In this document: positions 1-64,000 of the stretch, piece by piece
How the letters are laid out: each line of letters begins with the position of its first letter
How positions within the stretch are numbered: position 1 is the first letter of the stretch
Source of the DNA: Bacteroides intestinalis
GTDB lineage: Bacteria > Bacteroidota > Bacteroidia > Bacteroidales > Bacteroidaceae
Direction: 5' to 3'
Assembly (NCBI RefSeq): GCF_902364365.1
Contig: NZ_CABJDN010000001.1
Location: forward strand, 760,936-824,935
DNA length: 64,000 nt
Position numbers and translations under genes: made by a program
The notes under the pieces: model-generated
What the model was told of the DNA's origin: nothing
The model's database searches: none
What the model saw: only the letters and a program-made list of their open reading frames with translations

Positions 1-2927
1 GAACTGTTATCGGACGCTTTTGTGAAGACACTTACGGGCATATTTGGATTGCTTCTGATGATGGTGGCTTGAGCCGCTTTTCACCTAAAGATAAACACTT
101 TACTCATTATCTGCCCGATGAGCACAGAAATAGTCTTTCTTATCATAACGTACATGCACTTTGTATGGATGGTGATGATTTATGGATTGGTACTTATACG
201 GGGGGAGTTAATGTGTTGAATACAAAGACAGGGGTATTCAGGGTTTATACTGCTAAAGCGGGAGATCCCACTACCCTTGATAGAAGCAGTTCTTATGCTA
301 TCTTTAAGGACCGTGAAGCACGTATTTGGGTAACTTCCATGTCGGGGGTAAACTTGTATAACAGGGAAGAGGATAACTTTACCCGAATAAGAGATCTTGG
401 TTCCTGGATCATGGACATAGATCAGGATGCCGATGGAAATATCTGGTTCTCTTCTCAGGGAAACGGGCTGTTCAAGTATGATCCGGATAAGCAGGAATGG
501 ACGAACTATGTACATAGCAGTGCTCCCGGTGCATTGATTAATGATCAGGTGAATTGTGTATTGATAGATGGTAATGGGGAAATGTGGATTGGAACGATGA
601 ACGGACTTTGCAAATACAATGCAAAGGAAGACCTGTTTGAATTAATTCCATTGGATATTCCCAGCAGTAATATTTGTGCTATTATTGAAGATCAGCGTGT
701 CTTATGGCTGACTACTACAAAAGGGCTGGTGCGATATGTTCCCGGAGAAAGTTGCCAGGTATTTACACGAAGTGACGGATTGCAAAGCGAGCAGTTTCTG
801 GTGAATGCTGCTTTGAAAGCTTCCGACGGGAAAATCTACATTGGTTCGGTAAATGGGTTTAATGCTTTCTATCCTTATCAGATTAAAATGAACAAGGTAC
901 TTCCTCCGGTAATTATTACGGGACTGGAAGTATTCAATAAAGAGATCCGGATAGGTGATAAGTTGTTGCCGAAGGCTCTGAACCATATGGAACAGCTGGA
1001 ATTATCTTATAAAGATCATGTCTTCAGCTTGCTTTATGCTTCATTGAGCTATTGTACGCCCGAAAAGAATCAGTATGCCTATAAATTGGAGGGTTTTGAT
1101 AAAGAATGGAATTATGTAGGTTCTCAAAATAAGGCTACTTACACCAATCTGCCTGCCGGAACCTATACTTTTAAGGTGAAAGCTACTAACAACGATGGTA
1201 TCTGGAGTGAGCAGGAAGCAAGCCTGAAAATAGTTATTCATCCGCCTTTCTATTGGAGTCTGCCGGCCAAATTGCTTTATTTCCTGTTGTTGTGTGTGGC
1301 ATTGACTTTCTTCATCCGCTTTCTGCTGAAAAGGAGTGAAAAGAAACATACGGCAGAGATTAAGCAACTGAATGTGAATAAAGAGAAAGAGGTGCATGAG
1401 GCTAAGATTAAGTTTTTCACAATGATAGCTCATGAAATCCGTACTCCGGTTTCGCTTATCATTGGTCCGTTGGAAAAGATTATGAGATCATCCACGCCTA
1501 TGCCGGCGATGCTGCGTGATGACCTTAATATTATAGACCGCAATAGTCAGAGATTATTGTTCCTGGTAAATCAGTTGTTGGATTTCCGCAAAGTGGAACA
1601 GGAGGGGATGACCATGAAATACACCTCACAGAATATTCGTCAATTGCTGGAGGCTGTTTGTGAACGGTTTAATCCTTTCATTACCCAACATGGTGCTCAT
1701 CTTACGGTGGAGTATCCCGATGCGAATTTTACGGCTATGGTGGATAGCGAGGCGGTTACAAAGCTTATCAGTAATTTGCTGACGAATGCAAGTAAGTATA
1801 CAAAAGATGAAGTTATCCTTTCGTGTGTGGTGCAACCGGAACAGCATACATTTGTAATCAGGGTAACGGATAATGGAATCGGTATAAGTAAGGAGGATCA
1901 GAAGAAGATTTTCAAACCTTTCTATCAGGCCATGGACAATAAACCCGGTACTGGTATTGGACTGAGTATTGTGAAAAGCATTGTGGAGTCTCATAATGGC
2001 TGCATAGAAGTGGAGTCTGAAGTCAATAAAGGATCGTCCTTTATAGTAACGTTGCCCATAGAACAAAGTCAGGAGGCAGTTCCGGAAGGGGAAGCGAATG
2101 GATTGAATCCGGCAATTCCCGAGGACATTTTATCGGAAAGCTTACCGGCAGCAGTCTCTAAGGATAAACCGGTCATGCTGATTGTGGATGATAACGAAGA
2201 AATGCTGAACTTCCTTTCCGGCAGTTTCTCTAATCAATACTCTATTCTTACGGCTGAAGATGGGATAGAGGCTTTGGAAAAGTTGAAAGAGAATGATGTG
2301 ACCCTGATTGTGAGTGACTGGATGATGCCGCGCATGGATGGGGTGGAACTTTGCAAGGCTTTGCGTGCTGATCAGGCCATCAGTCATATACCGTTTATTT
2401 TGCTGACTGCTAAAACGGATACGAATTCAAAGATAGAAGGTATGGATTGCGGGGCGGATGCTTATATTGAAAAGCCTTTCTCGGTACAGTATCTGGAAGC
2501 ATGTATCAAGAATCTGCTTGATCTGCGTAATTTGTTACGTCAGAAATTCTCTAAAATGCCACTGGTACCGTTGAACAGTATTGCCAATAACTCTATGGAT
2601 AATAAATTCCTTACCCGTATCAATGAGATTATAGAGCAAAACTTCTCAAATTCGGAACTGTCTGTTGACTTTCTGGCAGAAGAACTTTGTATCAGTCGTT
2701 CCGGATTATTTGCCAAGATAAAAACGCTGGCTAATGTTACTCCGAACGAACTGATTCAGATTGTGAGGTTAAAGAAAGCTGCTGCTTTGCTTTCAGAGAA
2801 TAAATACCGGATCAATGAGATTTGCTATATGGTAGGTTTTAATAATCCATCTTATTTTGCCAAATGTTTCCAAAAGCAATTCGGTATCAAACCCGGAGAA
2901 TTTGTTAATAATCAGAGCATCGGTTGA
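1..2927 (+). CDS. Hybrid two-component system sensor/regulator (HTCS), 5' end outside window
   Basis: This is a one-protein two-component system that senses a periplasmic ligand, usually a glycan fragment, and activates transcription. The frame is open from base 3, and the peptide before the first possible start (TTG at 69) already reads as a propeller repeat (HIWIASDDGG), so the true start lies upstream. Numbering from base 69, propeller repeats run to about residue 300, a Y_Y_Y domain spans about 325-391, and a membrane segment about 400-420. The kinase H-box has His455 (AHEIRTP), followed by an ATPase domain with DNGIGI and GTGIGLSI. A receiver domain has Asp750 (VSDWMMP), and an AraC-type HTH occupies about 846-952. 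All catalytic motifs are intact. Its target is probably outside the window; the locus at 8-27 kb has its own AraC regulator. Confidence 0.95.
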   Translation, partial: TVIGRFCEDTYGHIWIASDDGGLSRFSPKDKHFTHYLPDEHRNSLSYHNVHALCMDGDDLWIGTYTGGVNVLNTKTGVFRVYTAKAGDPTTLDRSSSYAIFKDREARIWVTSMSGVNLYNREEDNFTRIRDLGSWIMDIDQDADGNIWFSSQGNGLFKYDPDKQEWTNYVHSSAPGALINDQVNCVLIDGNGEMWIGTMNGLCKYNAKEDLFELIPLDIPSSNICAIIEDQRVLWLTTTKGLVRYVPGESCQVFTRSDGLQSEQFLVNAALKASDGKIYIGSVNGFNAFYPYQIKMNKVLPPVIITGLEVFNKEIRIGDKLLPKALNHMEQLELSYKDHVFSLLYASLSYCTPEKNQYAYKLEGFDKEWNYVGSQNKATYTNLPAGTYTFKVKATNNDGIWSEQEASLKIVIHPPFYWSLPAKLLYFLLLCVALTFFIRFLLKRSEKKHTAEIKQLNVNKEKEVHEAKIKFFTMIAHEIRTPVSLIIGPLEKIMRSSTPMPAMLRDDLNIIDRNSQRLLFLVNQLLDFRKVEQEGMTMKYTSQNIRQLLEAVCERFNPFITQHGAHLTVEYPDANFTAMVDSEAVTKLISNLLTNASKYTKDEVILSCVVQPEQHTFVIRVTDNGIGISKEDQKKIFKPFYQAMDNKPGTGIGLSIVKSIVESHNGCIEVESEVNKGSSFIVTLPIEQSQEAVPEGEANGLNPAIPEDILSESLPAAVSKDKPVMLIVDDNEEMLNFLSGSFSNQYSILTAEDGIEALEKLKENDVTLIVSDWMMPRMDGVELCKALRADQAISHIPFILLTAKTDTNSKIEGMDCGADAYIEKPFSVQYLEACIKNLLDLRNLLRQKFSKMPLVPLNSIANNSMDNKFLTRINEIIEQNFSNSELSVDFLAEELCISRSGLFAKIKTLANVTPNELIQIVRLKKAAALLSENKYRINEICYMVGFNNPSYFAKCFQKQFGIKPGEFVNNQSIG

Positions 2928-3036
2928 GTTGTACTTAAAGTGGCGAAGACTTTCTTTCGGAGTTTTTATTGAATGAAAGTTGGCAGGATTGATCTTTTTT
3001 TGTATGTTTTTCGTGTAATTATTCTTTTTCTTTTCA

Positions 3037-3044
3037 TACTTTTG
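3037..3044 (+). promoter_or_regulatory. Promoter -7 box (TACTTTTG)
   Basis: Exact match to the Bacteroides -7 consensus TAnnTTTG, 23 nt before the ATG of the tricorn-like protease. No good -33 TTTG is visible at the expected distance. Confidence 0.6.
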
Positions 3045-3067
3045 TAAGTCAACTAATTTTTAAGAGT

Positions 3068-6000
3068 ATGAATAATAAATTACTTTTATCCCTATTTGCC
3101 CTTGTAGGTGTATCTGTCTGTCTTTCGGCAGCAGATGAAGCGCGTTTATTGCGCTTTCCGGCAACGAACGGGAACGAGATTGTTTTCTCGTATGCAGGCG
3201 ATTTGTATAGAGTGCCTGTCACTGGAGGAGAGGCGCAGCGCCTGACTTCGCATGTGGGTTACGAAATGTTCCCTCGTTTTTCACCCGATGGCAAAACGAT
3301 TGCTTTTACCGGTCAATATGATGGAAATACGGAAGTATATACCATCCCGGCAGCCGGTGGAGAACCACAACGCCTGACGTATACTGCGACGAATTCCCGT
3401 GATGACCTGGGCGATCGTATGGGACCTAACAATATCGTGATGACCTGGACACCGGATGGTAAACAGATCATTTATCGTAACCGTATCAGTGACGGTTTTT
3501 CCGGTAAGCTTTATTCTGTCAATCAAGAGGGTGGTATGCCCGAAATTATCCCTTTGCCCGAGGGGGGATTCTGTAGTTATTCTCCCGACGGCAAGCGACT
3601 GGCTTACAACCGTACCATGCGTGAATTCCGTACCTGGAAGTATTATAAAGGTGGTATGGCGGATGATGTCTGGATATACGATCCGGCAAAGAAATCAGTG
3701 GAGAATATAACGAATAATGTTGCTCAGGATATCTTCCCCATGTGGATCGGCGATGATATATTTTTCCTTTCCGACCGTGACCGCACCATGAATATCTTTG
3801 TTTATAATACGAAGACAAAACAGACGTCGAAGGTTACTAACTTTACCGAATATGATGTGAAGTTCCCGAGTGCTTCCGGCAATACCATTGTGTTTGAGAA
3901 TGGCGGATATATCTATAAGATGGATGCTGCCACCCGTCAGCCCGAGAAAGTAAATATCAGTCTTGCTTCGGATAATATCTATGCCCGCAGCGCCATAAAG
4001 AATGGAGCTAAGTATCTGACAGCCGCCAGTGCATCTCCCGATGGAGAACGGGTAGTGGTGACTGCACGTGGAGAGGTCTTTAATCTGCCCTCGACCAAGG
4101 GTGTGACGAAAAATATAACCCGTACTCCGGGTGCCCACGAACGTGATGCACAATGGTCTCCTGATGGAAAATACATTGCTTATATCTCGGATGCTACCGG
4201 AGAGACTGAACTTTATCTTCAGGATGCAGTAGAAGGTAATCCGGTGCAGCTGACCAAGAATAATGATACGTATATCCGCTCTTTCGAATGGGGTCCGGAC
4301 AGTAAGAAGATTGTTTATACCGACCGTCAGAATCGTATCAATCTGCTGGATGTAGCTTCACGACAGGTGACTATGCTATTGCAGGACCCGATGGGGGAAC
4401 CGCAGGATGTGACTTTCTCGCCGGATAGCAAATGGCTGACTTATACCCGTGATGCAGACAATGAAATAACTGTTGTATATGTTTATGATATTGCCGGAAA
4501 GAAGGAATATCCGGTGACGGACAAGTGGTATAATTCTTCTTCACCGGTATTCAGTACGGATGGTAAGTATCTGATTTTCTCATCTGCCCGCGATTTCAAC
4601 CCTACATACGGCTGGTTAGAATGGAACCACGTCTATAATAATATGCATGGAGTTTATCTTGCTTTGCTCTCGAAAGATACCCCGTCCCCTTTCATACAGA
4701 AAGATGCCGGAGTGAAGAACGACACTGAGAGTGAGGCGCCGAAGGCTGCTGAAAAGACTGCCGGAAAGAAAGACGCGAAACAGGAAACTGCCTCTGCGTC
4801 ACTCGTCAAGTTTGATCCGGAAGGTATTACCGACCGTATCATCAAGCTTCCATTGTCGGCTTCTTATTATGCTAATTTCTATTCAAACGGAAAGAAAGTA
4901 TATTACTGGGGCAATGGCGGAACGAAGTTTTTCGATCTTGAAGGTCAGAAAGAAGAAACGGTTGCAGATGGTGCTATGATGACGGTTACTCCGGGCAGTC
5001 AAAAGGCTTTGTTCTACAAGGACAGCAAGCTTTATGTAACCGCTATGCCGGAAGGGGCGGCTAATCTGAGTACGCCTGTCAATATGGATAATATGTCCAT
5101 TACGATAGATTATCCCAAGGAATGGGCACAAATCTTCGATGAGGCCTGGCGTGCTTATCGTGATGGTTTTTATCTGGAGAATATGCATGGTGTGGATTGG
5201 AAAGCAATCAAACAGAAATATTCTGTCCTGTTGCCTTATGCAAAGACACGCCTTGATCTGAATTATATCATCGGAGAAATGATTGGTGAACTTAACTGCG
5301 GACACGCATACGTCAATCCGGGTGAAACGGATAAACCGGCACGTATCAAGACAGGTTTGCTGGGTGCTGAAGTATCGGCTGATAAGAGTGGTTTCTTCCG
5401 TTTGGATAAGATACTTCCCGGTGCTTCCTGGAGTAAGGAACTGCGCTCTCCGCTTACTGAACCGGGTATTGAGGCTAAGGCCGGGGAATACATTGTCGCC
5501 ATTGACGGCATACCGACGAATACGGTGAAGAATATCTATGCTTTACTGGTAGGAAAGGCTGATGTGCCGACAGAAATCTCGCTGAATAGCAAACCGCAAT
5601 TGGCAGGTGCAAGAAAGATTGTCATCAGTCCGCTGGAAAATGAATATCCTCTTTATCATTATAATTGGGTACAGGATAATCTGAAGAAGGTGGACAGAGC
5701 ATCCAATGGACGTATTGGTTATATCTATATTCCTGATATGGGTCCGGAAGGTCTGAACGAGTTCTCCCGTTATTTCTATCCGCAGCTCGACAAGGAAGGT
5801 CTGATTATAGACGACCGTGCTAATGGTGGCGGTAATGTATCTCCTATGATTCTGGAACGCTTGTCTCGCGAACCTTACCGCTTGACGATGGGGCGTGGTA
5901 CGAAGCGTGTCGGTACTATACCCGATGCCGTGCAAGTAGGGCCGAAGGTTTGTCTGATTAATAAATATTCTGCTTCCGACGGTGATCTATTCCCATGGGG

Positions 6001-6316
6001 CTTCCGTGCATTGGGGCTTGGTAAACTAATCGGTACCCGCACCTGGGGTGGTATTGTAGGTATCAGCGGACCATTGCCTTATATGGACGGTACGGATATC
6101 CGTGTTCCTTTCTTCACCAGTTATGATGCGAAAACAGGCCAGTGGATTATTGAAAATCATGGCGTCGATCCGGATATCTTGATTGATAACGATCCGGTGA
6201 AGGAATGGAATGGTGAAGATGAACAGCTCAATAAGGCTATCGAAGAAGTGATGAAGGAATTACAGGATCGTAAGCCATTGCCGCCTGTTCCGGCTCCAAG
6301 AGATTTCAGTAAGTAA
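3068..6316 (+). CDS. Tricorn-like S41 family protease
   Basis: A large peptidase related to archaeal tricorn, which trims oligopeptides. The protein has 1082 aa and begins with a signal peptide (LFALVGVSVCLSAA), so it acts in the periplasm rather than the cytoplasm. Residues about 30-540 hold PD40/WD40-like propeller repeats (SPDGK, SPDSK). A Lys/Ala/Glu-rich linker follows near 550-575. The C-terminal third has a PDZ-like region (about 790-860) and an S41 core. The catalytic His is His746 (NCGHAY) and the nucleophile is Ser970, followed by Asp971 (SASDGD); both contexts match tricorn. Length agrees with family members. It is transcribed alone, with its own -7 box and a strong hairpin terminator. 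Function is assigned by homology; the substrate is unknown. Confidence 0.93.
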   Translation: MNNKLLLSLFALVGVSVCLSAADEARLLRFPATNGNEIVFSYAGDLYRVPVTGGEAQRLTSHVGYEMFPRFSPDGKTIAFTGQYDGNTEVYTIPAAGGEPQRLTYTATNSRDDLGDRMGPNNIVMTWTPDGKQIIYRNRISDGFSGKLYSVNQEGGMPEIIPLPEGGFCSYSPDGKRLAYNRTMREFRTWKYYKGGMADDVWIYDPAKKSVENITNNVAQDIFPMWIGDDIFFLSDRDRTMNIFVYNTKTKQTSKVTNFTEYDVKFPSASGNTIVFENGGYIYKMDAATRQPEKVNISLASDNIYARSAIKNGAKYLTAASASPDGERVVVTARGEVFNLPSTKGVTKNITRTPGAHERDAQWSPDGKYIAYISDATGETELYLQDAVEGNPVQLTKNNDTYIRSFEWGPDSKKIVYTDRQNRINLLDVASRQVTMLLQDPMGEPQDVTFSPDSKWLTYTRDADNEITVVYVYDIAGKKEYPVTDKWYNSSSPVFSTDGKYLIFSSARDFNPTYGWLEWNHVYNNMHGVYLALLSKDTPSPFIQKDAGVKNDTESEAPKAAEKTAGKKDAKQETASASLVKFDPEGITDRIIKLPLSASYYANFYSNGKKVYYWGNGGTKFFDLEGQKEETVADGAMMTVTPGSQKALFYKDSKLYVTAMPEGAANLSTPVNMDNMSITIDYPKEWAQIFDEAWRAYRDGFYLENMHGVDWKAIKQKYSVLLPYAKTRLDLNYIIGEMIGELNCGHAYVNPGETDKPARIKTGLLGAEVSADKSGFFRLDKILPGASWSKELRSPLTEPGIEAKAGEYIVAIDGIPTNTVKNIYALLVGKADVPTEISLNSKPQLAGARKIVISPLENEYPLYHYNWVQDNLKKVDRASNGRIGYIYIPDMGPEGLNEFSRYFYPQLDKEGLIIDDRANGGGNVSPMILERLSREPYRLTMGRGTKRVGTIPDAVQVGPKVCLINKYSASDGDLFPWGFRALGLGKLIGTRTWGGIVGISGPLPYMDGTDIRVPFFTSYDAKTGQWIIENHGVDPDILIDNDPVKEWNGEDEQLNKAIEEVMKELQDRKPLPPVPAPRDFSK

Positions 6317-6341
6317 TCACATACTTTACTATACTGTTATA

Positions 6342-6394
6342 AATATGCCATTTTATGAGGAGAGCTTTGCTCTCTCCTTATAGAATGGCATATT
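6342..6394 (+). terminator. Rho-independent terminator hairpin
   Basis: A stem of about 23 bp, nearly perfect, is formed by arms around AATATGCCATT and its complement with a short CTTTG loop. It sits just after the tricorn-like gene and is followed by a T-rich stretch. It could act in both directions. Confidence 0.8.
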
Positions 6395-6399
6395 CTGTT

Positions 6400-6407
6400 T
6401 ATCTTTG
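6400..6407 (+). promoter_or_regulatory. Promoter -7 box (TATCTTTG) for the MBL hydrolase
   Basis: TAnnTTTG match directly after the terminator. It predicts a transcript start near 6414, which rules out the in-frame TTG at 6405 and supports ATG 6441. Confidence 0.65.
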
Positions 6408-6440
6408 TGGCTCAGATTTCGTAATTATAGAATTAAGAAG

Positions 6441-7256
6441 ATGAAGGATACTCAGATTATTATGTTAGGTACAGGTAATGCAGTCGTTACCCGGTGCTAT
6501 AATACTTGTTTCGCAATCCAGACAACTGAAAATGTGCTGCTCGTGGATGCCGGTGGAGGGAATGGAATATTGGTTCAGTTAGAGAAAGCCGGTATCGCCA
6601 TTGAACGTATTCACGATATGTTTGTGACTCATGCTCATACGGATCATATATTAGGTGCAGTATGGGTAATTCGGATGGTGGCACAACGGATGCAAAGTGG
6701 GAAATATACAGGAGTCTTCCGAGTGTATGGGCATGATAAAGTGCTACAGGTTCTGGATTGGATCTGCCGGATGACGTTGCCTAAGAAAATAGTACAGTAT
6801 TTAGGGAATGGCATTGAACTTTGTGAGGTTAAGGACGGAGAGATATTTAAAGCAGGGGAGTTAAAACTACAATCTTTTGATATAGGATCGACTAAAGAGA
6901 AACAATATGGTTTTCGTACCACATTGCCGAATGGTCAATCGCTGGTTTGTCTTGGAGATGAACCTTATAATGAGAAAAATCGTCCTTATGTAATAGGGGT
7001 TGATTGGTTGTTATGCGAAGCTTTCTGTTTGTATAAAGACCGTGATATATTCAAGCCTTATGAGAAGCACCATAGTACAGCACTAGATGCCGGAAAGCTA
7101 GCTGAAGAACTGAAAGTGAAGAATTTATTGTTATATCACACAGAAGATAAAACGTTGGATACCCGTAAGGTGTGTTACACTGAAGAAGCGGCTCAGGGAT
7201 TCTCTGGTGTGGTATACGTACCGGATGATCTGGAAATAATCGACTTCTCAGAGTAG
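6441..7256 (+). CDS. MBL-fold metallo-hydrolase (RNase Z-like)
   Basis: A metallo-beta-lactamase-fold hydrolase of 271 aa. The metal-binding signature THAHTDH is present near residue 65, and a second His-containing stretch (EKHHST) and LLYHTED lie near the C-terminus, as expected for a dinuclear zinc site. There is no signal peptide, so it is cytoplasmic. The overall arrangement resembles the RNase Z/arylsulfatase-like branch, but I cannot tell whether the substrate is tRNA precursor, a phosphodiester or something else. ATG 6441 is preferred over the longer TTG start because the -7 box overlaps that TTG. Single-gene transcription unit. Confidence 0.88.
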   Translation: MKDTQIIMLGTGNAVVTRCYNTCFAIQTTENVLLVDAGGGNGILVQLEKAGIAIERIHDMFVTHAHTDHILGAVWVIRMVAQRMQSGKYTGVFRVYGHDKVLQVLDWICRMTLPKKIVQYLGNGIELCEVKDGEIFKAGELKLQSFDIGSTKEKQYGFRTTLPNGQSLVCLGDEPYNEKNRPYVIGVDWLLCEAFCLYKDRDIFKPYEKHHSTALDAGKLAEELKVKNLLLYHTEDKTLDTRKVCYTEEAAQGFSGVVYVPDDLEIIDFSE

Positions 7257-7308
7257 AAACAAACCTTATTAAAGCGTTATTGATTAACAACCTTTGTTCA
7301 CTCCACAC

Positions 7309-7440
7309 GGTAACTCCATTTACACGCTGCGGTAAAGGTCGTTACATATCGCGGTAAAGAGCGTTACAATAAGGGGTAAAGGACGTTACATCCTGGGGTA
7401 AATGCTTTTACATTATTGGGTAAATGAGATGTAAATGCTA
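7309..7440 (+). repeat. Six tandem 22-bp palindromic repeats
   Basis: Six units start exactly every 22 bp (GGTAA at 7309, 7331, 7353, 7375, 7397 and 7419). Units 1-5 carry TTAC ten bases after the GTAA, so each is a GTAA-N6-TTAC palindrome (for example GGTAAAGGTCGTTACA); unit 6 is decayed. The spacer bases differ between units while the palindromic bases stay fixed. The array occupies most of the 336-bp gap between the MBL gene and the NigD-like gene. The rest of the gap shows no gene. Confidence 0.85.
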
Positions 7441-7592
7441 TCTGTTGATAATCAGCGATATATACTATTCTAAGTAACTTGGCTGATTTTATTTGAGCAT
7501 AATTAACAAAATGCTATGCAGTCTTTTCCTCAATATCTCATTTCTATAACGTAGAAAAGTTATTTTAAATGTTTAATAGGAGGAACCACACT

Positions 7593-8345
7593 ATGAAAAT
7601 TTATTCTGTATTTAATAAAACACTTTTATTTGTTGGGGCCATAGTTTGTACTATAGGTTTGCAGTCTTGTTTGGATGATGATGATAACAATACCTATTAT
7701 TTGAGGTATCCTAATGCTCTTGTAACAGTGAAGGGCGCTGCCGACGATGCATTCTTCTTGCAGTTGGATGATAAGACGACCTTATTGCCAACCAATGTAA
7801 AAGCTTCTCCTTTCGGCGACAAAGAGGTCAGAGCTTTGGTGAATTACAGTGAAGTGAATGAACCCAGTGGCGACTATACGAAAGCCGTGCATATAAACTG
7901 GATAGACAGTATCCTGACCAAGCCTATCGCACCGGATTTAGGGGAAGAAAATGATGAGGTATATGGCACAGACCCTGTAGAGATTGTGAATGATTGGGTA
8001 ACTATCGCTGAAGATGGATATCTGACACTTCGCTTCAGGACTATATGGGGCGGTAGTAAAAAGCATTTCGTAAACTTGTTGTTGGGACAGAATCCGGAGA
8101 ATCCTTATGAAGTAGAGTTCCGCCACAATGCGTATGGCGATACCTACGGAAGTGAAGGTGACGGCTTAGCAGCTTTTAAGTTGGACGAACTGCCTGATAC
8201 GGAAGGTAAAACAGTTAAACTGAAATTGAAATGGAAGTCATTTAGTGGTGAAAAATCAGCTGAATTTGATTATTGTACACGGAAGTCCGTTACACCGAGT
8301 GAAGCGGCTATTACAGCAGTAAGAAGCACTTTAGATTTGAAATAG
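7593..8345 (+). CDS. NigD-like surface lipoprotein
   Basis: A 250-aa lipoprotein of the NigD-like family, found in Bacteroidales envelopes and without a known biochemical activity. The signal peptide ends in a lipobox (LQSC, Cys26). The Cys is followed by LDDDD, which resembles the acidic lipoprotein export signal of Bacteroides, so surface exposure is likely (inference). ATG 7593 is chosen over the in-frame ATG at 7569 because a clear AGGAGG lies at 7578-7583, nine bases upstream; such a strong ribosome binding site is unusual here. The gene follows the 22-bp repeat array, which may be its control region, and ends in a terminator. Transcribed alone. Confidence 0.88.
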   Translation: MKIYSVFNKTLLFVGAIVCTIGLQSCLDDDDNNTYYLRYPNALVTVKGAADDAFFLQLDDKTTLLPTNVKASPFGDKEVRALVNYSEVNEPSGDYTKAVHINWIDSILTKPIAPDLGEENDEVYGTDPVEIVNDWVTIAEDGYLTLRFRTIWGGSKKHFVNLLLGQNPENPYEVEFRHNAYGDTYGSEGDGLAAFKLDELPDTEGKTVKLKLKWKSFSGEKSAEFDYCTRKSVTPSEAAITAVRSTLDLK

Positions 8346-8373
8346 TTTTCATAAGACTGTGATTGATAGAAGG

Positions 8374-8407
8374 AAGGACGCCATGAGCTTTGGCGTCCTT
8401 CTTTTTT
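8374..8407 (+). terminator. Rho-independent terminator
   Basis: A perfect 10-bp stem (AAGGACGCCA with its complement), a 7-nt loop and a T6 run. It ends the NigD-like gene and lies directly against the 3' end of the convergent FAD oxidoreductase gene. Confidence 0.88.
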
Positions 8408-8414
8408 GGTAGTA

Positions 8415-9803
8415 TTACAACAATTGACCTACCTGTTGAAGCCTGTTTCTAAGTTGTTTTATATCTACATTATGTACGTCAGGCGATTTGGATCTGCAGA
8501 TTTGTCCGGCAGCTACACCTACAGCCTCCCCAGTCACCAGGCAAGGTGGCATTACACGCAGACTTCCATGTGCGTAATGATCGGTTGAAATACAACGGCC
8601 GGCTACAAAAACATTCTTTAATCCTATTGGAAGAAGGCTTCGGAAAGGAATTCCGTGCGATTCTCCTTTTCCGTATCTGGGATATGTTGTGGCATTGCTT
8701 TTATGTACATCAATATAATAGGCGTTACGACCAATGCCATCCTCAAATTCTTTGTGGGCCAACCAATCATCTAACGTGAAAGTATAATCACACTTGATGC
8801 GTCGACTTTCACGGATTCCCATTAATGAAGCAGTACTTGCCAGATAAGAGGAAGCAAACACCTTAGGTTCATATTCGGCGAGTCCTTCCTGAAATTGTCG
8901 GGCTACTTTCCGGCCGGCCATCATGGCTTTCGAAAGAGAGACTGGATCTGTACTGTCTACTGTTACATGTCCTGCGTTGAACATCAGATATCCTGGTCCG
9001 GCGTATTTATCGTTGATATGATTGTCTTTTATCAGATTATATTTACCTGAATCGAGCATCTTATGAATAGGTCCGTCTTTTCGGCTGGTATGCACAGAGC
9101 CAACTAGTGAAAATTCGTAAGGGTCGATGTTGGATAAGGAAAAACAAAGAGTGCCTTGCTGAACATTTCCTTCTTCATCGCCCATATCAAAACCTGCACC
9201 AGCCCATGTTGCCAAATCACCATCGCCTGTGCAGTCGATAAACAGTTTTGCTTTGTAAGCAGTGAGTCCGGCTTTGTTGGCTACAACAATTGCATCCACC
9301 ACTCCTTCCTGTTTCATCTCTACCGCGGCCATGGTGGAGAAGAATAACACTGAAACTCCTTCGGAAGTGACCAGATCGTCGTATACTGTTTTCAGATATT
9401 CCGTATTGATGGGTACCCAATCGTTACCTTTGATATGTGGAACTCCTTTTTTTGCCTCAAGGAAAACCCTTTCGGCAATTCCTCTGTAAATTATCTTTTC
9501 TTTATCCGTAAAGGGGCACCAGGCATTTAACAATCCTGATGTTCCCATTCCTCCTAACATTCCTGTTGATTCTATCAATAAAACCTTAGCACCTTCTCGT
9601 GCCGCTGCCGTTGCAGCTGCGCAACCGGAGGGGCCACCTCCTACAACAATTACATCCCATTGGTCACCTGTTTTTATCATTCCTTTTTTTGAGGAAAGGC
9701 TATTGCCCTCCTCTGTGGATATTGTTGCTTGCATTATTCCCGGGATGGCTGCAGCTGCAGCTATCATTCCGGCCTTTTTCATAAAATCTCTTCTACTAGT
9801 CAT
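8415..9803 (-). CDS. FAD-dependent oxidoreductase with Tat-type signal
   Basis: A 462-aa flavoprotein of the PF12831-like FAD-dependent oxidoreductase group. The N-terminus carries a twin-arginine motif (SRRDFMKK) followed by an Ala-rich hydrophobic stretch, pointing to export of the folded, cofactor-loaded protein. The Rossmann dinucleotide-binding motif VVGGGPSG is near residue 52, followed by a conserved Gly/Met-rich stretch (GMLGGMGTSG). An FAD-contacting C-terminal block (FVAGRCISTD) is near residue 410. The electron partner and substrate are unknown. It is separated from the neighbouring SusC/D operon by a 413-bp gap with its own promoter, so it may or may not belong to the same regulon. 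Members of this group are common near glycan loci in Bacteroidetes. Confidence 0.85.
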   Translation of the reverse strand: MTSRRDFMKKAGMIAAAAAIPGIMQATISTEEGNSLSSKKGMIKTGDQWDVIVVGGGPSGCAAATAAAREGAKVLLIESTGMLGGMGTSGLLNAWCPFTDKEKIIYRGIAERVFLEAKKGVPHIKGNDWVPINTEYLKTVYDDLVTSEGVSVLFFSTMAAVEMKQEGVVDAIVVANKAGLTAYKAKLFIDCTGDGDLATWAGAGFDMGDEEGNVQQGTLCFSLSNIDPYEFSLVGSVHTSRKDGPIHKMLDSGKYNLIKDNHINDKYAGPGYLMFNAGHVTVDSTDPVSLSKAMMAGRKVARQFQEGLAEYEPKVFASSYLASTASLMGIRESRRIKCDYTFTLDDWLAHKEFEDGIGRNAYYIDVHKSNATTYPRYGKGESHGIPFRSLLPIGLKNVFVAGRCISTDHYAHGSLRVMPPCLVTGEAVGVAAGQICRSKSPDVHNVDIKQLRNRLQQVGQLL

Positions 9804-9856
9804 ATAAGCTATTTCTTTTTATGATACTGTGTTATCATTGTCTTTTTCAATTCGCA

Positions 9857-9864
9857 CAAAATTA
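9857..9864 (-). promoter_or_regulatory. Promoter -7 box (TAATTTTG on minus strand)
   Basis: TAnnTTTG match on the minus strand, about 50 nt before the ATG of the FAD oxidoreductase. Confidence 0.5.
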
Positions 9865-10113
9865 TATTAATAAATTCATTTCATCTATACCATACCCGTA
9901 TTATTTATTGGATTGTACAGATAGTTTGTTTTTCACTAAATCATATGGTTTTAAATCTAAATATTAACAATGATAAAATTACAAATAATTTATTATGTAT
10001 GTTTAGCCTTCTCATAGAATGTGATTTGTTATTGGATATAATATCTTGTTTGAGTAAAAGTACGCTAAAAAGTATTCTTAGCGGTATATTATTTTATTTG
10101 ATGTGAGGTGTGT
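9865..10113. other. Intergenic stretch without a recognised gene
   Basis: AT-rich DNA between the FAD oxidoreductase promoter and an IS-end-like inverted repeat. The only structure I see is a small hairpin with a 6-bp core (CGCTAA at 10063-10068 and TTAGCG at 10078-10083). No coding potential was recognised. Confidence 0.5.
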
Positions 10114-10174
10114 CAAAATGTGAACTGCATCCCAAAAGTTAGACATAAAACTTCTTGGGTGCAGTTCAGTTTTG
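10114..10174. repeat. Inverted repeat resembling IS3-family (IS150-group) ends
   Basis: Two arms starting with TGAACTGCA and carrying an AAAAGTT/AACTTCTT inner part face each other across an 8-nt centre (AGACATAA). The TGAACTGCAYCC...AAGTTAGACA pattern is typical of IS150-group IS3 terminal repeats (family knowledge). No transposase lies between the arms, so this is either an end-to-end remnant, a tiny MITE-like element, or simply the terminator hairpin of the SusC/D operon that ends at 10217. Confidence 0.5.
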
Positions 10175-10216
10175 GTACAACCTCTAGTTATCAAGAAAAA
10201 CAATCTAAAATATTTG

Positions 10217-10939
10217 TTAGAATGATATTTTTACAGCTGGAGCATAGTTATGCCTAACAGTTCCGACATCATCTAGACTAGCTATAGCTCCTATACGAAA
10301 ATAATAACTTCTACCTGCTTTGAATAGATTTGTGTTTTTTTCTAAATTAATGGATAGTTCATATTGCTTAGATGGATCTATAATCTCATTGATATTATTT
10401 GTTTTATCATTGCTAGATTGTATGTCAAATTTAACAGCTTCTCCTACATGCATATCTGAAAATGCATATAAACGGATATTTTTTATGATAGTATTCTCAC
10501 GTCCTCCTTCCAATGAGAAGGTTGCTACTATCTCATTTTGATTATGAGTAATTGTTGGAGATTTAATACGGATATAGGGCTCAACTTCAAAGTTATATTC
10601 ATTATTTCCCGGTTTTATTTCAAAAGATTTGAATTCTAAAGGATAGAAATTGGCATTTCTCAAGTATAAATCATATTTATTGGAGAATACGAGATTATTG
10701 CGGAATTCTCCATTGTTTTTTATAACCCAGGTTTGTGCACTAGGATTTTCATAACCTAATTCATAAGCTTCTATTGTAGCCCCATTTTGCAAATCGGTTT
10801 CAACAAGCTCTCCTGTTTTAACATCTCTTATTGAACCATAAAAGCACGCGTTGGGTCCTGTAAAGTTGTCCTTTTCGCAAGAAGGTAATAATAGCAAGCA
10901 GAATAAAGACTGAATTAAAAATATTTTTTTTGTTTTCAT
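10217..10939 (-). CDS. DUF3823-type lipoprotein of the SusC/D operon
   Basis: A 240-aa lipoprotein with lipobox LPSC (Cys21). The conserved start of the mature domain (ACFYGSIRDVKTGE) and the beta-rich remainder fit DUF3823 proteins, which are regularly found next to SusD in Bacteroidetes and are thought to be surface glycan-binding accessories. It lies 12 bp after the SusD gene and is the last gene of the five-gene operon that begins at 19369. No catalytic motif is visible. Family assignment rests on sequence pattern and position. Confidence 0.8.
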   Translation of the reverse strand: MKTKKIFLIQSLFCLLLLPSCEKDNFTGPNACFYGSIRDVKTGELVETDLQNGATIEAYELGYENPSAQTWVIKNNGEFRNNLVFSNKYDLYLRNANFYPLEFKSFEIKPGNNEYNFEVEPYIRIKSPTITHNQNEIVATFSLEGGRENTIIKNIRLYAFSDMHVGEAVKFDIQSSNDKTNNINEIIDPSKQYELSINLEKNTNLFKAGRSYYFRIGAIASLDDVGTVRHNYAPAVKISF

Positions 10940-10951
10940 ATACTTATATTG

Positions 10952-12910
10952 TTAATATTGAGGATTTTGAATTAAATTATTGCTTGTCGTTCCTGGAATA
11001 GCTAAATAGTATGACCTTTCATTAAAACGACGTCCATTATCTATATTATCGTAATAGCTATTTGCACGTACAAATATATATTGAGGAGTTGTTTCGCGCA
11101 AATCAAGGATAGGGACTAGGGCTTTCCGCATGGCGGCCCCATTAAATATGATATGGGCATCCCGTCGACGAATTAAATCCCAGTAACGATGACCCTCAAA
11201 AGCAAGTTCTACTCTTCGTTCTTTCAGAACATTCTCCACTGTTAATGGAATTTCGTCCCTATGACCAGCTCTTTTACGAATATCATTCAAGCATTTTTTG
11301 GCTAGGATAATATCGCCTTGGCCAGATTCAGCTACGGCCTCTGCATAATTCAGGTATACTTCTGCCAGTCGCATGTCTATATAGTCTGTGGTGGAACTAA
11401 AGAGCTTACCCGTTACACTTTTATCTTCCTGTAGAAATTTTTTTAAAGAAAATCCTGTGATAGAATATTTCGCATCTTCCCAATTATTATAAATTCTGAA
11501 TGAATAATCGGTCATGGCTTGTCCACCGAATGTATAATAAGTTTTTCCGTCTTTCCCGATCGCCTTGTTGTCTTGGTATATTAGCTGTGTACCATCGGGA
11601 GAGATTAAGCCCCCTTGCATGATAATTGTGACTCCTTTCCAAATACTCCCGGGAACAATACAACTGCCAAATAATCGTGCGTCTTTCCCTGCGAAAATGT
11701 CAGAAGGATTATTGTATTTGATATATGGTACGTTTATGTCGATTCCTTCACCAGGGTTGGCGATGTAGATGTCTTCTTTGCCGTCAATACGTGTACGAAT
11801 GGGGGCACTTTTCCCTGTACCATCATCTGTGTAATCTTCGTATATATCGACTAGATTTAATGCAGGACTAAACTTACCGTATGCGGTGGTATATCCGGGA
11901 TTTGTTTGTGCTGGGTTGAAGAATATATCGGTATTATGGCCTTGTAACATTGTCTGTGTCCCGTCGATATAACCTTTTGCAAAAATCACTTCATTTAAAA
12001 CTTCTGGATCTGTAGGATTCTCAAATATGTGTTGATAGTTTACAGCTGCTTCTTCAGCGTTTTGAGGGATGGGCTTATAAAGTTGTTTACCAGAATTATC
12101 AATAATTTGTTTTGCTGCATCAGCAGCCTTTTGATAATAATTCTCAGCATCAGTTGGAGTAAAACCGCCTACTAATTTATCTTCTACGGCCTTGCCTGTA
12201 AGAGGTGCTTTATTCCAATATTTTGCCAATGAAGCTGCAAATAGAGCAACTCTAGACTTTAATGCATATGCAGCCCATATCGTTGCACGTTTTGTTCCTT
12301 CTATATTTTCTACTTTCTCAGGTAAATGAGCAGCAGCTTTATCGCATTCTTCTAGAATAAAATCCCATGTCGCTTTTTCTGTGCTGCGAGGAACATATAG
12401 TGCATCCCCCTCTTCCATCTGTTGAAGATGTGTTACAATAGGTACACCACCAAAACGTTTTGCTAATGCAAAGTAGGTATAAGCACGGATAAAATGTGCC
12501 TCACTAAGCAAACGGTTAGCTTCATTTTCGCTAATATCGACGGTAGGAACAGTTTCCATAAATTGATTAATTTGCCTGATAGCTCCATAATCCCAATATC
12601 CATATGATATTTCTACGCTATGAGAACCACCACTATTAGTACTTTCATCTGTAAAGAAGGAAGAACTATAGCCTAATTCTACCCATCCACCACTTTCTTG
12701 ATGATAATTGAAACCTTTATTGGGATTGTAAGAAAAGTCTTCCATTGGCATCTTGTTGTATAAGGTGGCAAGGATAGTTTTTATTTCACTGATGTCAGAG
12801 AATACTTGCTCTGGCGAAACCCTATCAAGAGGTTTTATGTCTAAAAAATCACTACATGCAGTGCTCATAAGTGCAGCAAATAGGATGCATATCATTGATT
12901 TGCTTTTCAT
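10952..12910 (-). CDS. SusD/RagB family outer-membrane lipoprotein
   Basis: The surface glycan-binding lid of a SusC/SusD uptake complex. The 652-aa protein has lipobox STAC (Cys19) followed by SDFLDIKPLD, typical of SusD N-termini. The C-terminal signature RRVELAFEGHRYWDL, shared by almost all SusD homologues, is present near residue 575. It is somewhat longer than average SusD proteins (about 500-600 aa). The partner SusC gene is 12 bp upstream in the same operon, so the two are expected to be co-translated and form a complex at the outer membrane. The ligand cannot be read from sequence. Confidence 0.95.
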   Translation of the reverse strand: MKSKSMICILFAALMSTACSDFLDIKPLDRVSPEQVFSDISEIKTILATLYNKMPMEDFSYNPNKGFNYHQESGGWVELGYSSSFFTDESTNSGGSHSVEISYGYWDYGAIRQINQFMETVPTVDISENEANRLLSEAHFIRAYTYFALAKRFGGVPIVTHLQQMEEGDALYVPRSTEKATWDFILEECDKAAAHLPEKVENIEGTKRATIWAAYALKSRVALFAASLAKYWNKAPLTGKAVEDKLVGGFTPTDAENYYQKAADAAKQIIDNSGKQLYKPIPQNAEEAAVNYQHIFENPTDPEVLNEVIFAKGYIDGTQTMLQGHNTDIFFNPAQTNPGYTTAYGKFSPALNLVDIYEDYTDDGTGKSAPIRTRIDGKEDIYIANPGEGIDINVPYIKYNNPSDIFAGKDARLFGSCIVPGSIWKGVTIIMQGGLISPDGTQLIYQDNKAIGKDGKTYYTFGGQAMTDYSFRIYNNWEDAKYSITGFSLKKFLQEDKSVTGKLFSSTTDYIDMRLAEVYLNYAEAVAESGQGDIILAKKCLNDIRKRAGHRDEIPLTVENVLKERRVELAFEGHRYWDLIRRRDAHIIFNGAAMRKALVPILDLRETTPQYIFVRANSYYDNIDNGRRFNERSYYLAIPGTTSNNLIQNPQY

Positions 12911-12922
12911 ATCTTTAATTGT

Positions 12923-15900
12923 TTAAAAGTTAATACTAAGACCAAAGTTAAAGGAACGCATAAGAGGATAAGTTAAATCTGCTGTATAATCTCCTTCTTC
13001 CCTTTCGGGGTCTAAATCTTTGATACCTTTGCCACAAAAGGTAAACAGATTAAATCCGTTGGCATAAATCCGTAAACCTTCTAGACCTATAGCTTTTGTC
13101 CATTGTTTTGGAAAAGTATAGCCAATTTCTATACTTTTGATACGCAAATAGGAAGCATTGAGACGCCATAAATCAGTAATCATAGCATCTGTTGTTCCAC
13201 TAGCATCAGTCTTCAATGCGGGATATTTGCCGCTAATCCATTGGGTATTGGGGTCATATGGATCGTCATTGATATTGGCGGTATGCCACCTATCCATGTA
13301 CTGTTCCCATAATACTGGATAGCTTCCATATCCCCAAATATCATTTTTTTGAGTGAATACAGTGAACAGGGCAGAACCTTGCAATAAGACATTAAGATCG
13401 AAGCCCTTCCAAGCTACATCTAAGTTAAAACCATATTGTAGAGGTGGGTTGTTAGCAATTCCCGATTGTTGACCTGCCCAGAATGTTGGTAGTTGGTCTT
13501 TATCATTGATTATACCATCACCGTTGACATCGATAACTCTATAACTACCAGGTAAGCCTTTAGAATTGCCCACACTTCCTCCGATTAGTGGAGCTTCTTG
13601 ATATTGTTGAATATTTGTGTATTGGCCATCATATATAAAGCCCCATTCTCTACCAGTGTAGCGGTTACTGCCTTGAGAGTCTTTCCATGCTTCCCATGAA
13701 CTGCTATAGGGTGAGCGCTCTGTATGCAGTAGCTTTTTTCTCGAATATACGAGATTAGCACTTACCCCATATTTGAAATCTCTGATAGAATTTCTGTGTG
13801 AGATAACTAATTCGAATCCGCGTACTAAATCGCTATTTAGGTTCTCTTGTGGGAATGATGCTCCGAAAGTATTAGGTACAGACTGTATTTTGGTAGCTAA
13901 TAATCCATTTCTGTTCTTTTGGAAGAAATCTACGGATGCTGATAATTTCCCATTCCACAAATCAATGTCTAATCCTATATTAGCCGTTTTGGTTTTAATC
14001 CAAGTTAGATTATTATTAATAACTCCTGGAAATAATACTCCATTTGTTAAAATACCATCATTAAAGACGTAGCCTCCGCTTATACCAGCAAGGGTATAGC
14101 CAGAATAATATTGAAACGGATTACCGGCATCAGCTCCCATCCAACCATACGAACCTCTTAACTTTAGATTAGAGATAAAAGGAAGATTTTCTTTTATAAA
14201 AGATTCTTCGGAAATTCTCCAACCTGCGGATAAAGAAGGGAAGAATGCCCAGCGCTTTCCGGGAGCGTATTTATATGAACCATCATATCTGAATGCAAAT
14301 TCAAATAAATATTTATTCATGTAATCATAGTTAGCTCGACCAAGTAAAGATAGAAACGCTTCTTCTGTACGGTTGCCGCCGTTTGATAAATTGGTTAAAC
14401 TACCTTGGTCCAGAACATCATTGGTGTATATATCATCATATTGTCTTTTACCAGAGATTGTTTTTTGTTCCATTTTCTTGGCTTCCCATACCATGGTTGC
14501 TCCAATTGTATGTTGTCCAAAACTATTGTTGTATAACAATTGAGCTTGGACATCTCTACGGGCAAATGTAGTTTTGCTATTTGAGTAGGTGGAAACTGCT
14601 GGGTCTACTACCTTAGCGTCAGTTTGATAGTCATAGAGATAATATCCTTTTTGCAGAATGGAATTATCGTTGATATTTCCATCATACGCACCTAATACTT
14701 TTGCTTTTAGGCCTTTCACCCAAGGTACTGTATAGGTGAGCTCCAAGGTTGTTTGATATTGTGTATTGTTCCACGACTGGTAACCGTCAACATCTTCCTG
14801 CATCATTGCTACAGGATTTTGATTGGTGTTGGGTAAGCTTGAATAGTGATCAGGATTCTTCAATGTTGTCGGTCCAATACCGCGTTCTGCCGTAATTATT
14901 GGTTTAAATAGCCAAAAGTAGCCAATACGGGGTGATTTATTACTATCATATTTCCCCGAGAATGTAAAGTCGGCTATTAAATTCTTTGTAAGCTCTGCTG
15001 TCATATTAACTCGCGCATTATATTTGCGATACGTTTGAATATTGCTTTTTAATAGCCCATTATCTTCCATGTACCCCAAACTCATGTAATACTTAACCTT
15101 ATCGGAACCGCCGGTTGCAGAAATAGAATGTTGTTGTTGTGTGGTTATATTCTTTAGGGTCAAATCAAGCCAGTCATGGTCTTGATATCCTGGCTCTGTT
15201 CCTGCTTTCCATTTTGCTAGTTCTTCATCATTATAGGAAGGATTATTTCCGTTGTTTCTGTCCATCTCGTTTTTCATAAGGCGATAGGTGTAAGCATCAA
15301 CTGATTGACGCATTGAAGTTGGGCTCTTGATGCCAAAGTAGCCGTTATATGAGAATTTTGTTTTTCCTTGACTACCCTTTTTTGTTGTAACAATAATAAC
15401 GCCATTATCTGCATTCATACCATATATGGCTGCTGAAGCATCTTTCAGAACGGAAATGCTTTCAATATCATCCGGACTTAATCTTTCAAAATCTGATATA
15501 CCATCTCTGGCTACTCCATCAATTACTACCAGTGGGGAACCAAATCCTCTGATACTTACCATGCTGTTGAAAGAGCCTGGCTCACCAGTCTGTTGGCGAA
15601 TTTGAATACCAGGAATCTTACCTTGGATGCTACTGACTAAACTAGGAGCTTTGGTTGTTAAGATGTCATCAGATTTAATTTGTGCCACAGATCCAGTCAA
15701 TGTTTCTTTCTTCTGTACACCATATCCAACTACTACAACTTCATCCAAAAGCTCAGTGTCTGATTCTAACTTTATAACTAGGTTTGTTTTAGCTGCAATG
15801 TGAATCTCTTTACTTTTGTATCCAACATAGGTTATCTTTAATCTGCCATTTGGATGAGCAGAGAGTTTAAATGTGCCATTTACATCAGTAATTGTTCCAT

Positions 15901-16057
15901 TCGTAGTTCCTATTTCTACGATATTTACCCCAATAAGAGGTTCGCCGGTTTCGTCTGTGACCAAACCTTTAATAACACCTGTTTGTGCAAGCCCATTGAA
16001 GGGAATAAGGCAACAAATCAATGCAACCCAAAAACTTGCAAATAAAAAATGTTTCAT
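12923..16057 (-). CDS. SusC/RagA family TonB-dependent transporter
   Basis: The outer-membrane beta-barrel that imports oligosaccharides with SusD, powered by TonB. The protein has 1044 aa with a signal peptide ending near GLAQ. A carboxypeptidase-D-regulatory-like domain (about 27-105; VTDETGEPLIGVN) is followed by the TonB box region (DEVVVVGYG). The plug domain (about 115-225) includes the SusC signature SVLKDASAAIYG; one Ala of the usual AAAIYG form is missing. A 22-stranded barrel fills the rest and ends in a terminal Phe (LSINF). It lies between a TIM-barrel lipoprotein gene and SusD. An N-terminal extension for anti-sigma control is absent, consistent with AraC control. Confidence 0.96.
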   Translation of the reverse strand: MKHFLFASFWVALICCLIPFNGLAQTGVIKGLVTDETGEPLIGVNIVEIGTTNGTITDVNGTFKLSAHPNGRLKITYVGYKSKEIHIAAKTNLVIKLESDTELLDEVVVVGYGVQKKETLTGSVAQIKSDDILTTKAPSLVSSIQGKIPGIQIRQQTGEPGSFNSMVSIRGFGSPLVVIDGVARDGISDFERLSPDDIESISVLKDASAAIYGMNADNGVIIVTTKKGSQGKTKFSYNGYFGIKSPTSMRQSVDAYTYRLMKNEMDRNNGNNPSYNDEELAKWKAGTEPGYQDHDWLDLTLKNITTQQQHSISATGGSDKVKYYMSLGYMEDNGLLKSNIQTYRKYNARVNMTAELTKNLIADFTFSGKYDSNKSPRIGYFWLFKPIITAERGIGPTTLKNPDHYSSLPNTNQNPVAMMQEDVDGYQSWNNTQYQTTLELTYTVPWVKGLKAKVLGAYDGNINDNSILQKGYYLYDYQTDAKVVDPAVSTYSNSKTTFARRDVQAQLLYNNSFGQHTIGATMVWEAKKMEQKTISGKRQYDDIYTNDVLDQGSLTNLSNGGNRTEEAFLSLLGRANYDYMNKYLFEFAFRYDGSYKYAPGKRWAFFPSLSAGWRISEESFIKENLPFISNLKLRGSYGWMGADAGNPFQYYSGYTLAGISGGYVFNDGILTNGVLFPGVINNNLTWIKTKTANIGLDIDLWNGKLSASVDFFQKNRNGLLATKIQSVPNTFGASFPQENLNSDLVRGFELVISHRNSIRDFKYGVSANLVYSRKKLLHTERSPYSSSWEAWKDSQGSNRYTGREWGFIYDGQYTNIQQYQEAPLIGGSVGNSKGLPGSYRVIDVNGDGIINDKDQLPTFWAGQQSGIANNPPLQYGFNLDVAWKGFDLNVLLQGSALFTVFTQKNDIWGYGSYPVLWEQYMDRWHTANINDDPYDPNTQWISGKYPALKTDASGTTDAMITDLWRLNASYLRIKSIEIGYTFPKQWTKAIGLEGLRIYANGFNLFTFCGKGIKDLDPEREEGDYTADLTYPLMRSFNFGLSINF

Positions 16058-16095
16058 GTTTAAATTAGATTTAATTAATAAAGAATGGTATGTTT

Positions 16096-17397
16096 CTATT
16101 TTAGACTTTGTCCTTGATTCTTTAATAGAGAGTCAAAGTATTTTGCTGCAAAACTTTTTGTACCATCAGGACGAATCAGCCAAAAGCCTCTCATTTCATC
16201 ATTGGTACGTGTACCATTGGAAGAACGGAATGCTTCATCTTTGGGCTCATTACAATAAAGTTCCCACTGAATGAGGTATGGTATATTTAAGGCTAAACAC
16301 ACTGCAACATATGTGTCCCAGTTCTTGATAACGGGCTCTTCAGTGAGTAATTCTTCATAGCGTTGTTCCGGAATGCCAATTTCACCTAAGAATACTCTCT
16401 TTTCGCCTTTCATAATGTTACTTGGCGTGAAGTATTTTTTTATATATTCGATACCTTTATATAATAGTATGCCGTTATCTAGCCCTGTTGTATTTAAGGC
16501 ATCATAGCATGACCAAGAAACCATATCTACATTTACGTTTGGTAATACCGAATTGATGATTCCTGGAATTCCGTTCATGCTGTCAATTACTTTGTTTGCT
16601 TCAATGGCATGGTATACTTTACATTTAGAATTTACATTCTCTTGCCTTGCGCGTTCTACCCCTCTTTGACGGGCTGTAAACCATTTGACCATATTTTGTA
16701 CTCTTTGGGTGGAATCGGCGGGGACTAGAACCGTGTATCTATCTCCGTCTACAGCCTTAATAAGTTCACCGGCTTTGCGCGACCATCTAGCACTGTCTCC
16801 GGTTCCTCCTCTCATTATCCAATCTCCTTCCCAATTTTCTAATATGAATGTCATCTCTCTGTCTTTATATTCATCTAAAAGGTATTGGGTTAGCTCGTAG
16901 ATTTCTTGTTCTTCTTTTTGGCTGCTTTCATTAGTGGTTTTCACTCCTGCTCCACCAATACTCAATACAATTGTAGAGAAGTTCATGTCAAAACATGTTT
17001 TATAGTAAGTGTTTTGTGCCAAATCTTTTAATGTACAATTGTCTGGAAGCTGCCATTCGGAATTGTATGAATATCCATCTATTTTAGTAATCTTTCCTTG
17101 CTTTTTCCCTTTGTTGAACCACAATTTGACAACACCATATCCCATTTGTTGTAATGTGCGGCATCCTTCGATAATATAGGGTTCTCCTGTAAAGTAGTAT
17201 TTCCCGTCTACATGTGTAGCACCGATTCTTGTAGAAAAATTATCGGGTATTTGATACCCTTTACTTGGTTTATGCTGATCTATGATGGCTGCAATTTCCG
17301 CATCGCTTAATTCTTTTGTTTTATCACTAAGCGAATGGCAAGAACAGGCAAATATTGAGATTAAGAAATAATAATGAAATAATTTAATTCTTTTCAT
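16096..17397 (-). CDS. Putative TIM-barrel glycoside hydrolase lipoprotein (paralogue 1)
   Basis: A 433-aa lipoprotein (lipobox-like Cys18 and Cys20) of a family I cannot name. It has features of a clan-A-like TIM barrel: NWEGDW with Glu190 at a place fitting a strand-4 acid/base, and FLGEIG with Glu339 fitting a strand-7 nucleophile. Between them lie a KWF...RQR block, YHAIEAN, and NSVLPNVNVD. The same blocks occur in the same order in the 400-aa protein at 23465-24667, so the two are paralogues inside one locus. Position between the esterase and SusC suggests an enzyme or binding protein acting on the imported glycan. Catalysis is inferred from motif spacing only. Confidence 0.65.
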   Translation of the reverse strand: MKRIKLFHYYFLISIFACSCHSLSDKTKELSDAEIAAIIDQHKPSKGYQIPDNFSTRIGATHVDGKYYFTGEPYIIEGCRTLQQMGYGVVKLWFNKGKKQGKITKIDGYSYNSEWQLPDNCTLKDLAQNTYYKTCFDMNFSTIVLSIGGAGVKTTNESSQKEEQEIYELTQYLLDEYKDREMTFILENWEGDWIMRGGTGDSARWSRKAGELIKAVDGDRYTVLVPADSTQRVQNMVKWFTARQRGVERARQENVNSKCKVYHAIEANKVIDSMNGIPGIINSVLPNVNVDMVSWSCYDALNTTGLDNGILLYKGIEYIKKYFTPSNIMKGEKRVFLGEIGIPEQRYEELLTEEPVIKNWDTYVAVCLALNIPYLIQWELYCNEPKDEAFRSSNGTRTNDEMRGFWLIRPDGTKSFAAKYFDSLLKNQGQSLK

Positions 17398-17431
17398 GAT
17401 GATTTTGAGTTTAGTAAATTAATTGTGTTTT

Positions 17432-19369
17432 TTATTCTTGAGTTATACCTTCCCAAACATCAGTGCGGAAAGGAGCTGCCGGAAGCCCTACACTATTGTA
17501 TAAGTTTACATTGGGATTATCTGACCATGCATAACGTACAGCAATTGGGGCGTCTACTTCATCTGAATATACGATTACATCTTTTCCTTGGACTTCAGCT
17601 TTTGCCCAATGATATTTTTTGTCATTTCCTGCAATAGTGAAGCCTTGGAGTTCTTTTCCTCTTACCACTAACCCTTGGGCAACATTTAAATAGCTTATTC
17701 GTATTTTATTTCCTTCTATATTCATAGAGTGAAATGTTGGTCCCATAGCTATGATATCTTTTCTACCATAAGCTAATTTCTGGGCTTGCAGGTATAATCT
17801 GTGAGATACATCTTGCTTGTTTTGTGGGTGGATATAATGCTCTTCACCTATATCGATAGTAACAGCTAATCCCGTAGCGGGATATAAAAGCGCTTTTGCT
17901 TGTACTTCTCGCATCTCAGCCCAACCGGACTCCATAGGTTGTGGCTGTTTTTTCATGAAATTGGGCAATTGTACAATAAGGAACGGAAGATTCCCTTGCC
18001 GGAATCCGACTCTCCAATCTGTAAACAACATTGGTAATAGCTGACGATATCTTTTAGCTTGTCCTGCATTATTTTCTCCTTGATACCATAAGAAACCGCG
18101 TATCGTGTATGGCATTATAGGATAAACCATAGCATTATATAACACTGTATTTGTGTTATAGTAATTCTGCCAACCGGGGGCTCTGCGTTCCAATTCCGCA
18201 TTATATCTCCATTCATTATCTAAAGGTACAATTAATGTACTATCTTTAGTGCATATGCTAAGAGGTTGTTCTTCCGTACCTAAATGAGCACTTCCCCAAT
18301 ATATGGTTGCTTTAAAAGAAAGTACATTTTTCTTTTTTAGCCATTTTGCAGGAAGTTCTATGCCCTGTGTTTTGCTTTTTTTTATTTTTTTTCCATTAAG
18401 CCATATCTCCAATGCTTTGATATCTATATCTCCGGTGAGAAATAATGATGTTTTTGTTTTTGGCATTTCAAAAGTTGTGCGTAGCCAGGCTACTCCCCAA
18501 AAATTAGTAAGATTCATTTTATCGGTTCTGATAGGAGCGGATGTTGTGGCCCAATCTCTATCATTATAAGATGTTTTGTAGACTTTGGCTTTGATGCCGG
18601 CATTTGCCTCAGCTACAATAACTTCTCTCATTCTATCATTTTCTAAACTTTCTTCCACCTTTTTTCTCCATTTTAGAGTGTCTGTGTCTAGATTATTAAC
18701 CCATTCAGTATAGGCCTTATGTGTCTTTAATGTTTCTGCATTCATCCATGCCTCTATATTTGTCGCCCCCCAAGAAGATGAGATAATTCCTACAGGTACT
18801 TTTTGGTCCTGTGATATTTCTTTTGCGAAAAAATAGGCGACTGCAGAAAATGATTTGGCTGTTTCAGGTTTGCAGATATCCCAATCTTTTCGTTCCCACT
18901 TTGCTGTTGGTATTATATTTGTTTCATGTGGTGTGTTGAAGAAACGTATCAGTGGATAATTTGCTTCGGCTATCTCTTTAAGGGTATTGGGACCCACACC
19001 ATCTTGTAGCATCCATGCCATATTGGATTGTCCGGATGCAAACCATACTTCTCCTATATAGATGTCTTGTAATTCAATGCATTCGTCTGCTGAAGTGACT
19101 GATAGTACATAAGGTCCTCCTGCAGGTTTTGATGGGATATAGAGCATCCATTTCCCATTAGCATCTGTTTGACAATCGAAAATTTCTTGTTGGAATTTTA
19201 CCATAACTTTGGAGCCTGCATCAGCCTTTCCCCATATTGCAATTGGTTTCTCTCGTTGTAATACCATGTGATTCGAGAAAATAGAAGGAAGTTGCAGAGC
19301 CCCTGCATAAATTTGCCCACCATAGAATAATAATAACTGGACAATGATAATGATATTGATTTTCTTCAT
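17432..19369 (-). CDS. Sialate O-acetylesterase-like SGNH carbohydrate esterase
   Basis: A 645-aa exported esterase that removes acetyl groups from sugars. After a signal peptide (GGQIYAG), the SASA/SGNH fold begins with the nucleophile motif ASGQSNM (Ser115). The conserved WYQGENNAG block lies near residue 410, and a C-terminal IHPQNK supplies the probable catalytic His. A jelly-roll-like insertion (about 255-360, NFWGVAWLRTTFE) splits the catalytic domain, as in many Bacteroides members. First gene of the five-gene SusC/D operon, with a -7 box at 19438-19445. In this context the substrate is more likely an acetylated plant or microbial glycan than sialic acid; that is inference. Confidence 0.88.
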   Translation of the reverse strand: MKKINIIIIVQLLLFYGGQIYAGALQLPSIFSNHMVLQREKPIAIWGKADAGSKVMVKFQQEIFDCQTDANGKWMLYIPSKPAGGPYVLSVTSADECIELQDIYIGEVWFASGQSNMAWMLQDGVGPNTLKEIAEANYPLIRFFNTPHETNIIPTAKWERKDWDICKPETAKSFSAVAYFFAKEISQDQKVPVGIISSSWGATNIEAWMNAETLKTHKAYTEWVNNLDTDTLKWRKKVEESLENDRMREVIVAEANAGIKAKVYKTSYNDRDWATTSAPIRTDKMNLTNFWGVAWLRTTFEMPKTKTSLFLTGDIDIKALEIWLNGKKIKKSKTQGIELPAKWLKKKNVLSFKATIYWGSAHLGTEEQPLSICTKDSTLIVPLDNEWRYNAELERRAPGWQNYYNTNTVLYNAMVYPIMPYTIRGFLWYQGENNAGQAKRYRQLLPMLFTDWRVGFRQGNLPFLIVQLPNFMKKQPQPMESGWAEMREVQAKALLYPATGLAVTIDIGEEHYIHPQNKQDVSHRLYLQAQKLAYGRKDIIAMGPTFHSMNIEGNKIRISYLNVAQGLVVRGKELQGFTIAGNDKKYHWAKAEVQGKDVIVYSDEVDAPIAVRYAWSDNPNVNLYNSVGLPAAPFRTDVWEGITQE

Positions 19370-19437
19370 ACTATGATATTTATTTTGTTTAATCTAGGTA
19401 ATGAAATATATAAGTAAAAGACTCTTTTTTTATAATG

Positions 19438-19445
19438 CAAAAATA
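19438..19445 (-). promoter_or_regulatory. Promoter -7 box (TATTTTTG) of the SusC/D operon
   Basis: TAnnTTTG match on the minus strand, about 70 nt before the esterase start. The same octamer precedes the GH130 gene at 27393-27400. Confidence 0.6.
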
Positions 19446-19489
19446 GCGTATTAGTATATGTGCTTTGAATATTTTATGGCTTAATGATG

Positions 19490-19533
19490 ATACTATTTTG
19501 CTATTTCCTTTTGGAAGCTCGAAAAAATAGTAT
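19490..19533. promoter_or_regulatory. Candidate AraC operator: inverted ATACTATTTT pair
   Basis: ATACTATTTTG at 19490-19500 and its complement AAAATAGTAT at 19524-19533 face each other in the divergent region between the esterase operon and the AraC gene. The same 11-mer recurs upstream of the second operon (27424-27434). A shared binding site for the AraC protein is proposed; the motif is AT-rich, and TATTTTG is also close to a -7 box. Confidence 0.4.
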
Positions 19534-19569
19534 AATATTGTAGTGAGAAACTTTTATTGCTGAAATACA

Positions 19570-20433
19570 ATGAAACAAATAATCAGGGAGATTACTCCCA
19601 TTAATAATGATGATTTTTTTGTCTTATTAAATCATCCGTGTGCTAAATTTGATTTTCCCACGCATTACCATTATGAATATGAGCTAAATATGGTCTTTAA
19701 TTTTCATGGAAAGAGGATTGTTGGGGATTCGGTAGAGAATATTTGTAGTTCTGATTTGGTACTAATTGGGCCAAATACTTTCCATTCATGGAGTGGTGCT
19801 CCTGATTTTAGGACTCATTGTATTACTATTCAGTTCAGTCCGGAGCTTTTTACTAATTGCTTCTTGCATAAGAATCTATTTCGACCTATAAAAGAAATGC
19901 TAGATTTATCCAGTAAGGGTATTTCTTTTCCGCCGGAGAAAAATGAGAAAATCGTAGTTTTATTGCTAGAGTTAACGAAAAAGAAAGGCTTTGATACAGT
20001 GGTTGATTTTTTGAATCTTTTATATCAATTAGCTATTTCAACAAATAAACAGGTGTTATGCAGCCCAAATTTTACTCAGGATTATTATGAGTTGAAAAGT
20101 AGAAGAATAAAGATTGTATATCAATATTTGCAAAAGAACTATGGCAACAAGATAGCTGTAGCTGATGTAGCGAAACTTATTAATATGACAGAGTCTGGCT
20201 TTTGTCATTTTTTTAAAAAGAGAACTCAAAAAAGTTTTGTCGATTTTCTGAACGATTTGCGTATAGGAGAGGCGGCTCGAATGTTACTTGAAACAACACA
20301 TACCATTTCAGAAATATCTTATAATTGTGGTTTTTGTAATATGTCTAATTTCAATCGCATTTTTAAGAAGAAGAAGGGATGTACTCCAACGCAGTTCCGG
20401 GATGAGAATACTCATACGGTAACAATCTATTGA
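19570..20433 (+). CDS. AraC family regulator with cupin sensor domain
   Basis: A 287-aa transcription factor. The N-terminal half is a cupin-like ligand-binding domain (HYHYEYELNMVF, then IGPNTFHSW). The C-terminal ~100 residues form two helix-turn-helix motifs of the AraC/XylS type (VADVAKLINMTESGFCHFFKK and ISEISYNCGFCNMSNFNRIFKK, about 190-280). It is divergent from the esterase-SusC/D operon and convergent with the GH2 operon, which makes it the likely local activator for sugar induction. A candidate operator lies just upstream. No signal peptide or membrane segment, so the inducer would be a cytoplasmic sugar. Confidence 0.93.
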   Translation: MKQIIREITPINNDDFFVLLNHPCAKFDFPTHYHYEYELNMVFNFHGKRIVGDSVENICSSDLVLIGPNTFHSWSGAPDFRTHCITIQFSPELFTNCFLHKNLFRPIKEMLDLSSKGISFPPEKNEKIVVLLLELTKKKGFDTVVDFLNLLYQLAISTNKQVLCSPNFTQDYYELKSRRIKIVYQYLQKNYGNKIAVADVAKLINMTESGFCHFFKKRTQKSFVDFLNDLRIGEAARMLLETTHTISEISYNCGFCNMSNFNRIFKKKKGCTPTQFRDENTHTVTIY

Positions 20434-20462
20434 ATTTGATCGAATGTGTTGTTGAGGAAGTT

Positions 20463-20538
20463 GTTTCATCTAAATAATACAATACGATAAAGGAATAAAA
20501 AATTATTCCTTTATCGTATTGTATTATTTAGATGAAAC
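20463..20538. terminator. Perfect 36-bp inverted repeat, bidirectional terminator
   Basis: Two 36-nt arms match without a mismatch across an AAAA loop. It lies between the convergent AraC and GH2 genes, so it most likely terminates both transcripts. The length and perfection are exceptional for a terminator. Confidence 0.8.
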
Positions 20539-20566
20539 CTGCATGAGCAAAGGATATGGAATTTTA

Positions 20567-23434
20567 TTAAAATGTTGTAGATATATCCTGCTGTGGAATA
20601 TTATACCCTTCTGCTGTTAACTTTAGATTCTGTTGTTTGTATGTTATGGGTAATTCAAATTTAACGCTTCTGACTTCTCCCGGTAATAAAGAAAAATATC
20701 CATCTTCGAAGTAGACTGGTAAAATAGCATCTTCTGTTTTTGCATTACGAATGTTTAACTTTATAGCTAAAGCAATTTTATCTGTTGTATTACAGATTGT
20801 TATACTTCCCTTGAGCTCTTCTTTTTCTCTGTGTACTGTAAGCTTTTGTCCAGTTAATGTTGTTTGGGGAATATTATTTAATGAAGTATAATCATGCGGT
20901 TTTTTATCAGATATCCAATAAAAATTTTGAGATATGATTCTATTTTTGTCTCTTAATTGTAATCGGACAAAGTAGCATTCATTTGGGATATTTTGAATTG
21001 GTAGTTTTATTGCTGTGCTAACTTGATTAGGAGATATGTCTAAATGTGAAGTTTCCTCGTATAGGACTTTTCCCTGCAAAGATATAATTTGTCCGATAGC
21101 TTGTAATTCTGACAAAGATTGAAGACTGGTATTTACGATTTCTATTTCTCGAGTAATCATATTATATTGAATATGTACAGGTTCACAAGCCTTTTTGGCA
21201 CCATAATAGGCACCCGGAGTTTCATAATCCCAAGAATAAGTCTGCCAGACCATACTTGGCCAAGCAGGATGACTCATCCAGAGTAATACTCCTGATGTCG
21301 TATTAAAAAGTTTGCTGTTCCAACTCTCAAAAATGGCCCTATAACTTTCATAATTGACTAATTGTGCTTTTCTGCAGAATTCATCTACTCCTGAGGATAT
21401 CCCGAATTGGTTATTAATCCCCTCTTCATAACTTTGTATAAAAGCATTATTTCCCCATTGGCCCTTTAGCCAATCATGATAATACCATACATCTCCTATA
21501 GGCCATAAATCTTCTTCCGACATCATTTTACGTAAAGATTCTGCCGTAGGCAATGATGGACTACCAACTTCACTTGCAAACCCTTGAGCTATAGTATAAT
21601 AGTCTGTTGGCTGTATGTAATTCCACGGACCGCTTGGTCTTGTGTTGAGCGTACGTGAATTTCCTAAATAATGTCTGGTACCATCAGCTTCTGCTATAAT
21701 TTTCGATATCCCATTTTCAATATATGCAGGAGGGAAGCCTTCATTCTGAGGGCACCAGATAGCTATTGAAGGGTGATTACGGAAACGTGTCACGATATAA
21801 TTTACATTATCTAAGAATAAGTCATAATCGGCTGGCAAGAGGTTATGGTTTTCAGTTGAAAGTCCAAAGTCGTTGAATACTAAAATTCCGTATTCGTCGC
21901 ATAAATCATAAAAAACTTTTTCAGTACTTTCTGCTGTCCAATTCCGTATCATGTTAAAGCCTTGTTCCTTGTGAAATCTGATGTAAGGTTCCAGTCTTTC
22001 ACGAGAAGAACGTTTCATGGCGTCATCTATTCCCCAGTTTCCGCCTTTACAAAAGATACGCTTTCCATTAACTCTTATTATGATGTACGGGTTGGACTGA
22101 TCCTCTACTAATTCTTCTATACCTGCCTCTACATTTTCTTTGATGGAAGGTATCCAACAGTTGGGAGAAAGTTCAACTTTTTGCAAATTGTCGAAAATCA
22201 CCTTATGGTTTGCATAGGCATCCAGTGGATTGAATAGAATTCTTTTCGTCTTTCCTAGTTGCTGTATAGTCAATTCGTAACTTAGCTCGCGAATACCGAA
22301 TCTTACAGTTTGTAAGTCGGATAAGGTTTTATCTTGCATAAGGGAGAGATGCATTGTATATAATTCAGGATTTCCATAGCCATTTGGCCACCATAAACGT
22401 GGATTTTTAATATTTAATTGGGGAAACTCATCGGGAATGAAAGATATTTTTTTGTGTTCTAAGGGTTTTAATTCTATTTCTTTTGATAATTCGCTTTTAT
22501 CTATTTGAATTTTTATATCGGCAGTTTTTGTCTCTGAAGTGTGGTTGATAGCTTCTACGTTTATAGTTACTTTTGCAGAGTTCGTTTCCGGTAATGGTAG
22601 ATTAGTCAGAATTTGAACGTTCTGTATAGAAATATCTTTTCTGAATATTAATTGAACATCTTGCCAGATACCTATATTTCTGTCACGAATGCCAGGCATC
22701 CAATCCCAACCTTCTGAACAGATAAAGGTAGGACCATCTAAACATAAAACTCCACCATTTCCTCCATGACTAACACTGTTTTGTTCTTGTGGGATTCCCG
22801 GATTATTAGGTGGAAAAATACGGACGGCAAGTACGTTTTGAGTGTCTTTATGAAGATAATGAGTGATCTCAAACTCATTAGATGCAAATGCACCTGCCAT
22901 TTTTCCGACAAATTGGTAATTTAACCAAATTTCTGCTTTGTAATTTATCCCATTGAAACGTAAAAATGTTCTTTTATCTTCTTGATTGCTAGGTATATTA
23001 AAGGCTATGCGGTACCACCAGTCTGTTCTGCATAAATCTTCAGGAATTATTAAGTTGTTTAATCCCCAATATGGATCTGGGTAAACACCTTGATTGACTA
23101 AAGTTGTCAAAACTGTTCCTGGCACAGTTGCATTATACCAGGCAGACGTGTCATAGTTAGGATCAAAGATTGATTTCGAGGATGCTATTACCTGTTTTGA
23201 ATCAGCCATTTCCCATCCTTTAGATAACTGGTAAGTATTTTGGGAAACCTTTTCCATTTTTACGGCTTCCTGTTTTTTAGGCACTCTGGTGACCTTGTGA
23301 TGTCCTGCTTTTGATTTGGGAAGTTCATCTTCCTTTTGAGGATAATGTTCACCGAAAAAATAGGATTTCTGTCCAACCATATTTCCTGTATTGATAATAA
23401 GTATTAATAGTAATAGTAGGTTTCTCTTTTTCAT
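20567..23434 (-). CDS. Glycoside hydrolase family 2 (beta-mannosidase/exo-glucosaminidase-like)
   Basis: A 955-aa exported GH2 enzyme that should release terminal beta-linked sugars. A signal peptide is followed by a sugar-binding jelly-roll (about 65-265; GWDWMPGIRDRNIG), an Ig-like domain and a TIM barrel. The acid/base lies in AIWCPQNEGFPP and the probable nucleophile in FASEVGSPSLP. The block NWTAESTEKVFYDLCDEYG resembles beta-mannosidases and exo-beta-glucosaminidases more than LacZ-type galactosidases. It is the last gene of a four-gene operon with GH130, a symporter and a TIM-barrel lipoprotein. GH130 beside it favours a mannoside substrate; exact linkage cannot be read. All catalytic motifs appear intact. 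Confidence 0.88.
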   Translation of the reverse strand: MKKRNLLLLLILIINTGNMVGQKSYFFGEHYPQKEDELPKSKAGHHKVTRVPKKQEAVKMEKVSQNTYQLSKGWEMADSKQVIASSKSIFDPNYDTSAWYNATVPGTVLTTLVNQGVYPDPYWGLNNLIIPEDLCRTDWWYRIAFNIPSNQEDKRTFLRFNGINYKAEIWLNYQFVGKMAGAFASNEFEITHYLHKDTQNVLAVRIFPPNNPGIPQEQNSVSHGGNGGVLCLDGPTFICSEGWDWMPGIRDRNIGIWQDVQLIFRKDISIQNVQILTNLPLPETNSAKVTINVEAINHTSETKTADIKIQIDKSELSKEIELKPLEHKKISFIPDEFPQLNIKNPRLWWPNGYGNPELYTMHLSLMQDKTLSDLQTVRFGIRELSYELTIQQLGKTKRILFNPLDAYANHKVIFDNLQKVELSPNCWIPSIKENVEAGIEELVEDQSNPYIIIRVNGKRIFCKGGNWGIDDAMKRSSRERLEPYIRFHKEQGFNMIRNWTAESTEKVFYDLCDEYGILVFNDFGLSTENHNLLPADYDLFLDNVNYIVTRFRNHPSIAIWCPQNEGFPPAYIENGISKIIAEADGTRHYLGNSRTLNTRPSGPWNYIQPTDYYTIAQGFASEVGSPSLPTAESLRKMMSEEDLWPIGDVWYYHDWLKGQWGNNAFIQSYEEGINNQFGISSGVDEFCRKAQLVNYESYRAIFESWNSKLFNTTSGVLLWMSHPAWPSMVWQTYSWDYETPGAYYGAKKACEPVHIQYNMITREIEIVNTSLQSLSELQAIGQIISLQGKVLYEETSHLDISPNQVSTAIKLPIQNIPNECYFVRLQLRDKNRIISQNFYWISDKKPHDYTSLNNIPQTTLTGQKLTVHREKEELKGSITICNTTDKIALAIKLNIRNAKTEDAILPVYFEDGYFSLLPGEVRSVKFELPITYKQQNLKLTAEGYNIPQQDISTTF

Positions 23435-23464
23435 AATAAATATATATTAGTTTAATGTATCTAT

Positions 23465-24667
23465 CTATTTTAATGCATTAAATGTGAGAGCAGCTTTCGT
23501 AAACTCTTTTTCTGTAGGCATTCTCTGTTTTTTCTGTATATACTGATGCAGCCATTCTCTGCTTTCACTGTAAAATTTGTAATGAGTTTCATATAAAGGT
23601 GTTTTTTGATTGTTTTTATCTATTAGCCAGAAACCTCGGTTAGAGCCGTCTGTATTTAACTCATTATTGTACATTTCCCAAAAAAGGATGTAAGTACATC
23701 CCCATTTTAGAGCCGTTTTTATTACCCATTTAGCTCGTTCATTAATTTGTTCCCGTGAGTATTCCGATTCATTCCAACCATATTCACCAATGAACAATCG
23801 TTTACCTTGAATTTCTTTCTTTGGAGGAATTTTTGATTCTATATAATTTAGATGAGCGGTTAATACAGAGTCCATTTCTTCTTCTGTGGCAGGAGGGTTG
23901 GTTGCTGTATATGATGAGAATGAAACATAATCTATATTGGTGTGTGGAAGAACACTATTGATAGCACAACTTTTACCTGCTATAGCCAGATCTGAAAGAT
24001 TTACTTCTAAATAATGATATACTTCAACATTATTGTGTGGAGTGTTTTTTTTAGCATCATCTATCGCTCTTTGACGCATATTGATCCATTTAATCATTTT
24101 CTGTATGGTTTGAGGGTCTATATCTTTTGTACGGTCATAGTCTTGGCGTAAGTGCCAATCACCTTCCCAATTTCCTAAGTAAAAGATCTTTCCGGTTCCT
24201 GTAAATTCCTTAAGAAGATAAGTAGTTAGACCGTAGATTTCTTTGTAGGATGAAAATTCTGCATATTTGTTGTTCTTATGGTTTGGAAGCACTGTTGGCT
24301 CTTGTAGAAATTCATATGCCCATAGTTGGTAGTATTTAAAGTCCATTCGTAAAACTTGATTAACTGACTTTTCTTTTGCTAGGTCAGTTAGAGATTGAAT
24401 GTTATTTTGGTAGGGAATATCATAATTTTCGTCAAAGTATTGGGGGCCCAAACTTATTTTTAAGATATTGGAACCCATATTCCGAATTGCTTTGGCAGTT
24501 TCTACAAGATTGGTTTCTTGAGTAAATTTATATTGGGCTCCTATAGTTTGAGTTCCTATTATGAAGTTGAATTCATTCATTTCTTGTTCAAAATTGTTTT
24601 TCTGACAAGAATATGATGTGAAAAGTATCACATACATGTAACTAACTAGAAATAGTTTGTTTCTCAT
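23465..24667 (-). CDS. Putative TIM-barrel glycoside hydrolase lipoprotein (paralogue 2)
   Basis: A 400-aa lipoprotein (lipobox SYSC, Cys21) paralogous to the 433-aa protein at 16096-17397. Shared blocks, in order, are GNWEGDW (Glu168, possible acid/base), KWINMRQR, VYHYLEVN, INSVLPHTNIDYVSF, and FIGEYGWNE (Glu295, possible nucleophile). The two Glu residues sit about 130-150 residues apart in both proteins, as in clan-A TIM barrels. It lacks a recognisable carbohydrate-binding module. It sits between the symporter and GH2 genes, so it probably acts on the same glycan. I do not recognise a numbered GH family; the enzymatic role is inferred. Confidence 0.65.
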   Translation of the reverse strand: MRNKLFLVSYMYVILFTSYSCQKNNFEQEMNEFNFIIGTQTIGAQYKFTQETNLVETAKAIRNMGSNILKISLGPQYFDENYDIPYQNNIQSLTDLAKEKSVNQVLRMDFKYYQLWAYEFLQEPTVLPNHKNNKYAEFSSYKEIYGLTTYLLKEFTGTGKIFYLGNWEGDWHLRQDYDRTKDIDPQTIQKMIKWINMRQRAIDDAKKNTPHNNVEVYHYLEVNLSDLAIAGKSCAINSVLPHTNIDYVSFSSYTATNPPATEEEMDSVLTAHLNYIESKIPPKKEIQGKRLFIGEYGWNESEYSREQINERAKWVIKTALKWGCTYILFWEMYNNELNTDGSNRGFWLIDKNNQKTPLYETHYKFYSESREWLHQYIQKKQRMPTEKEFTKAALTFNALK

Positions 24668-24683
24668 ATCCCATTTATATTAA

Positions 24684-26327
24684 TTATAAGAAAATTAGAT
24701 ATTCGATTGTACAACAAATAAGAAGAATAATGCAGAGTATTCTGAAGTTTTTGTACCAAACAACTTCTTTTAACTCTTTGCTTTCGTTTATCCATATCTT
24801 CTTATTCCATGTAGTTGCCAGCACCTTATCTTGTGGAGGAGCTGGAGTAAAGAAACTAATTATGATGGTAGTCAGCATGCTTGCTAACATTAATATTGGT
24901 ACGCATATGAGGTAGTGTAAGGGAATGTGTACTTCTATTATATACTTTAAAATCATGATACTTATTGCAACCACCAATCCGAACATTAGTCCTCCTAGAG
25001 CTCCTATTGCATTTGCTCTTTTCCAAAATACTCCTAAAATGAAAGTACCTACTATAGGAGGGGCTATATAGGAAACCATTTCTTGATAATAGCCCACTAA
25101 AGAATCGAACCTTTGTATGTATGGAGCCCATATAATGGCAATAATAAGAGCTATAAAAGATGAAATTTGTCCAATATGAACTAATTTTTTTGGATTAGGA
25201 GTTTTAACGTAATGAGAATAAAAATCCATAGTAAACAGAGTTGATACTGAACTTAGAGTTGCACTGAGTGTAGAAATCAGAGCAGAAATCATTGCTGCGA
25301 GAATTAATCCAATAAGTCCACTTGGTAATAATTTAGTTATTAAACGTGGATATACTTCATCTGTATTAATTTTATATACTTCCTTCAATATTCCTCCATT
25401 GATAATCTCATTAGGAAGGGTATCACCGATATCGAATATGTCAATGCCGCGCGCTATGAGTCCTGGTATAATAAAAATAAATAGTGTGAACATGTATAGC
25501 AAACCAACTAATAGAACACCTTTACGCCCTTCGTCGACTGATTTTGCAGAGAGAATCCGTTGTACCATTACTTGATTATTGCCCCAAAAATAGAAACTTA
25601 AAATAGTGATACCAAAGAAAAGACCAGGCCAAGGTACTGTAGGATCATCTATAGGGCGGATTAATTTGAGCCATACTCCATCCTGAAAATGACTTATCAG
25701 GTTTTCCCAGCCTCCAATACTTTCGAAACAAAAATAAGACAGTATAATTGAGCCTATTAATAAGATAATAGATTGTATTACGTCCGCATTGAGTATGGAA
25801 GAGAGCCCACCCACAATACTATAGCTACCTGCAATCAAGCCTATGCCGATAATAATCCAAAATATATCTATCTCAGGAAATATCATTTTTAAGATTAGTG
25901 CTCCGGTATATAAAGCTGCTGCGGCATCCAAAAAGATATTTCCTATTATAGTGATAAATGAAAAGTAAAGCTGCGAACGCGAATCGAATCTTTTTCCTAA
26001 AAACTCAGGAATAGTGAAGATGCCGTTTTGTATGTAGAAAGGGAGGAAAAAAATGGCGAAAAATACCATGACAAATACAGCCATAAGATTGTAGTTGAAC
26101 ACTGCAATCCCACTGATAAATCCCTCTCCGGAATGTCCTATTAGGGTAGAACTGGAAATACTGGCAGCAAATAAAGACAAGCCAATTATAGGCCAGGTTG
26201 CTTTCTTTCCAGCAAGAAAATATGAGGTAGAGTCTGCTGTCTTTCGATGTGATAAGGCCCACCAGATAATGAAAACATAGAAAATAATTATTATGATAAT
26301 ATCTAAAGATGAAATAGAACTTGTCAT
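24684..26327 (-). CDS. Sodium:solute symporter (SSS/SGLT family)
   Basis: A 547-aa inner-membrane transporter with about 13-14 hydrophobic segments starting at residue 8. The early ASISSSTLIGHSGEG stretch and the later SALISTLSATLSSVSTLF stretch, rich in Ser/Thr, match the sodium-binding regions of the SSS family. In this operon it would carry the mono- or disaccharide produced in the periplasm into the cytoplasm, where GH130 can act on it. Bacteroides loci with GH130 or epimerase genes often carry such a symporter. Spacing to neighbours is 16 and 26 bp, so it is co-transcribed. Confidence 0.92.
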   Translation of the reverse strand: MTSSISSLDIIIIIIFYVFIIWWALSHRKTADSTSYFLAGKKATWPIIGLSLFAASISSSTLIGHSGEGFISGIAVFNYNLMAVFVMVFFAIFFLPFYIQNGIFTIPEFLGKRFDSRSQLYFSFITIIGNIFLDAAAALYTGALILKMIFPEIDIFWIIIGIGLIAGSYSIVGGLSSILNADVIQSIILLIGSIILSYFCFESIGGWENLISHFQDGVWLKLIRPIDDPTVPWPGLFFGITILSFYFWGNNQVMVQRILSAKSVDEGRKGVLLVGLLYMFTLFIFIIPGLIARGIDIFDIGDTLPNEIINGGILKEVYKINTDEVYPRLITKLLPSGLIGLILAAMISALISTLSATLSSVSTLFTMDFYSHYVKTPNPKKLVHIGQISSFIALIIAIIWAPYIQRFDSLVGYYQEMVSYIAPPIVGTFILGVFWKRANAIGALGGLMFGLVVAISIMILKYIIEVHIPLHYLICVPILMLASMLTTIIISFFTPAPPQDKVLATTWNKKIWINESKELKEVVWYKNFRILCIILLICCTIEYLIFL

Positions 26328-26353
26328 TGGAATTGATTTGAAGTTAATGATTT

Positions 26354-27367
26354 TTATTTGCTGTTGTCTTTGATATAAGCCAATAATTCATTTATATTGC
26401 AAGTTGCTAAGCAGCACCATTGATCTGAAGCTCCGTAATATACATAGAGAGTTTGTTCTATTACAACTGCTCCTGTGGGGAATACAACTCCCCATTTATA
26501 TAATCCTCCTTTCTCATATTTTGTTTCTGGTTCCATAATGAATTTTTTTGTTCGATATAATACTTTTGTTGGATTCTCTAAGTCGAGGATGCATGCTCCT
26601 ATTCGGTATGTATATTGGTTATCTACTCCATGATAAAGTAATAACCAACCTTCCGTAGTTCTGATAGGAGGAGTATTGCCACCTACTTTTATTTCCCAAT
26701 CCATTTCTCCTTTTAACAGTAAGTGACTAGGGACATTCCAATTCATTAAATCATTAGATGATTTGATCCATATTGAAGGATAGCTTGTCCCATACTTTTC
26801 CCCAACATATTCTTTGGGTCTGTGTAGCATATAAAACTTCCCATTTATTCGTTCTGGGAATATTATTACATCTCGGTCATCTAATGAAGGGCAGGTTAGT
26901 CTACCAACTTTTTTGAAGTTTAGCAGATCTCGGGATATTGCCAGTGCCGTATTGCCAACATTTTCTCGTAAACATTTGGGTGCATATTCATCATGTTCGG
27001 GCGATACCACTTTGTCATAGTCATATTTCCAGTATTGCCCGGGAGGATAGGGACGGAATGCGTAAGTCATATAATACTCATGCCCCAACTTGACAATTCG
27101 TGGATCTTCTACGGAACCTGCGTCAAAACCATTAGGATCAGGACTCAATATGGGGGTATGCGAAACTCTGGTAAAATGGAAACCATCTATACTTTTGGCA
27201 AGGCCGATGTATATGCAATGCTTCTCATCATTACCTGCTGCTCTATAGAAAAGGTAAAAGTTTCCGTCTTCATACCATACAGCAGGGTTGCACACGGATA
27301 AACTTTCCCAAGGAGTCTCTGGATTAGGAGATAATATAGGGTTTCCACTATATTTTTTTAATAACAT
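26354..27367 (-). CDS. Glycoside hydrolase/phosphorylase family 130
   Basis: A five-bladed propeller enzyme of family GH130, which phosphorolyses or hydrolyses beta-mannosides. From ATG 27367 it has 337 aa without a signal peptide, so it is cytoplasmic. Family blocks seen are NPAVWYEDGNFYLFYRA, AGSVEDPRIV (with the conserved Asp), DVIIFPERINGKFYMLHRP, and LLYHGVD. The longer in-frame start at 27439 is rejected because the -7 box at 27393-27400 lies inside it and the extra residues do not resemble GH130. First gene of the four-gene operon. Whether it is a mannoside phosphorylase or a beta-1,2-mannosidase cannot be decided by eye. Confidence 0.9.
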   Translation of the reverse strand: MLLKKYSGNPILSPNPETPWESLSVCNPAVWYEDGNFYLFYRAAGNDEKHCIYIGLAKSIDGFHFTRVSHTPILSPDPNGFDAGSVEDPRIVKLGHEYYMTYAFRPYPPGQYWKYDYDKVVSPEHDEYAPKCLRENVGNTALAISRDLLNFKKVGRLTCPSLDDRDVIIFPERINGKFYMLHRPKEYVGEKYGTSYPSIWIKSSNDLMNWNVPSHLLLKGEMDWEIKVGGNTPPIRTTEGWLLLYHGVDNQYTYRIGACILDLENPTKVLYRTKKFIMEPETKYEKGGLYKWGVVFPTGAVVIEQTLYVYYGASDQWCCLATCNINELLAYIKDNSK

Positions 27368-27392
27368 AATATTGATATTTGATTGAACGGCA

Positions 27393-27400
27393 CAAAAATA
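27393..27400 (-). promoter_or_regulatory. Promoter -7 box (TATTTTTG) of the GH130 operon
   Basis: TAnnTTTG match on the minus strand, 26 nt before ATG 27367. It fixes the GH130 start and is identical to the octamer before the esterase operon. Confidence 0.6.
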
Positions 27401-27423
27401 GTGGAAATAGGTAGATAGATAGA

Positions 27424-27434
27424 ATACTATTTTG
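27424..27434. promoter_or_regulatory. ATACTATTTTG motif shared with 19490-19500
   Basis: Exact copy of the 11-mer in the AraC/esterase divergent region. A near copy (ATACTTTTTG) starts at 27445, 21 bp further, about two helical turns away. Candidate AraC-binding site for the GH130 operon. Confidence 0.4.
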
Positions 27435-27562
27435 TTCAAGTCTTATACTTTTTGTGAATATATATCCTTATATTAGGAAGTAGCATAAATTTATTTAGAA
27501 AGCTGAGAGTTAAAGTTTGAAATTTTGCGTTGATCCGTTTTCACTATGATTTCACCGAAGGT

Positions 27563-27605
27563 AAAAACAAAAAAGACCGCCAAGAGTGGAAGCCTCCTAA
27601 CAGTC
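27563..27605 (-). terminator. Terminator of the tRNA-Met gene
   Basis: On the minus strand a 12-bp stem (with G-U pairs) and a 7-nt loop is followed by a T-rich run (T6GT5). It lies 15 bp after the tRNA 3' end. Confidence 0.75.
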
Positions 27606-27620
27606 TAAATCTTCATCTTG

Positions 27621-27694
27621 TAGCGGGACCCGGGATTGAACCGGGGACCTCATGATTATGAATCATGCGCTCTAACCAGCTGAGCTATCCCGCC
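27621..27694 (-). tRNA. tRNA-Met (anticodon CAT)
   Basis: A 74-nt cloverleaf: 7-bp acceptor (GGCGGGA with TCCCGCT, one G-U), D-arm GCTC/GAGC, anticodon stem CATGA/TCATG with loop TTCATAA, and T-stem CCCGG/CCGGG around TTCAATC. The anticodon CAT is at 27658-27660 (reverse complement). The 3' CCA is not encoded, as usual in Bacteroides. The elongator form is likely; a lysidine-modified Ile-CAT tRNA cannot be fully excluded. Confidence 0.95.
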
Positions 27695-27872
27695 ATCGTT
27701 TCTCGATTGCGGGTGCAAAGATAGAGCTTTTCTTGAAATCTCCAAAACTTTTGCGAATTTTTCTGTGCTTTTCTTCTCTCTTCTCGGTTCTGATGCGATG
27801 TTTTCTTTCTTTTTCTCTCATCCTACTTGTCAGATTAATAGTAGATTAATGTACTTATTGGCCTTTTTGTAC

Positions 27873-27880
27873 TAATTTTG
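27873..27880 (+). promoter_or_regulatory. Promoter -7 box (TAATTTTG)
   Basis: TAnnTTTG match, 23 nt before the ATG of the membrane-anchored winged-helix regulator. Confidence 0.55.
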
Positions 27881-27903
27881 CAGAATAAAATGTTTGATGA
27901 ACT

Positions 27904-29025
27904 ATGAATAAAAAAGGCAGAACTGCGGAATCCGGTAAATTAATATGTATGTGGGTAGGAGCTTTCATCTGTACTATGGTTACAGGGATATATGTCTATA
28001 TCTTCTATAATAGCTATAAAGAACAGATACCGGAATGGAATGCATTGGCTAAAGAAACATTCGTGGAGGCGCTGAATCTGGAGGTGCAGAGACGAGGGGA
28101 CATTGTAGTGCCATTTATTGCTGGAGATTTTCCTGAAATGAAAACATTGGAAACCCCATTCCGAAGTCATGTAACTTTGGCGAGCAAGTATGGAACGCAT
28201 AGCTATGAAATATCACGTGTGAAATTTGATAATAGTCTTATCAAGGATACTGAAAAAAGAATGTTGCTTAGCTATGTGCTTGAGGAGCGTCCTCTGAATG
28301 CTGATACGCTGAATACATCTTGGAATAGTCTATTGATAAGGAAATCAATTAAAGCTAATACAGGTATTCGTCTTTCAACAACTGATTTATTGAAGAAGAC
28401 TTCCACTGTTTATTCTTCCGACAGTGTAAAAGTGCTGCAGGGGGATAGCTTGCTATCTCGTTATGTAGGATTTCGTTGTGAAGTGGGGGTAACGGGTTTT
28501 GTTTCTTATGACTGGTGGCGGGTGTTAAAGGTATGGCCATTACTCTTACTTTGGCTTTGTTTTTTCCTTCTCCTTTTATATTATGAACAGATTGCTTACT
28601 TCTTGCGGCAAAAACTGGTGAGAAAGGAAACGATTATCCGTATTCAAGAGAAAAAGATAATTGTTGAAAGAAAGATGCATTTGGAGGAGGAAGTCGGGCA
28701 AACCGGATTATATGAATTGGCCGACGGGACTATCTTGAATTCAGAAAAAGGTACCCTGATGAATGGGGAAAAGACGAGGCAACTTCGGCCTCAAGTAATT
28801 GTCTTATTGAAGCTTTTTCTACAGACTGAAAATTATCGGTTGACCGCAGAAGAAATTATTAAGGAACTGTGGCAAGGGAAGGGAAAACCAAATCAACTTT
28901 ATGCTGTTATTCATCGTTTGCGTGAATCATTGGAAGGTATCTCTTCTCTTGTTGTGGAATATAAAGATGAACATTATTGTTTGAAAATGCCCCATTCCAT
29001 CGAAGAAAATGCTGAAAAAGGATAA
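27904..29025 (+). CDS. Membrane-anchored winged-helix transcription regulator
   Basis: A 373-aa protein with a topology like ToxR/CadC in reverse order. A membrane segment at about 13-33 and a second at about 211-231 enclose a periplasmic domain of about 175 residues. The cytoplasmic part begins with a charged, probably coiled-coil linker (QEKKIIVERKMHLEEE). It ends in an OmpR/PhoB-type winged helix (about 268-366; RLTAEEIIKELWQGKGKPNQLYAVIHRLRE, read in two pieces). It could sense a periplasmic signal and bind DNA directly at the membrane. It lies 168 bp before the first NVEALA peptide gene and is the likely regulator of that cluster. No kinase or receiver domain. Confidence 0.8.
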   Translation: MNKKGRTAESGKLICMWVGAFICTMVTGIYVYIFYNSYKEQIPEWNALAKETFVEALNLEVQRRGDIVVPFIAGDFPEMKTLETPFRSHVTLASKYGTHSYEISRVKFDNSLIKDTEKRMLLSYVLEERPLNADTLNTSWNSLLIRKSIKANTGIRLSTTDLLKKTSTVYSSDSVKVLQGDSLLSRYVGFRCEVGVTGFVSYDWWRVLKVWPLLLLWLCFFLLLLYYEQIAYFLRQKLVRKETIIRIQEKKIIVERKMHLEEEVGQTGLYELADGTILNSEKGTLMNGEKTRQLRPQVIVLLKLFLQTENYRLTAEEIIKELWQGKGKPNQLYAVIHRLRESLEGISSLVVEYKDEHYCLKMPHSIEENAEKG

Positions 29026-29193
29026 AAAACGGCCTTATCGATGCTTACCAAAAGGCCTTCAAGTAAAGTTGGTAAGTCGTTGTAAGGCAAAATAGTTGGT
29101 TTGATATAAAATTCCGTCTACCTTTATGGGCAAATATGTGGCAATATTGTTTGCATGCTTCATACGGATGTTTAATATTAAGTGTAGTGGAAT

Positions 29194-29439
29194 ATGAAAA
29201 ACAAGATTAAGATTGCTGTTATCAGCTTGTGTGCAGTTGGTGCAATAACTGCTTTTTGTAGTCAGAAATCCTCCGGTAAACCAATGGATGATCTGCTATT
29301 GAAAAATGTAGAAGCTTTAGCTTGGGGTGAAGGAGGAGGATCTTCGCACTGTTTGGGTTTGGGTGATGTTGATTGTCCTTTTTCGGAAGTTAAAGTGAGA
29401 TATGTAATGACTGGTTACAGCCTTGAAGACCTCTATTAA
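29194..29439 (+). CDS. NVEALA-type exported peptide 1
   Basis: An 81-aa precursor. A hydrophobic N-terminal signal (KIAVISLCAVGAITAF) leads to the conserved block DLLLKNVEALAWGEGGG that names the family. The C-terminal part has two cysteines (SSHCLGLGDVDC) and differs completely from the other three NVEALA peptides in this window. Function is unknown. The 3' end overlaps the following propeller lipoprotein gene by 17 bp, so the pair is translationally linked. Family membership is clear; the processing site is not. Confidence 0.85.
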   Translation: MKNKIKIAVISLCAVGAITAFCSQKSSGKPMDDLLLKNVEALAWGEGGGSSHCLGLGDVDCPFSEVKVRYVMTGYSLEDLY

Positions 29440-30487
29440 CATATTATTAGCTTTTCTCTTCGCTGCATGCACTTCTGTGCCCGATGAGAGAATGATGTCC
29501 TACGTTAATTTTCCCGAAACCAGAGAATTGACAGCCCGTACTTTGTCATTGGATACAGCTTTGTTTCGCTATCCTTATAGAGTACGTGTACAGGATAGCA
29601 AGGCTATAGTGTTTGATTTGCATGGGACAGATTATTTCTTTCATGCCTTTCACTATCCCGACTTTCATTATTTGTCCTCTTTCGGCAAGCGGGGCGATGC
29701 TCCCGAAGAGATGCTTTCAGCCGAAAATCTTCGATGGAATGGGAACTTTTTGTGGACACTTGATTCCAATAAGTCTGAATTAACCCGGTTAGGTTTTGCT
29801 TCATCCGGCAACTCATTGCTTCGGTTGGAAGCCGTGAGTCTGGATGAAGAACTACTTCGGGCACTGGACTTTGTGCAATACGATGATTCCACCTTTATTA
29901 TTCCTGATTATTCCGGTGACAGTCGCTTCTGTTTGGTAAGTCGGCAGGGTAAGTTACTCCGTAAAATAGGGACTATTCCCACTACCAATGAGGACGCTTT
30001 GAAGAGTGCCCGTCCTGCTTTAGCGCAGGCATGGCGGAGTTTCATTGATTACAATCCTCGTAATGGGATACTTGTGGCGGCTACTCAACTGGGAGAAGTG
30101 CTTGAAATCTATAATTTGAAAGACAGTACGCATCTAGCATGTATTGGTCCTAATGGCGAACCTGAGTTTCAGATTTCCCAAGGTTATGGCATACCGACTG
30201 GTATTATGGGGTTCAGTGATATACAAGTGACAGATAATGCTATTTATGTTGTCTTTCAAGGACATGCATTTAAGGATATTATGCAGAAAGCGCAGCAAGG
30301 CATTAACTTACCGAATGGTGGACAAAATATTTATGTATTCAGCTTGGAAGGTAAGCCGCTTCGGAAGTACGTGTTGGATCACTATATTCACGGGATTTCA
30401 GTAGATGAGCAGAAGGGCATTATAATAGCTACGGATGTGAATAAGGATGAATCAATAATAGAATATCGTTTTCATCCTGCAGCATAA
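29423..30487 (+). CDS. Six-bladed beta-propeller lipoprotein (BF3164-like)
   Basis: A 354-aa lipoprotein with lipobox FAAC (Cys16) followed by repeated beta-sheet segments of the type found in the 6-bladed propeller/TolB-like proteins that accompany NVEALA genes. TTG 29423 is needed as start because the first ATG-coded Met lies after the lipobox. The repeats include FHYLSSFGKRGDAPEEM and YIHGISVDEQKGIIIATD. No catalytic residues are evident. It overlaps NVEALA gene 1. The last 58 codons and the following 156 bp are duplicated at 32171-32500. Confidence 0.85.
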   Translation: MKTSINILLAFLFAACTSVPDERMMSYVNFPETRELTARTLSLDTALFRYPYRVRVQDSKAIVFDLHGTDYFFHAFHYPDFHYLSSFGKRGDAPEEMLSAENLRWNGNFLWTLDSNKSELTRLGFASSGNSLLRLEAVSLDEELLRALDFVQYDDSTFIIPDYSGDSRFCLVSRQGKLLRKIGTIPTTNEDALKSARPALAQAWRSFIDYNPRNGILVAATQLGEVLEIYNLKDSTHLACIGPNGEPEFQISQGYGIPTGIMGFSDIQVTDNAIYVVFQGHAFKDIMQKAQQGINLPNGGQNIYVFSLEGKPLRKYVLDHYIHGISVDEQKGIIIATDVNKDESIIEYRFHPAA

Positions 30488-30643
30488 TTACCAATGCAAA
30501 AGAAAAGACTCACTTAGTGAGAAAAAAATATAAACCGGTTTTAGCTGTGACGACAGCATGATGTGAAATGATCTCAGTGAGATATTCTGTATCTTGCTTC
30601 TCTGAAGCACAATATTGGTTTGTGTTTGATATTGATGATTGAA
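30314..30643 (+). repeat. Direct repeat copy A (330 bp)
   Basis: Collinear with 32171-32500, offset exactly 1857 bp with no indel. By hand count there are about 13 differences in the 174-bp coding part and about 11 in the 156-bp noncoding part; the first 75 noncoding bases are identical. Similarity continues, with small gaps, into the signal-peptide codons of the following NVEALA genes. Confidence 0.9.
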
Positions 30644-30645
30644 CG

Positions 30646-30653
30646 TATTTTTG
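30646..30653 (+). promoter_or_regulatory. Promoter -7 box (TATTTTTG) of NVEALA gene 2
   Basis: TAnnTTTG match 20 nt before the ATG, with TTTG at 30625-30628 as a possible -33 box (17-nt gap, slightly short). The corresponding place at 32501-32508 reads TAAGTTTT, one base off. Confidence 0.5.
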
Positions 30654-30673
30654 ATTAAAAAAACAATTTTACA

Positions 30674-30925
30674 ATGAAAAATTTTTTGAAATATGCTTTT
30701 GTTGCAGCATTTGTAACAGTAGCAGGATATAGTGTTTATTCTTCACAGAAGTCTGATGCTATGTCTAATTTGATGTTGGCTAATGTGGAAGCATTGGCTG
30801 GCGGAGAGGGTAGTGGCTCAGATATATACTGTTGTGGTAATTCAGGGGTATGCATGGTTGTTATAGATAATACTGGTACTAAGCATGATGTTAAAGGAGT
30901 CAAATCTACCCTACCATGTCCCTAA
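30674..30925 (+). CDS. NVEALA-type exported peptide 2
   Basis: An 83-aa precursor with the signal FVAAFVTVAGYSVYSSQKSD, then LMLANVEALAGGEGSG. The variable tail has four cysteines (YCCGNSGVC and a C-terminal PCP). The first half is nearly identical to peptide 3 at the DNA level, while the tails share nothing, so the leader is conserved and the product diversified. It is preceded by the duplicated leader region and its own -7 box. A hairpin separates it from the next lipoprotein gene. Confidence 0.88.
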   Translation: MKNFLKYAFVAAFVTVAGYSVYSSQKSDAMSNLMLANVEALAGGEGSGSDIYCCGNSGVCMVVIDNTGTKHDVKGVKSTLPCP

Positions 30926-31019
30926 TTACTAAGTTGCTACTGTATATATACCTTATTTTATTAGCGTAAGCTGGTAAAAAATAAGAAAGAATGTATAGTG
31001 GCTGTATTGGTGTAAAAAT

Positions 31020-31048
31020 ATTAGGCATACTAAATAGGTATGCCTAAT
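31020..31048 (+). other. Perfect 11-bp stem-loop between NVEALA 2 and its lipoprotein
   Basis: ATTAGGCATAC and its exact complement are separated by 7 nt. There is no T-run, so a classic terminator is unlikely; it may uncouple expression of the peptide from the lipoprotein, or protect the peptide mRNA 3' end. Confidence 0.5.
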
Positions 31049-31075
31049 GAAATATATTTTAAATATTAGATTGTG

Positions 31076-32158
31076 ATGAAACAAGGTCGGATTTTATTCT
31101 TTTTATTTTTGCTATATATATGTTTATTAAACGCCTGCAAAAGTGAAGATACTCATACGGTTTTGGAATTATTTCCTGAATCTCACCCTTTGTCGGAGAA
31201 AAAGGTGTATGATATTAATGAAGATTCTCTTGCTGTAATAGAAGGTTTAGTCTGTGATGGAGAAAATTTGATAGTTTATGATTATCATTCAAATAGTAGT
31301 TATACTCTTTTTGATGAAAAAACGGGAGAATTTATCGCTCGCTTCGGAACCATTGGGCAAGGACCTATAGAAATTCCCGTTGGGTGTTATGGTTATTTAT
31401 TGAAAGGATGTTTCTCTGTTTTTGATGACCAAACTCGGATAGTTATGAAATATAATCTTGACTCTTTGCGAAATGGAAAAGTGAATGCCGCTCCCAAGCG
31501 CTTAACGAAATATGATATTCCAGACGCACAAATATCAAGACTTATAGCAATAAATGACAGTACTTTTTTCTCTGCTGGAACCTATAGGGATCGTTACCAA
31601 TATTTGTTGTTTGATAAGAACAGCAAGGTGTTGGATTACGGCGTGGATATTTATAACGTTGCAGATAGCACTTTTAATAAATATACTAAATTCCTTTCTA
31701 ATCAAGGAGACTTGATTATGCATCCAAAAAAGCAGAAGTTTGCTTATTCAATCAATCTCTCTTCCAACTTGGACTTTTTTGAAATAGGGGATGATAAAAT
31801 CAAACTGACAAAATCATTGCGGTTGGGAGATCCAATTTCTCAGCCTGTTACAAATACTATTGGAGGTGGCGGCATGTATTGTAGTGTCGAATTAACAGAA
31901 AATAGTCAAATTGGTTATATTAATCTTTGCGCGACTGGTGAGTATGTTTATGCTTTATATTCAGATAAAAAAGCGATTAAAAGTACTCGAAAGTCAAATG
32001 TAGTGTTGGTTTTTGATTGGAATGGTAATCCAGCTAAAAAATATTTACTAGATACTGATGCCTATTATATTGCTGTTGATGAAGTGGAACAAAGTATGTT
32101 TGCAGCTGTAAAAAATAGTGAAGGGGGATGGAGTATTCAATGTTATAATCTACAATAG
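31076..32158 (+). CDS. Propeller-type lipoprotein
   Basis: A 360-aa lipoprotein with lipobox LNAC, followed by propeller-like repeats (FGTIGQGPIEIPVG, YIAVDEVEQSMFAAV). The GQGP motif at the end of an early blade is shared with the lipoprotein at 34305-35303 (DRGQGPTE), which shows common ancestry. GTG 31073 immediately precedes ATG 31076; ATG is preferred. It lies 150 bp after NVEALA peptide 2. No enzymatic motif. It may bind the mature peptide or a surface ligand; that is speculation from repeated pairing. Confidence 0.82.
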   Translation: MKQGRILFFLFLLYICLLNACKSEDTHTVLELFPESHPLSEKKVYDINEDSLAVIEGLVCDGENLIVYDYHSNSSYTLFDEKTGEFIARFGTIGQGPIEIPVGCYGYLLKGCFSVFDDQTRIVMKYNLDSLRNGKVNAAPKRLTKYDIPDAQISRLIAINDSTFFSAGTYRDRYQYLLFDKNSKVLDYGVDIYNVADSTFNKYTKFLSNQGDLIMHPKKQKFAYSINLSSNLDFFEIGDDKIKLTKSLRLGDPISQPVTNTIGGGGMYCSVELTENSQIGYINLCATGEYVYALYSDKKAIKSTRKSNVVLVFDWNGNPAKKYLLDTDAYYIAVDEVEQSMFAAVKNSEGGWSIQCYNLQ

Positions 32159-32170
32159 TCGGGTTATGTA

Positions 32171-32344
32171 AATGGTGGACAAAATATTTATGTATTCAAC
32201 TTAGAGGGTAAACCGCTTCGGAAGTACATGTTAGATCACTATATTCATGGAATTTCAGTAGATGAGCAAAAGGGCATTATAATAGTTACGGATGTGAATA
32301 AGGATGAACCGATAATAGAATACCGTTTTCATCCTGCAGCATAA
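32171..32344 (+). pseudogene. 3' fragment of a propeller lipoprotein gene
   Basis: 58 codons including stop, in frame and about 92% identical to the end of the lipoprotein gene at 29423-30487 (GKPLRKY, DHYIHGISVDEQKG, EYRFHPAA). It has no start and no signal peptide. It begins 12 bp after the stop of the preceding lipoprotein gene and marks a recombination junction. Confidence 0.85.
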
Positions 32345-32500
32345 TTACCAATGCAAAAGAAAAGACTCACTTAGTGAGAAAAAAATATAAACCGGTTTTA
32401 GCTGTGACGACAGCATGATATGAAATGATCTCAGCAGGATATTTTGTATCTTGCTTCTCTGCTGCACAATATTATTTTGTGCTTGATATTGATAATTGAA
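32171..32500 (+). repeat. Direct repeat copy B (330 bp)
   Basis: Partner of 30314-30643. It ends 27 bp before NVEALA gene 3, as copy A ends 30 bp before NVEALA gene 2. The short palindromes CTCACTTAGTGAG and GCTGTGACGACAGC are kept in both copies; ATCTCAGTGAGAT is broken in copy B. Confidence 0.9.
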
Positions 32501-32527
32501 TAAGTTTTTATATTAATAGTCTTTAAG

Positions 32528-32779
32528 ATGAAAAAGTTTCTGAAAATAGCTTTTGTTGCAGCATTTGTAGCAATTGCGGGTTACGGTGTCTATGCTTCAC
32601 AGAAGTCTGATACTATGTCTGATTTGGCTTTGGCTAATGTGGAGGCATTGGCATCATCGGGTGAAACGACGAGCTATTATCGTTTATTCCCTTGTTATAG
32701 TCATCTTTCACAAAATGAGTGTAAATTGAGTACTGACAATAATAGACCTGTCTGCTATGCATCCTCTTATTGTCAGTAA
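32528..32779 (+). CDS. NVEALA-type exported peptide 3
   Basis: An 83-aa precursor: signal FVAAFVAIAGYGVYASQKSD, conserved LALANVEALASSGE, and a variable tail with four cysteines (FPCYSHL, NECKLS, VCYASSYC). It ends one base before the ATG of the DUF4221-like lipoprotein, so the two are translationally coupled. The leader half closely matches peptide 2, and the upstream 330 bp is duplicated, indicating that peptides 2 and 3 arose by cassette duplication followed by tail divergence or replacement. Confidence 0.88.
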   Translation: MKKFLKIAFVAAFVAIAGYGVYASQKSDTMSDLALANVEALASSGETTSYYRLFPCYSHLSQNECKLSTDNNRPVCYASSYCQ

Positions 32780-32780
32780 A

Positions 32781-33986
32781 ATGAGCTTGAGGAGTCATTT
32801 CTTTCTCTTAATTTGTTTTTCCTTTCTTGTTTCCTGCCAGTTTGCAGGAAATAAGAAAGAAATTGGTTACGGAGAGGAGGTGCAACTTAATGTGAAAGAA
32901 ATCGTTGTTCCGTCTTCCAATGTCCTCAATTTGAAATCTTACTATTTGTCGTTTGTCTATCAGACTGATTCTTTGCAAATGTTGTATGGATATAATTATA
33001 AGATTCACGGGCTGGATTGCTTCAACTTAAAGAATATGCAATCATCTCAAATTACATTTTTGGGAGATGGTAATTCGGCCGTAGTACGTCCGGTGACGGG
33101 GGTGTATGTGCAATCACTTGATTCAATTTGGATTTATGACGGTTCGCAACGGGCTCTATTGTTGGATCGGCAGGGACAACTTTTAAATGCAGTCAGTTTG
33201 CGTGATGGTTTGACGTCCGATGAACAGGTATTGATAGATTGTAATTTTGCAATTTCTACTTCTAAATTATATTATGACGAACAGCATAAATCGTTACTTT
33301 ATGGTATTCAGGATACTTCCACTTCTCCCTATTCTTTTAAGGTACGTGAGGTATTTTTGAACGGCTCATTTCCTCCGGTGATGTATTTATTGCAATCCTC
33401 TGTTTCTGTTTCTGATGTAAGCGGTGGAGATTATGGTAATATGAGCGGGATAAATATTTCATTTAGCGATGATAATATCCTTTATAACTACCCTGTGGAA
33501 TCGCATGTGTATGTATTGGATCGTGGAACAAAGCAAACGAAAGTAGTAGATGCGGATAGCCGTTTTACAAAGAATTTAGCGGGGAAATGTCGATCACGGA
33601 GTGATTATTCGCAGTGGATAAGGCATGCAGTAGAAAATCCTCATTTTTATGATATTATGTATCTTCCTGAAAGAGAGATGTATGTACGTCTGCATTTGGG
33701 GGAGCATACTTTTGACGCAACGTTGGATGCAGATGCTCTAATGGATGACCGTAATTTGTATATTACTCTTTTTGATAAAGAATTTAATGTAGTAGGTGAA
33801 TGTAGTTTAGCTACTCATCGGTATAATTATTATACAGCATGGACTGCTGTGGGGAAAGGGCTTCTTGTATTTGTAGATAACTTGATGTCTCCTGCAACTA
33901 AGACAGATAGGTTGGAAATGGATATCATAGAGATACCTATGAAAACAGAAAACGAAGGTGGATATAAACTTGTAAGTTTGAATTAG
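32781..33986 (+). CDS. DUF4221-like lipoprotein
   Basis: A 401-aa lipoprotein with lipobox LVSC near residue 19. Its length and features (LDSIWIYDG, LYNYPVESHVYVLDRGTKQ, YLPEREMYVRLHL) fit the DUF4221 lipoproteins of Bacteroidetes, which are predicted propellers with no known function. ATG 32781 is preferred over the upstream in-frame ATG at 32757, which lies inside the NVEALA 3 gene and would add residues before the signal peptide. Start is 2 nt after the NVEALA 3 stop. It is the counterpart of the propeller lipoproteins paired with peptides 1 and 2. Confidence 0.82.
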   Translation: MSLRSHFFLLICFSFLVSCQFAGNKKEIGYGEEVQLNVKEIVVPSSNVLNLKSYYLSFVYQTDSLQMLYGYNYKIHGLDCFNLKNMQSSQITFLGDGNSAVVRPVTGVYVQSLDSIWIYDGSQRALLLDRQGQLLNAVSLRDGLTSDEQVLIDCNFAISTSKLYYDEQHKSLLYGIQDTSTSPYSFKVREVFLNGSFPPVMYLLQSSVSVSDVSGGDYGNMSGINISFSDDNILYNYPVESHVYVLDRGTKQTKVVDADSRFTKNLAGKCRSRSDYSQWIRHAVENPHFYDIMYLPEREMYVRLHLGEHTFDATLDADALMDDRNLYITLFDKEFNVVGECSLATHRYNYYTAWTAVGKGLLVFVDNLMSPATKTDRLEMDIIEIPMKTENEGGYKLVSLN

Positions 33987-34030
33987 GGGTTTGATCTTTA
34001 TCATAGCTGCGGGTGTAAATAAGTACTTTT

Positions 34031-34279
34031 TTGAATTGTTTTTGTGCAGTATTTGCGACAATTGCTGTTTACGGTGTCTATGCTAATCTAAAGGTAGATG
34101 CTATGTCTGATTTGATGCTGGCTAATGTGGAAGCATTAGCTCTTGGTGAGATGAATTCTGGTTATCCGAATGAATGCACTAACTGTCTCAATTCGTGTTG
34201 TCGTTGCTTTAAAATATACAGAGACATGAGAGAAATATATTTGGGGGAGTGTTTTTTATCTTTGGTTTGTGCGAAATAA
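34031..34279 (+). CDS. NVEALA-type peptide 4 with abnormal start
   Basis: 82 codons from TTG 34031 with the family block DLMLANVEALALGE and a cysteine-rich tail (ECTNC, CCRC, GEC, VC; eight Cys). The place of the normal ATG-AAA-AAG start is occupied by ATA-AGT-ACT at 34019-34027, just after an in-frame TAA. The remaining TTG start gives a signal peptide without the usual N-terminal lysines. Either TTG or the rare ATA is used, or the gene is dying. No promoter-leader like those of peptides 2 and 3 is found; only 44 bp separate it from the preceding gene. Confidence 0.6.
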   Translation: MNCFCAVFATIAVYGVYANLKVDAMSDLMLANVEALALGEMNSGYPNECTNCLNSCCRCFKIYRDMREIYLGECFLSLVCAK

Positions 34280-34304
34280 TCGTAGTGTATTAATATAATG
34301 GCTT

Positions 34305-35303
34305 ATGAAATTAGTGTTATATCTTTTGGTGATTTTATTCTGTGGTGCATGTACCTCAAGGGAAAAAAACGAGAAGTGGCAGAACCGGAGGGCGAATATC
34401 GTTAATGTAAAAGACGATGTGAAAGAAATAGATACGGAAGATGTCCTGATAGGTGCTGTGGCACAACCATATATGTGTGGTGAGTATTTGGCTGTCATCG
34501 ACTATAAATCTTTTGATAAACTCGTGCATATCTTTGATAAGCATACGTTTAAACATATATTGAGTCTTGGAGACAGAGGTCAAGGACCAACAGAAATAGC
34601 CGTTGTCGGATCAATTGCGTGGAATGAGAAAGAACATGATTTATATGTGACTGACAACGGACAACGTAAAATCCTTAGGTATAATTTGGATAGCCTTCTC
34701 AATGACTCTCTATATGCTCCAACTGTCAAATTGAAATTTGGAAATGTGCCATTTCCTGATGAGTATTACTATATCAATGATACATTGTCCTATGGTTCGT
34801 TCGTAGAGACTTCCATTTCTTCTTTTAAACAAACCAGTGGAAAATGGAATATGATAACCGGAGAAGCAGAATTGATAGATTATGTTCATCCTGCAGATAA
34901 AAAGAAACGGGTGGCTTTTGCTGTCTCCCCCCAATATAATACATTGATAGAGTGCAACAGACGGTATGATTTGATAAGCTTGTACAATCTTAATGGAGAA
35001 TTACAATGCAATGTGTATGGTCCTAATTGGGATAAAAATGGTGATGGGAAGGCGCATTTTAAAAATGCAACTATTTGTGATGATAAGATCGTTGTTTCAT
35101 ACACAGGAGAAGATTGGAATCATAATGATGGGGCGAGGGTACTTCACGTGTTTAATATTGCAGGAGATTATTTGAAAACATTAGATATTGGACGTAGAAT
35201 TAATCGCTTATGTTGCGATGAGGAGAATAAGCGAATTATTATGAATTTGGACGATGAATATCAATTTGCTTATCTTGATCTTGAAAAATACATTAGTAAT
35301 TAG
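34305..35303 (+). CDS. Six-bladed beta-propeller lipoprotein
   Basis: A 332-aa lipoprotein with lipobox CGAC (Cys16). It carries propeller-like repeats, including LGDRGQGPTE and INRLCCDEENKRIIM. It is 25 bp after NVEALA gene 4, repeating the peptide-then-lipoprotein order. It also starts a nearly gapless run of six genes to 41222, of which it is the first. Related to the lipoprotein at 31076 by the shared GQGP blade motif. No catalytic motif recognised. Confidence 0.83.
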   Translation: MKLVLYLLVILFCGACTSREKNEKWQNRRANIVNVKDDVKEIDTEDVLIGAVAQPYMCGEYLAVIDYKSFDKLVHIFDKHTFKHILSLGDRGQGPTEIAVVGSIAWNEKEHDLYVTDNGQRKILRYNLDSLLNDSLYAPTVKLKFGNVPFPDEYYYINDTLSYGSFVETSISSFKQTSGKWNMITGEAELIDYVHPADKKKRVAFAVSPQYNTLIECNRRYDLISLYNLNGELQCNVYGPNWDKNGDGKAHFKNATICDDKIVVSYTGEDWNHNDGARVLHVFNIAGDYLKTLDIGRRINRLCCDEENKRIIMNLDDEYQFAYLDLEKYISN

Positions 35304-35333
35304 AAAATTAGGATATGGTTAATTTTGATTGGT

Positions 35334-36218
35334 ATGAACTTTAGAAACTTGATAATAGTCTTTATTCTCTTTTCTCTATTTTCTTGTGGAGACCGGAAGA
35401 AAGAGGATGTAACAGCATTGTTGAAGACATGGAGTGGGAAAGAAATTCTATTTCCCACAAATCCTGTATTTACAGTACAAGATAAAGATACTATTGACTT
35501 TTCAATGTTGGGAAAATACAAAATCCTAACTTATGTGGATTCTATTGGTTGCATAAGTTGTAAATTGCAATTGGGGAAATGGAAAACTTTTATGGAAGAA
35601 GTGGATAGCTTAGGGATGAATTCTGTGAGGTTTTTATTTTTTTTCTCTCCTGAGAAAAGAAGAGATCTTCTGATTACATTAAAATCGGAGAGATTCACTT
35701 ATCCTATTTGCATTGATAAAGAGAACAGGTTAAATGAATTGAACCATTTTCCTGTATCAGATATGAACTTCCACACATTTTTATTGGATAAGGACAATAA
35801 AGTTCTTGCTATCGGCAATCCTATCCATAATCTTAAAGTGAAAGAACTGTATTTGAAGATTATTCAAGGAGAGGAAGTGGAACAGAAAGATGAAAGTAAA
35901 GTGATAAGAACGAAAGTGGATATAGACAAAACCTCCGCTTCGTTGGGTAGCTTTGACTGGAAAAAGGAACAAAAGGCGACTTTTGTTTTGAAGAATACAG
36001 GTGATAAGCCGTTAGTTGCTGAATACGTCAATACTTCCTGCGGCTGTACTTCGGTGGATTATTCCAAAGAGCCTGTGCAGCCGGGAAAGGAGATGATATT
36101 GGATGTCACTTATAAAGCCGAGCATCCTGAATATTTTGATAAGACAATAACTGTATATTGCAATGCTGAAACGTCTCCGATAGTTTTGAGAATAACGGGA
36201 AATGCAGAACAGCAATAA
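35334..36218 (+). CDS. Thioredoxin-like/DUF1573 fusion lipoprotein
   Basis: A 294-aa lipoprotein (lipobox LFSC, Cys18) with two domains. Residues about 55-175 look thioredoxin-like, with a CxxC pair at Cys73 and Cys76 (GCISC) and the sequence PICIDKENRL. Residues about 195-290 form a DUF1573 Ig-like domain with the hallmark NTSCGCTSVDY and PVQPGKE. The envelope location and CxxC suggest thiol-disulfide chemistry on exported proteins; the cysteine-rich NVEALA peptides next door are plausible clients (inference). ATG 35334 replaces an upstream TTG. The 3' end overlaps the signal peptidase gene by 17 bp. Confidence 0.82.
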   Translation: MNFRNLIIVFILFSLFSCGDRKKEDVTALLKTWSGKEILFPTNPVFTVQDKDTIDFSMLGKYKILTYVDSIGCISCKLQLGKWKTFMEEVDSLGMNSVRFLFFFSPEKRRDLLITLKSERFTYPICIDKENRLNELNHFPVSDMNFHTFLLDKDNKVLAIGNPIHNLKVKELYLKIIQGEEVEQKDESKVIRTKVDIDKTSASLGSFDWKKEQKATFVLKNTGDKPLVAEYVNTSCGCTSVDYSKEPVQPGKEMILDVTYKAEHPEYFDKTITVYCNAETSPIVLRITGNAEQQ

Positions 36219-37113
36219 TTCTCATACCAAAAGAGGCTTAGGTTGGTATATTGATAAGATCCTTAACCTATTCTTAATGCTCTTTGGGGCGGCATTGATC
36301 TGGATATTTCTTCAAGTGATATGTATTGCCACATTCAAAATCCCTTCTGATTCTATGGAGCCGTCTTTGCTTGCAGGAGATAACATCTTGGTGAATAAAT
36401 GCGTAATGGGAGGACGTTTGTTCAATGTATGGGATGCTTTGGAAGGAAAGGATATACATATATCTCGTTTGCCGGGATTAGGGAAAATAAAAAGGAATGA
36501 TGTAATAGTCTTTAATTTCCCCTATTCTAAACAGCGTTGGGATAGTGTTGCCTTTGATGTGATGAAGTATTATGTAAAGCGTTGTGTTGCATTGCCGGGA
36601 GATACATTCGAAATAAAGGATGCACGATATAAGGTGCGAGGAAAGGATACGTCTTTAGGTAATGTGGAAATGCAAGAAACGTTGATGGGCTTAGCGAAGA
36701 GAGGGAAGGCGGAAGAGTTGGGAATTGTAATGAGGGGGTATCCCTATAATTCGGCATTTACTTGGGACATAGTAAACCTTGGACCTCTTTATATTCCTGC
36801 TAAAGGTGATAACTTGAAGATGGATTCTATACATGTTATTCTATATAAGAACATAATAGAATGGGAACAAAAAAAGAAATTGTTTGTACGTGGAGATACT
36901 GTTTCACTGAATGATAGTGTAATACAGACCTACAGCTTTATAGAGAATTATTATTTTGTAGCGGGGGATAAGGTCATGAACTCTCAAGATTCCCGTTATT
37001 GGGGATTATTGCCTGAACCTTTTATTGTGGGAAAAGCTGTCAGAATATGGAAGTCGGTAGATAATAGTACAGATAGGATAAGGTGGAACCGGATATTTAA
37101 AAAGATAGAGTGA
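36202..37113 (+). CDS. Signal peptidase I, cluster-encoded
   Basis: A 303-aa inner-membrane protease that removes signal peptides. One membrane segment (about 23-45) precedes the catalytic Ser51 (IPSDSMEP) and the general base Lys126 (YYVKRCVALPGD); the GDKVMNSQDSRYWG box is near residue 255. All active-site boxes are intact. It is embedded between the thioredoxin-like/DUF1573 gene (17-bp overlap) and the next membrane protein (4-bp overlap). This argues for a dedicated role in this cluster rather than general housekeeping. The likely clients are the four NVEALA precursors, which is an inference from proximity. Confidence 0.93.
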   Translation: MQNSNNSHTKRGLGWYIDKILNLFLMLFGAALIWIFLQVICIATFKIPSDSMEPSLLAGDNILVNKCVMGGRLFNVWDALEGKDIHISRLPGLGKIKRNDVIVFNFPYSKQRWDSVAFDVMKYYVKRCVALPGDTFEIKDARYKVRGKDTSLGNVEMQETLMGLAKRGKAEELGIVMRGYPYNSAFTWDIVNLGPLYIPAKGDNLKMDSIHVILYKNIIEWEQKKKLFVRGDTVSLNDSVIQTYSFIENYYFVAGDKVMNSQDSRYWGLLPEPFIVGKAVRIWKSVDNSTDRIRWNRIFKKIE

Positions 37114-38780
37114 TAAGGCTATGGATATATAGAGTAAAAGATGTGGTGATAGTGTTGCTACTATTTGCTGCCGTCTGCTCCTTGTTGGGGGTGGTTGGGG
37201 TGACTACGCCCGAACTTCCTGTGGGGGAAAATATAGGGCAATGGATATGGCTTGGTAAATCTACTTTGTTTTCAGCCGCCTGTATCATTATAACTTACCT
37301 GTTACAACTTGTGAAGAGAGATTCTTTGAAAAAAGTGATATGTTTCTCTCATTTCTCTCTCTATGTTTCATGGAGTTTAGTGCTTTGGGGGAGTGTCGAA
37401 GCGGTTTGGGGCTTGCGGCAATTGTATGGCTTTTCCACTTCAGGTCACTCTCTCTATGCACTAACAGGGTCTTTCTTCAATCCGGGACCGTATGCAGGGT
37501 ATTTGGCAATGGTATTGCCTGTCTGCTTACACTTGTATCTGTGTGCTTGTGCTTGTAAGGAACGCTCTGTTTGTTATAAAATAGAGAAAGTGGTAGTTGC
37601 AATAGCAGGTATCTTGATTCTTTGTGTGTTGCCAGCCACAATGAGCCGTTCAGCTTGGGTGGCTACGGCGGTTGGTTGTGTTTGGGTAGCATATATGCAT
37701 CGTGATAAAAGCAAATGGAATGTGTTGTGGAAGAGGTACAAGAGACAATCCGTCTTGTGGGGAATAAGTGCATTTTTTATTCTGATGTTAGGAGGTGTCG
37801 GGGCGTTTCTATTGAAACCTGATTCTGCATTAGGGCGTCTGTTCCTATGGAAAATAACCTGTCGGGCTATTGTTAGCTATCCATCGGGTTGCGACAAGGG
37901 ATTTGCATTTGCTTATGGTGAGGCACAGGAGGATTATTTTGCTCAAGGCGACTATGCCGAATGGGAAGAGCGTGTGGCCGGAAGTCCTGAATATGTGTTC
38001 AATGAATATTTATCGCTGGCTTTGACGGAAGGAGTTGTCGTCTGTGTAACAGTATTGGTTGTTATAGGAACATGTTTATGGATGGGGGTGAAGCGTGGGC
38101 GCTATGGTATCTGCGGTGCAATTCTGTCTTTACTTATTTTCTCTTTTTCTTCCTATCCTATGCATTTTCCGGCTTTTGTGATAGCAGGGATATTCCTGCT
38201 TCTTGCTTGCGGTGTAGGAGATTTTATCTGTAAACCACTTATCTTGTGTGCCAGCCTCATTCTGTGGATGGGTGGCTATACGGAGAAATGGAAACTGGAA
38301 GAGGATGCCTGCCGGAAGTGGGTATATGCAAAGATGTTTTATAGTTCGGGTGCTTATAAAGCTGCCAATAAATCTTATGGAGAACTTTATCCGGCATTGA
38401 AGGAGAAAGGGGTATTTCTGTTTGAGTATGGGCATAGCTTGCATAAATCGGGCTTTTATGATGAGTCCAATAAGTATCTGGAAGAGGCTTGTCTGTACAC
38501 TACCGATCCAATGGTTCTGAATATCATAGGTAAGAACTATCAAGAACTGCATTGTTATGAACAGGCGGAAGCTTTTTTACTAAGGTCGATTCATCGCCTG
38601 CCGGGCAGAATTTATCCCTATTATTTATTAGCCAATCTCTATGCTAAACCGGAATTTTATCGACCTGATAAATTGAAAGAGGTTTCTGACGTCGTGCTGA
38701 CTAAGGAGCCTAAGGTACATTCGACGGCAATTGAAGAGATGCGTAAGGAGATAAAGAAAATAGTAAATGAACTGGAGTGA
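37110..38780 (+). CDS. O-antigen ligase/polymerase-like membrane protein with TPR tail
   Basis: A 556-aa protein with roughly ten membrane segments in the first 400 residues. The region GSFFNPGPYAGYLAMVLP and the following loops resemble Wzy_C-type O-antigen ligases, enzymes that move glycans or polymerise them on the periplasmic side. The last 150 residues contain TPR-like helices (ANKSYGELYPALKEKG, EACLYTTDPMVLNIIGKNYQEL). The GTG start overlaps the signal peptidase stop by 4 bp. In a peptide cluster this suggests glycan or lipid attachment, but homology is distant and the role is unknown. Confidence 0.72.
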   Translation: MIRLWIYRVKDVVIVLLLFAAVCSLLGVVGVTTPELPVGENIGQWIWLGKSTLFSAACIIITYLLQLVKRDSLKKVICFSHFSLYVSWSLVLWGSVEAVWGLRQLYGFSTSGHSLYALTGSFFNPGPYAGYLAMVLPVCLHLYLCACACKERSVCYKIEKVVVAIAGILILCVLPATMSRSAWVATAVGCVWVAYMHRDKSKWNVLWKRYKRQSVLWGISAFFILMLGGVGAFLLKPDSALGRLFLWKITCRAIVSYPSGCDKGFAFAYGEAQEDYFAQGDYAEWEERVAGSPEYVFNEYLSLALTEGVVVCVTVLVVIGTCLWMGVKRGRYGICGAILSLLIFSFSSYPMHFPAFVIAGIFLLLACGVGDFICKPLILCASLILWMGGYTEKWKLEEDACRKWVYAKMFYSSGAYKAANKSYGELYPALKEKGVFLFEYGHSLHKSGFYDESNKYLEEACLYTTDPMVLNIIGKNYQELHCYEQAEAFLLRSIHRLPGRIYPYYLLANLYAKPEFYRPDKLKEVSDVVLTKEPKVHSTAIEEMRKEIKKIVNELE

Positions 38781-38785
38781 TTTAT

Positions 38786-40750
38786 ATGAGGTGGATTTAT
38801 ATATTTATATGTGTGTGTGCTCTGACTTTTCTATCTGCTTGCATCGAACAACATGATAGTCGGTTAGAAAGTGCATTGAATATGGCAGGTGCTAACAAAG
38901 GGGAATTATTGAAAGTGTTAAATCGTTATCGGGAAAGTGATAATCAAAAATACCATGCTGCATGTTTTCTTATAAAGAATATGCCTTATTATGGTTTCTA
39001 TAAAGGGGAAGAATTACAGAAATATCTTCGCTATTTTGAGGCGCATTCTACTAATATAAAGGGAGCTCAATTCATTGTAGATTCACTCAAGAAAGCGGAT
39101 GGAGAATTTTCAATGGATATGCTTACCCGCAAAAAGGATATTGAAGTGGTAGACTCCGCTTTCTTAGTTGAACATATAGAATGGGCATTCAAGGTTTGGA
39201 AAGAACAGTCATGGGGAGGAAATGTAAATTTTGAGGATTTTTGTGAGTATATATTGCCTTATAGGATTGGGGATGAGCCTCTCTCGTTATGGCGTAAGGA
39301 TTTGTATGATACGTATAATCCTCTGCTCAATAAATTCCGCAAATCAGCTGATAGCAATGATATAACAAAAGCAGCTCAGATTTTAATGGATACTTTAAGG
39401 CAGGGGAAGTATCGCTATACAAGTCTTTTCCCCAAAGGTCCCCATATAGGTCCGGTAGCATTGAAGTGGAAAACTGGAAGTTGCCGTGAATTTGCTGATG
39501 CAATGATATATGTGATGCGTGCTCTTGGTATTCCGTGTGGTATGGATAGGGTAATACAGCGTGGCGATACGAATGCTTCGCATTTTTGGAATTTTATATT
39601 GGATAAGGGGCATAATACATATATGGCGGAATTTCCTTATCAAGAAAAGTGGAAGAAAGCATCGGAATATGATGATATAACCAGAGGAAAGGTATACCGC
39701 GTGACTTATAGCCTGAATGAGGAGCTGACAAAAGACTTGAAAGATGTGTCGTCTGTTCATCCTATTTTCAGATATCCGTTTTTTCATGATGTAACGGCTA
39801 CTTATCTGGGACAACAGAATGGACAAATAGTTATTCCTCAAAAAGAACTGTATGATTGCCCTCGTACTGGTGAATTGGTATACTTGTGTTTTGCAAACAA
39901 GCAAGAATGGGTTCCCGTTGCTTATACTTTTTTTAATGGGGAGGCTGTTTGTTTTGATAATGTGGAAGGGGGAATAGTGGCTATTTTGGCAACATACAAT
40001 GAGAGTGGTCTTCAAGCATTGTCCAATCCTTTTACGCTAAATCATGATACGCGGGAGATTCATTATCTTAATCCATTGCAAGAATCCCATATAATTAGTG
40101 TTTATAAGAAGTTCTATTTTGCAGTTAAGAATTATTTTAATACCCGTATGGTTGGTGGAGTAATAGAGGGCAGCAATCAGAAGGACTTTCAGAATGTGGA
40201 TACGCTATTTTTAATCAAAGAGGCTCCCTATCGGTTGTATACTGTCGCTTATCTGAATCCGGATAGGGTATATAGGTATATTCGCTATCGTGGTGGAAAA
40301 GATAGTTATTGTAATATAGCAGAACTCTCTTTCTATGAAAACTGCTTGGATACATTACCTTTGAAGGGGAAAGTCATAGGTACTCCGGGATGTTACGGAG
40401 ACGACGGCAGGCGTGAATATACAAATGTCTTTGATGGTAATCCGGATACATCTTTTGATTATAAATTTCCGGATACCGGCTGGGCGGGTTTAGATTTAGG
40501 GAAACCTTATCGGGTAAGTAAGGCAATATATACTCCCCGGAATGATGTGAATTTTATTTATAAGGATAATATTTACGAATTATTTTACTGGGATAAAGGA
40601 TGTTGGAATTCTCTTGGCAGACAAACAGCAGTTGCTGATTCGTTGGTATATACTGTGCCTCGGAATGCCTTGTTATATCTGAAGAATCATACCACAGGTA
40701 ATGACGAAAGAATTTTTGAGTATGAGAATGGAAAACAAATATTTTGGTGA
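38786..40750 (+). CDS. Transglutaminase-like lipoprotein with discoidin-like domain
   Basis: A 654-aa lipoprotein (lipobox LSAC, Cys19). Residues about 195-290 form a transglutaminase-like papain-fold core: Cys233 (KTGSCREFADAM) and His266 (NASHFWNF) fit the catalytic pair. A C-terminal F5/8-type or galactose-binding-like domain (about 545-610; NVFDGNPDTSF and WAGLDLGKPYRV) is likely. Proteins of this sort may crosslink or cut peptides at the cell surface. ATG 38786 lies 5 nt after the previous stop; GTG 38777 is an alternative. In context it is a candidate maturation enzyme for the small peptides. Confidence 0.8.
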   Translation: MRWIYIFICVCALTFLSACIEQHDSRLESALNMAGANKGELLKVLNRYRESDNQKYHAACFLIKNMPYYGFYKGEELQKYLRYFEAHSTNIKGAQFIVDSLKKADGEFSMDMLTRKKDIEVVDSAFLVEHIEWAFKVWKEQSWGGNVNFEDFCEYILPYRIGDEPLSLWRKDLYDTYNPLLNKFRKSADSNDITKAAQILMDTLRQGKYRYTSLFPKGPHIGPVALKWKTGSCREFADAMIYVMRALGIPCGMDRVIQRGDTNASHFWNFILDKGHNTYMAEFPYQEKWKKASEYDDITRGKVYRVTYSLNEELTKDLKDVSSVHPIFRYPFFHDVTATYLGQQNGQIVIPQKELYDCPRTGELVYLCFANKQEWVPVAYTFFNGEAVCFDNVEGGIVAILATYNESGLQALSNPFTLNHDTREIHYLNPLQESHIISVYKKFYFAVKNYFNTRMVGGVIEGSNQKDFQNVDTLFLIKEAPYRLYTVAYLNPDRVYRYIRYRGGKDSYCNIAELSFYENCLDTLPLKGKVIGTPGCYGDDGRREYTNVFDGNPDTSFDYKFPDTGWAGLDLGKPYRVSKAIYTPRNDVNFIYKDNIYELFYWDKGCWNSLGRQTAVADSLVYTVPRNALLYLKNHTTGNDERIFEYENGKQIFW

Positions 40751-41222
40751 TATTAATGTCGATAAAAGTTTCTCCGGAGAAATTATGGATGCTTCTAAGG
40801 ATAATTGGAATGCTTGTTTATTATATCGTAATAAACAATTGACGAGACAACTGAAGGACTATCAGAAAGTTGCAGCATTGGTAGGGTGCTCTTCTTCTCT
40901 TATAGTTGCGATGGGGCAGTTATTGTGTCTTCATCAAAGACCGGTTTACGGAATTGTCCGGGATGAGGCAGAGTGGCATAGTTTGTTTGTTGTCATTGAT
41001 TTGTTTTATGGAGGTTGTTTGTTAGAAACTTTGGCGCCATTCTGTTTAAGTGCTCAGGAACTGAGATTGTGCTATCTGATACGTGCCCGGTTGACTAATA
41101 AGACTATTGCTTTGCTTTTTAATATTACCCCCAGGTCTGTATTGAAGTCAAAACAACGTATCAAGTCAAAACTATCTTTATCGGGTTCAGATAGTTTTGA
41201 TAGATACATACAGCAATACTAA
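40701..41222 (+). CDS. Small LuxR-type helix-turn-helix protein
   Basis: A 173-aa protein without signal peptide. The first 100 residues are not recognised and contain two hydrophobic stretches. The last 60 form a GerE/LuxR-like HTH (LSAQELRLCYLIRARLTNK, ALLFNITPRSVLKSKQRIKSK), the same kind found at the ends of several Bacteroides TPR-HTH regulators. Alternative starts at 40722 and 40728 exist; all overlap the transglutaminase gene. It closes the cluster, so a regulatory role is likely. Confidence 0.68.
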   Translation: MTKEFLSMRMENKYFGDINVDKSFSGEIMDASKDNWNACLLYRNKQLTRQLKDYQKVAALVGCSSSLIVAMGQLLCLHQRPVYGIVRDEAEWHSLFVVIDLFYGGCLLETLAPFCLSAQELRLCYLIRARLTNKTIALLFNITPRSVLKSKQRIKSKLSLSGSDSFDRYIQQY

Positions 41223-41357
41223 CTTATTCGAAATGGATGTTTTATATAGGGGATGAAGAACAGCGGTTTGTAGAACACGAATAAAAAAGACGTATTTTTT
41301 TTTGTATTTAGAAAAAAGTCTCTATCTTGCCGCCGCAATAAAAAGCAAATATGAACT

Positions 41358-41744
41358 ATGGAAAGACAGAAAATTCATCGGGAATACCTCTTGAATGCAA
41401 CTTCTAAAAGCATTCTTTGGTCCGCGATAAGTACCCCCACCGGTTTGGAGGGCTGGTTTGCAGACAGGGTGCAGTCGGACGATAAAGTTGTCACTTTCTT
41501 CTGGGGAAAGACAGAACATCGTGACGCAGAGATTATAGCTGTGCGGGCTTTCTCTTTTATTCGTTTCCGTTGGTTGGATGATGAATATGAACGGGAATAC
41601 TTTGAATTAAAGATGACAAACAACGAACTGACTAATGATTTCGTGTTGGAAGTAACAGACTTCACTTCTGTGGACGAGGTGAACGATTTACGTGAATTAT
41701 GGGACTCTCAGGTAGAGACTCTACGGAGAACGTGCGGTTTTTAG
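41358..41744 (+). CDS. START/AHSA1-like domain protein
   Basis: A 128-aa cytoplasmic protein consisting of a single START-like (SRPBCC) beta-grip fold with a Trp-rich strand (RFRWLDDEYERE) and a C-terminal helix (RELWDSQVETLRR). Such proteins usually bind small hydrophobic molecules; the ligand is unknown. It precedes the LptF/LptG-like permease gene as in other Bacteroides chromosomes (recalled from general genome layout, not checked). The 135-bp gap before it, after the peptide cluster, carries no gene. Confidence 0.82.
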   Translation: MERQKIHREYLLNATSKSILWSAISTPTGLEGWFADRVQSDDKVVTFFWGKTEHRDAEIIAVRAFSFIRFRWLDDEYEREYFELKMTNNELTNDFVLEVTDFTSVDEVNDLRELWDSQVETLRRTCGF

Positions 41745-41786
41745 TTAACTTTGATATAAAAATTTTCCACACTCCCTTTTTTATGC

Positions 41787-41794
41787 TAATTTTG
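41787..41794 (+). promoter_or_regulatory. Promoter -7 box (TAATTTTG)
   Basis: TAnnTTTG match 26 nt before ATG 41821. It overlaps the longer in-frame GTG start at 41794, so that start is rejected. Confidence 0.6.
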
Positions 41795-41820
41795 TGTCTT
41801 CATTGCATGAAACGAGTAAA

Positions 41821-43719
41821 ATGCTGCGCATAAAAAAGTTAGATATATTTATATTAAAGAGCTTCTGTACGCTCTTTATGGGCACTTTCTTCATTTGCCT
41901 TTTCATCTTCATGATGCAGTTCCTATGGAAGTACGTTGATGAGATGGTGGGGAAAGGATTGGAAATGAGTGTCCTTGCACAATTTTTCTTTTATTCTGCC
42001 CTGACATTGGTACCGGCTTCGTTGCCATTGGCTATCTTGTTGGCAGCACTTATCACTTTCGGTAATTTTGGAGAACGTTTTGAGTTGCTTGCCATGAAAG
42101 CGGCAGGTATCTCACTACTTAAGATTATGCGCCCATTGATTGTGTTTATCATTTTCATATGTGGCGTTTCTTTTTATTTCCAAAATGTGATAGGACCAAA
42201 GGCACAGACCAAGTTATGGACGTTACTAATCTCCATGAAACAGAAGTCCCCGGAATTGGATATACCGGAGGGAGTGTTTTATGATGAAATAGATGGATAT
42301 AACCTATATGTGAAGCACAAGAATCGTAAGACGGGTATGCTTTATGATGTATTGATCTATAATTTTGAGAAAGGTTTCGAAAATGCTCAAATTATTAAAT
42401 CCGATTCCGGTCGTCTGGAAATGACGGCAGATAAGCAGCACTTATATCTGCATCTTTATAATGGAGAGCAATTTGAGAACCTGAAGTCTCAGAATATGAA
42501 TCAGAAGAATGTACCTTACCGTCGGGAAGCGTTCCGGGAGAAACATGCTATCATTGAGTTTAATTCCGATTTTAATATGGTGGATGCCGGTATCATGAGT
42601 AGCCAGTCCAACAGTAAGGATATGGCGATGCTGCAAGCGGGTATCGATTCTATGACAGTGCAGAATGACAGTGTAGGACGTGCTTATTTCAAGGAAGCCA
42701 TGAATGGTACCTATAAGATCACGGCAGACCTGAAGAAAGCAGATACTTTGAAAATAGAGCAGGCACATTTGGGAGAATACAATGTAGACAGTCTTTTCAA
42801 TGTAGCCACCTTATCACAGAAACAGAAGATTATCTCTACTGCAGTGAGTCGTGCGGAAAGTGCGGGAAGTGATTGGAGTTTCAAGAGCTATAACATTATA
42901 CAGACAGATACCAGCCTTCGACGGCACATGACGTCCTGGCACGAGAAGTTGACACTTTCGGTGGCATGTCTTATATTCTTCTTTATCGGTGCCCCGCTGG
43001 GTGGAATTATCCGTAAGGGTGGTTTGGGAATGCCGGTTGTGGTGTCCGTGCTTATCTTTATTATCTATTATATTATTAATAATACAGGTTATAAAATGGC
43101 GCGTGACGGTCAGTGGATTGTATGGATGGGGATGTGGACAAGTACGGCTATCCTGGCTCCATTGGGCGCGTTCCTTACTTATAAGTCTAATAATGACTCT
43201 GTGGTACTGAATGCCGATGCTTATATTAACTGGTTCAAGAAGGTTGTAGGTATTCGTAGTGTGCGTCATCTGTTCCGTAAGGAAGTAATTATACACGATC
43301 CTGATTATACCCATCTGCCAGCTGATTTGCAGGCATTGTCTGCTGATTGTCGTGCATACGCTGAGAGGAAAGCTTTGAAGCGTGCTCCTAATTATTTTAA
43401 ATTATGGATGACAGAGTCCAATGATGAGGAGATAGAAAACATAAATGATCGTCTGGAGAAATTGGTGGACGAAATGTCCAACACCAAATCTGTTCATTTG
43501 CTGAATGCGCTGAATAATTATCCTATTATTTCTGTTCATGCCCATTTGCGTCCCTTCCGTAATTATTGGCTGAATATGGTTTGCGGCTTGGTGGTACCTG
43601 TAGGATTGTTTTTCTACTTCCGCATCTGGGCATTCCGTATCCGGTTGAATAAAGATATGGAGCGGATTATAAAAAACAATGAAGATGTTCAAAAGATAAT
43701 AGAAACTAATCTGAAATAA
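41821..43719 (+). CDS. LptF/LptG family lipopolysaccharide export permease
   Basis: A 632-aa inner-membrane permease of the LptF/LptG (YjgP/YjgQ) family, which extracts LPS with the LptB ATPase. Membrane segments lie at about 10-35, 50-75 and 90-115, then a periplasmic beta domain, then three more segments from about 380 to 450. It is nearly twice as long as E. coli LptF: an extra cytoplasmic region (about 465-580) and a seventh segment near residue 600 follow, a form common in Bacteroidetes. ATG 41821 is chosen from the promoter position. It is followed closely by ribBA. Confidence 0.9.
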   Translation: MLRIKKLDIFILKSFCTLFMGTFFICLFIFMMQFLWKYVDEMVGKGLEMSVLAQFFFYSALTLVPASLPLAILLAALITFGNFGERFELLAMKAAGISLLKIMRPLIVFIIFICGVSFYFQNVIGPKAQTKLWTLLISMKQKSPELDIPEGVFYDEIDGYNLYVKHKNRKTGMLYDVLIYNFEKGFENAQIIKSDSGRLEMTADKQHLYLHLYNGEQFENLKSQNMNQKNVPYRREAFREKHAIIEFNSDFNMVDAGIMSSQSNSKDMAMLQAGIDSMTVQNDSVGRAYFKEAMNGTYKITADLKKADTLKIEQAHLGEYNVDSLFNVATLSQKQKIISTAVSRAESAGSDWSFKSYNIIQTDTSLRRHMTSWHEKLTLSVACLIFFFIGAPLGGIIRKGGLGMPVVVSVLIFIIYYIINNTGYKMARDGQWIVWMGMWTSTAILAPLGAFLTYKSNNDSVVLNADAYINWFKKVVGIRSVRHLFRKEVIIHDPDYTHLPADLQALSADCRAYAERKALKRAPNYFKLWMTESNDEEIENINDRLEKLVDEMSNTKSVHLLNALNNYPIISVHAHLRPFRNYWLNMVCGLVVPVGLFFYFRIWAFRIRLNKDMERIIKNNEDVQKIIETNLK

Positions 43720-43745
43720 CCTAAATAAATAAAGGAGAAAACAGA

Positions 43746-44960
43746 ATGGAAAAAGTGAAATTAGATACAATAGAAGAGGCTATTGAAGAATTCAAAGCCG
43801 GTAATTTTGTGATTGTAGTGGATGATGAAGACCGCGAAAATGAGGGTGACCTGATTATTGCTGCAGAGAAGATAACTCCTGAAAAGGTGAACTTCATGCT
43901 GAAGCATGCACGTGGAGTACTTTGTGCGCCGATTACTGTATCCCGCTGTAAAGAGCTGGATTTACCTCATCAGGTAAGTGACAACACTTCTGTACTGGGT
44001 ACACCTTTCACGGTGACTATCGATAAGCTGGAAGGCTGCACTACCGGTGTTTCTGCTGCCGACCGTGCGGCTACCATACGGGCATTGGCTGACCCGGCTT
44101 CTACACCTGCAACGTTCGGACGTCCGGGACATATCAATCCGTTGTATGCTCAGGAGAAAGGTGTTCTGCGTCGTGCCGGACATACGGAAGCTACGATTGA
44201 CATGGCTCGTATGGCAGGTTTGTATCCTGCAGGTGCCCTTATGGAAATTATGACCGAGGATGGTGGGATGGCACGTCTGCCTGAGTTGAGAAAGATGGCT
44301 GATGAATTTAATCTAAAGCTGATTTCTATTCGTGATATGATTGTTTATCGCCTGAAACAAGAATCCATTGTGGAAGAAGGTGTAGAAGTAGATATGCCCA
44401 CTGAACATGGACATTTCCGTTTGATCCCGTTCCGTCAGAAATCCAATGGCTTGGAACATGTGGCTTTGTTTAGAGGTACATGGGATCAGGATGAACCGAT
44501 TCTGGTGCGTGTACACTCTTCTTGTGCTACAGGAGATATCTTTGGCTCTAAGCGTTGTGATTGCGGTGAGCAACTGCACAAAGCTATGGAAATGATTGAT
44601 AAAGCCGGTAAGGGGGTAGTTGTTTATCTGAACCAGGAAGGTCGTGGTATCGGTCTGATGGAAAAGATGAAAGCTTATAAATTGCAGGAAGACGGTCTGG
44701 ATACGGTAGATGCCAATATTTGCCTGGGACATTTGGCTGATGAACGCGACTATGGTGTAGGTGCTCAGATTCTGCGTGAACTGGGAGTACACAAAATGAG
44801 ACTGATGACGAATAATCCGGTGAAACGTGTCGGGTTGGAGGCTTACGGTCTGGAAATTACAGAGATTGTTCCTATCGAGACAACTCCGAATCCATACAAC
44901 GAACGTTATCTGCGTACTAAGAAAGAACGTATGGGGCACACGTTACATTTTAATAAGTAA
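43746..44960 (+). CDS. ribBA: Bifunctional DHBP synthase / GTP cyclohydrolase II
   Basis: A 404-aa enzyme catalysing two entry steps of riboflavin synthesis. The N-terminal RibB half (about 1-205) converts ribulose-5-phosphate to dihydroxybutanone phosphate and carries the acidic metal site [10 protein letters not shown]. The C-terminal RibA half opens GTP and holds the zinc cysteines ([16 protein letters not shown]) and the NQEGRGIGL active-site block. Both halves look complete. An AAGGAG sequence lies 11 nt before the ATG. It is 26 bp after the permease gene and may be co-transcribed. Confidence 0.97.
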
Positions 44961-45043
44961 TTTGCTGTTTTGTTTTCTAATATCAAAGAAAATAGCTTAA
45001 TTTGTAGCCAAATTTATGCAACAACCATAAAATAGATAGAAAA

Positions 45044-46237
45044 ATGAATCAATTATCAGATCGTTTGAACAGTTTGTCGCCGTCGGCGACGCTGGCTATG
45101 TCGCAAAAGAGCGCCGAGTTGAAAGCACAAGGCGTTGACGTAATTAACCTGAGTGTGGGAGAGCCTGACTTTAATACTCCTGATCACATCAAAGAGGCTG
45201 CGAAAAAAGCGATAGACGACAACTTCTCTCGCTATTCTCCTGTTCCGGGATACCCGGCTTTGCGCAATGCAATCGTGGAGAAACTGAAAAAGGAAAACGG
45301 TCTGGAATATACAGCCGCACAAATTTCATGTGCCAATGGTGCTAAGCAATCAGTCTGCAATGCAGTGCTGGTGCTGGTGAACCCGGGTGATGAAGTTATT
45401 GTGCCCGCTCCATATTGGGTAAGTTATCCGGAAATGGTGAAACTGGCTGAAGGTACCCCGGTTATTGTTACTGCCGGTATCGAACAGGATTTCAAGATTA
45501 CTCCTGCACAGTTGGAAGCTGCTATCACTCCGAAGACTAAGGCTCTGATTCTTTGTTCTCCTTCTAACCCGACCGGTTCGGTTTATACTCAGGAAGAGTT
45601 GAAAGGCTTGGCTGACGTACTGGCAAAACATCCTCAGGTAATCGTAATTGCTGATGAGATTTATGAGCATATCAACTATATCGGCAAGCACCAGAGTATT
45701 GCCCAATTCCCTGAAATGAAAGATCGTACGGTAATCGTAAACGGTGTTTCTAAGGCATATGCAATGACTGGCTGGCGTATTGGTTTTATTGCCGGACCGG
45801 AATGGCTTGTAAAAGCCTGCAACAAGTTGCAAGGTCAATATACTTCAGGTCCTTGCTCTGTATCCCAGAAAGCTGCTGAGGCTGCTTACACAGGAACACA
45901 GGCTCCGGTAGAAGAAATGCGTAAAGCTTTCGAGCGTCGTCGTGATTTGATTGTGAAGTTGGCGAAGGAAGTTCCGGGATTCGAAGTGAATGTACCGCAG
46001 GGTGCTTTCTATCTGTTCCCGAAATGTGATTCTTTCTTTGGGAAGTCTGTTGGCGACCGTAAGATTGGCGACTCGGATGATTTGGCAATGTATCTGTTGG
46101 AGGTTGCCCACGTGGCATGTGTGGGTGGTGCTTCATTCGGTGCACCTGAGTGTATCCGCATGAGCTATGCAACCAGCGATGAGAATATTGTAGAAGCTAT
46201 CCGTCGTATCAAGGCAGCATTGGCTGAATTGAAATAA
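45044..46237 (+). CDS. Class I pyridoxal-phosphate aminotransferase (aspartate-type)
   Basis: A 397-aa cytoplasmic aminotransferase of fold type I, most similar in pattern to the AAT-Ib aspartate/prephenate aminotransferases. The PLP lysine is Lys237 (NGVSKAYAMTGWR); SPSNPTG and the substrate-binding Arg in IRMSYATS are present, as is ADEIYEH. Length is typical. It should interconvert aspartate and oxaloacetate. It is a single gene with a strong terminator behind it and an 83-bp gap in front. Confidence 0.94.
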   Translation: MNQLSDRLNSLSPSATLAMSQKSAELKAQGVDVINLSVGEPDFNTPDHIKEAAKKAIDDNFSRYSPVPGYPALRNAIVEKLKKENGLEYTAAQISCANGAKQSVCNAVLVLVNPGDEVIVPAPYWVSYPEMVKLAEGTPVIVTAGIEQDFKITPAQLEAAITPKTKALILCSPSNPTGSVYTQEELKGLADVLAKHPQVIVIADEIYEHINYIGKHQSIAQFPEMKDRTVIVNGVSKAYAMTGWRIGFIAGPEWLVKACNKLQGQYTSGPCSVSQKAAEAAYTGTQAPVEEMRKAFERRRDLIVKLAKEVPGFEVNVPQGAFYLFPKCDSFFGKSVGDRKIGDSDDLAMYLLEVAHVACVGGASFGAPECIRMSYATSDENIVEAIRRIKAALAELK

Positions 46238-46256
46238 GAGAACGTATATAAATGAG

Positions 46257-46297
46257 AAAGCCCGGCTTCATAATTGAAACCGGGCTTTTCTTTTTCT
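46257..46297. terminator. Rho-independent terminator (AAAGCCCGG stem)
   Basis: A perfect 9-bp stem with a 14-nt loop and a T-rich run. Placed between the convergent aminotransferase and ferredoxin genes; the A-rich left side could also serve the minus strand. Confidence 0.88.
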
Positions 46298-46310
46298 TTG
46301 AGTGTTGTTA

Positions 46311-46481
46311 TTATTCTGCTGGGTGAATTGCTTCAGACGGACAAACATCAGCACAAGTACCACAATCTGTGCAAGTTTCAGGGTCGATAGCGTAGATATC
46401 ACCTTCAGAGATAGCTCCTACCGGACATTCGTCAATACAAGTACCACAAGCAACACAACTGTCATTAATTACGTAAGCCAT
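46311..46481 (-). CDS. 2[4Fe-4S] ferredoxin, 56 aa
   Basis: A small electron carrier of the clostridial type, too short to be caught easily. The protein begins MAYVINDSCVACG and has two full cluster motifs, C9-x2-C12-x2-C15-x3-C19-P and C37-x2-C40-x2-C43-x3-C47-P. It would pair with pyruvate:ferredoxin oxidoreductase and similar anaerobic enzymes. The plus-strand reading frame over the same bases is its shadow. A -7 box lies 40 nt before the start. All eight cysteines are present, so it should be functional. Confidence 0.96.
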   Translation of the reverse strand: MAYVINDSCVACGTCIDECPVGAISEGDIYAIDPETCTDCGTCADVCPSEAIHPAE

Positions 46482-46520
46482 TTTCTTCAAATTTTAAATT
46501 ATTAGTACTAATTAGTTCGG

Positions 46521-46528
46521 CAAAAATA
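46521..46528 (-). promoter_or_regulatory. Promoter -7 box (TATTTTTG) of the ferredoxin gene
   Basis: TAnnTTTG match on the minus strand, 40 nt upstream of the ATG. Confidence 0.6.
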
Positions 46529-46655
46529 GCAGTTTTCTTGATTAGTTGTTACCAATCATGTTTAAATTCCCTTAATTTGTACCTTGTCTAAATAATAGAG
46601 AAGAGAAAATGGGGGGATATGTGCAATAAAATGTCACTTTTACCGTTTTAGGATT

Positions 46656-47357
46656 GTGAAGCGCATTTGTCTGATAATCCTTACTTTACTCCTTGCTTTC
46701 GGTGCTTCGGCACAGAAGCGGAAGGTGCAAAATCGCCCGTATATCGACCAGCGAAAGTGGCACTATGGTTTTTTAGCGGGTATCCATGTGCAAGACTATA
46801 AATTGGTGAATACGGGCTATGTGACGGAAGATGGCCAGACTTGGTTTGCAGATGTTCCTGAGTATTCTCCCGGATTTACGGTGGGAGTGTTGGGCGAACT
46901 GTATCTGAATACTTTCCTTTCCCTGCGTTTTATTCCAACACTGCATTTTGGAGATAAGAAAGTCGTGTTCCGCGAACAAGCCAGTAGTGAGGAGTATTCC
47001 CAATCCATGAAGTCTGCCTACCTTTCGGTTCCGATAGATTTGAAGTTTGCTGCTGAGCGTTTCAATAACTACCGCCCCTATGTGGTGGCAGGTGTTGCTC
47101 CTACTTACGACTTCAGTGTGAAGAAACAGGGAGCCTTATTGGTAAAGCCTTTCGATTGCTATGTGGAAGTGGGTTTGGGATGCGATTTTTACTTACCCTA
47201 TTTCAAGTTAATACCCGAGCTGAAATTTTGTTTCGGTCTGGCAAATCTGATTAAGAAAGAACGTAAGGACCTTACAGATCAATCGTTATTGAAGTTTACA
47301 CAATCTGTTGATAAAATCACTTCACGTATGATAGTGCTCACTTTCTACTTTGAGTAG
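46656..47357 (+). CDS. PorT family outer-membrane beta-barrel protein
   Basis: A 233-aa exported protein (signal ending GASAQ) predicted to form an eight-stranded barrel with a C-terminal aromatic residue. Blocks such as WHYGFLAGIHVQDY, FRYGL-like strands and VGLGCDFYLPYFKLIPELKF match PorT, a component linked to the type IX secretion system in Porphyromonas. Bacteroides often keep PorT homologues without a full type IX system, so its role here is uncertain. The start is GTG. It is convergent with the pseudo-kinase gene with only 3 bp between them. Confidence 0.88.
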   Translation: MKRICLIILTLLLAFGASAQKRKVQNRPYIDQRKWHYGFLAGIHVQDYKLVNTGYVTEDGQTWFADVPEYSPGFTVGVLGELYLNTFLSLRFIPTLHFGDKKVVFREQASSEEYSQSMKSAYLSVPIDLKFAAERFNNYRPYVVAGVAPTYDFSVKKQGALLVKPFDCYVEVGLGCDFYLPYFKLIPELKFCFGLANLIKKERKDLTDQSLLKFTQSVDKITSRMIVLTFYFE

Positions 47358-47360
47358 ACG

Positions 47361-49307
47361 CTATTCCTTATAGGAAATAGTAAATGTAATAGGGGTACCT
47401 TCTTCTTCGCTTATTACGAAACTCCCACCAAAGTGCTCAAATAGCAACTGATTAATCTTAAGTCGTATGGAGACCTGTTGAGATGAAAATGCAGGATCTG
47501 CTAACGGACTATTGATAATATGGAAGATCAGCAATTCATTTCTTTCATCCCTTTCCAGTCTCATCTTTACTTCGCGGTCGGTATCATTGGGCACAGGATA
47601 GAGTAACATATTTATCACTGCCTGGTTGAAGCGATTGGCATCCATTCTGAGTACCTGGCTTTCCACATCCGTTTCCAGTTGGGCGTGGATATGTCCGTCA
47701 CTATTCATCCGGGCCATACCTACCAGGTCGCTACACATTTCCCGTATCTCGCATTCCTGTATCTGGAACTTCATCATTTTGGCTTCCAGACGTGAGAGAT
47801 CGAGTACATCGTTTACCAGCTGAATCAGTTCGGTAGAATTGGTCTGGATAATTTCGGAATATTCCTGTTTTTCTTTTTCATCCAGCCCCATATCCGTAGA
47901 GAGCAGTTGAGAAAATCCCACCACATTGTTTAGTGGAATGCGAATGTTATAACTCATATTCGCAAGGAAGCGACTTTTTACCTCATTTGCTTCTTCTGCA
48001 ACCTGATTCAACCGGGCGGCTTCTTTGGCATCTCTTTGTAACCGTTTCCGACTGAGATACATGTTGACTACAAAAGTAATAAGAGCCAGTAGGGCTGTTC
48101 CAATTACAGCCAGAAAGATAATATGAACTTTTGCATGCCATCGCTCCCTCTGTAACAGAAGTTTGTCCATGTCATACAAACTTTGTATCTGTTCCATTTG
48201 TGTGTGCGACAGATTTCTGTAGAGTGAGTCCTTATCACGCATCACTTTTTTATAGATGTCAAGAGATTCGTTTGCCCGTCCCATGTCTACCAATATATCT
48301 GCCTTCATGGCAGTGTACAAGATTACATCCGGGAAAGACATTTGCTTTACCAAGCGAATCGCATCATCCAGATATTCCAGTGATTTCTTGTAATCCTTTA
48401 GCGAACGGTGATATTCTGCATAGGCTTGCAAGCGGGAGATCTGATAGGGCAGGAAAGTGTTGGGAGTATAATACTCATCCACTTTCTGCAAGTGTTCCCA
48501 TGCTTTCTTCATATCCTTTGTGCGGATATAGTAAAGGGCATATTGGGTTTCTATCCCCATGTATAATGCAGAATATGCGTTTTGTAGTGCGGGATTAGCA
48601 GTTATCAGTTCGTTTATGGCTGTTTGCATCTGTTCCAGAGAAGAGAACATCTTGTCATTTTCGTGCAGGAACGAATAAATCAAGATAGCTTTGGACAGCA
48701 AACTGATCTTATCCATCGGACTATCTTGCGGACTCATCAGTTGGAAAGCCTCCTCTAATGCTTGTATTCCTTCTTCATAGCGTAGTGTCGCTATGTAACT
48801 GGTCATCAGACAGAGACATGCTTCCCGCATACCATTTCGGTCGTTCAGTTTCTTAGCTTTCTCGTACATGATCTTTGCTTCATAGATGGCAAATTCTATC
48901 TGCTGGTTGATCGTGTACATTTCTATCTGCAACTTCTTAGCTTTGAAGTAGTCATTGTAATAGTTATGCTTCTCTGCCAGGTTTTCCATTCTGCCCATCC
49001 ATTGCGTGACGCGCTCCAAGTCCAGTTTGTTGAAGAAGTAGATGATATGTTCGTAGGTGGCAAGACTTTGATATCGCAGATTGTTCTGCGCGGTCGCTTC
49101 TTGCAACAATATGTTTTCATAATAAAGGAATACCGGTGTCTGCTGGTCCAACCGGGCAATATCATGCAGCACGTCCAATCGGGTAGAATCGTGTGGAGCA
49201 GAGACATAAATGCGTAACAGGCTGTCTTTTACAACCGTACTTCCAGCATTGGCTGATAATAAGCCGGAACTAAAAGCCAGGCATAGTATGATCCACCGCT
49301 TCATCAT
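47361..49307 (-). CDS. TPR sensor pseudo-histidine kinase
   Basis: A 648-aa protein with a signal peptide, a periplasmic TPR-like region (about 25-385), one membrane segment (about 396-417) and a kinase-like cytoplasmic part. The H-box reads NMSYNIRIPLN: the phosphoacceptor His is replaced by Tyr453 and the neighbouring Glu by Asn. The ATPase domain has lost the N-box, DxGxG and GxGxG loops. It therefore cannot act as a normal kinase. It is 2 bp after an intact paralogue with the same layout, so a regulatory partner role (heterodimer or signal decoy) is likely. No receiver domain is attached. Confidence 0.88.
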   Translation of the reverse strand: MMKRWIILCLAFSSGLLSANAGSTVVKDSLLRIYVSAPHDSTRLDVLHDIARLDQQTPVFLYYENILLQEATAQNNLRYQSLATYEHIIYFFNKLDLERVTQWMGRMENLAEKHNYYNDYFKAKKLQIEMYTINQQIEFAIYEAKIMYEKAKKLNDRNGMREACLCLMTSYIATLRYEEGIQALEEAFQLMSPQDSPMDKISLLSKAILIYSFLHENDKMFSSLEQMQTAINELITANPALQNAYSALYMGIETQYALYYIRTKDMKKAWEHLQKVDEYYTPNTFLPYQISRLQAYAEYHRSLKDYKKSLEYLDDAIRLVKQMSFPDVILYTAMKADILVDMGRANESLDIYKKVMRDKDSLYRNLSHTQMEQIQSLYDMDKLLLQRERWHAKVHIIFLAVIGTALLALITFVVNMYLSRKRLQRDAKEAARLNQVAEEANEVKSRFLANMSYNIRIPLNNVVGFSQLLSTDMGLDEKEKQEYSEIIQTNSTELIQLVNDVLDLSRLEAKMMKFQIQECEIREMCSDLVGMARMNSDGHIHAQLETDVESQVLRMDANRFNQAVINMLLYPVPNDTDREVKMRLERDERNELLIFHIINSPLADPAFSSQQVSIRLKINQLLFEHFGGSFVISEEEGTPITFTISYKE

Positions 49308-49309
49308 GA

Positions 49310-51181
49310 TTAATCCTCCTTCTTTGAGTTACTGTGTGTCTGGTGTATTGGATGTGTGAAAACAAAACGGGAACCTCCTGTATAGTCTGGATCAATCCAT
49401 ATTTTACCACCGATATGCTCAATAATTAGCTGACAGATAGATAAGCCAAGTCCACTTCCTTGCGCATTTTCATCCAATTTTTCAAAACGCTGGAATATGC
49501 TTGCCTGTTTTTCTTTCGGAATACCGCAACCGGTATCCGTTACAGAGAACAAAGCCATCTCTTCCGATTGCTTCTCCAATTTTAGCGTGATACTACCGTC
49601 AGGGGTAAATTTGGTTGCATTGATCAGCAGATTTATCAGCACTTGTTGCAGGCGTGAATCATCTGTTTCAATGTATAATTCTTCCAGTGATGTTTCAAAC
49701 AATAATTCTGCTTGAGTCTGTTTTACTTTACCTACGGTGTCGGTCACATTCCGGCAAGTTGCCACAGCATCATGCACGGCTATGCTGAATTGCATTTTTC
49801 CAAATTCCAGACTCGACAAGTCGATCACATCATTAATCAGTTTCAGCAGAAGCTCGGAGTTCTGTTGGATGATGTCGGTGCATTGTCTCCGGGTAGAGTC
49901 ATCTAAGCCCTCTTCCGTCAGTAATGCAGAAAAGCCGGACAGAGCATTGAGAGGGGTTCGTATCTCGTGGCTCATATTTGATAAGAATATGCTCTTGGCA
50001 CGTGTTGCATTTTCAGCATTATGACGCAATTGTTCCAGAGTTTCCGTAGACATTACTACTACTTTCTTCTGTCTTCTAAGCCAGATGGCAAGCATAGAGA
50101 TGAAAGTCAGTAATCCTAATCCGATGAAGATAAGAACAACAACCATCTTGTTCTGCTGTGCCTTGTTTTCCAGTTCTATCTCATCAACCTGATAAGTAGC
50201 TTTCAGGGCATTAATCTGCCGGATGTAGCTTTTCGATGCAAGGGTATCAGTAGCACTGTATAGTTCCTTATAAATCTGGCAAGCTTCATCAAAGCGCCCC
50301 AGTAGTTTATATAAATAGATCTTTTCCGCACAAATCCAGCGGTACTCCAGCGAGCGTTTATTATTGGATACCACTTCCAGGAGTTGGTTATAAAGTGCCA
50401 ATGCTTCATCAGCCTTCTCTTTGTCGTGGTAATCGGCAGCCAATGCCCGATAACAGGCAGCAGTGTAATAGTTGATGGAAAACTCATGGGCTATTTCATG
50501 AGTATGGTTTTTGTAAATCGAGTCTGCCCGGTGCAGATACTGGAGCGCAGTATCCTGGTCTCCCGATGAGATGTAATAAGTTGCATTTTCTATAAGTATG
50601 GGGATGGCAAGCGGATGTTCCGGATTCTGTTCAAGAAGCGGATTCAGCTTCTTTACATATTCCATGGCTTCTTCCAGGCGATTCATTTGCTGTAGTTGCG
50701 TGGAGATTTTCACCAATAACCGGTGGGTTTGCGGGTTGTTTTCAGGCAGATAACGCAGTGCATCCATATAAGAGATCAAAGCTTTATCCTGTATGTTAGA
50801 GGCTGAATAAGCTTGCCCGACAGCCTGGTTGGAAAGAGCGATACCGAAGTTGGATTTTATATCTTTAGCATATTTGTACATTAATCGTGCCCGGTCTATT
50901 GCCAGGCTGAGGTCTCCTCGCATGATATATGCATTCACTTCCCACAGAACTAAAGTGAAGTAAGCTTCTTCCGTTTTGGGAGATTTCAGTGTGGGAGCCA
51001 GTTCATCGGTCCATGATATAATGCTGTCTATCGGTATGTTGGCATCATAAGGTACCTCTTTGGTTATGAGAGATTGCAAAGCAGCCAGACGTTCTTTGTC
51101 TGTACTGGTGGCGTGTGTTCCTGCTGCAAAAGAGAAGAGCAAAAAGCCTGTTACTGCTGATATTATCGCAATTTTCCTCAA
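49310..51181 (-). CDS. TPR-containing sensor histidine kinase
   Basis: A 623-aa membrane kinase. A signal peptide, periplasmic TPR-like repeats (about 30-335), a membrane segment (about 347-368) and an intact kinase core follow. The H-box has His405 (NMSHEIRTPLN), and the ATPase domain keeps NLLINATKFTPDG, DTGCGI and GSGLGLSI. It is the upstream gene of a two-gene operon with the pseudo-kinase, and shares its architecture, so the pair arose by duplication. No response regulator gene is adjacent; the partner must be encoded elsewhere. The sensed signal is unknown. Confidence 0.92.
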   Translation of the reverse strand: MRKIAIISAVTGFLLFSFAAGTHATSTDKERLAALQSLITKEVPYDANIPIDSIISWTDELAPTLKSPKTEEAYFTLVLWEVNAYIMRGDLSLAIDRARLMYKYAKDIKSNFGIALSNQAVGQAYSASNIQDKALISYMDALRYLPENNPQTHRLLVKISTQLQQMNRLEEAMEYVKKLNPLLEQNPEHPLAIPILIENATYYISSGDQDTALQYLHRADSIYKNHTHEIAHEFSINYYTAACYRALAADYHDKEKADEALALYNQLLEVVSNNKRSLEYRWICAEKIYLYKLLGRFDEACQIYKELYSATDTLASKSYIRQINALKATYQVDEIELENKAQQNKMVVVLIFIGLGLLTFISMLAIWLRRQKKVVVMSTETLEQLRHNAENATRAKSIFLSNMSHEIRTPLNALSGFSALLTEEGLDDSTRRQCTDIIQQNSELLLKLINDVIDLSSLEFGKMQFSIAVHDAVATCRNVTDTVGKVKQTQAELLFETSLEELYIETDDSRLQQVLINLLINATKFTPDGSITLKLEKQSEEMALFSVTDTGCGIPKEKQASIFQRFEKLDENAQGSGLGLSICQLIIEHIGGKIWIDPDYTGGSRFVFTHPIHQTHSNSKKED

Positions 51182-51284
51182 AGTAAAAGATATTTTTTTG
51201 TTAGTTCATCCGCAAATGTAATGATAAAACTAAAAAAACAAAAGTATTTATTGGATAAAAAATGCAATTGCTTAATTATAATCA

Positions 51285-53138
51285 TCAATAAAGCTCTAAA
51301 CCAAATTCTTCTTTCAATAGCATTAAGGCATTATTCTTTTGTGCCATCAACTGGAATTTTTCCACACGGCTGTATGCACGCACTTTTTCAGTGGGGGCAC
51401 TGACGCGGACAGTCATCGTTGCCTTGCTGTTTTTCAGTCGTTTGCGCAAGTAGCCTTGCAGGGTAGGGATCAGGTCTGTGAATTCTTTGGCTGCAATATC
51501 ATTTTCCACTACGGCCTCAAATGTAGTTGCATTCAGCATTGTCAGGCGAATAACCTGCATACGCTTGGCAAGGGCGGTTTGCTCTTGGGGCAAGCGTCCG
51601 GCGTACTCCTGCCAATAGTAGTTGACATCCTTTTCATTGAAGATAAAATCTTCTTCAGGCTGTGCATTTTGCTGTACTGCTGATGCTGCAGCTTGTTTTT
51701 TTTCTTCTTCTTCACCCCGTGGATGCTTGATTGAGACTCCCAAACCGGACATCTTCATAACGGGGATTTTCTTTTCCTCTTTTCCTTGGGCCATTAATAC
51801 GGCAGTAGGAGTGGGGCGCATGGCAGCTGTTTGCGAGCCAAAAGGCTGTTGGACTTGCGGAGATACAGGGGCAGCCTGGGCTGCAGGAGCTTGTTGCACC
51901 GGCTGGGGTTGTGCCGGAGCGGCAGTTGTTGCTTGCGGTTGAGGCATAGCATGTGCGGCCTGTGGCTGCTGAGCGGCGGCAGGCTGCGAGAATATGGGTT
52001 TGATAGATTGTTTAGGGCCACGCCCACCACTGGCGTCGTCCACCTCGGCGGTAAGCTGGGCAATCTGTATCAGAGTCAGTTCCACCAGTAACCGCTTGTT
52101 TTTACTGGCGCGGTAATTTAAATCGCAATCATTACAAAGCTTCATAGCGCGATACAGGAAAGGCAGCGGACATTTCTGTGCTTGTGCCTGGTAGCGCTCC
52201 CGGATGCTGGCACCCACTTCAAGTAGTGACAGGGTGGCGGGATCTTTACTCACAAGTAAATCACGGAAGTGGGATGACAATCCTGTTACGAAATGGCTGG
52301 CATCGAAACCTTTATTCAGCACATCATTCAGTAACAGCAATGCGTCGCTGATCTGGTTTGCCAGAAAATGATCCGTCAAGCGGAAATAATATTCGTAGTC
52401 CAGTACATTCAGGTTCTCAATTACACTTTTGTAACTGATGTGCCCACCGGTGAAGCTGACTACCTGGTCGAAAATAGACAAAGCATCACGCATACCCCCA
52501 TCAGCTTTCAGTGCTATGACATTCAAGGCTTCCGGTTCGGCAGTAATTCCTTCTTTTGAAGCGACATATGCCAGATGGGCAACCGTATCATCTACATTGA
52601 TGCGGTTAAAGTCATATATCTGGCAACGGGACAAGATAGTAGGCAGAATCTTGTGCTTTTCTGTAGTTGCCAGGATAAAGATGGCATGACGGGGGGGCTC
52701 TTCCAGCGTTTTCAGGAAAGCGTTGAAAGCCGAAGCGGACAACATATGTACCTCGTCGATGATATATACTTTATATTTTCCTATCTGGGGCGGAATACGC
52801 ACCTGTTCCACCAGTTGGCGGATATCGTCAACGGAGTTGTTGGATGCGGCATCCAGTTCATGGATGTTGTATGACCGCTGTTCGTTGAACGCTGTACACG
52901 ATTCACATTGGTTGCACGCTTCGCCTTCTGCAGTAGGACTCATACAGTTGATGGTCTTGGCGAAGATGCGGGCGCAAGTAGTCTTTCCCACACCGCGCGG
53001 ACCGCAGAACAGGTAGGCATGTGCCAGTTTGCCGGTAGCGATGGCATTCTTCAGCGTAGTGGTCAGGGCACGTTGTCCCACTACCGACTCAAAGGTCGTA
53101 GGGCGATATTTTCGTGCCGATACGATATAATTTTCCAT
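51285..53138 (-). CDS. dnaX: DNA polymerase III subunit gamma/tau
   Basis: The 617-aa clamp-loader ATPase. Walker A GPRGVGKT is at 46-53, Walker B DEVHM follows near residue 128, and the zinc module contains Cys pairs (CNQCESC). The AAA+ core and collar run to about residue 370. A low-complexity linker rich in Pro, Gln and Ala (about 385-450) precedes a tau-like C-terminus. It is complete and lies alone, 104 bp from the histidine kinase operon. No slippery frameshift heptamer was identified by eye. Confidence 0.97.
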   Translation of the reverse strand: MENYIVSARKYRPTTFESVVGQRALTTTLKNAIATGKLAHAYLFCGPRGVGKTTCARIFAKTINCMSPTAEGEACNQCESCTAFNEQRSYNIHELDAASNNSVDDIRQLVEQVRIPPQIGKYKVYIIDEVHMLSASAFNAFLKTLEEPPRHAIFILATTEKHKILPTILSRCQIYDFNRINVDDTVAHLAYVASKEGITAEPEALNVIALKADGGMRDALSIFDQVVSFTGGHISYKSVIENLNVLDYEYYFRLTDHFLANQISDALLLLNDVLNKGFDASHFVTGLSSHFRDLLVSKDPATLSLLEVGASIRERYQAQAQKCPLPFLYRAMKLCNDCDLNYRASKNKRLLVELTLIQIAQLTAEVDDASGGRGPKQSIKPIFSQPAAAQQPQAAHAMPQPQATTAAPAQPQPVQQAPAAQAAPVSPQVQQPFGSQTAAMRPTPTAVLMAQGKEEKKIPVMKMSGLGVSIKHPRGEEEEKKQAAASAVQQNAQPEEDFIFNEKDVNYYWQEYAGRLPQEQTALAKRMQVIRLTMLNATTFEAVVENDIAAKEFTDLIPTLQGYLRKRLKNSKATMTVRVSAPTEKVRAYSRVEKFQLMAQKNNALMLLKEEFGLELY

Positions 53139-53171
53139 GATTTGGGATATTCTTGTCCATTACAATTTGTG

Positions 53172-53179
53172 CAAATGTA
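53172..53179 (-). promoter_or_regulatory. Promoter -7 box (TACATTTG) of dnaX
   Basis: TAnnTTTG match on the minus strand, 34 nt before the dnaX ATG. Confidence 0.6.
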
Positions 53180-53212
53180 CATAAAAAAAAGGAATTTCTC
53201 AGTTATTCCTCT

Positions 53213-53220
53213 TATCTTTG
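53213..53220 (+). promoter_or_regulatory. Promoter -7 box (TATCTTTG) of the FtsB-like operon
   Basis: TAnnTTTG match on the plus strand, 66 nt before the ATG at 53287, forming a divergent promoter pair with dnaX. Confidence 0.6.
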
Positions 53221-53286
53221 TAGGCGAAGAATCCCCTCCCGGTTTCTTTTTAATTATTAATTCTTTAATTATTAATTTGTTTATCA

Positions 53287-53595
53287 ATGGATAAATTAGC
53301 GACACTTTGGGCTTTTGTCCGCAGACGTAAATACTTGATTACGTTTGTTGCATTTGTAGTGGTTGTAGGTTTTCTGGATGAAAACAGCATCGTGCGCCGT
53401 ATGGGTTATGCGAATGAAATCAGTCGCCTGAATTCTGAGATTGAGAAATACCGGGCGGAATATGAAGAGAACACAGAGCGGCTGAACGAGCTGGCTGTAG
53501 ATTCCGGTGCCATCGAGCGTATTGCGCGTGAGAAGTACCTGATGAAGAAACCGAATGAGGATATTTACGTATTTGAAGAAGACATCGAAAAATGA
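53287..53595 (+). CDS. FtsB/DivIC family septum formation initiator
   Basis: A 102-aa bitopic division protein. A basic N-terminus (RRRK) leads into one membrane segment (about 17-34), then a coiled coil (about 40-75; EISRLNSEIEKYRAEYEENTE) and a short C-terminal tail containing IAREKYLMKKPNED, the conserved FtsB/DivIC motif. It would join the FtsQ-FtsL complex at the septum. It overlaps the next gene by 4 bp (ATGA), so the two are co-translated. The divergent promoter at 53213-53220 drives both. Confidence 0.92.
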   Translation: MDKLATLWAFVRRRKYLITFVAFVVVVGFLDENSIVRRMGYANEISRLNSEIEKYRAEYEENTERLNELAVDSGAIERIAREKYLMKKPNEDIYVFEEDIEK

Positions 53596-53927
53596 AATCC
53601 CTGATACCTGCTTTGTTTACTGTAGGCGCTTTGATGGTGCTGTTTGGTGCTGCCGTCTACATCACCGGCTGGGAGGTTGCTCCCTATGTTTATACAATCG
53701 GTGCCACTATGGTGGCATTGGCCCAGATTAATTCTCCTTCCAAGAGTAGTAGGGCCAATGTAAAACGCCTCCGCCGCCAGCAGATTTTCGGTGCGTTGCT
53801 GTTGGTGCTCACCGGCGCATTTATGTTCTTCACTCACGGAAATGAGTGGATTGTATGTCTGACGGTTGCCGCCATACTTGAACTATATACTGCTATCCGT
53901 ATTCCACAGGAGGAGGCTAAAGAATAA
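53592..53927 (+). CDS. Small four-helix membrane protein
   Basis: A 111-aa inner-membrane protein with four predicted segments at about 5-27, 29-45, 66-82 and 88-101. The central loop contains SPSKSSRANVKRLRRQQ, rich in basic residues and probably cytoplasmic. I do not recognise a named function. Coupling to the FtsB-like gene (4-bp overlap) suggests a role at the envelope or in division. It is convergent with the patatin-like gene with 4 bp between stops. Confidence 0.85.
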   Translation: MKSLIPALFTVGALMVLFGAAVYITGWEVAPYVYTIGATMVALAQINSPSKSSRANVKRLRRQQIFGALLLVLTGAFMFFTHGNEWIVCLTVAAILELYTAIRIPQEEAKE

Positions 53928-53931
53928 TATA

Positions 53932-55968
53932 TTAGAAAGTAAATCCCACTCCGATATAGTATCCCAGCTTCTTGGACTGATTCGAATAGTTAAGTTCCGC
54001 TTCGATGGGTCCTATAATGCTGTTGTAGCAATATCCTATGCTGCCTCCCGCCAATCCATGGGTATTTGTTCCACCAAACAGATTTTCTATTTTGTTGGCA
54101 GTCCGTCCGTAACTGCCCCGCACTACGATGTACTGGTTCTTGTAAGTCCGTGCTCTGACTCCCAACATGCCCGTTAGTATAGCATCCGGACTTATCTCTA
54201 TGTGGTTGATACCGGTGAAAGGTATTTGCTGCTCCATGTATCTTCCCGGTACATTTCCACCTACAAAGTTCGATATCGCCAGCGATTGCGTATTTTTTCC
54301 GACTACCCTGCCATATACCGACGGCATGATGGTAAATATCCGGTTCGGTGAGAAATATCCACTCCAATGTGTTTGAAATACCGATATGGGACTACCCGAA
54401 CCGTAAGCTATCATGTTATCCGTATAGAGCCTGTACGATGCTTCCCATTCCATTCCCTGCGTAGAGAACCGTTGGTTATTCAGACTATTGTACATGACAC
54501 TGGCCTGATAACTGAGCAAAGCCTTGTCACTTGATTTGGTGATAGAGATATCCGGCCCCGACGGCCAGTCGTGATAATTATACTTCTCAAAATGAATACC
54601 TGCCTTGACGAGCAACCTGCACCAGCTTTTCGTAAATCCTATCCAAGCCGTGTGATGCACATAAGTTAGATTCATCAGCCGGTCACCTTCTTTATAAAGA
54701 TTGAAGTCATTATATCCTATCTGATATCCTGTATTGAGATCCCAATTATTACGTAGTGAGTACGTGTATTCCAGTTGTCCGAAAGTCCGCTTACCCAGCC
54801 GGGTAGTGGCGCTTAGTTGCGATTTCTTCTGTCTCCCAAGATACGCCCTTGCATTTAGTAACAACACGGCTAACTCCTCATTATCAAACCTGCCTCCTAT
54901 ATTTATAGTATTTACAGGTTTCTCATTCGGAGTAATTTGTGCTACGGACGGTATTGTATCCAGCATGGTGCGCGTTGGTATTTTGAAAGGACCGGGATAT
55001 TCTGCGCGATAATCCGCACCGATACCAATTTCCTTTTTCAGTGCAATCAGTTTTTCCCAATCTTTCATGGCGGCCTCTTTGCCCCTGCGCATCAATGTGT
55101 CCAATGCTTCATGGTTGAAGCTTGCTGCCGAGTACCCATCCACATCTACCTGGATGTGAATATTACTATCCTCTACATTTTTCCTGTAGCTCTCTTCTCC
55201 TACCAGGTTTATGATTTGTCCCAGCACGCTCGAGAGGCTTGTCAGCTCATCCGCTTTCATTAATGGATTCTGTACATCGACTCCGATAATAATTTCCGCT
55301 CCCATTTGCCGGGCTATATCTACGGGGTAATTATCTATCAGTCCGCCGTCTACCAGCACTTTGCCATTGAGATAAACCGGGGCAAATACTCCCGGAATAG
55401 ACATGCTGGCACGCATTGCAGTGGCCAGTATACCGTTGTGGAAAACGACCTTGCTGCCATTTACTATGTTGTCCGATACGCAAGCAAATGGGATGGGGAG
55501 CCGGTTGAAAGAGATAGAGTCATGATACCCCACTGTCAATTCGGAAAACAACCGTGATATGTTTCTTCCTTTTATAATCCCTGCATCAGATACATGCGCC
55601 GATTTTCCGGTAATTGGAACAGAGAGCAAGTACTGTTCTTCCTTTAGCTTTTCGCTCAGCAATGTAGTTTCCGGATCGGGGGTATCAGACAGCAGAAACT
55701 TCCAGTTTTGCGCATTGACAATGCTGTCCAATTGCTGTGGGGTGTAGCCGATAGAGTATAGCCCGCCGACGAGGGCTCCCATACTGGTACCTACTACATA
55801 ATCTATCGGTATTCCGGCTTCTTCTATCACTTTCAGTGCTCCGATGTGCGCCACTCCTTTGGCACCACCGCCACTTAACACTACTCCGACTTTTTTGCGG
55901 TTCTGCGCTCCGAGCGTACAGGCGGAAAGCAGGGCAATTATTAATAAGGACAAAGATTTATATTTCAT
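53932..55968 (-). CDS. Patatin-like phospholipase with outer-membrane barrel
   Basis: A 678-aa exported protein fusing a patatin lipase to a BamA-type barrel, as in Pseudomonas PlpD (type Vd secretion; family knowledge). The patatin domain (about 25-310) carries the oxyanion motif SGGGAKG, nucleophile Ser62 (GTSMG) and the catalytic Asp in VDGGLIDNYPV. A POTRA-like region (about 350-380) and a surface-antigen barrel follow, ending in a Phe (GVGFTF). The N-terminal LLSAC could be a lipobox or part of a type I signal; I cannot decide. Confidence 0.9.
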   Translation of the reverse strand: MKYKSLSLLIIALLSACTLGAQNRKKVGVVLSGGGAKGVAHIGALKVIEEAGIPIDYVVGTSMGALVGGLYSIGYTPQQLDSIVNAQNWKFLLSDTPDPETTLLSEKLKEEQYLLSVPITGKSAHVSDAGIIKGRNISRLFSELTVGYHDSISFNRLPIPFACVSDNIVNGSKVVFHNGILATAMRASMSIPGVFAPVYLNGKVLVDGGLIDNYPVDIARQMGAEIIIGVDVQNPLMKADELTSLSSVLGQIINLVGEESYRKNVEDSNIHIQVDVDGYSAASFNHEALDTLMRRGKEAAMKDWEKLIALKKEIGIGADYRAEYPGPFKIPTRTMLDTIPSVAQITPNEKPVNTINIGGRFDNEELAVLLLNARAYLGRQKKSQLSATTRLGKRTFGQLEYTYSLRNNWDLNTGYQIGYNDFNLYKEGDRLMNLTYVHHTAWIGFTKSWCRLLVKAGIHFEKYNYHDWPSGPDISITKSSDKALLSYQASVMYNSLNNQRFSTQGMEWEASYRLYTDNMIAYGSGSPISVFQTHWSGYFSPNRIFTIMPSVYGRVVGKNTQSLAISNFVGGNVPGRYMEQQIPFTGINHIEISPDAILTGMLGVRARTYKNQYIVVRGSYGRTANKIENLFGGTNTHGLAGGSIGYCYNSIIGPIEAELNYSNQSKKLGYYIGVGFTF

Positions 55969-56049
55969 AATTGGTGATTTGTTACTAATCGTTCAGATAA
56001 GTAACAAATAAAGTAGGCAAATGGATTTATATTGATGGGATATGAATAA

Positions 56050-56189
56050 AGTGATTAGTGTTTAGTGATAAGTGATTAGCACCATTCGGTATATGATTTC
56101 AATGGATTCTCTGTACCGGAGACACAACAAATGATGCGGGAACTGTATACCGAATGGTGCTAATCACTTATCACTAAACACTAATCACT
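56050..56189. repeat. 140-bp element with perfect 44-bp inverted repeats
   Basis: Arms 56050-56093 and 56146-56189 match exactly over 44 nt, enclosing a 52-nt centre. Each arm contains internal repeats of the type AGTGATTAG and AGTGATAAG. It lies between the 3' end of the AraC gene and the 5' end of the patatin gene. No coding content. Candidate miniature mobile or RNA-structured element. Confidence 0.8.
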
Positions 56190-56216
56190 CTATTCCTTTC
56201 TTTTCCATAATGAATC

Positions 56217-57125
56217 TCACCCTTCCCTCTCACTCCTATACCGTATCGGTGATGTTCCCAAATGCCCCTTCACATACTTCCCGAAAAAAGATTGATTCGG
56301 GAAGTTGAATTCTTCTGCAATTTCTTTGATGGATTTATCCGAATGTTTCAGCCGGTATTTGATGTGTTCTATGGCAGTCTCATTTATCAGGTCCAGCGGA
56401 GCCCTGCCGCACGCTTGCTTAATGACCTTTGAAAAATGCTTGGGCGTATAGCAAAGCGCATCGGCAAAGTAAGTCACAGAACGATGCATACCATTATCTT
56501 TCGACAGTAATTCCATGAATTTCCGTAGAATATGGTCAGCCTGCTTGATGCCTTCTTTCGAAAACGCTTTCTCTGAGTCGGCAATTTCCTTGTTGAGATA
56601 ACCCAGCATCTCGCAGAAAAGAGCAGAAAACAGATGTTGTACTACTGCTTTGTGGTAGCAATGAGGCTCATCATTAATCTTTGCCATAATTAGCTCTCCG
56701 TAGTATTTAAAAATACTGTTATCATTCTCTCTGCTAATAGATTTTATCGGATTGTTGTGGATATGAATGGCGGTATCCCACGTGTCTTTTTCTACCTTGA
56801 GGATACGTTGCAGGAAACGGGTGGAAAACCCTGCAAGCCTTACCTTATATTTAGGACTCATCATTGTATGCCCGATGATGGTATTAGGAAGACCAAGCAG
56901 TAAATCGCCCGGCTGCAACTGGTAAGTCTTATTGTTGATGTCCAGTTGAATGCACCCTTCTATACAGATGGCAATGAGGAAACATTCCAATCTGACTACC
57001 TCATTACTATAAGGTATTCCATCCAGACTGTTCACTATTGCGAAGTCAGCATCCACATAGTCAAGAATATGCTGACTGTTCTTAAAGTCCTCAATGGTTA
57101 CGGTCTTAATGTTCTCTTTTTCCAT
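56217..57125 (-). CDS. AraC family regulator divergent from RND efflux operon
   Basis: A 302-aa transcription factor. The N-terminal half is a cupin-like domain (YQLQPGDLLLGLPNTIIGH) and the C-terminal 100 residues form an AraC-type double HTH (VTYFADALCYTPKHFSKVIK and IKEIAEEFNFPNQSFFGKYVK; about 205-298). It is divergently arranged with the efflux operon, 223 bp apart, which is the usual layout for a local regulator of a pump. The inducer is unknown. No signal peptide, so cytoplasmic. Confidence 0.92.
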   Translation of the reverse strand: MEKENIKTVTIEDFKNSQHILDYVDADFAIVNSLDGIPYSNEVVRLECFLIAICIEGCIQLDINNKTYQLQPGDLLLGLPNTIIGHTMMSPKYKVRLAGFSTRFLQRILKVEKDTWDTAIHIHNNPIKSISRENDNSIFKYYGELIMAKINDEPHCYHKAVVQHLFSALFCEMLGYLNKEIADSEKAFSKEGIKQADHILRKFMELLSKDNGMHRSVTYFADALCYTPKHFSKVIKQACGRAPLDLINETAIEHIKYRLKHSDKSIKEIAEEFNFPNQSFFGKYVKGHLGTSPIRYRSEREG

Positions 57126-57306
57126 ATTATTTCCTTTTTTCTTTTTGCAAAGTTGGTGAATTATGAGGAAAACAGGATGTCCTATTATCCTTTAATTTTG
57201 TTCTATATGTTACTTATTGATAGTTGATTAGCCTTGAAAAAGGTAAATAACGAAAAAGGAACATTCTTGGGGGAAAATTGGTCACTATGTCCTTGTTCCT
57301 TTCTCC

Positions 57307-57314
57307 TACATTTG
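57307..57314 (+). promoter_or_regulatory. Promoter -7 box (TACATTTG) of the efflux operon
   Basis: TAnnTTTG match, 34 nt before the adaptor gene ATG. Confidence 0.6.
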
Positions 57315-57348
57315 TCCCAGTTTTAATAAATGACAATTAAGAGAAAGT

Positions 57349-58452
57349 ATGATTACAGTGAACAAAAAATGGTTACGGCTGATAGGGATTGTCGGTTGTA
57401 CAGTGTGGATGGCATCTTGCAAGCAGGCAACAGATGCGGGAGTGAAACCTTCTTATGCAATAATGAAAGTAGAAGCGGCGGATAAGGAGCTTTCCACCTC
57501 ATATTCGGCTACGATTCGCGGGCGGCAGGATATCGACATCTATCCGCAGGTATCGGGTACTATCGAAAAACTTTGTGTAACCGAAGGACAGACAGTGCGT
57601 CGCGGACAATTGCTTTTCGTAATCGATCAGATTCCGTACAGAGCTGCGCTCAAAACTGCCACCGCCAACGTAGAGGCTGCGCGTGCTGCAATGGCTACCG
57701 CCGAACTCACCTACAAGAGTAACAAAGAATTGTATGCACAAAAAGTAGTTTCAGAGTTTAGCCTGAAGACGGCAGAGAATACATTCCTCACTGCTAAAGC
57801 ACAACTGACGCAGGCTGAAGCACAGGAAATAAATGCCCGCAACAACCTTTCATATACTGAAGTGAAAAGCCCCAGTGACGGAGTGGTAGGTGCATTGCCC
57901 TATCGTGCCGGTGCATTGGTCAGTGCCAACATACCTTATCCGTTGACTACAGTCAGTGATAACTCGGATATGTATGTCTATTTCTCCATGACTGAAAATC
58001 AGTTGCTGGCCCTTACCCGCCAGCATGGCAGCATGGATGAAGCATTGAAGAACATGCCAAAAGTGGAATTGGTATTGAATGATAATTCGGTATATAATAA
58101 GAAAGGTATAATAGAATCCATCAGCGGAGTTATCGATCGCCAGACAGGTACTGTAATGGCGCGTGTAGTATTCCCTAATGAATCACGCCTGCTTCATAGC
58201 GGAGCATCCGGTACGGTAGTGCTACCGAGCATTTATAAAGATTGTATTGCCATTCCGCAGGGAGCCACTGTGCAAATGCAGGATAAGGTAGTAGTATATA
58301 AGGTAGTGGATGGTAAAGCCGTCTCTACGCTGGTCACAGTATCCGGCATCAGCGACGGACGCGAATATGTGGTGCTGAGTGGGCTGAACCCCGGAGATGA
58401 AATCGTATCAGAAGGCGCCGGATTGATACGTGAAGGTACACAAGTTAAATAG
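57349..58452 (+). CDS. RND efflux periplasmic adaptor (membrane fusion) lipoprotein
   Basis: A 367-aa adaptor of the AcrA/MexA type that links the inner-membrane pump to the outer-membrane channel. Lipobox MASC gives Cys24. The lipoyl half-motifs (IYPQVSGTIEKLCVTEGQTV and VKSPSDGVVGALPYRAGALV) flank an alpha-helical hairpin (about 100-160), followed by beta-barrel and membrane-proximal domains ending in LNPGDEIVSEGAG. First gene of the four-gene operon 57349-63142. Length is typical. The substrate cannot be read from sequence. Confidence 0.94.
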   Translation: MITVNKKWLRLIGIVGCTVWMASCKQATDAGVKPSYAIMKVEAADKELSTSYSATIRGRQDIDIYPQVSGTIEKLCVTEGQTVRRGQLLFVIDQIPYRAALKTATANVEAARAAMATAELTYKSNKELYAQKVVSEFSLKTAENTFLTAKAQLTQAEAQEINARNNLSYTEVKSPSDGVVGALPYRAGALVSANIPYPLTTVSDNSDMYVYFSMTENQLLALTRQHGSMDEALKNMPKVELVLNDNSVYNKKGIIESISGVIDRQTGTVMARVVFPNESRLLHSGASGTVVLPSIYKDCIAIPQGATVQMQDKVVVYKVVDGKAVSTLVTVSGISDGREYVVLSGLNPGDEIVSEGAGLIREGTQVK

Positions 58453-58466
58453 GAAGAAGATTGATT

Positions 58467-61400
58467 ATGAAAGGAAACATATTTATAAAGCGGCCGGTGA
58501 TGGCTATATCTATCTCCGTGCTGATTCTGGTCATAGGGCTTATTTCTCTCCTTACGCTGCCGGTAGAGCAGTATCCTGACATTGCGCCTCCTACGGTATA
58601 TGTAAGTGCCCAATATACGGGTGCCGATGCTGAGGCAGTGATGAACAGCGTTATCATGCCGCTGGAAGAAAGTATCAATGGTGTGGAGAATATGATGTAT
58701 ATCACTTCTACAGCTTCCAATTCCGGTCTGGCTATTATACAAGTTTACTTCAAACAAGGTACCGACCCCGACATGGCGGCGGTAAATGTACAGAACCGTG
58801 TGGCCAAGGCGCAGGGATTGTTGCCTGCCGAGGTTACTAAAATCGGTGTAAGTACACAGAAACGTCAGACCAGCTTCCTTCAGATCGGTGCTTTGGTCTG
58901 CAACGATGGACGTTACGATCAAACGTTCCTTGCCAACTATCTGGACATTAACGTACTTCCCCAGATTAAACGTATCGAAGGGGTAGGGGACGTTATGGAG
59001 TTGGGTGATACCTATAGTATGCGTATCTGGCTGAAGCCGGAGCGGATGGCACAATACAGCCTGGTTCCTTCGGACATAACTGCCGTGTTGGGCGAACAGA
59101 ATATTGAAGCTCCTACCGGTTCGTTGGGCGAAAGTTCCAAGAATGTGTTCCAGTTTACCATGAAATACCGCGGTCGGTTGAAGAGCGTGGAAGAATTTCA
59201 GAATACGGTGATCCGTTCGCAGAGCGACGGTTCTGTACTCCGCCTGAAAGACGTGGCCGATGTGCAACTGGGTACGATGACTTATAGTTTCCGTAGTGAA
59301 ATGGATAGTAAACCTGCCGTCCTTTACATGGTATTCCAGACAGCAGGTTCCAATGCAACCGCGGTGAATAAAGAAATCACCGCCCAGATGAAGCAAATGG
59401 AAAAGAGCCTTCCGGAAGGAACGGAATTTGTCACGATGATGAGCTCGAACGACTTCCTTTTCGCTTCTATCCATAATGTGGTGGAAACACTGATTATTGC
59501 TATCCTTTTGGTTATCCTGGTGGTATACTTCTTCTTGCAGGATCTCAAGAGTACGCTCATTCCGTCCATCTCCATCATAGTGTCGCTGGTGGGTACATTT
59601 GCCTGCCTGGTGGCTGCCGGATTCAGTCTCAACATCCTGACGCTGTTTGCATTGGTGCTTGCCATCGGTACGGTGGTGGATGATGCCATTGTGGTGGTGG
59701 AAGCGGTGCAATCTAAGTTCGATGCCGGATATAAATCGGCTTACCTCGCTACCAAAGATGCGATGGGAGATGTAACGATGGCTATCGTTTCCTGTACCTG
59801 TGTGTTCATGGCTGTGTTTATTCCTGTGACGTTCATGGGTGGAACTTCCGGTGTATTCTATACACAGTTTGGTATCACGATGGCAACTGCCGTAGGTATC
59901 TCTATGATTTCGGCTCTGACGCTGTGTCCGGCTCTGTGTGCCATCATGATGCGCCCGTCGGACGGAACCAAGAGTTCCAAGAGTATCAACGGCCGGGTGC
60001 GTGCAGCTTACAATGCTTCATTCAATGCCGTGCTGGGTAAATATAAGAAAGGTGTGATGTACTTCATCCGTCACCGCTGGATGGTGTGGACTGCATTGGT
60101 AGCTGCTGTTGTATTGCTGGTTTACCTGATGAGTACTACTAAGACAGGACTTGTTCCGCAGGAAGACCAGGGCGTCATCATGGTGAACGTCAGCATCTCT
60201 CCGGGAAGCACGCTCGATGAAACAACGAAAGTAATGGATAAGCTCGAAGGTATTCTTCAGGATACGCCCGAAATAGAACATTATGCCCGCGTAGCCGGCT
60301 ATGGACTTATATCCGGCCAGGGAACTTCTTACGGTACCATTATTATCCGTCTGAAGGATTGGAGCGAACGAAAAGGGAAAGATCATAGTTCGGATGCAGT
60401 GGTTGCCCGTCTCAATGGGCAGTTCTACGGTATCAAGGAAGCACAGATATTCAGTTTCCAGCCGGGTATGATTCCGGGTTATGGTATGGGTAACTCTATC
60501 GAGCTGAACCTTCAGGATAGGACCGGTGGCGATATGGCAACGTTCTACCAGGCGGTAATAGACTATTTGGGTGCCTTGAACCAGCGTCCCGAAGTAGATA
60601 TGGCTTATACCGCTTACGCCATTAACTTCCCGCAGGTATCGGTAGAAGTCGATGCAGCCAAATGTAAGCGTGCAGGTATTTCTCCGGGTGCAGTACTCGA
60701 TGCATTGGGCAGCTACTGTGGTGGTGCATACATTTCCAACTATAACCAGTTTGGTAAAGTGTATCGTGTGATGATGCAGGCTTCACCTGAGTATCGCCTG
60801 GACGAGCAGTCATTGGACAACATGTTTGTACGCAATGGCGCAGAAATGGCTCCGGTAAGTCAGTTTGTGACGCTGAAGAAAGTGTTGGGACCGGAAACGA
60901 CCAACCGTTTCAACCTCTACAGCTCCATTGCAGCCAATGTGAACCCTGCCGAAGGTTACTCTTCGGGTGAAGTGCAGAAGGCGATTGAAGAAGTGGCTGA
61001 ACAGGTTCTGCCTACGGGCTACGGATATGAATACGGAGGTATGGCTCGTGAAGAAGCAAGTACCGGTGGCGGACAGACGATTTTCATCTATGCCATTTGT
61101 ATATTCCTTATTTATCTGATTCTGGCATGTCTTTACGAGAGCTTCCTGGTACCGTTTGCCGTTATCTTCTCTGTGCCATTCGGACTGATGGGGTCATTCC
61201 TCTTTGCCAAGTTCCTCGGACTGGAAAACAACATTTATCTGCAGACGGGTGTGATTATGTTGATCGGTCTACTGGCTAAGACGGCTATCCTGATTACGGA
61301 ATACGCTATAGAGCGCCGTCGTAAGGGCATGGGTATTGTAGAGTCTGCCTATTCTGCTGCACAAGTCCGTTTGCGCCCCATCCTGATGACGGTGTTGACG

Positions 61401-61646
61401 ATGGTGTTCGGTATGCTTCCGCTGATGTTCTCTTCCGGTGCGGGTGCCAATGGTAACAGTTCGCTGGGTACGGGCGTCGTAGGCGGTATGGTGGTCGGAA
61501 CACTGGCATTGCTCTTCGTGGTTCCTGTGTTCTACATCATCTTTGAGTTCTTGCAGGAGAAAATCCGTCCGCCGATGGAAGAAGAAGCAGACGTGCAAGT
61601 ATTGCTTGAAAAGGAGAAGAGTGAAGCTGAACGAAGTGGTAAATAA
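58467..61646 (+). CDS. RND multidrug efflux pump, inner-membrane subunit (AcrB-like)
   Basis: A 1059-aa HAE1-type proton antiporter. Twelve membrane segments are arranged in two halves, with large periplasmic loops at about 35-330 and 560-870. The proton-relay motif VVDDAIVVVE in segment 4 keeps both Asp residues. Typical blocks NIFIKRPVMA and VSISPGSTLDE are present. ATG 58467, 14 bp after the adaptor stop and preceded by AGGAAG, is preferred over an in-frame TTG at 58461. A 492-codon open frame on the opposite strand is a shadow of codon bias. Confidence 0.96.
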   Translation: MKGNIFIKRPVMAISISVLILVIGLISLLTLPVEQYPDIAPPTVYVSAQYTGADAEAVMNSVIMPLEESINGVENMMYITSTASNSGLAIIQVYFKQGTDPDMAAVNVQNRVAKAQGLLPAEVTKIGVSTQKRQTSFLQIGALVCNDGRYDQTFLANYLDINVLPQIKRIEGVGDVMELGDTYSMRIWLKPERMAQYSLVPSDITAVLGEQNIEAPTGSLGESSKNVFQFTMKYRGRLKSVEEFQNTVIRSQSDGSVLRLKDVADVQLGTMTYSFRSEMDSKPAVLYMVFQTAGSNATAVNKEITAQMKQMEKSLPEGTEFVTMMSSNDFLFASIHNVVETLIIAILLVILVVYFFLQDLKSTLIPSISIIVSLVGTFACLVAAGFSLNILTLFALVLAIGTVVDDAIVVVEAVQSKFDAGYKSAYLATKDAMGDVTMAIVSCTCVFMAVFIPVTFMGGTSGVFYTQFGITMATAVGISMISALTLCPALCAIMMRPSDGTKSSKSINGRVRAAYNASFNAVLGKYKKGVMYFIRHRWMVWTALVAAVVLLVYLMSTTKTGLVPQEDQGVIMVNVSISPGSTLDETTKVMDKLEGILQDTPEIEHYARVAGYGLISGQGTSYGTIIIRLKDWSERKGKDHSSDAVVARLNGQFYGIKEAQIFSFQPGMIPGYGMGNSIELNLQDRTGGDMATFYQAVIDYLGALNQRPEVDMAYTAYAINFPQVSVEVDAAKCKRAGISPGAVLDALGSYCGGAYISNYNQFGKVYRVMMQASPEYRLDEQSLDNMFVRNGAEMAPVSQFVTLKKVLGPETTNRFNLYSSIAANVNPAEGYSSGEVQKAIEEVAEQVLPTGYGYEYGGMAREEASTGGGQTIFIYAICIFLIYLILACLYESFLVPFAVIFSVPFGLMGSFLFAKFLGLENNIYLQTGVIMLIGLLAKTAILITEYAIERRRKGMGIVESAYSAAQVRLRPILMTVLTMVFGMLPLMFSSGAGANGNSSLGTGVVGGMVVGTLALLFVVPVFYIIFEFLQEKIRPPMEEEADVQVLLEKEKSEAERSGK

Positions 61647-61661
61647 ATGAAAGGAGGAATG

Positions 61662-61781
61662 ATGTATCAAGGTGAAATATTCTGGATAGAGCAGGTGGTG
61701 GCATATTGCATTGCCTTGATTTTATGGTGCATTATTGATAAGATCAATTCTCGGAAACATATTAAAGATACTGAAGAATGA
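61662..61781 (+). CDS. Small membrane protein within the RND operon (39 aa)
   Basis: A short gene that fills the gap between pump and channel genes. It starts at ATG 61662 (in-frame ATGs at 61647 and 61659 also exist), with AGGAGG at 61652-61657. The product has 39 aa, one hydrophobic segment (VVAYCIALILWCII, about 12-25) and a charged tail (DKINSRKHIKDTEE). Its stop overlaps the next start by 4 bp (ATGA), a mark of real translation. By position it resembles small pump partners such as E. coli AcrZ, but no sequence relation is claimed. Confidence 0.75.
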   Translation: MYQGEIFWIEQVVAYCIALILWCIIDKINSRKHIKDTEE

Positions 61782-63142
61782 AAAAACAAATCATCACATT
61801 AGCTGTCACCGGCCTGCTGCTGAGCGGTTGTGGCATCTATACCAAATACAAGCCCACTACTTCTGTCCCCGACCTGCTTTATGGTGGGGAAGTAGTGGCC
61901 GAAGACACTGCCAGTCTGGGTAATATGGATTGGCGGGAGCTCTTTACCGATCCTCATTTGCAATCCCTCATCGAGCAGGGATTGCAGAATAACACCGACT
62001 ATCAGTCTGCCGAGCTTCGCGTAGAAGAGGCACAGGCAACGCTGATGTCTGCCAAGCTTGCTTTCCTACCTGCCTTTGCTCTTGCTCCGCAGGGCACTGT
62101 GAGCAGCTTCGATACGCATAAGGCTACACAGACTTATTCACTGCCCGTTACTGCCAGTTGGGAGCTGGATGTTTTCGGCCGTATGCGCAATGCCAAGAAG
62201 CAGTCCAAGGCATTGTATGCCCAGAGCCAGGACTACCGCCAGGCTGTGCGTACCCAATTGATTGCAGGAATAGCCAATACTTACTATACGCTGTTGATGC
62301 TGGACGAGCAACTCGCCATCTCCCGGCAGACGGAAGAGGCATGGAAAGAAACCGTGGCATCCACTCGTGCCTTGATGAACGCCGGAATGGCGAATGAATC
62401 GGCTGTATCGCAGATGGAAGCTACTTACTATCAGGTACAAGGCTCTGTGCTCGACTTGCAGAAGCAGATCAGCCAGACCGAGAACAGCCTTGCCCTTTTG
62501 CTTGCCGAAACGCCCCGCCACTACGAGCGTGGCAGTTTGCGGCGACAGCAATTCCCCACCCACTTTTCGGTAGGAATTCCGGTGCAGATGCTTTCCGGTC
62601 GGCCCGATGTCCGCAGTGCCGAGCGTTCGCTCGAAGCGGCCTTCTATGGCACGAATCAGGCTCGTTCCGCTTTCTATCCTTCCATTACTTTAAGTGGTAG
62701 TGCCGGCTGGACAAACTCGGCGGGGACCATGATTCTCAATCCGGGCAAGTTTCTGGCATCTGCTGTGGGGTCATTGACGCAGCCGCTTTTCAATCGGGGG
62801 CAGGTTGTGGCTCAATACCGCATTGCCCGTGCACGGCAGGAAGAGGCTGCACTTGGTTTCCAGCAGAGCTTGCTCAATGCAGGCAGTGAGGTGAACGATG
62901 CCTTGACGGCTTACCAGACCAGCCAGGGGAAGAAGCTCCTGCTGGATAAACAGGTGGCTTCCCTGCAAACTGCCCTGAGGAGTACTTCTCTGCTCATGGA
63001 GCACGGCAATACCACCTATCTGGAAGTGCTTACGGCCCGGCAGACTTTACTAAATGCGCAACTGTCGCAAACTGCCAATCATTTTACCGAAATACAAAGC
63101 TTAATTAATCTGTTCCAAGCATTGGGAGGAGGACAAGACTAA
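61778..63142 (+). CDS. RND efflux outer-membrane channel (NodT/TolC family lipoprotein)
   Basis: A 454-aa outer-membrane factor with lipobox LSGC (Cys18). Two repeated TolC-type domains of long helices are visible (about 60-250 and 270-450), including SVGIPVQMLSGRPDVRSAE, a strongly conserved OMF stretch, and WELDVFGRMRNAKKQ. It completes the tripartite pump with the adaptor and AcrB-like genes. Overlaps the 39-aa gene by 4 bp. A strong terminator follows. Intact. Confidence 0.95.
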   Translation: MKKQIITLAVTGLLLSGCGIYTKYKPTTSVPDLLYGGEVVAEDTASLGNMDWRELFTDPHLQSLIEQGLQNNTDYQSAELRVEEAQATLMSAKLAFLPAFALAPQGTVSSFDTHKATQTYSLPVTASWELDVFGRMRNAKKQSKALYAQSQDYRQAVRTQLIAGIANTYYTLLMLDEQLAISRQTEEAWKETVASTRALMNAGMANESAVSQMEATYYQVQGSVLDLQKQISQTENSLALLLAETPRHYERGSLRRQQFPTHFSVGIPVQMLSGRPDVRSAERSLEAAFYGTNQARSAFYPSITLSGSAGWTNSAGTMILNPGKFLASAVGSLTQPLFNRGQVVAQYRIARARQEEAALGFQQSLLNAGSEVNDALTAYQTSQGKKLLLDKQVASLQTALRSTSLLMEHGNTTYLEVLTARQTLLNAQLSQTANHFTEIQSLINLFQALGGGQD

Positions 63143-63188
63143 ATCTCTGTATTATACTCTCTTTCTGTTACATTACTTCTATGAAAGA

Positions 63189-63230
63189 AGAGTCGCCCGG
63201 AAGGTGTTCCGTGGCGGCTCTTTGTTTTTT
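63189..63230 (+). terminator. Rho-independent terminator of the efflux operon
   Basis: A 9-bp outer stem (AGAGTCGCC with one G-U) and a 5-bp inner stem (CGGAA/TTCCG), followed by a T-rich run. Confidence 0.88.
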
Positions 63231-63480
63231 GATTTTTACTTTGACACACTCTTTTTAAGCATTTTCTTTCTTTATATATGCTTACAGCATTTTTGGATGT
63301 TTATCCTATAAAATTACGATCTATCTGCTACTGTCCTATTCTAAATATTTATATAAACAAGGTTCGTGCGTATACACGTACCTTATTATCTATTCTTCTT
63401 TTTTTATTGTCAGTGTTTTGCAAGGTGAAAAAACTGAGTATAAAATCCTGCGAAATTACGATATTCCGGTGAAGTATTAC
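63231..63480. other. Gap without a convincing gene
   Basis: AT-rich DNA. A 64-codon frame at 63278-63472 has no family signal, no promoter and poor composition. An imperfect palindrome (AAGGTTCGTG facing CACGTACCTT, 9 of 10 pairs) lies at 63359-63384 and could be a protein-binding site. Confidence 0.5.
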
Positions 63481-63488
63481 TAATTTTG
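63481..63488 (+). promoter_or_regulatory. Promoter -7 box (TAATTTTG)
   Basis: TAnnTTTG match 52 nt before ATG 63540, which heads the frameshifted start of the following gene. Confidence 0.5.
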
Positions 63489-63565
63489 TATTCGATATGT
63501 TATCATATTATAAATAAACAATTTTCAAATAATAGAATTATGGTCAAAAAAACATTATTGAAGAT

Positions 63566-63889
63566 GTGAAACTTTTCCGTGGTAAAGGTTTCCATGTTGT
63601 TTTTGAGAATGAGAGTGAAGAATTGAGTCGCGCAATGGAGTGCTTATTGCAGTGTCACAGTTGTTTACGCGTGGAGTATGAAGAACGTATACTTTTCTTG
63701 ACTCCTTTCGTACATCTGCTGGTCAGCAGGAATGAGGGGGCAAGACTGCATGGATTTCGTGCACTTGCCAATACCCTGCATCTGCTTATAGATTTCATGG
63801 ATGCGGATGGAAGTGGACATATGTTAAGTGCCAGAAGTATTGAAAAAGAGCTATATATGCTGTGCTCTGAGTTATATCCGAAGGACTAA
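63566..63889 (+). CDS. Small protein of unknown function, start disturbed by frameshift
   Basis: A 107-aa product from GTG 63566, containing cysteines (CLLQCHSCLRVEYEE, MLCSELYP) and helical segments; no family recognised. ATG 63540 opens a 9-codon frame that ends at TGA 63567-63569, overlapping the GTG. The two frames differ by one base across a run of seven A (63546-63552). With eight A, one frame would run MVKKNIIEDVKLFRG into the gene, giving about 116 aa. This may be a real loss, a programmed -1 slip, phase variation or a sequencing error. A promoter box and a terminator flank the gene, so it is probably expressed. Confidence 0.65.
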   Translation: MKLFRGKGFHVVFENESEELSRAMECLLQCHSCLRVEYEERILFLTPFVHLLVSRNEGARLHGFRALANTLHLLIDFMDADGSGHMLSARSIEKELYMLCSELYPKD

Positions 63890-63921
63890 TTCCTGTTTCC
63901 TTTTTTGATTTCCAAATAATA

Positions 63922-63960
63922 CAAAAACGGCTTTTTTCGCGAAAAGCCGTTTTTGGTATA
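63922..63960 (+). terminator. Rho-independent terminator
   Basis: A perfect 14-bp stem (CAAAAACGGCTTTT and complement) around TTCGCG. U-rich on both strands, so it can work in both directions. Confidence 0.88.
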
Positions 63961-64000
63961 TTGGTATATATGTCGGATCTTTGCAGAGTCAAAAAGATAA

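Follow-up and report, generated by a model that had tools for sequence, protein, structure and literature searches.

A candidate Bacteroides envelope system of small cysteine-containing NVEALA peptides with partner propeller lipoproteins

We describe a locus of Bacteroides intestinalis that probably belongs to a Bacteroidales envelope system in which small disulfide-bonded peptides, assembled from a common leader and exchangeable cores, are combined with cognate propellers, dedicated processing and sensing. This reading was derived from comparative sequence analysis, and the gene set appears to be so far undescribed in gut Bacteroides. The window, i.e. the whole stretch of DNA analysed, comprises 64,000 nt (assembly GCF_902364365.1, contig NZ_CABJDN010000001.1, 760,936 to 824,935). 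The locus lies at 27904-41222 of the window and consists of 14 genes, all on the + strand and some of them overlapping:

27904..29025, +, REG, inner-membrane regulator with OmpR/CadC-type winged helix (TM, periplasmic domain, TM, cytoplasmic winged helix)
29194..29439, +, NV1, conserved-type NVEALA peptide with core CxGxGxVDCP...KV (PF14055, 41.4 bits)
29423..30487, +, PR1, TolB_like propeller lipoprotein (PF15869, 277.5 bits; 17 bp overlap with NV1)
30314..30798, +, direct repeat, left copy (PR1 3' end, intergenic sequence and NV2 leader through NVEALA)
30674..30925, +, NV2, NVEALA peptide, core contains Cys (PF14055, 58 bits)
31073..32158, +, PR2, TolB_like propeller lipoprotein (PF15869, 66.7 bits)
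32171..32652, +, direct repeat, right copy (displaced PR1 3'-end remnant, intergenic sequence and NV3 leader through NVEALA)
32528..32779, +, NV3, NVEALA peptide, core contains Cys (PF14055, 57.3 bits)
32757..33986, +, PR3, DUF4221 propeller-like lipoprotein (PF13970, 58.1 bits; 23 bp overlap with NV3)
34031..34279, +, NV4, NVEALA peptide with degenerate N-terminus and no ATG, possibly in decay (PF14055, 31.5 bits, from model position 8)
34305..35303, +, PR4, DUF5128 6-bladed propeller lipoprotein (PF17170, 35.5 bits)
35325..36218, +, TRX, lipoprotein with thioredoxin-like (CxxC) and DUF1573 domains (PF07610, 103.6 bits)
36202..37113, +, SPI, signal peptidase I (S26) (PF10502, 107.6 bits)
37110..38780, +, WZY, Wzy_C membrane protein with TPR-like helices at the C-terminus (PF04932, 41 bits, cut-off 31.7)
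38777..40750, +, TGL, transglutaminase-like lipoprotein with F5/8C domain (Cys and His invariant)
40701..41222, +, LuxR-type HTH protein, a weak and optional member (GerE, 14.9 bits, below cut-off)

Profile matches confirmed the four NVEALA peptides, the four propeller lipoproteins, the overlapping downstream genes and the membrane-anchored winged-helix regulator named in an earlier note on this DNA. The HTH gene, which that note placed in the same program, is present, but its family was found in 4 of the 80 loci compared. The regulator, NV2, three propellers, WZY, TGL and the HTH protein lack an NCBIfam model. Scans for sigma-70 promoters and terminators remained near shuffle level, and no inverted repeats of at least 18 bp within 80 bp were found. 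Anti-phage defence was rejected: none of 8 window proteins had a PADLOC match.

To relate the downstream genes to NVEALA genes, we used a survey of 60 genomes of one genus with 150 listed NVEALA matches; score thresholds were chosen after the score gap was visible. Out of 114 rows of the SPI search, 45 at ≥200 bits were taken as SPI and 57 at 118-152 bits as LepB-type, while 12 short or split rows (110-128 bits) fell in neither class, 5 of them within 20 kb of NVEALA. For WZY we used 44 of 74 rows (≥325 bits), for TRX 68 rows (≥116 bits; lower rows listed were mostly DUF1573 alone), for REG 42 of 56 rows (14 second pieces or rows below 58 bits were dropped, two of these in NVEALA-negative genomes), and for TGL all 70 rows at E ≤1e-60. 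Among the matches listed, NVEALA was present in 33 genomes, with as many as 16 matches to PF14055 in a single genome, and the SPI subfamily in 28: 28 of the 33 NVEALA-positive and 0 of the 27 NVEALA-negative genomes (Fisher 2e-12, kinship between genomes ignored). REG occurred in 25 genomes, all NVEALA-positive (30 genomes, 28 positive, when weak rows were included), TRX in 30 (28 positive) and WZY in 27 (26 positive). Again among the matches listed, an NVEALA gene lay within 20 kb of 40/45 SPI, 62/68 TRX, 33/44 WZY, 36/42 REG and 38/70 TGL copies, TGL being the loosest member, as against 0/57 copies of the housekeeping LepB control. The tie between downstream genes and NVEALA genes that the earlier note had put up for checking was thus borne out for SPI and TRX, and is loose for TGL.

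The association has exceptions. SPI was below the cut in five NVEALA-positive genomes, whose assemblies may be incomplete; G131, G165 and G177 keep REG beside NVEALA, and G129 and G135 do not. None of SPI, TRX, WZY and REG lay within 20 kb of 22 of the 150 listed NVEALA matches, and NVEALA was absent by the first model in 41 of 79 TGL loci, several of which are short contigs. Loci overlap and share ancestry, and duplicates were removed only for identical core, propeller or regulator sequences; because sequences share ancestry, the statistics given here overstate independence. Most members belong to known Pfam families, as would be expected if widespread Bacteroides families were lying together by chance. 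The difference between SPI and LepB near NVEALA and the similar gene sets carried by several Bacteroidales genera speak against this explanation, and we discarded chance neighbourhood, a highly improbable reading, on the genus survey and the LepB control.

The peptide precursors share the conserved motif NVEALAxxE. By pattern, NVEALA was detected in 221 of 256 unique precursors; Ala stood at both -3 and -1 of its end in 95% of the 221, at positions that the pattern limits to few residues. After ALA, the first residue was mixed (Gly 9%) and the second was Gly in 38%. In 93 within-locus gene pairs, codon identity was 0.50-0.97 over the last 44 codons through ALA and 0.24-0.42 after it, bar one Glu codon at 0.74; leader identity was lower between loci than within a locus. 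DNA homology of neighbouring peptide genes thus ends directly after NVEALA, which indicates that leader and core are separate modules and predicts the end of NVEALA as the likely cut site. The precursor would be anchored by its N-terminal hydrophobic helix, with the NVEALA end on the periplasmic side. This end lies about 25 residues past the most hydrophobic stretch, a long way from the helix for cleavage by signal peptidase I, which counts against the explanation proposed here.

Cleavage after ALA is probably the task of the SPI encoded in the locus. SPI aligns to signal peptidase I structures (best E 2e-27), and its Ser-Lys pair, S51 and K126, is invariant in 22 aligned sequences, as expected of an S26 signal peptidase I. 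It shares S26 fold and Ser-Lys dyad with housekeeping LepB, but forms a separate subfamily (at least 200 bits, versus at most 152 for LepB-type proteins, on the SPI model). Among cores with Cys, the cysteine count was even in 172 of 214, where simulation expects 48% (sd 3.4%). TRX carries a CxxC pair (C76, C79) that does not vary among 26 aligned sequences; its AhpC-TSA match is weak (15.9 bits, below cut-off). Cysteine parity and gene neighbourhood make it rather probable that the TRX-DUF1573 lipoprotein sets the disulfides. Of the oxidising or crosslinking step suggested earlier, the oxidising part is supported on these grounds, and crosslinking by TGL is unproven. In TGL, C234 and H267 are invariant in 23 sequences, with no invariant acid at the place expected by eye.

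WZY resembles WaaL/Wzy O-antigen ligases in its Wzy_C domain and a conserved Arg. In a weak alignment to 7tpg (E 0.07), however, the column of the WaaL catalytic histidine, a His within the HAHN stretch, is Phe in WZY, invariantly in 12 sequences; WZY further differs by its C-terminal TPR-like domain, and the best 50 PDB matches of its predicted model were mostly TPR and other helical-repeat structures. Because the histidine column is absent in this alignment, ligase activity of WZY is doubtful and the label 'ligase-like' is weakened. With TGL loosely linked and WZY lacking that column, the roles of both are guesses. The same two proteins bear on an alternative in which WZY and TGL help to build a glycan or lipoprotein structure, with peptides and propellers as its structural or scaffold components. 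The Wzy_C and transglutaminase-like proteins, the F5/8C domain of carbohydrate-binding type and the lipobox-like N-termini on other exported proteins of the window locus fit envelope assembly of this kind; the Phe in the histidine column and the loose linkage of TGL do not, and the regulator-peptide pair and cassette polymorphism would be poorly explained. We consider it unlikely.

Peptide and propeller genes are paired. A propeller directly followed the non-NV1 NVEALA gene in 176 of 201 cases (12 more at contig ends); 13 peptides had none, 7 of these being followed by another peptide gene. Propellers without a preceding peptide amounted to 76 of 284 (11 more at edges). In 63 pairs from multi-pair loci, the nearest peptide had the nearest propeller in 44%, compared with a mean of 11% and a maximum of 24% in 300 within-locus shuffles; for all 137 pairs the value was 42% (shuffle mean 22%, maximum 30%). 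The rank correlation of peptide and propeller similarity was weak (rho 0.11, 137 pairs; shuffle maximum 0.09). NV1-type genes overlapped their own propeller in 29 of 34 cases, and the NV1-PR1 correlation in 26 pairs (0.29) was within shuffles (maximum 0.40). PR1 had no solved relative by sequence under E 0.4. The co-tracking of partners makes it reasonably likely that a cognate propeller binds, carries or neutralises its own core peptide; it could also be due to peptide and propeller having moved together as one cassette.

Such movement may have left a trace in the window. A 487-bp direct repeat (30314-30798 vs 32171-32652, 88.3% identity) stops in the last NVEALA codon, and the PR1 remnant of its right copy is open for about 60 codons with no start of its own. 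Compared with B. oleiciplenus, the locus flanks are 86-89% identical, and within the array (30466-34289) DNA alignment was limited to the leaders of the peptides and the remnant of the PR1 tail. We interpret the repeat as the footprint of a presumed cassette exchange, in which new peptide-propeller cassettes would enter via recombination in the repeated propeller-tail/leader sequence.

Cassette polymorphism between flanks that a close relative shares, cognate pairing, a sharp leader-core junction and disulfide-type cores would also suit antagonism, with variable cores as antibacterials, propellers as immunity lipoproteins and NV1 as inducer of the set. Lone propellers (76/284) being commoner than lone non-NV1 peptides (13/201) points the same way. 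However, the propellers (330-410 aa) are by general knowledge large for immunity proteins, the four window peptides matched only PF14055 (other matches E ≥0.03) and so offer no recognised toxin domain, and no Pfam match to a C39 peptidase/ABC exporter was found among the 14 locus genes; the lack of a PADLOC match is of little weight. Antagonism is a tentative reading.

The peptide beside the regulator is of one conserved type. NV1-type peptides, a class defined by a pattern seen in the loci studied, adjoined REG in 43 of 51 cases (6 more at ends), versus 5 of 201 non-NV1 peptides. In 42 pairs, the NV1 core correlated with the periplasmic domain of REG (rho 0.50) and with its winged helix (0.38); the partial correlation with the periplasmic domain was 0.37, reached in 0 of 1000 shuffles. 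REG has long helices at residues 7-63 and about 211-254 and its winged helix at 264-364; the matches listed in fold searches were to the winged helix and were uninformative on the periplasmic domain. REG shares with CadC, ToxR and TcpP a winged helix of OmpR type that is tethered to the inner membrane, together with a periplasmic domain. The order is reversed, however: in REG two TM helices enclose the periplasmic domain and the winged helix forms the C-terminal part, so that REG lacks the CadC/ToxR layout of N-terminal DNA-binding domain, one TM and C-terminal periplasmic domain. Adjacency and co-variation leave it evenly balanced whether NV1 with PR1 reports to REG and REG controls the locus. 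The same two observations fit a system of signalling only, without toxicity, with peptides as a ligand family, propellers as receptors or carriers and their diversity as private channels. Against it, the window has one REG-type regulator for four peptides and no evident signal-transducing partner gene for the other propellers; we hold this to be possible, on a par with antagonism.

Of 23 loci with at least 3 kb of sequence available behind them, 11 carry RND genes within 6 kb downstream (within 200 bp in 8), and none lay beside the locus in the window or in B. oleiciplenus. In part of the genomes such a pump might possibly export the peptides. As a candidate for the missing exporter, the RND pump at 57349-63142 of the window was set aside; ACR_tran matches its AcrB-type protein with 960 bits, as against 565 bits for one member of the pump family found beside relatives' loci.

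Taken together, co-occurrence, neighbourhood, cysteine parity, the NVEALA break and the peptide beside the regulator give strong comparative support to the earlier proposal of one programme that would make, cut, oxidise and sense cysteine peptides. Leader-core modularity, cognate pairing, the cassette footprint and the RND pump in part of the relatives go beyond it. A more specific version, in which REG senses NV1 in the periplasm as a pheromone and thereby controls polymorphic, antagonistic disulfide peptides that are exchangeable, neutralised by their own propellers, matured by a private SPI and thiol enzyme and in some genomes RND-exported, is speculative and a shade less likely than antagonism as such.

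Among the papers covered by literature searches, none named NVEALA, and no assigned function was found for NVEALA genes; searches on propellers, peptide signalling and bacteriocins gave nothing on an NVEALA-propeller system, nor was a description found of leader-core peptides cut by signal peptidase I with propeller partners. A term search of a Bacteroidales RiPP survey (PMC10352776) gave no match. Literature matches to PF14055 were mostly Plasmodium papers and were set aside as gene names PF14_055x. Judged from the annotations given in PMC10434189 (O-antigen ligase, 6-bladed propeller, signal peptidase I, RND adaptor), BT0662-BT0669 of the laboratory strain B. thetaiotaomicron VPI-5482 may be a locus of this kind. 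Hypothetical genes would become one system with a defined leader, a likely cut site, partner pairing and a candidate sensor, testable in a genetically tractable host; this may prove to be a new gut-bacterial peptide signalling circuit, antagonistic peptides of a new class, or the two together. With a dedicated SPI, one must also ask how an enzyme of the signal peptidase I type could act about 25 residues past the hydrophobic core.

By analogy, the layout resembles a class II bacteriocin regulon built from other parts. These regulons, of pediocin/plantaricin type, are Gram-positive. As generally known for them, inducer and effector peptides share a leader, the small disulfide peptides each have a partner gene behind them, and a thiol-disulfide protein, a leader peptidase and a regulator beside the inducer complete the set. 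The inducer-like peptide with shared leader beside a candidate sensor is matched here as gene layout alone. The double-glycine leader is missing, as are a C39 ABC exporter and a histidine kinase among the window genes; the NVEALA locus instead has a Sec-type anchored leader, an S26 peptidase, propeller lipoprotein partners, a membrane winged-helix regulator and, in some genomes, an RND pump. In polymorphic toxin systems, the partner gene lies directly downstream and displaced remnants occur. One account describes a constant N-terminal part whose C-terminus is exchanged by recombination with cassettes (PMC3482391). Constant N-terminal part, exchangeable C-terminus and cassette remnants all recur in the NVEALA locus, but its cores are Cys-rich and about 40 residues long, with no toxin domain recognised in the window peptides, and its partners are propellers.

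The genes of the locus all lie on one strand, in this order:

27904-41222, + strand: REG (inner-membrane winged-helix regulator); NV1-PR1, NV2-PR2, NV3-PR3 and NV4-PR4 (NVEALA peptides, PF14055, with propeller lipoproteins); TRX (thioredoxin-like/DUF1573 lipoprotein); SPI (dedicated signal peptidase I); WZY (Wzy_C/TPR membrane protein); TGL (transglutaminase-like lipoprotein); HTH (weak LuxR-type protein)

A tRNA-Met gene (27620-27694, - strand) lies just 5' of the locus.

That these genes form one programme is among our strongest claims. A scan with the TGL family yielded 79 loci; NVEALA genes were present in 38 of these and in the window, surrounded by varied sets of TRX, SPI, WZY, REG and propellers, in Bacteroides, Phocaeicola, Paraprevotella, Parabacteroides, Proteiniphilum, Dysgonomonas and others. 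In the available stretch of the other 41 loci, several of them short contigs, no NVEALA was detected by the first model, and in many of them TGL was found in other settings. An independent survey seeded from NVEALA covered 60 genomes of the genus of B. oleiciplenus (G001), 33 of which were NVEALA-positive. SPI occurred in 28 genomes and REG in 25, all NVEALA-positive (for REG with weak rows included, 28 of 30); the corresponding values were 28 of 30 for TRX, 26 of 27 for WZY and 24 of 27 for TGL. Among the matches listed, SPI (40/45), TRX (62/68), REG (36/42), WZY (33/44) and TGL (38/70) lay within 20 kb of a listed NVEALA gene, as compared to 0 of 57 copies of the housekeeping signal peptidase I LepB, used as control. 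Likewise, 128 of the 150 NVEALA matches listed had at least one of SPI, TRX, WZY and REG within 20 kb. Across the whole order, NVEALA was patchy (7 of 119 genomes). The programme of peptide making, cutting, oxidising and sensing proposed in the earlier note implied that the downstream genes would not occur without NVEALA in most genomes; this stands for SPI, REG, TRX and WZY, but only partly for TGL.

Shorter SPI-like proteins (open frames of ~243-261 aa, 110-121 bits on the SPI model), some near NVEALA genes, were seen in G158, G179, G002 and G169 and excluded from the SPI and LepB counts. In Bacteroides loci L024, L025, L027, L031 and L037, TGL and SPI flank a glutaminase A-like gene family, of which one member was scanned; elsewhere, longer forms of it are found with TGL but without NVEALA. 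A second TGL setting without NVEALA (L009, L012, L014, L016, L023, L040, L043) contains three recurrent gene families (f14, f15, f16) and, in most of these loci, a distant WZY relative.

Alignments revealed that the Ser and Lys of SPI (22 sequences), the CxxC of TRX (26) and the Cys and His of TGL (23) are kept. WZY carries a Wzy_C domain, with an invariant Phe at the column aligned, albeit weakly (E 0.07), with the WaaL histidine, which we take to be catalytic. In the window, lipobox-like N-termini were read on PR1-4, TRX and TGL, so that the NVEALA precursors are the sole evident locus-encoded substrates of a signal peptidase I. In relatives, where open-frame starts are uncertain, the lipobox pattern fell within the first 60 residues of 189/307 propellers, 58/91 TRX and 74/129 TGL (control stretch: 16, 11 and 5, respectively) and of 8/256 peptides.

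The motif pattern was matched in 221 of 256 unique precursors, which display a hydrophobic helix, a short linker and LSDLxLxNVEALAxxE. Ala-x-Ala is typical of sites cut by signal peptidase I, and Ala occupied -3 and -1 relative to the end of NVEALA in 95% of the 221 each, the pattern itself admitting few residues there. The most hydrophobic 13-residue window was 20-27 residues from the site (5th-95th percentile, n = 207), a distance that is narrow, yet long for a signal peptide. Cleavage of the precursors by SPI appears probable.

Codon identity in 93 same-locus peptide-gene pairs was 0.50-0.97 in the 44 codons ending with ALA and 0.24-0.42 past it, except for a Glu codon at +3 (0.74). Leaders are less alike between loci and are thus common to the peptide genes within one locus. 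In the window, a 487-bp direct repeat (88%) extends from the 3' end of PR1 across the intergenic spacer to the leader of NV2; its second copy precedes NV3, with a displaced PR1 tail, and both copies end at the last NVEALA codon. The flanks share 86-89% identity with B. oleiciplenus (L003), but DNA-level alignment of 30466-34289 is confined to the leaders and the PR1-tail remnant. We infer that the cores, i.e. the parts after NVEALA, may be swapped in cassette form, joining at the leader, and count the leader-core modularity of the peptides among the strongest claims. Within the left copy of the repeat, just 5' of NV2 (30619-30653), lie two overlapping promoter-like matches of the Bacteroides type (TTTG...TAnnTTTG); 10 such matches occur in the window as a whole, vs 3.3 expected.

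Cores after ALA have a median length of 39 residues and contain 8.3% Cys (leaders: 1.0%). Cys was present in 214/220 cores, and its number was even in 172 of these 214 (80%; random placement: 48%, sd 3.4%), a bias that also ranks with our strongest claims. This is most naturally read as a sign of disulfides. The TRX gene adjoins the peptide genes. In three loci (L039, L049, L052) TRX is short and devoid of the DUF1573 domain, and immediately after it comes a further family, the member of which in L049 matches MauE/DoxX.

A same-strand propeller gene came next after 176 of 201 peptides other than the NV1 type (the conserved type beside REG), with 12 more at contig ends and another peptide gene next in 7 cases; 76 of 284 propellers had no preceding peptide, with 11 more at edges. 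For 63 pairs from multi-pair loci, the most similar peptide core had the most similar propeller in 44%, vs a mean of 11% (maximum 24%) upon within-locus shuffling of partners. Over all 137 pairs, the nearest peptide indicated the nearest propeller in 42% (shuffle mean 22%, maximum 30%), and leader-based neighbours did so in 4%. Counting against this link, the rank correlation was weak when computed over all pairs (0.11, vs at most 0.09 in shuffles); the 26 NV1-PR1 pairs gave 0.29, inside the shuffle range (maximum 0.40). Paired propellers are likewise among the strongest claims. As transfer of two-gene units can also yield such co-tracking, we limit ourselves to suggesting that peptides may bind their propellers. 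The NV2-PR2 spacer contains a hairpin (31019-31049, 13-pair stem) that could set the peptide:propeller ratio. In L004 (6370-12262), five propeller genes from a single family stand in tandem with no intervening peptide genes.

The NV1-type peptide, with the core CxGxGx[VL]DCP...KV, is conserved between genomes: core similarity has a median of 0.33 (n = 26), vs -0.01 for 137 others. Conservation extends to its propeller (0.63). REG was the upstream neighbour of 43 of the 51 NV1-type peptides, 33 times on the same strand and 10 times divergently (the remainder being 6 at contig ends and 2 other), and of 5 of the 201 other peptides. REG is predicted to consist of a long helix, a periplasmic alpha/beta domain, a helix and an OmpR/CadC winged helix. 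NV1 core similarity tracked the periplasmic domain (rho 0.50) above the winged helix (0.38), with a partial correlation for the former of 0.37 that was reached in 0 of 1000 shuffles (42 pairs). These data are consistent with NV1 being sensed by REG.

Of 23 loci with 3 kb or more of sequence beyond SPI/WZY, 11 carried genes of one HlyD, AcrB-type and TolC-type set within 6 kb on the 3' side, 8 of them within 200 bp; overall, such genes were found in 20 of the 61 loci listed, many having too little room and some being one region fetched twice. No such set lies beside the locus in the window or in B. oleiciplenus. Export of the peptides by RND pumps is conceivable where such genes follow. About 16 kb 3' of the locus, the window contains a complete RND efflux set (HlyD, AcrB-type, OEP; 57349-63142), whose AcrB-type protein has an ACR_tran score far above that of one NVEALA-adjacent pump-family member.

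In an iron-response table of B. thetaiotaomicron (PMC10434189), BT0662 is annotated as O-antigen ligase, BT0664 as 6-bladed propeller, BT0667 as signal peptidase I and BT0669 as RND adaptor, with p-values >0.1 for these genes, as the columns are understood; the annotations suggest that the system is present in this model strain. No description of the system was found in the literature searched, subscription papers and preprints being outside the search. The peptides may be signals, antagonists or both, antagonism and pure signalling being about evenly balanced in our estimation. Class II bacteriocin regulons, which employ a double-glycine leader and a C39/ABC exporter, have a similar layout, but neither of these features was seen in the window. 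The same applies to polymorphic toxin cassettes (PMC3482391): the layout is similar, but their toxin domain was not seen in the window. What is new is the combination of parts that makes up the system; if the peptides are antagonistic, a familiar kind of behaviour would take on a new form.
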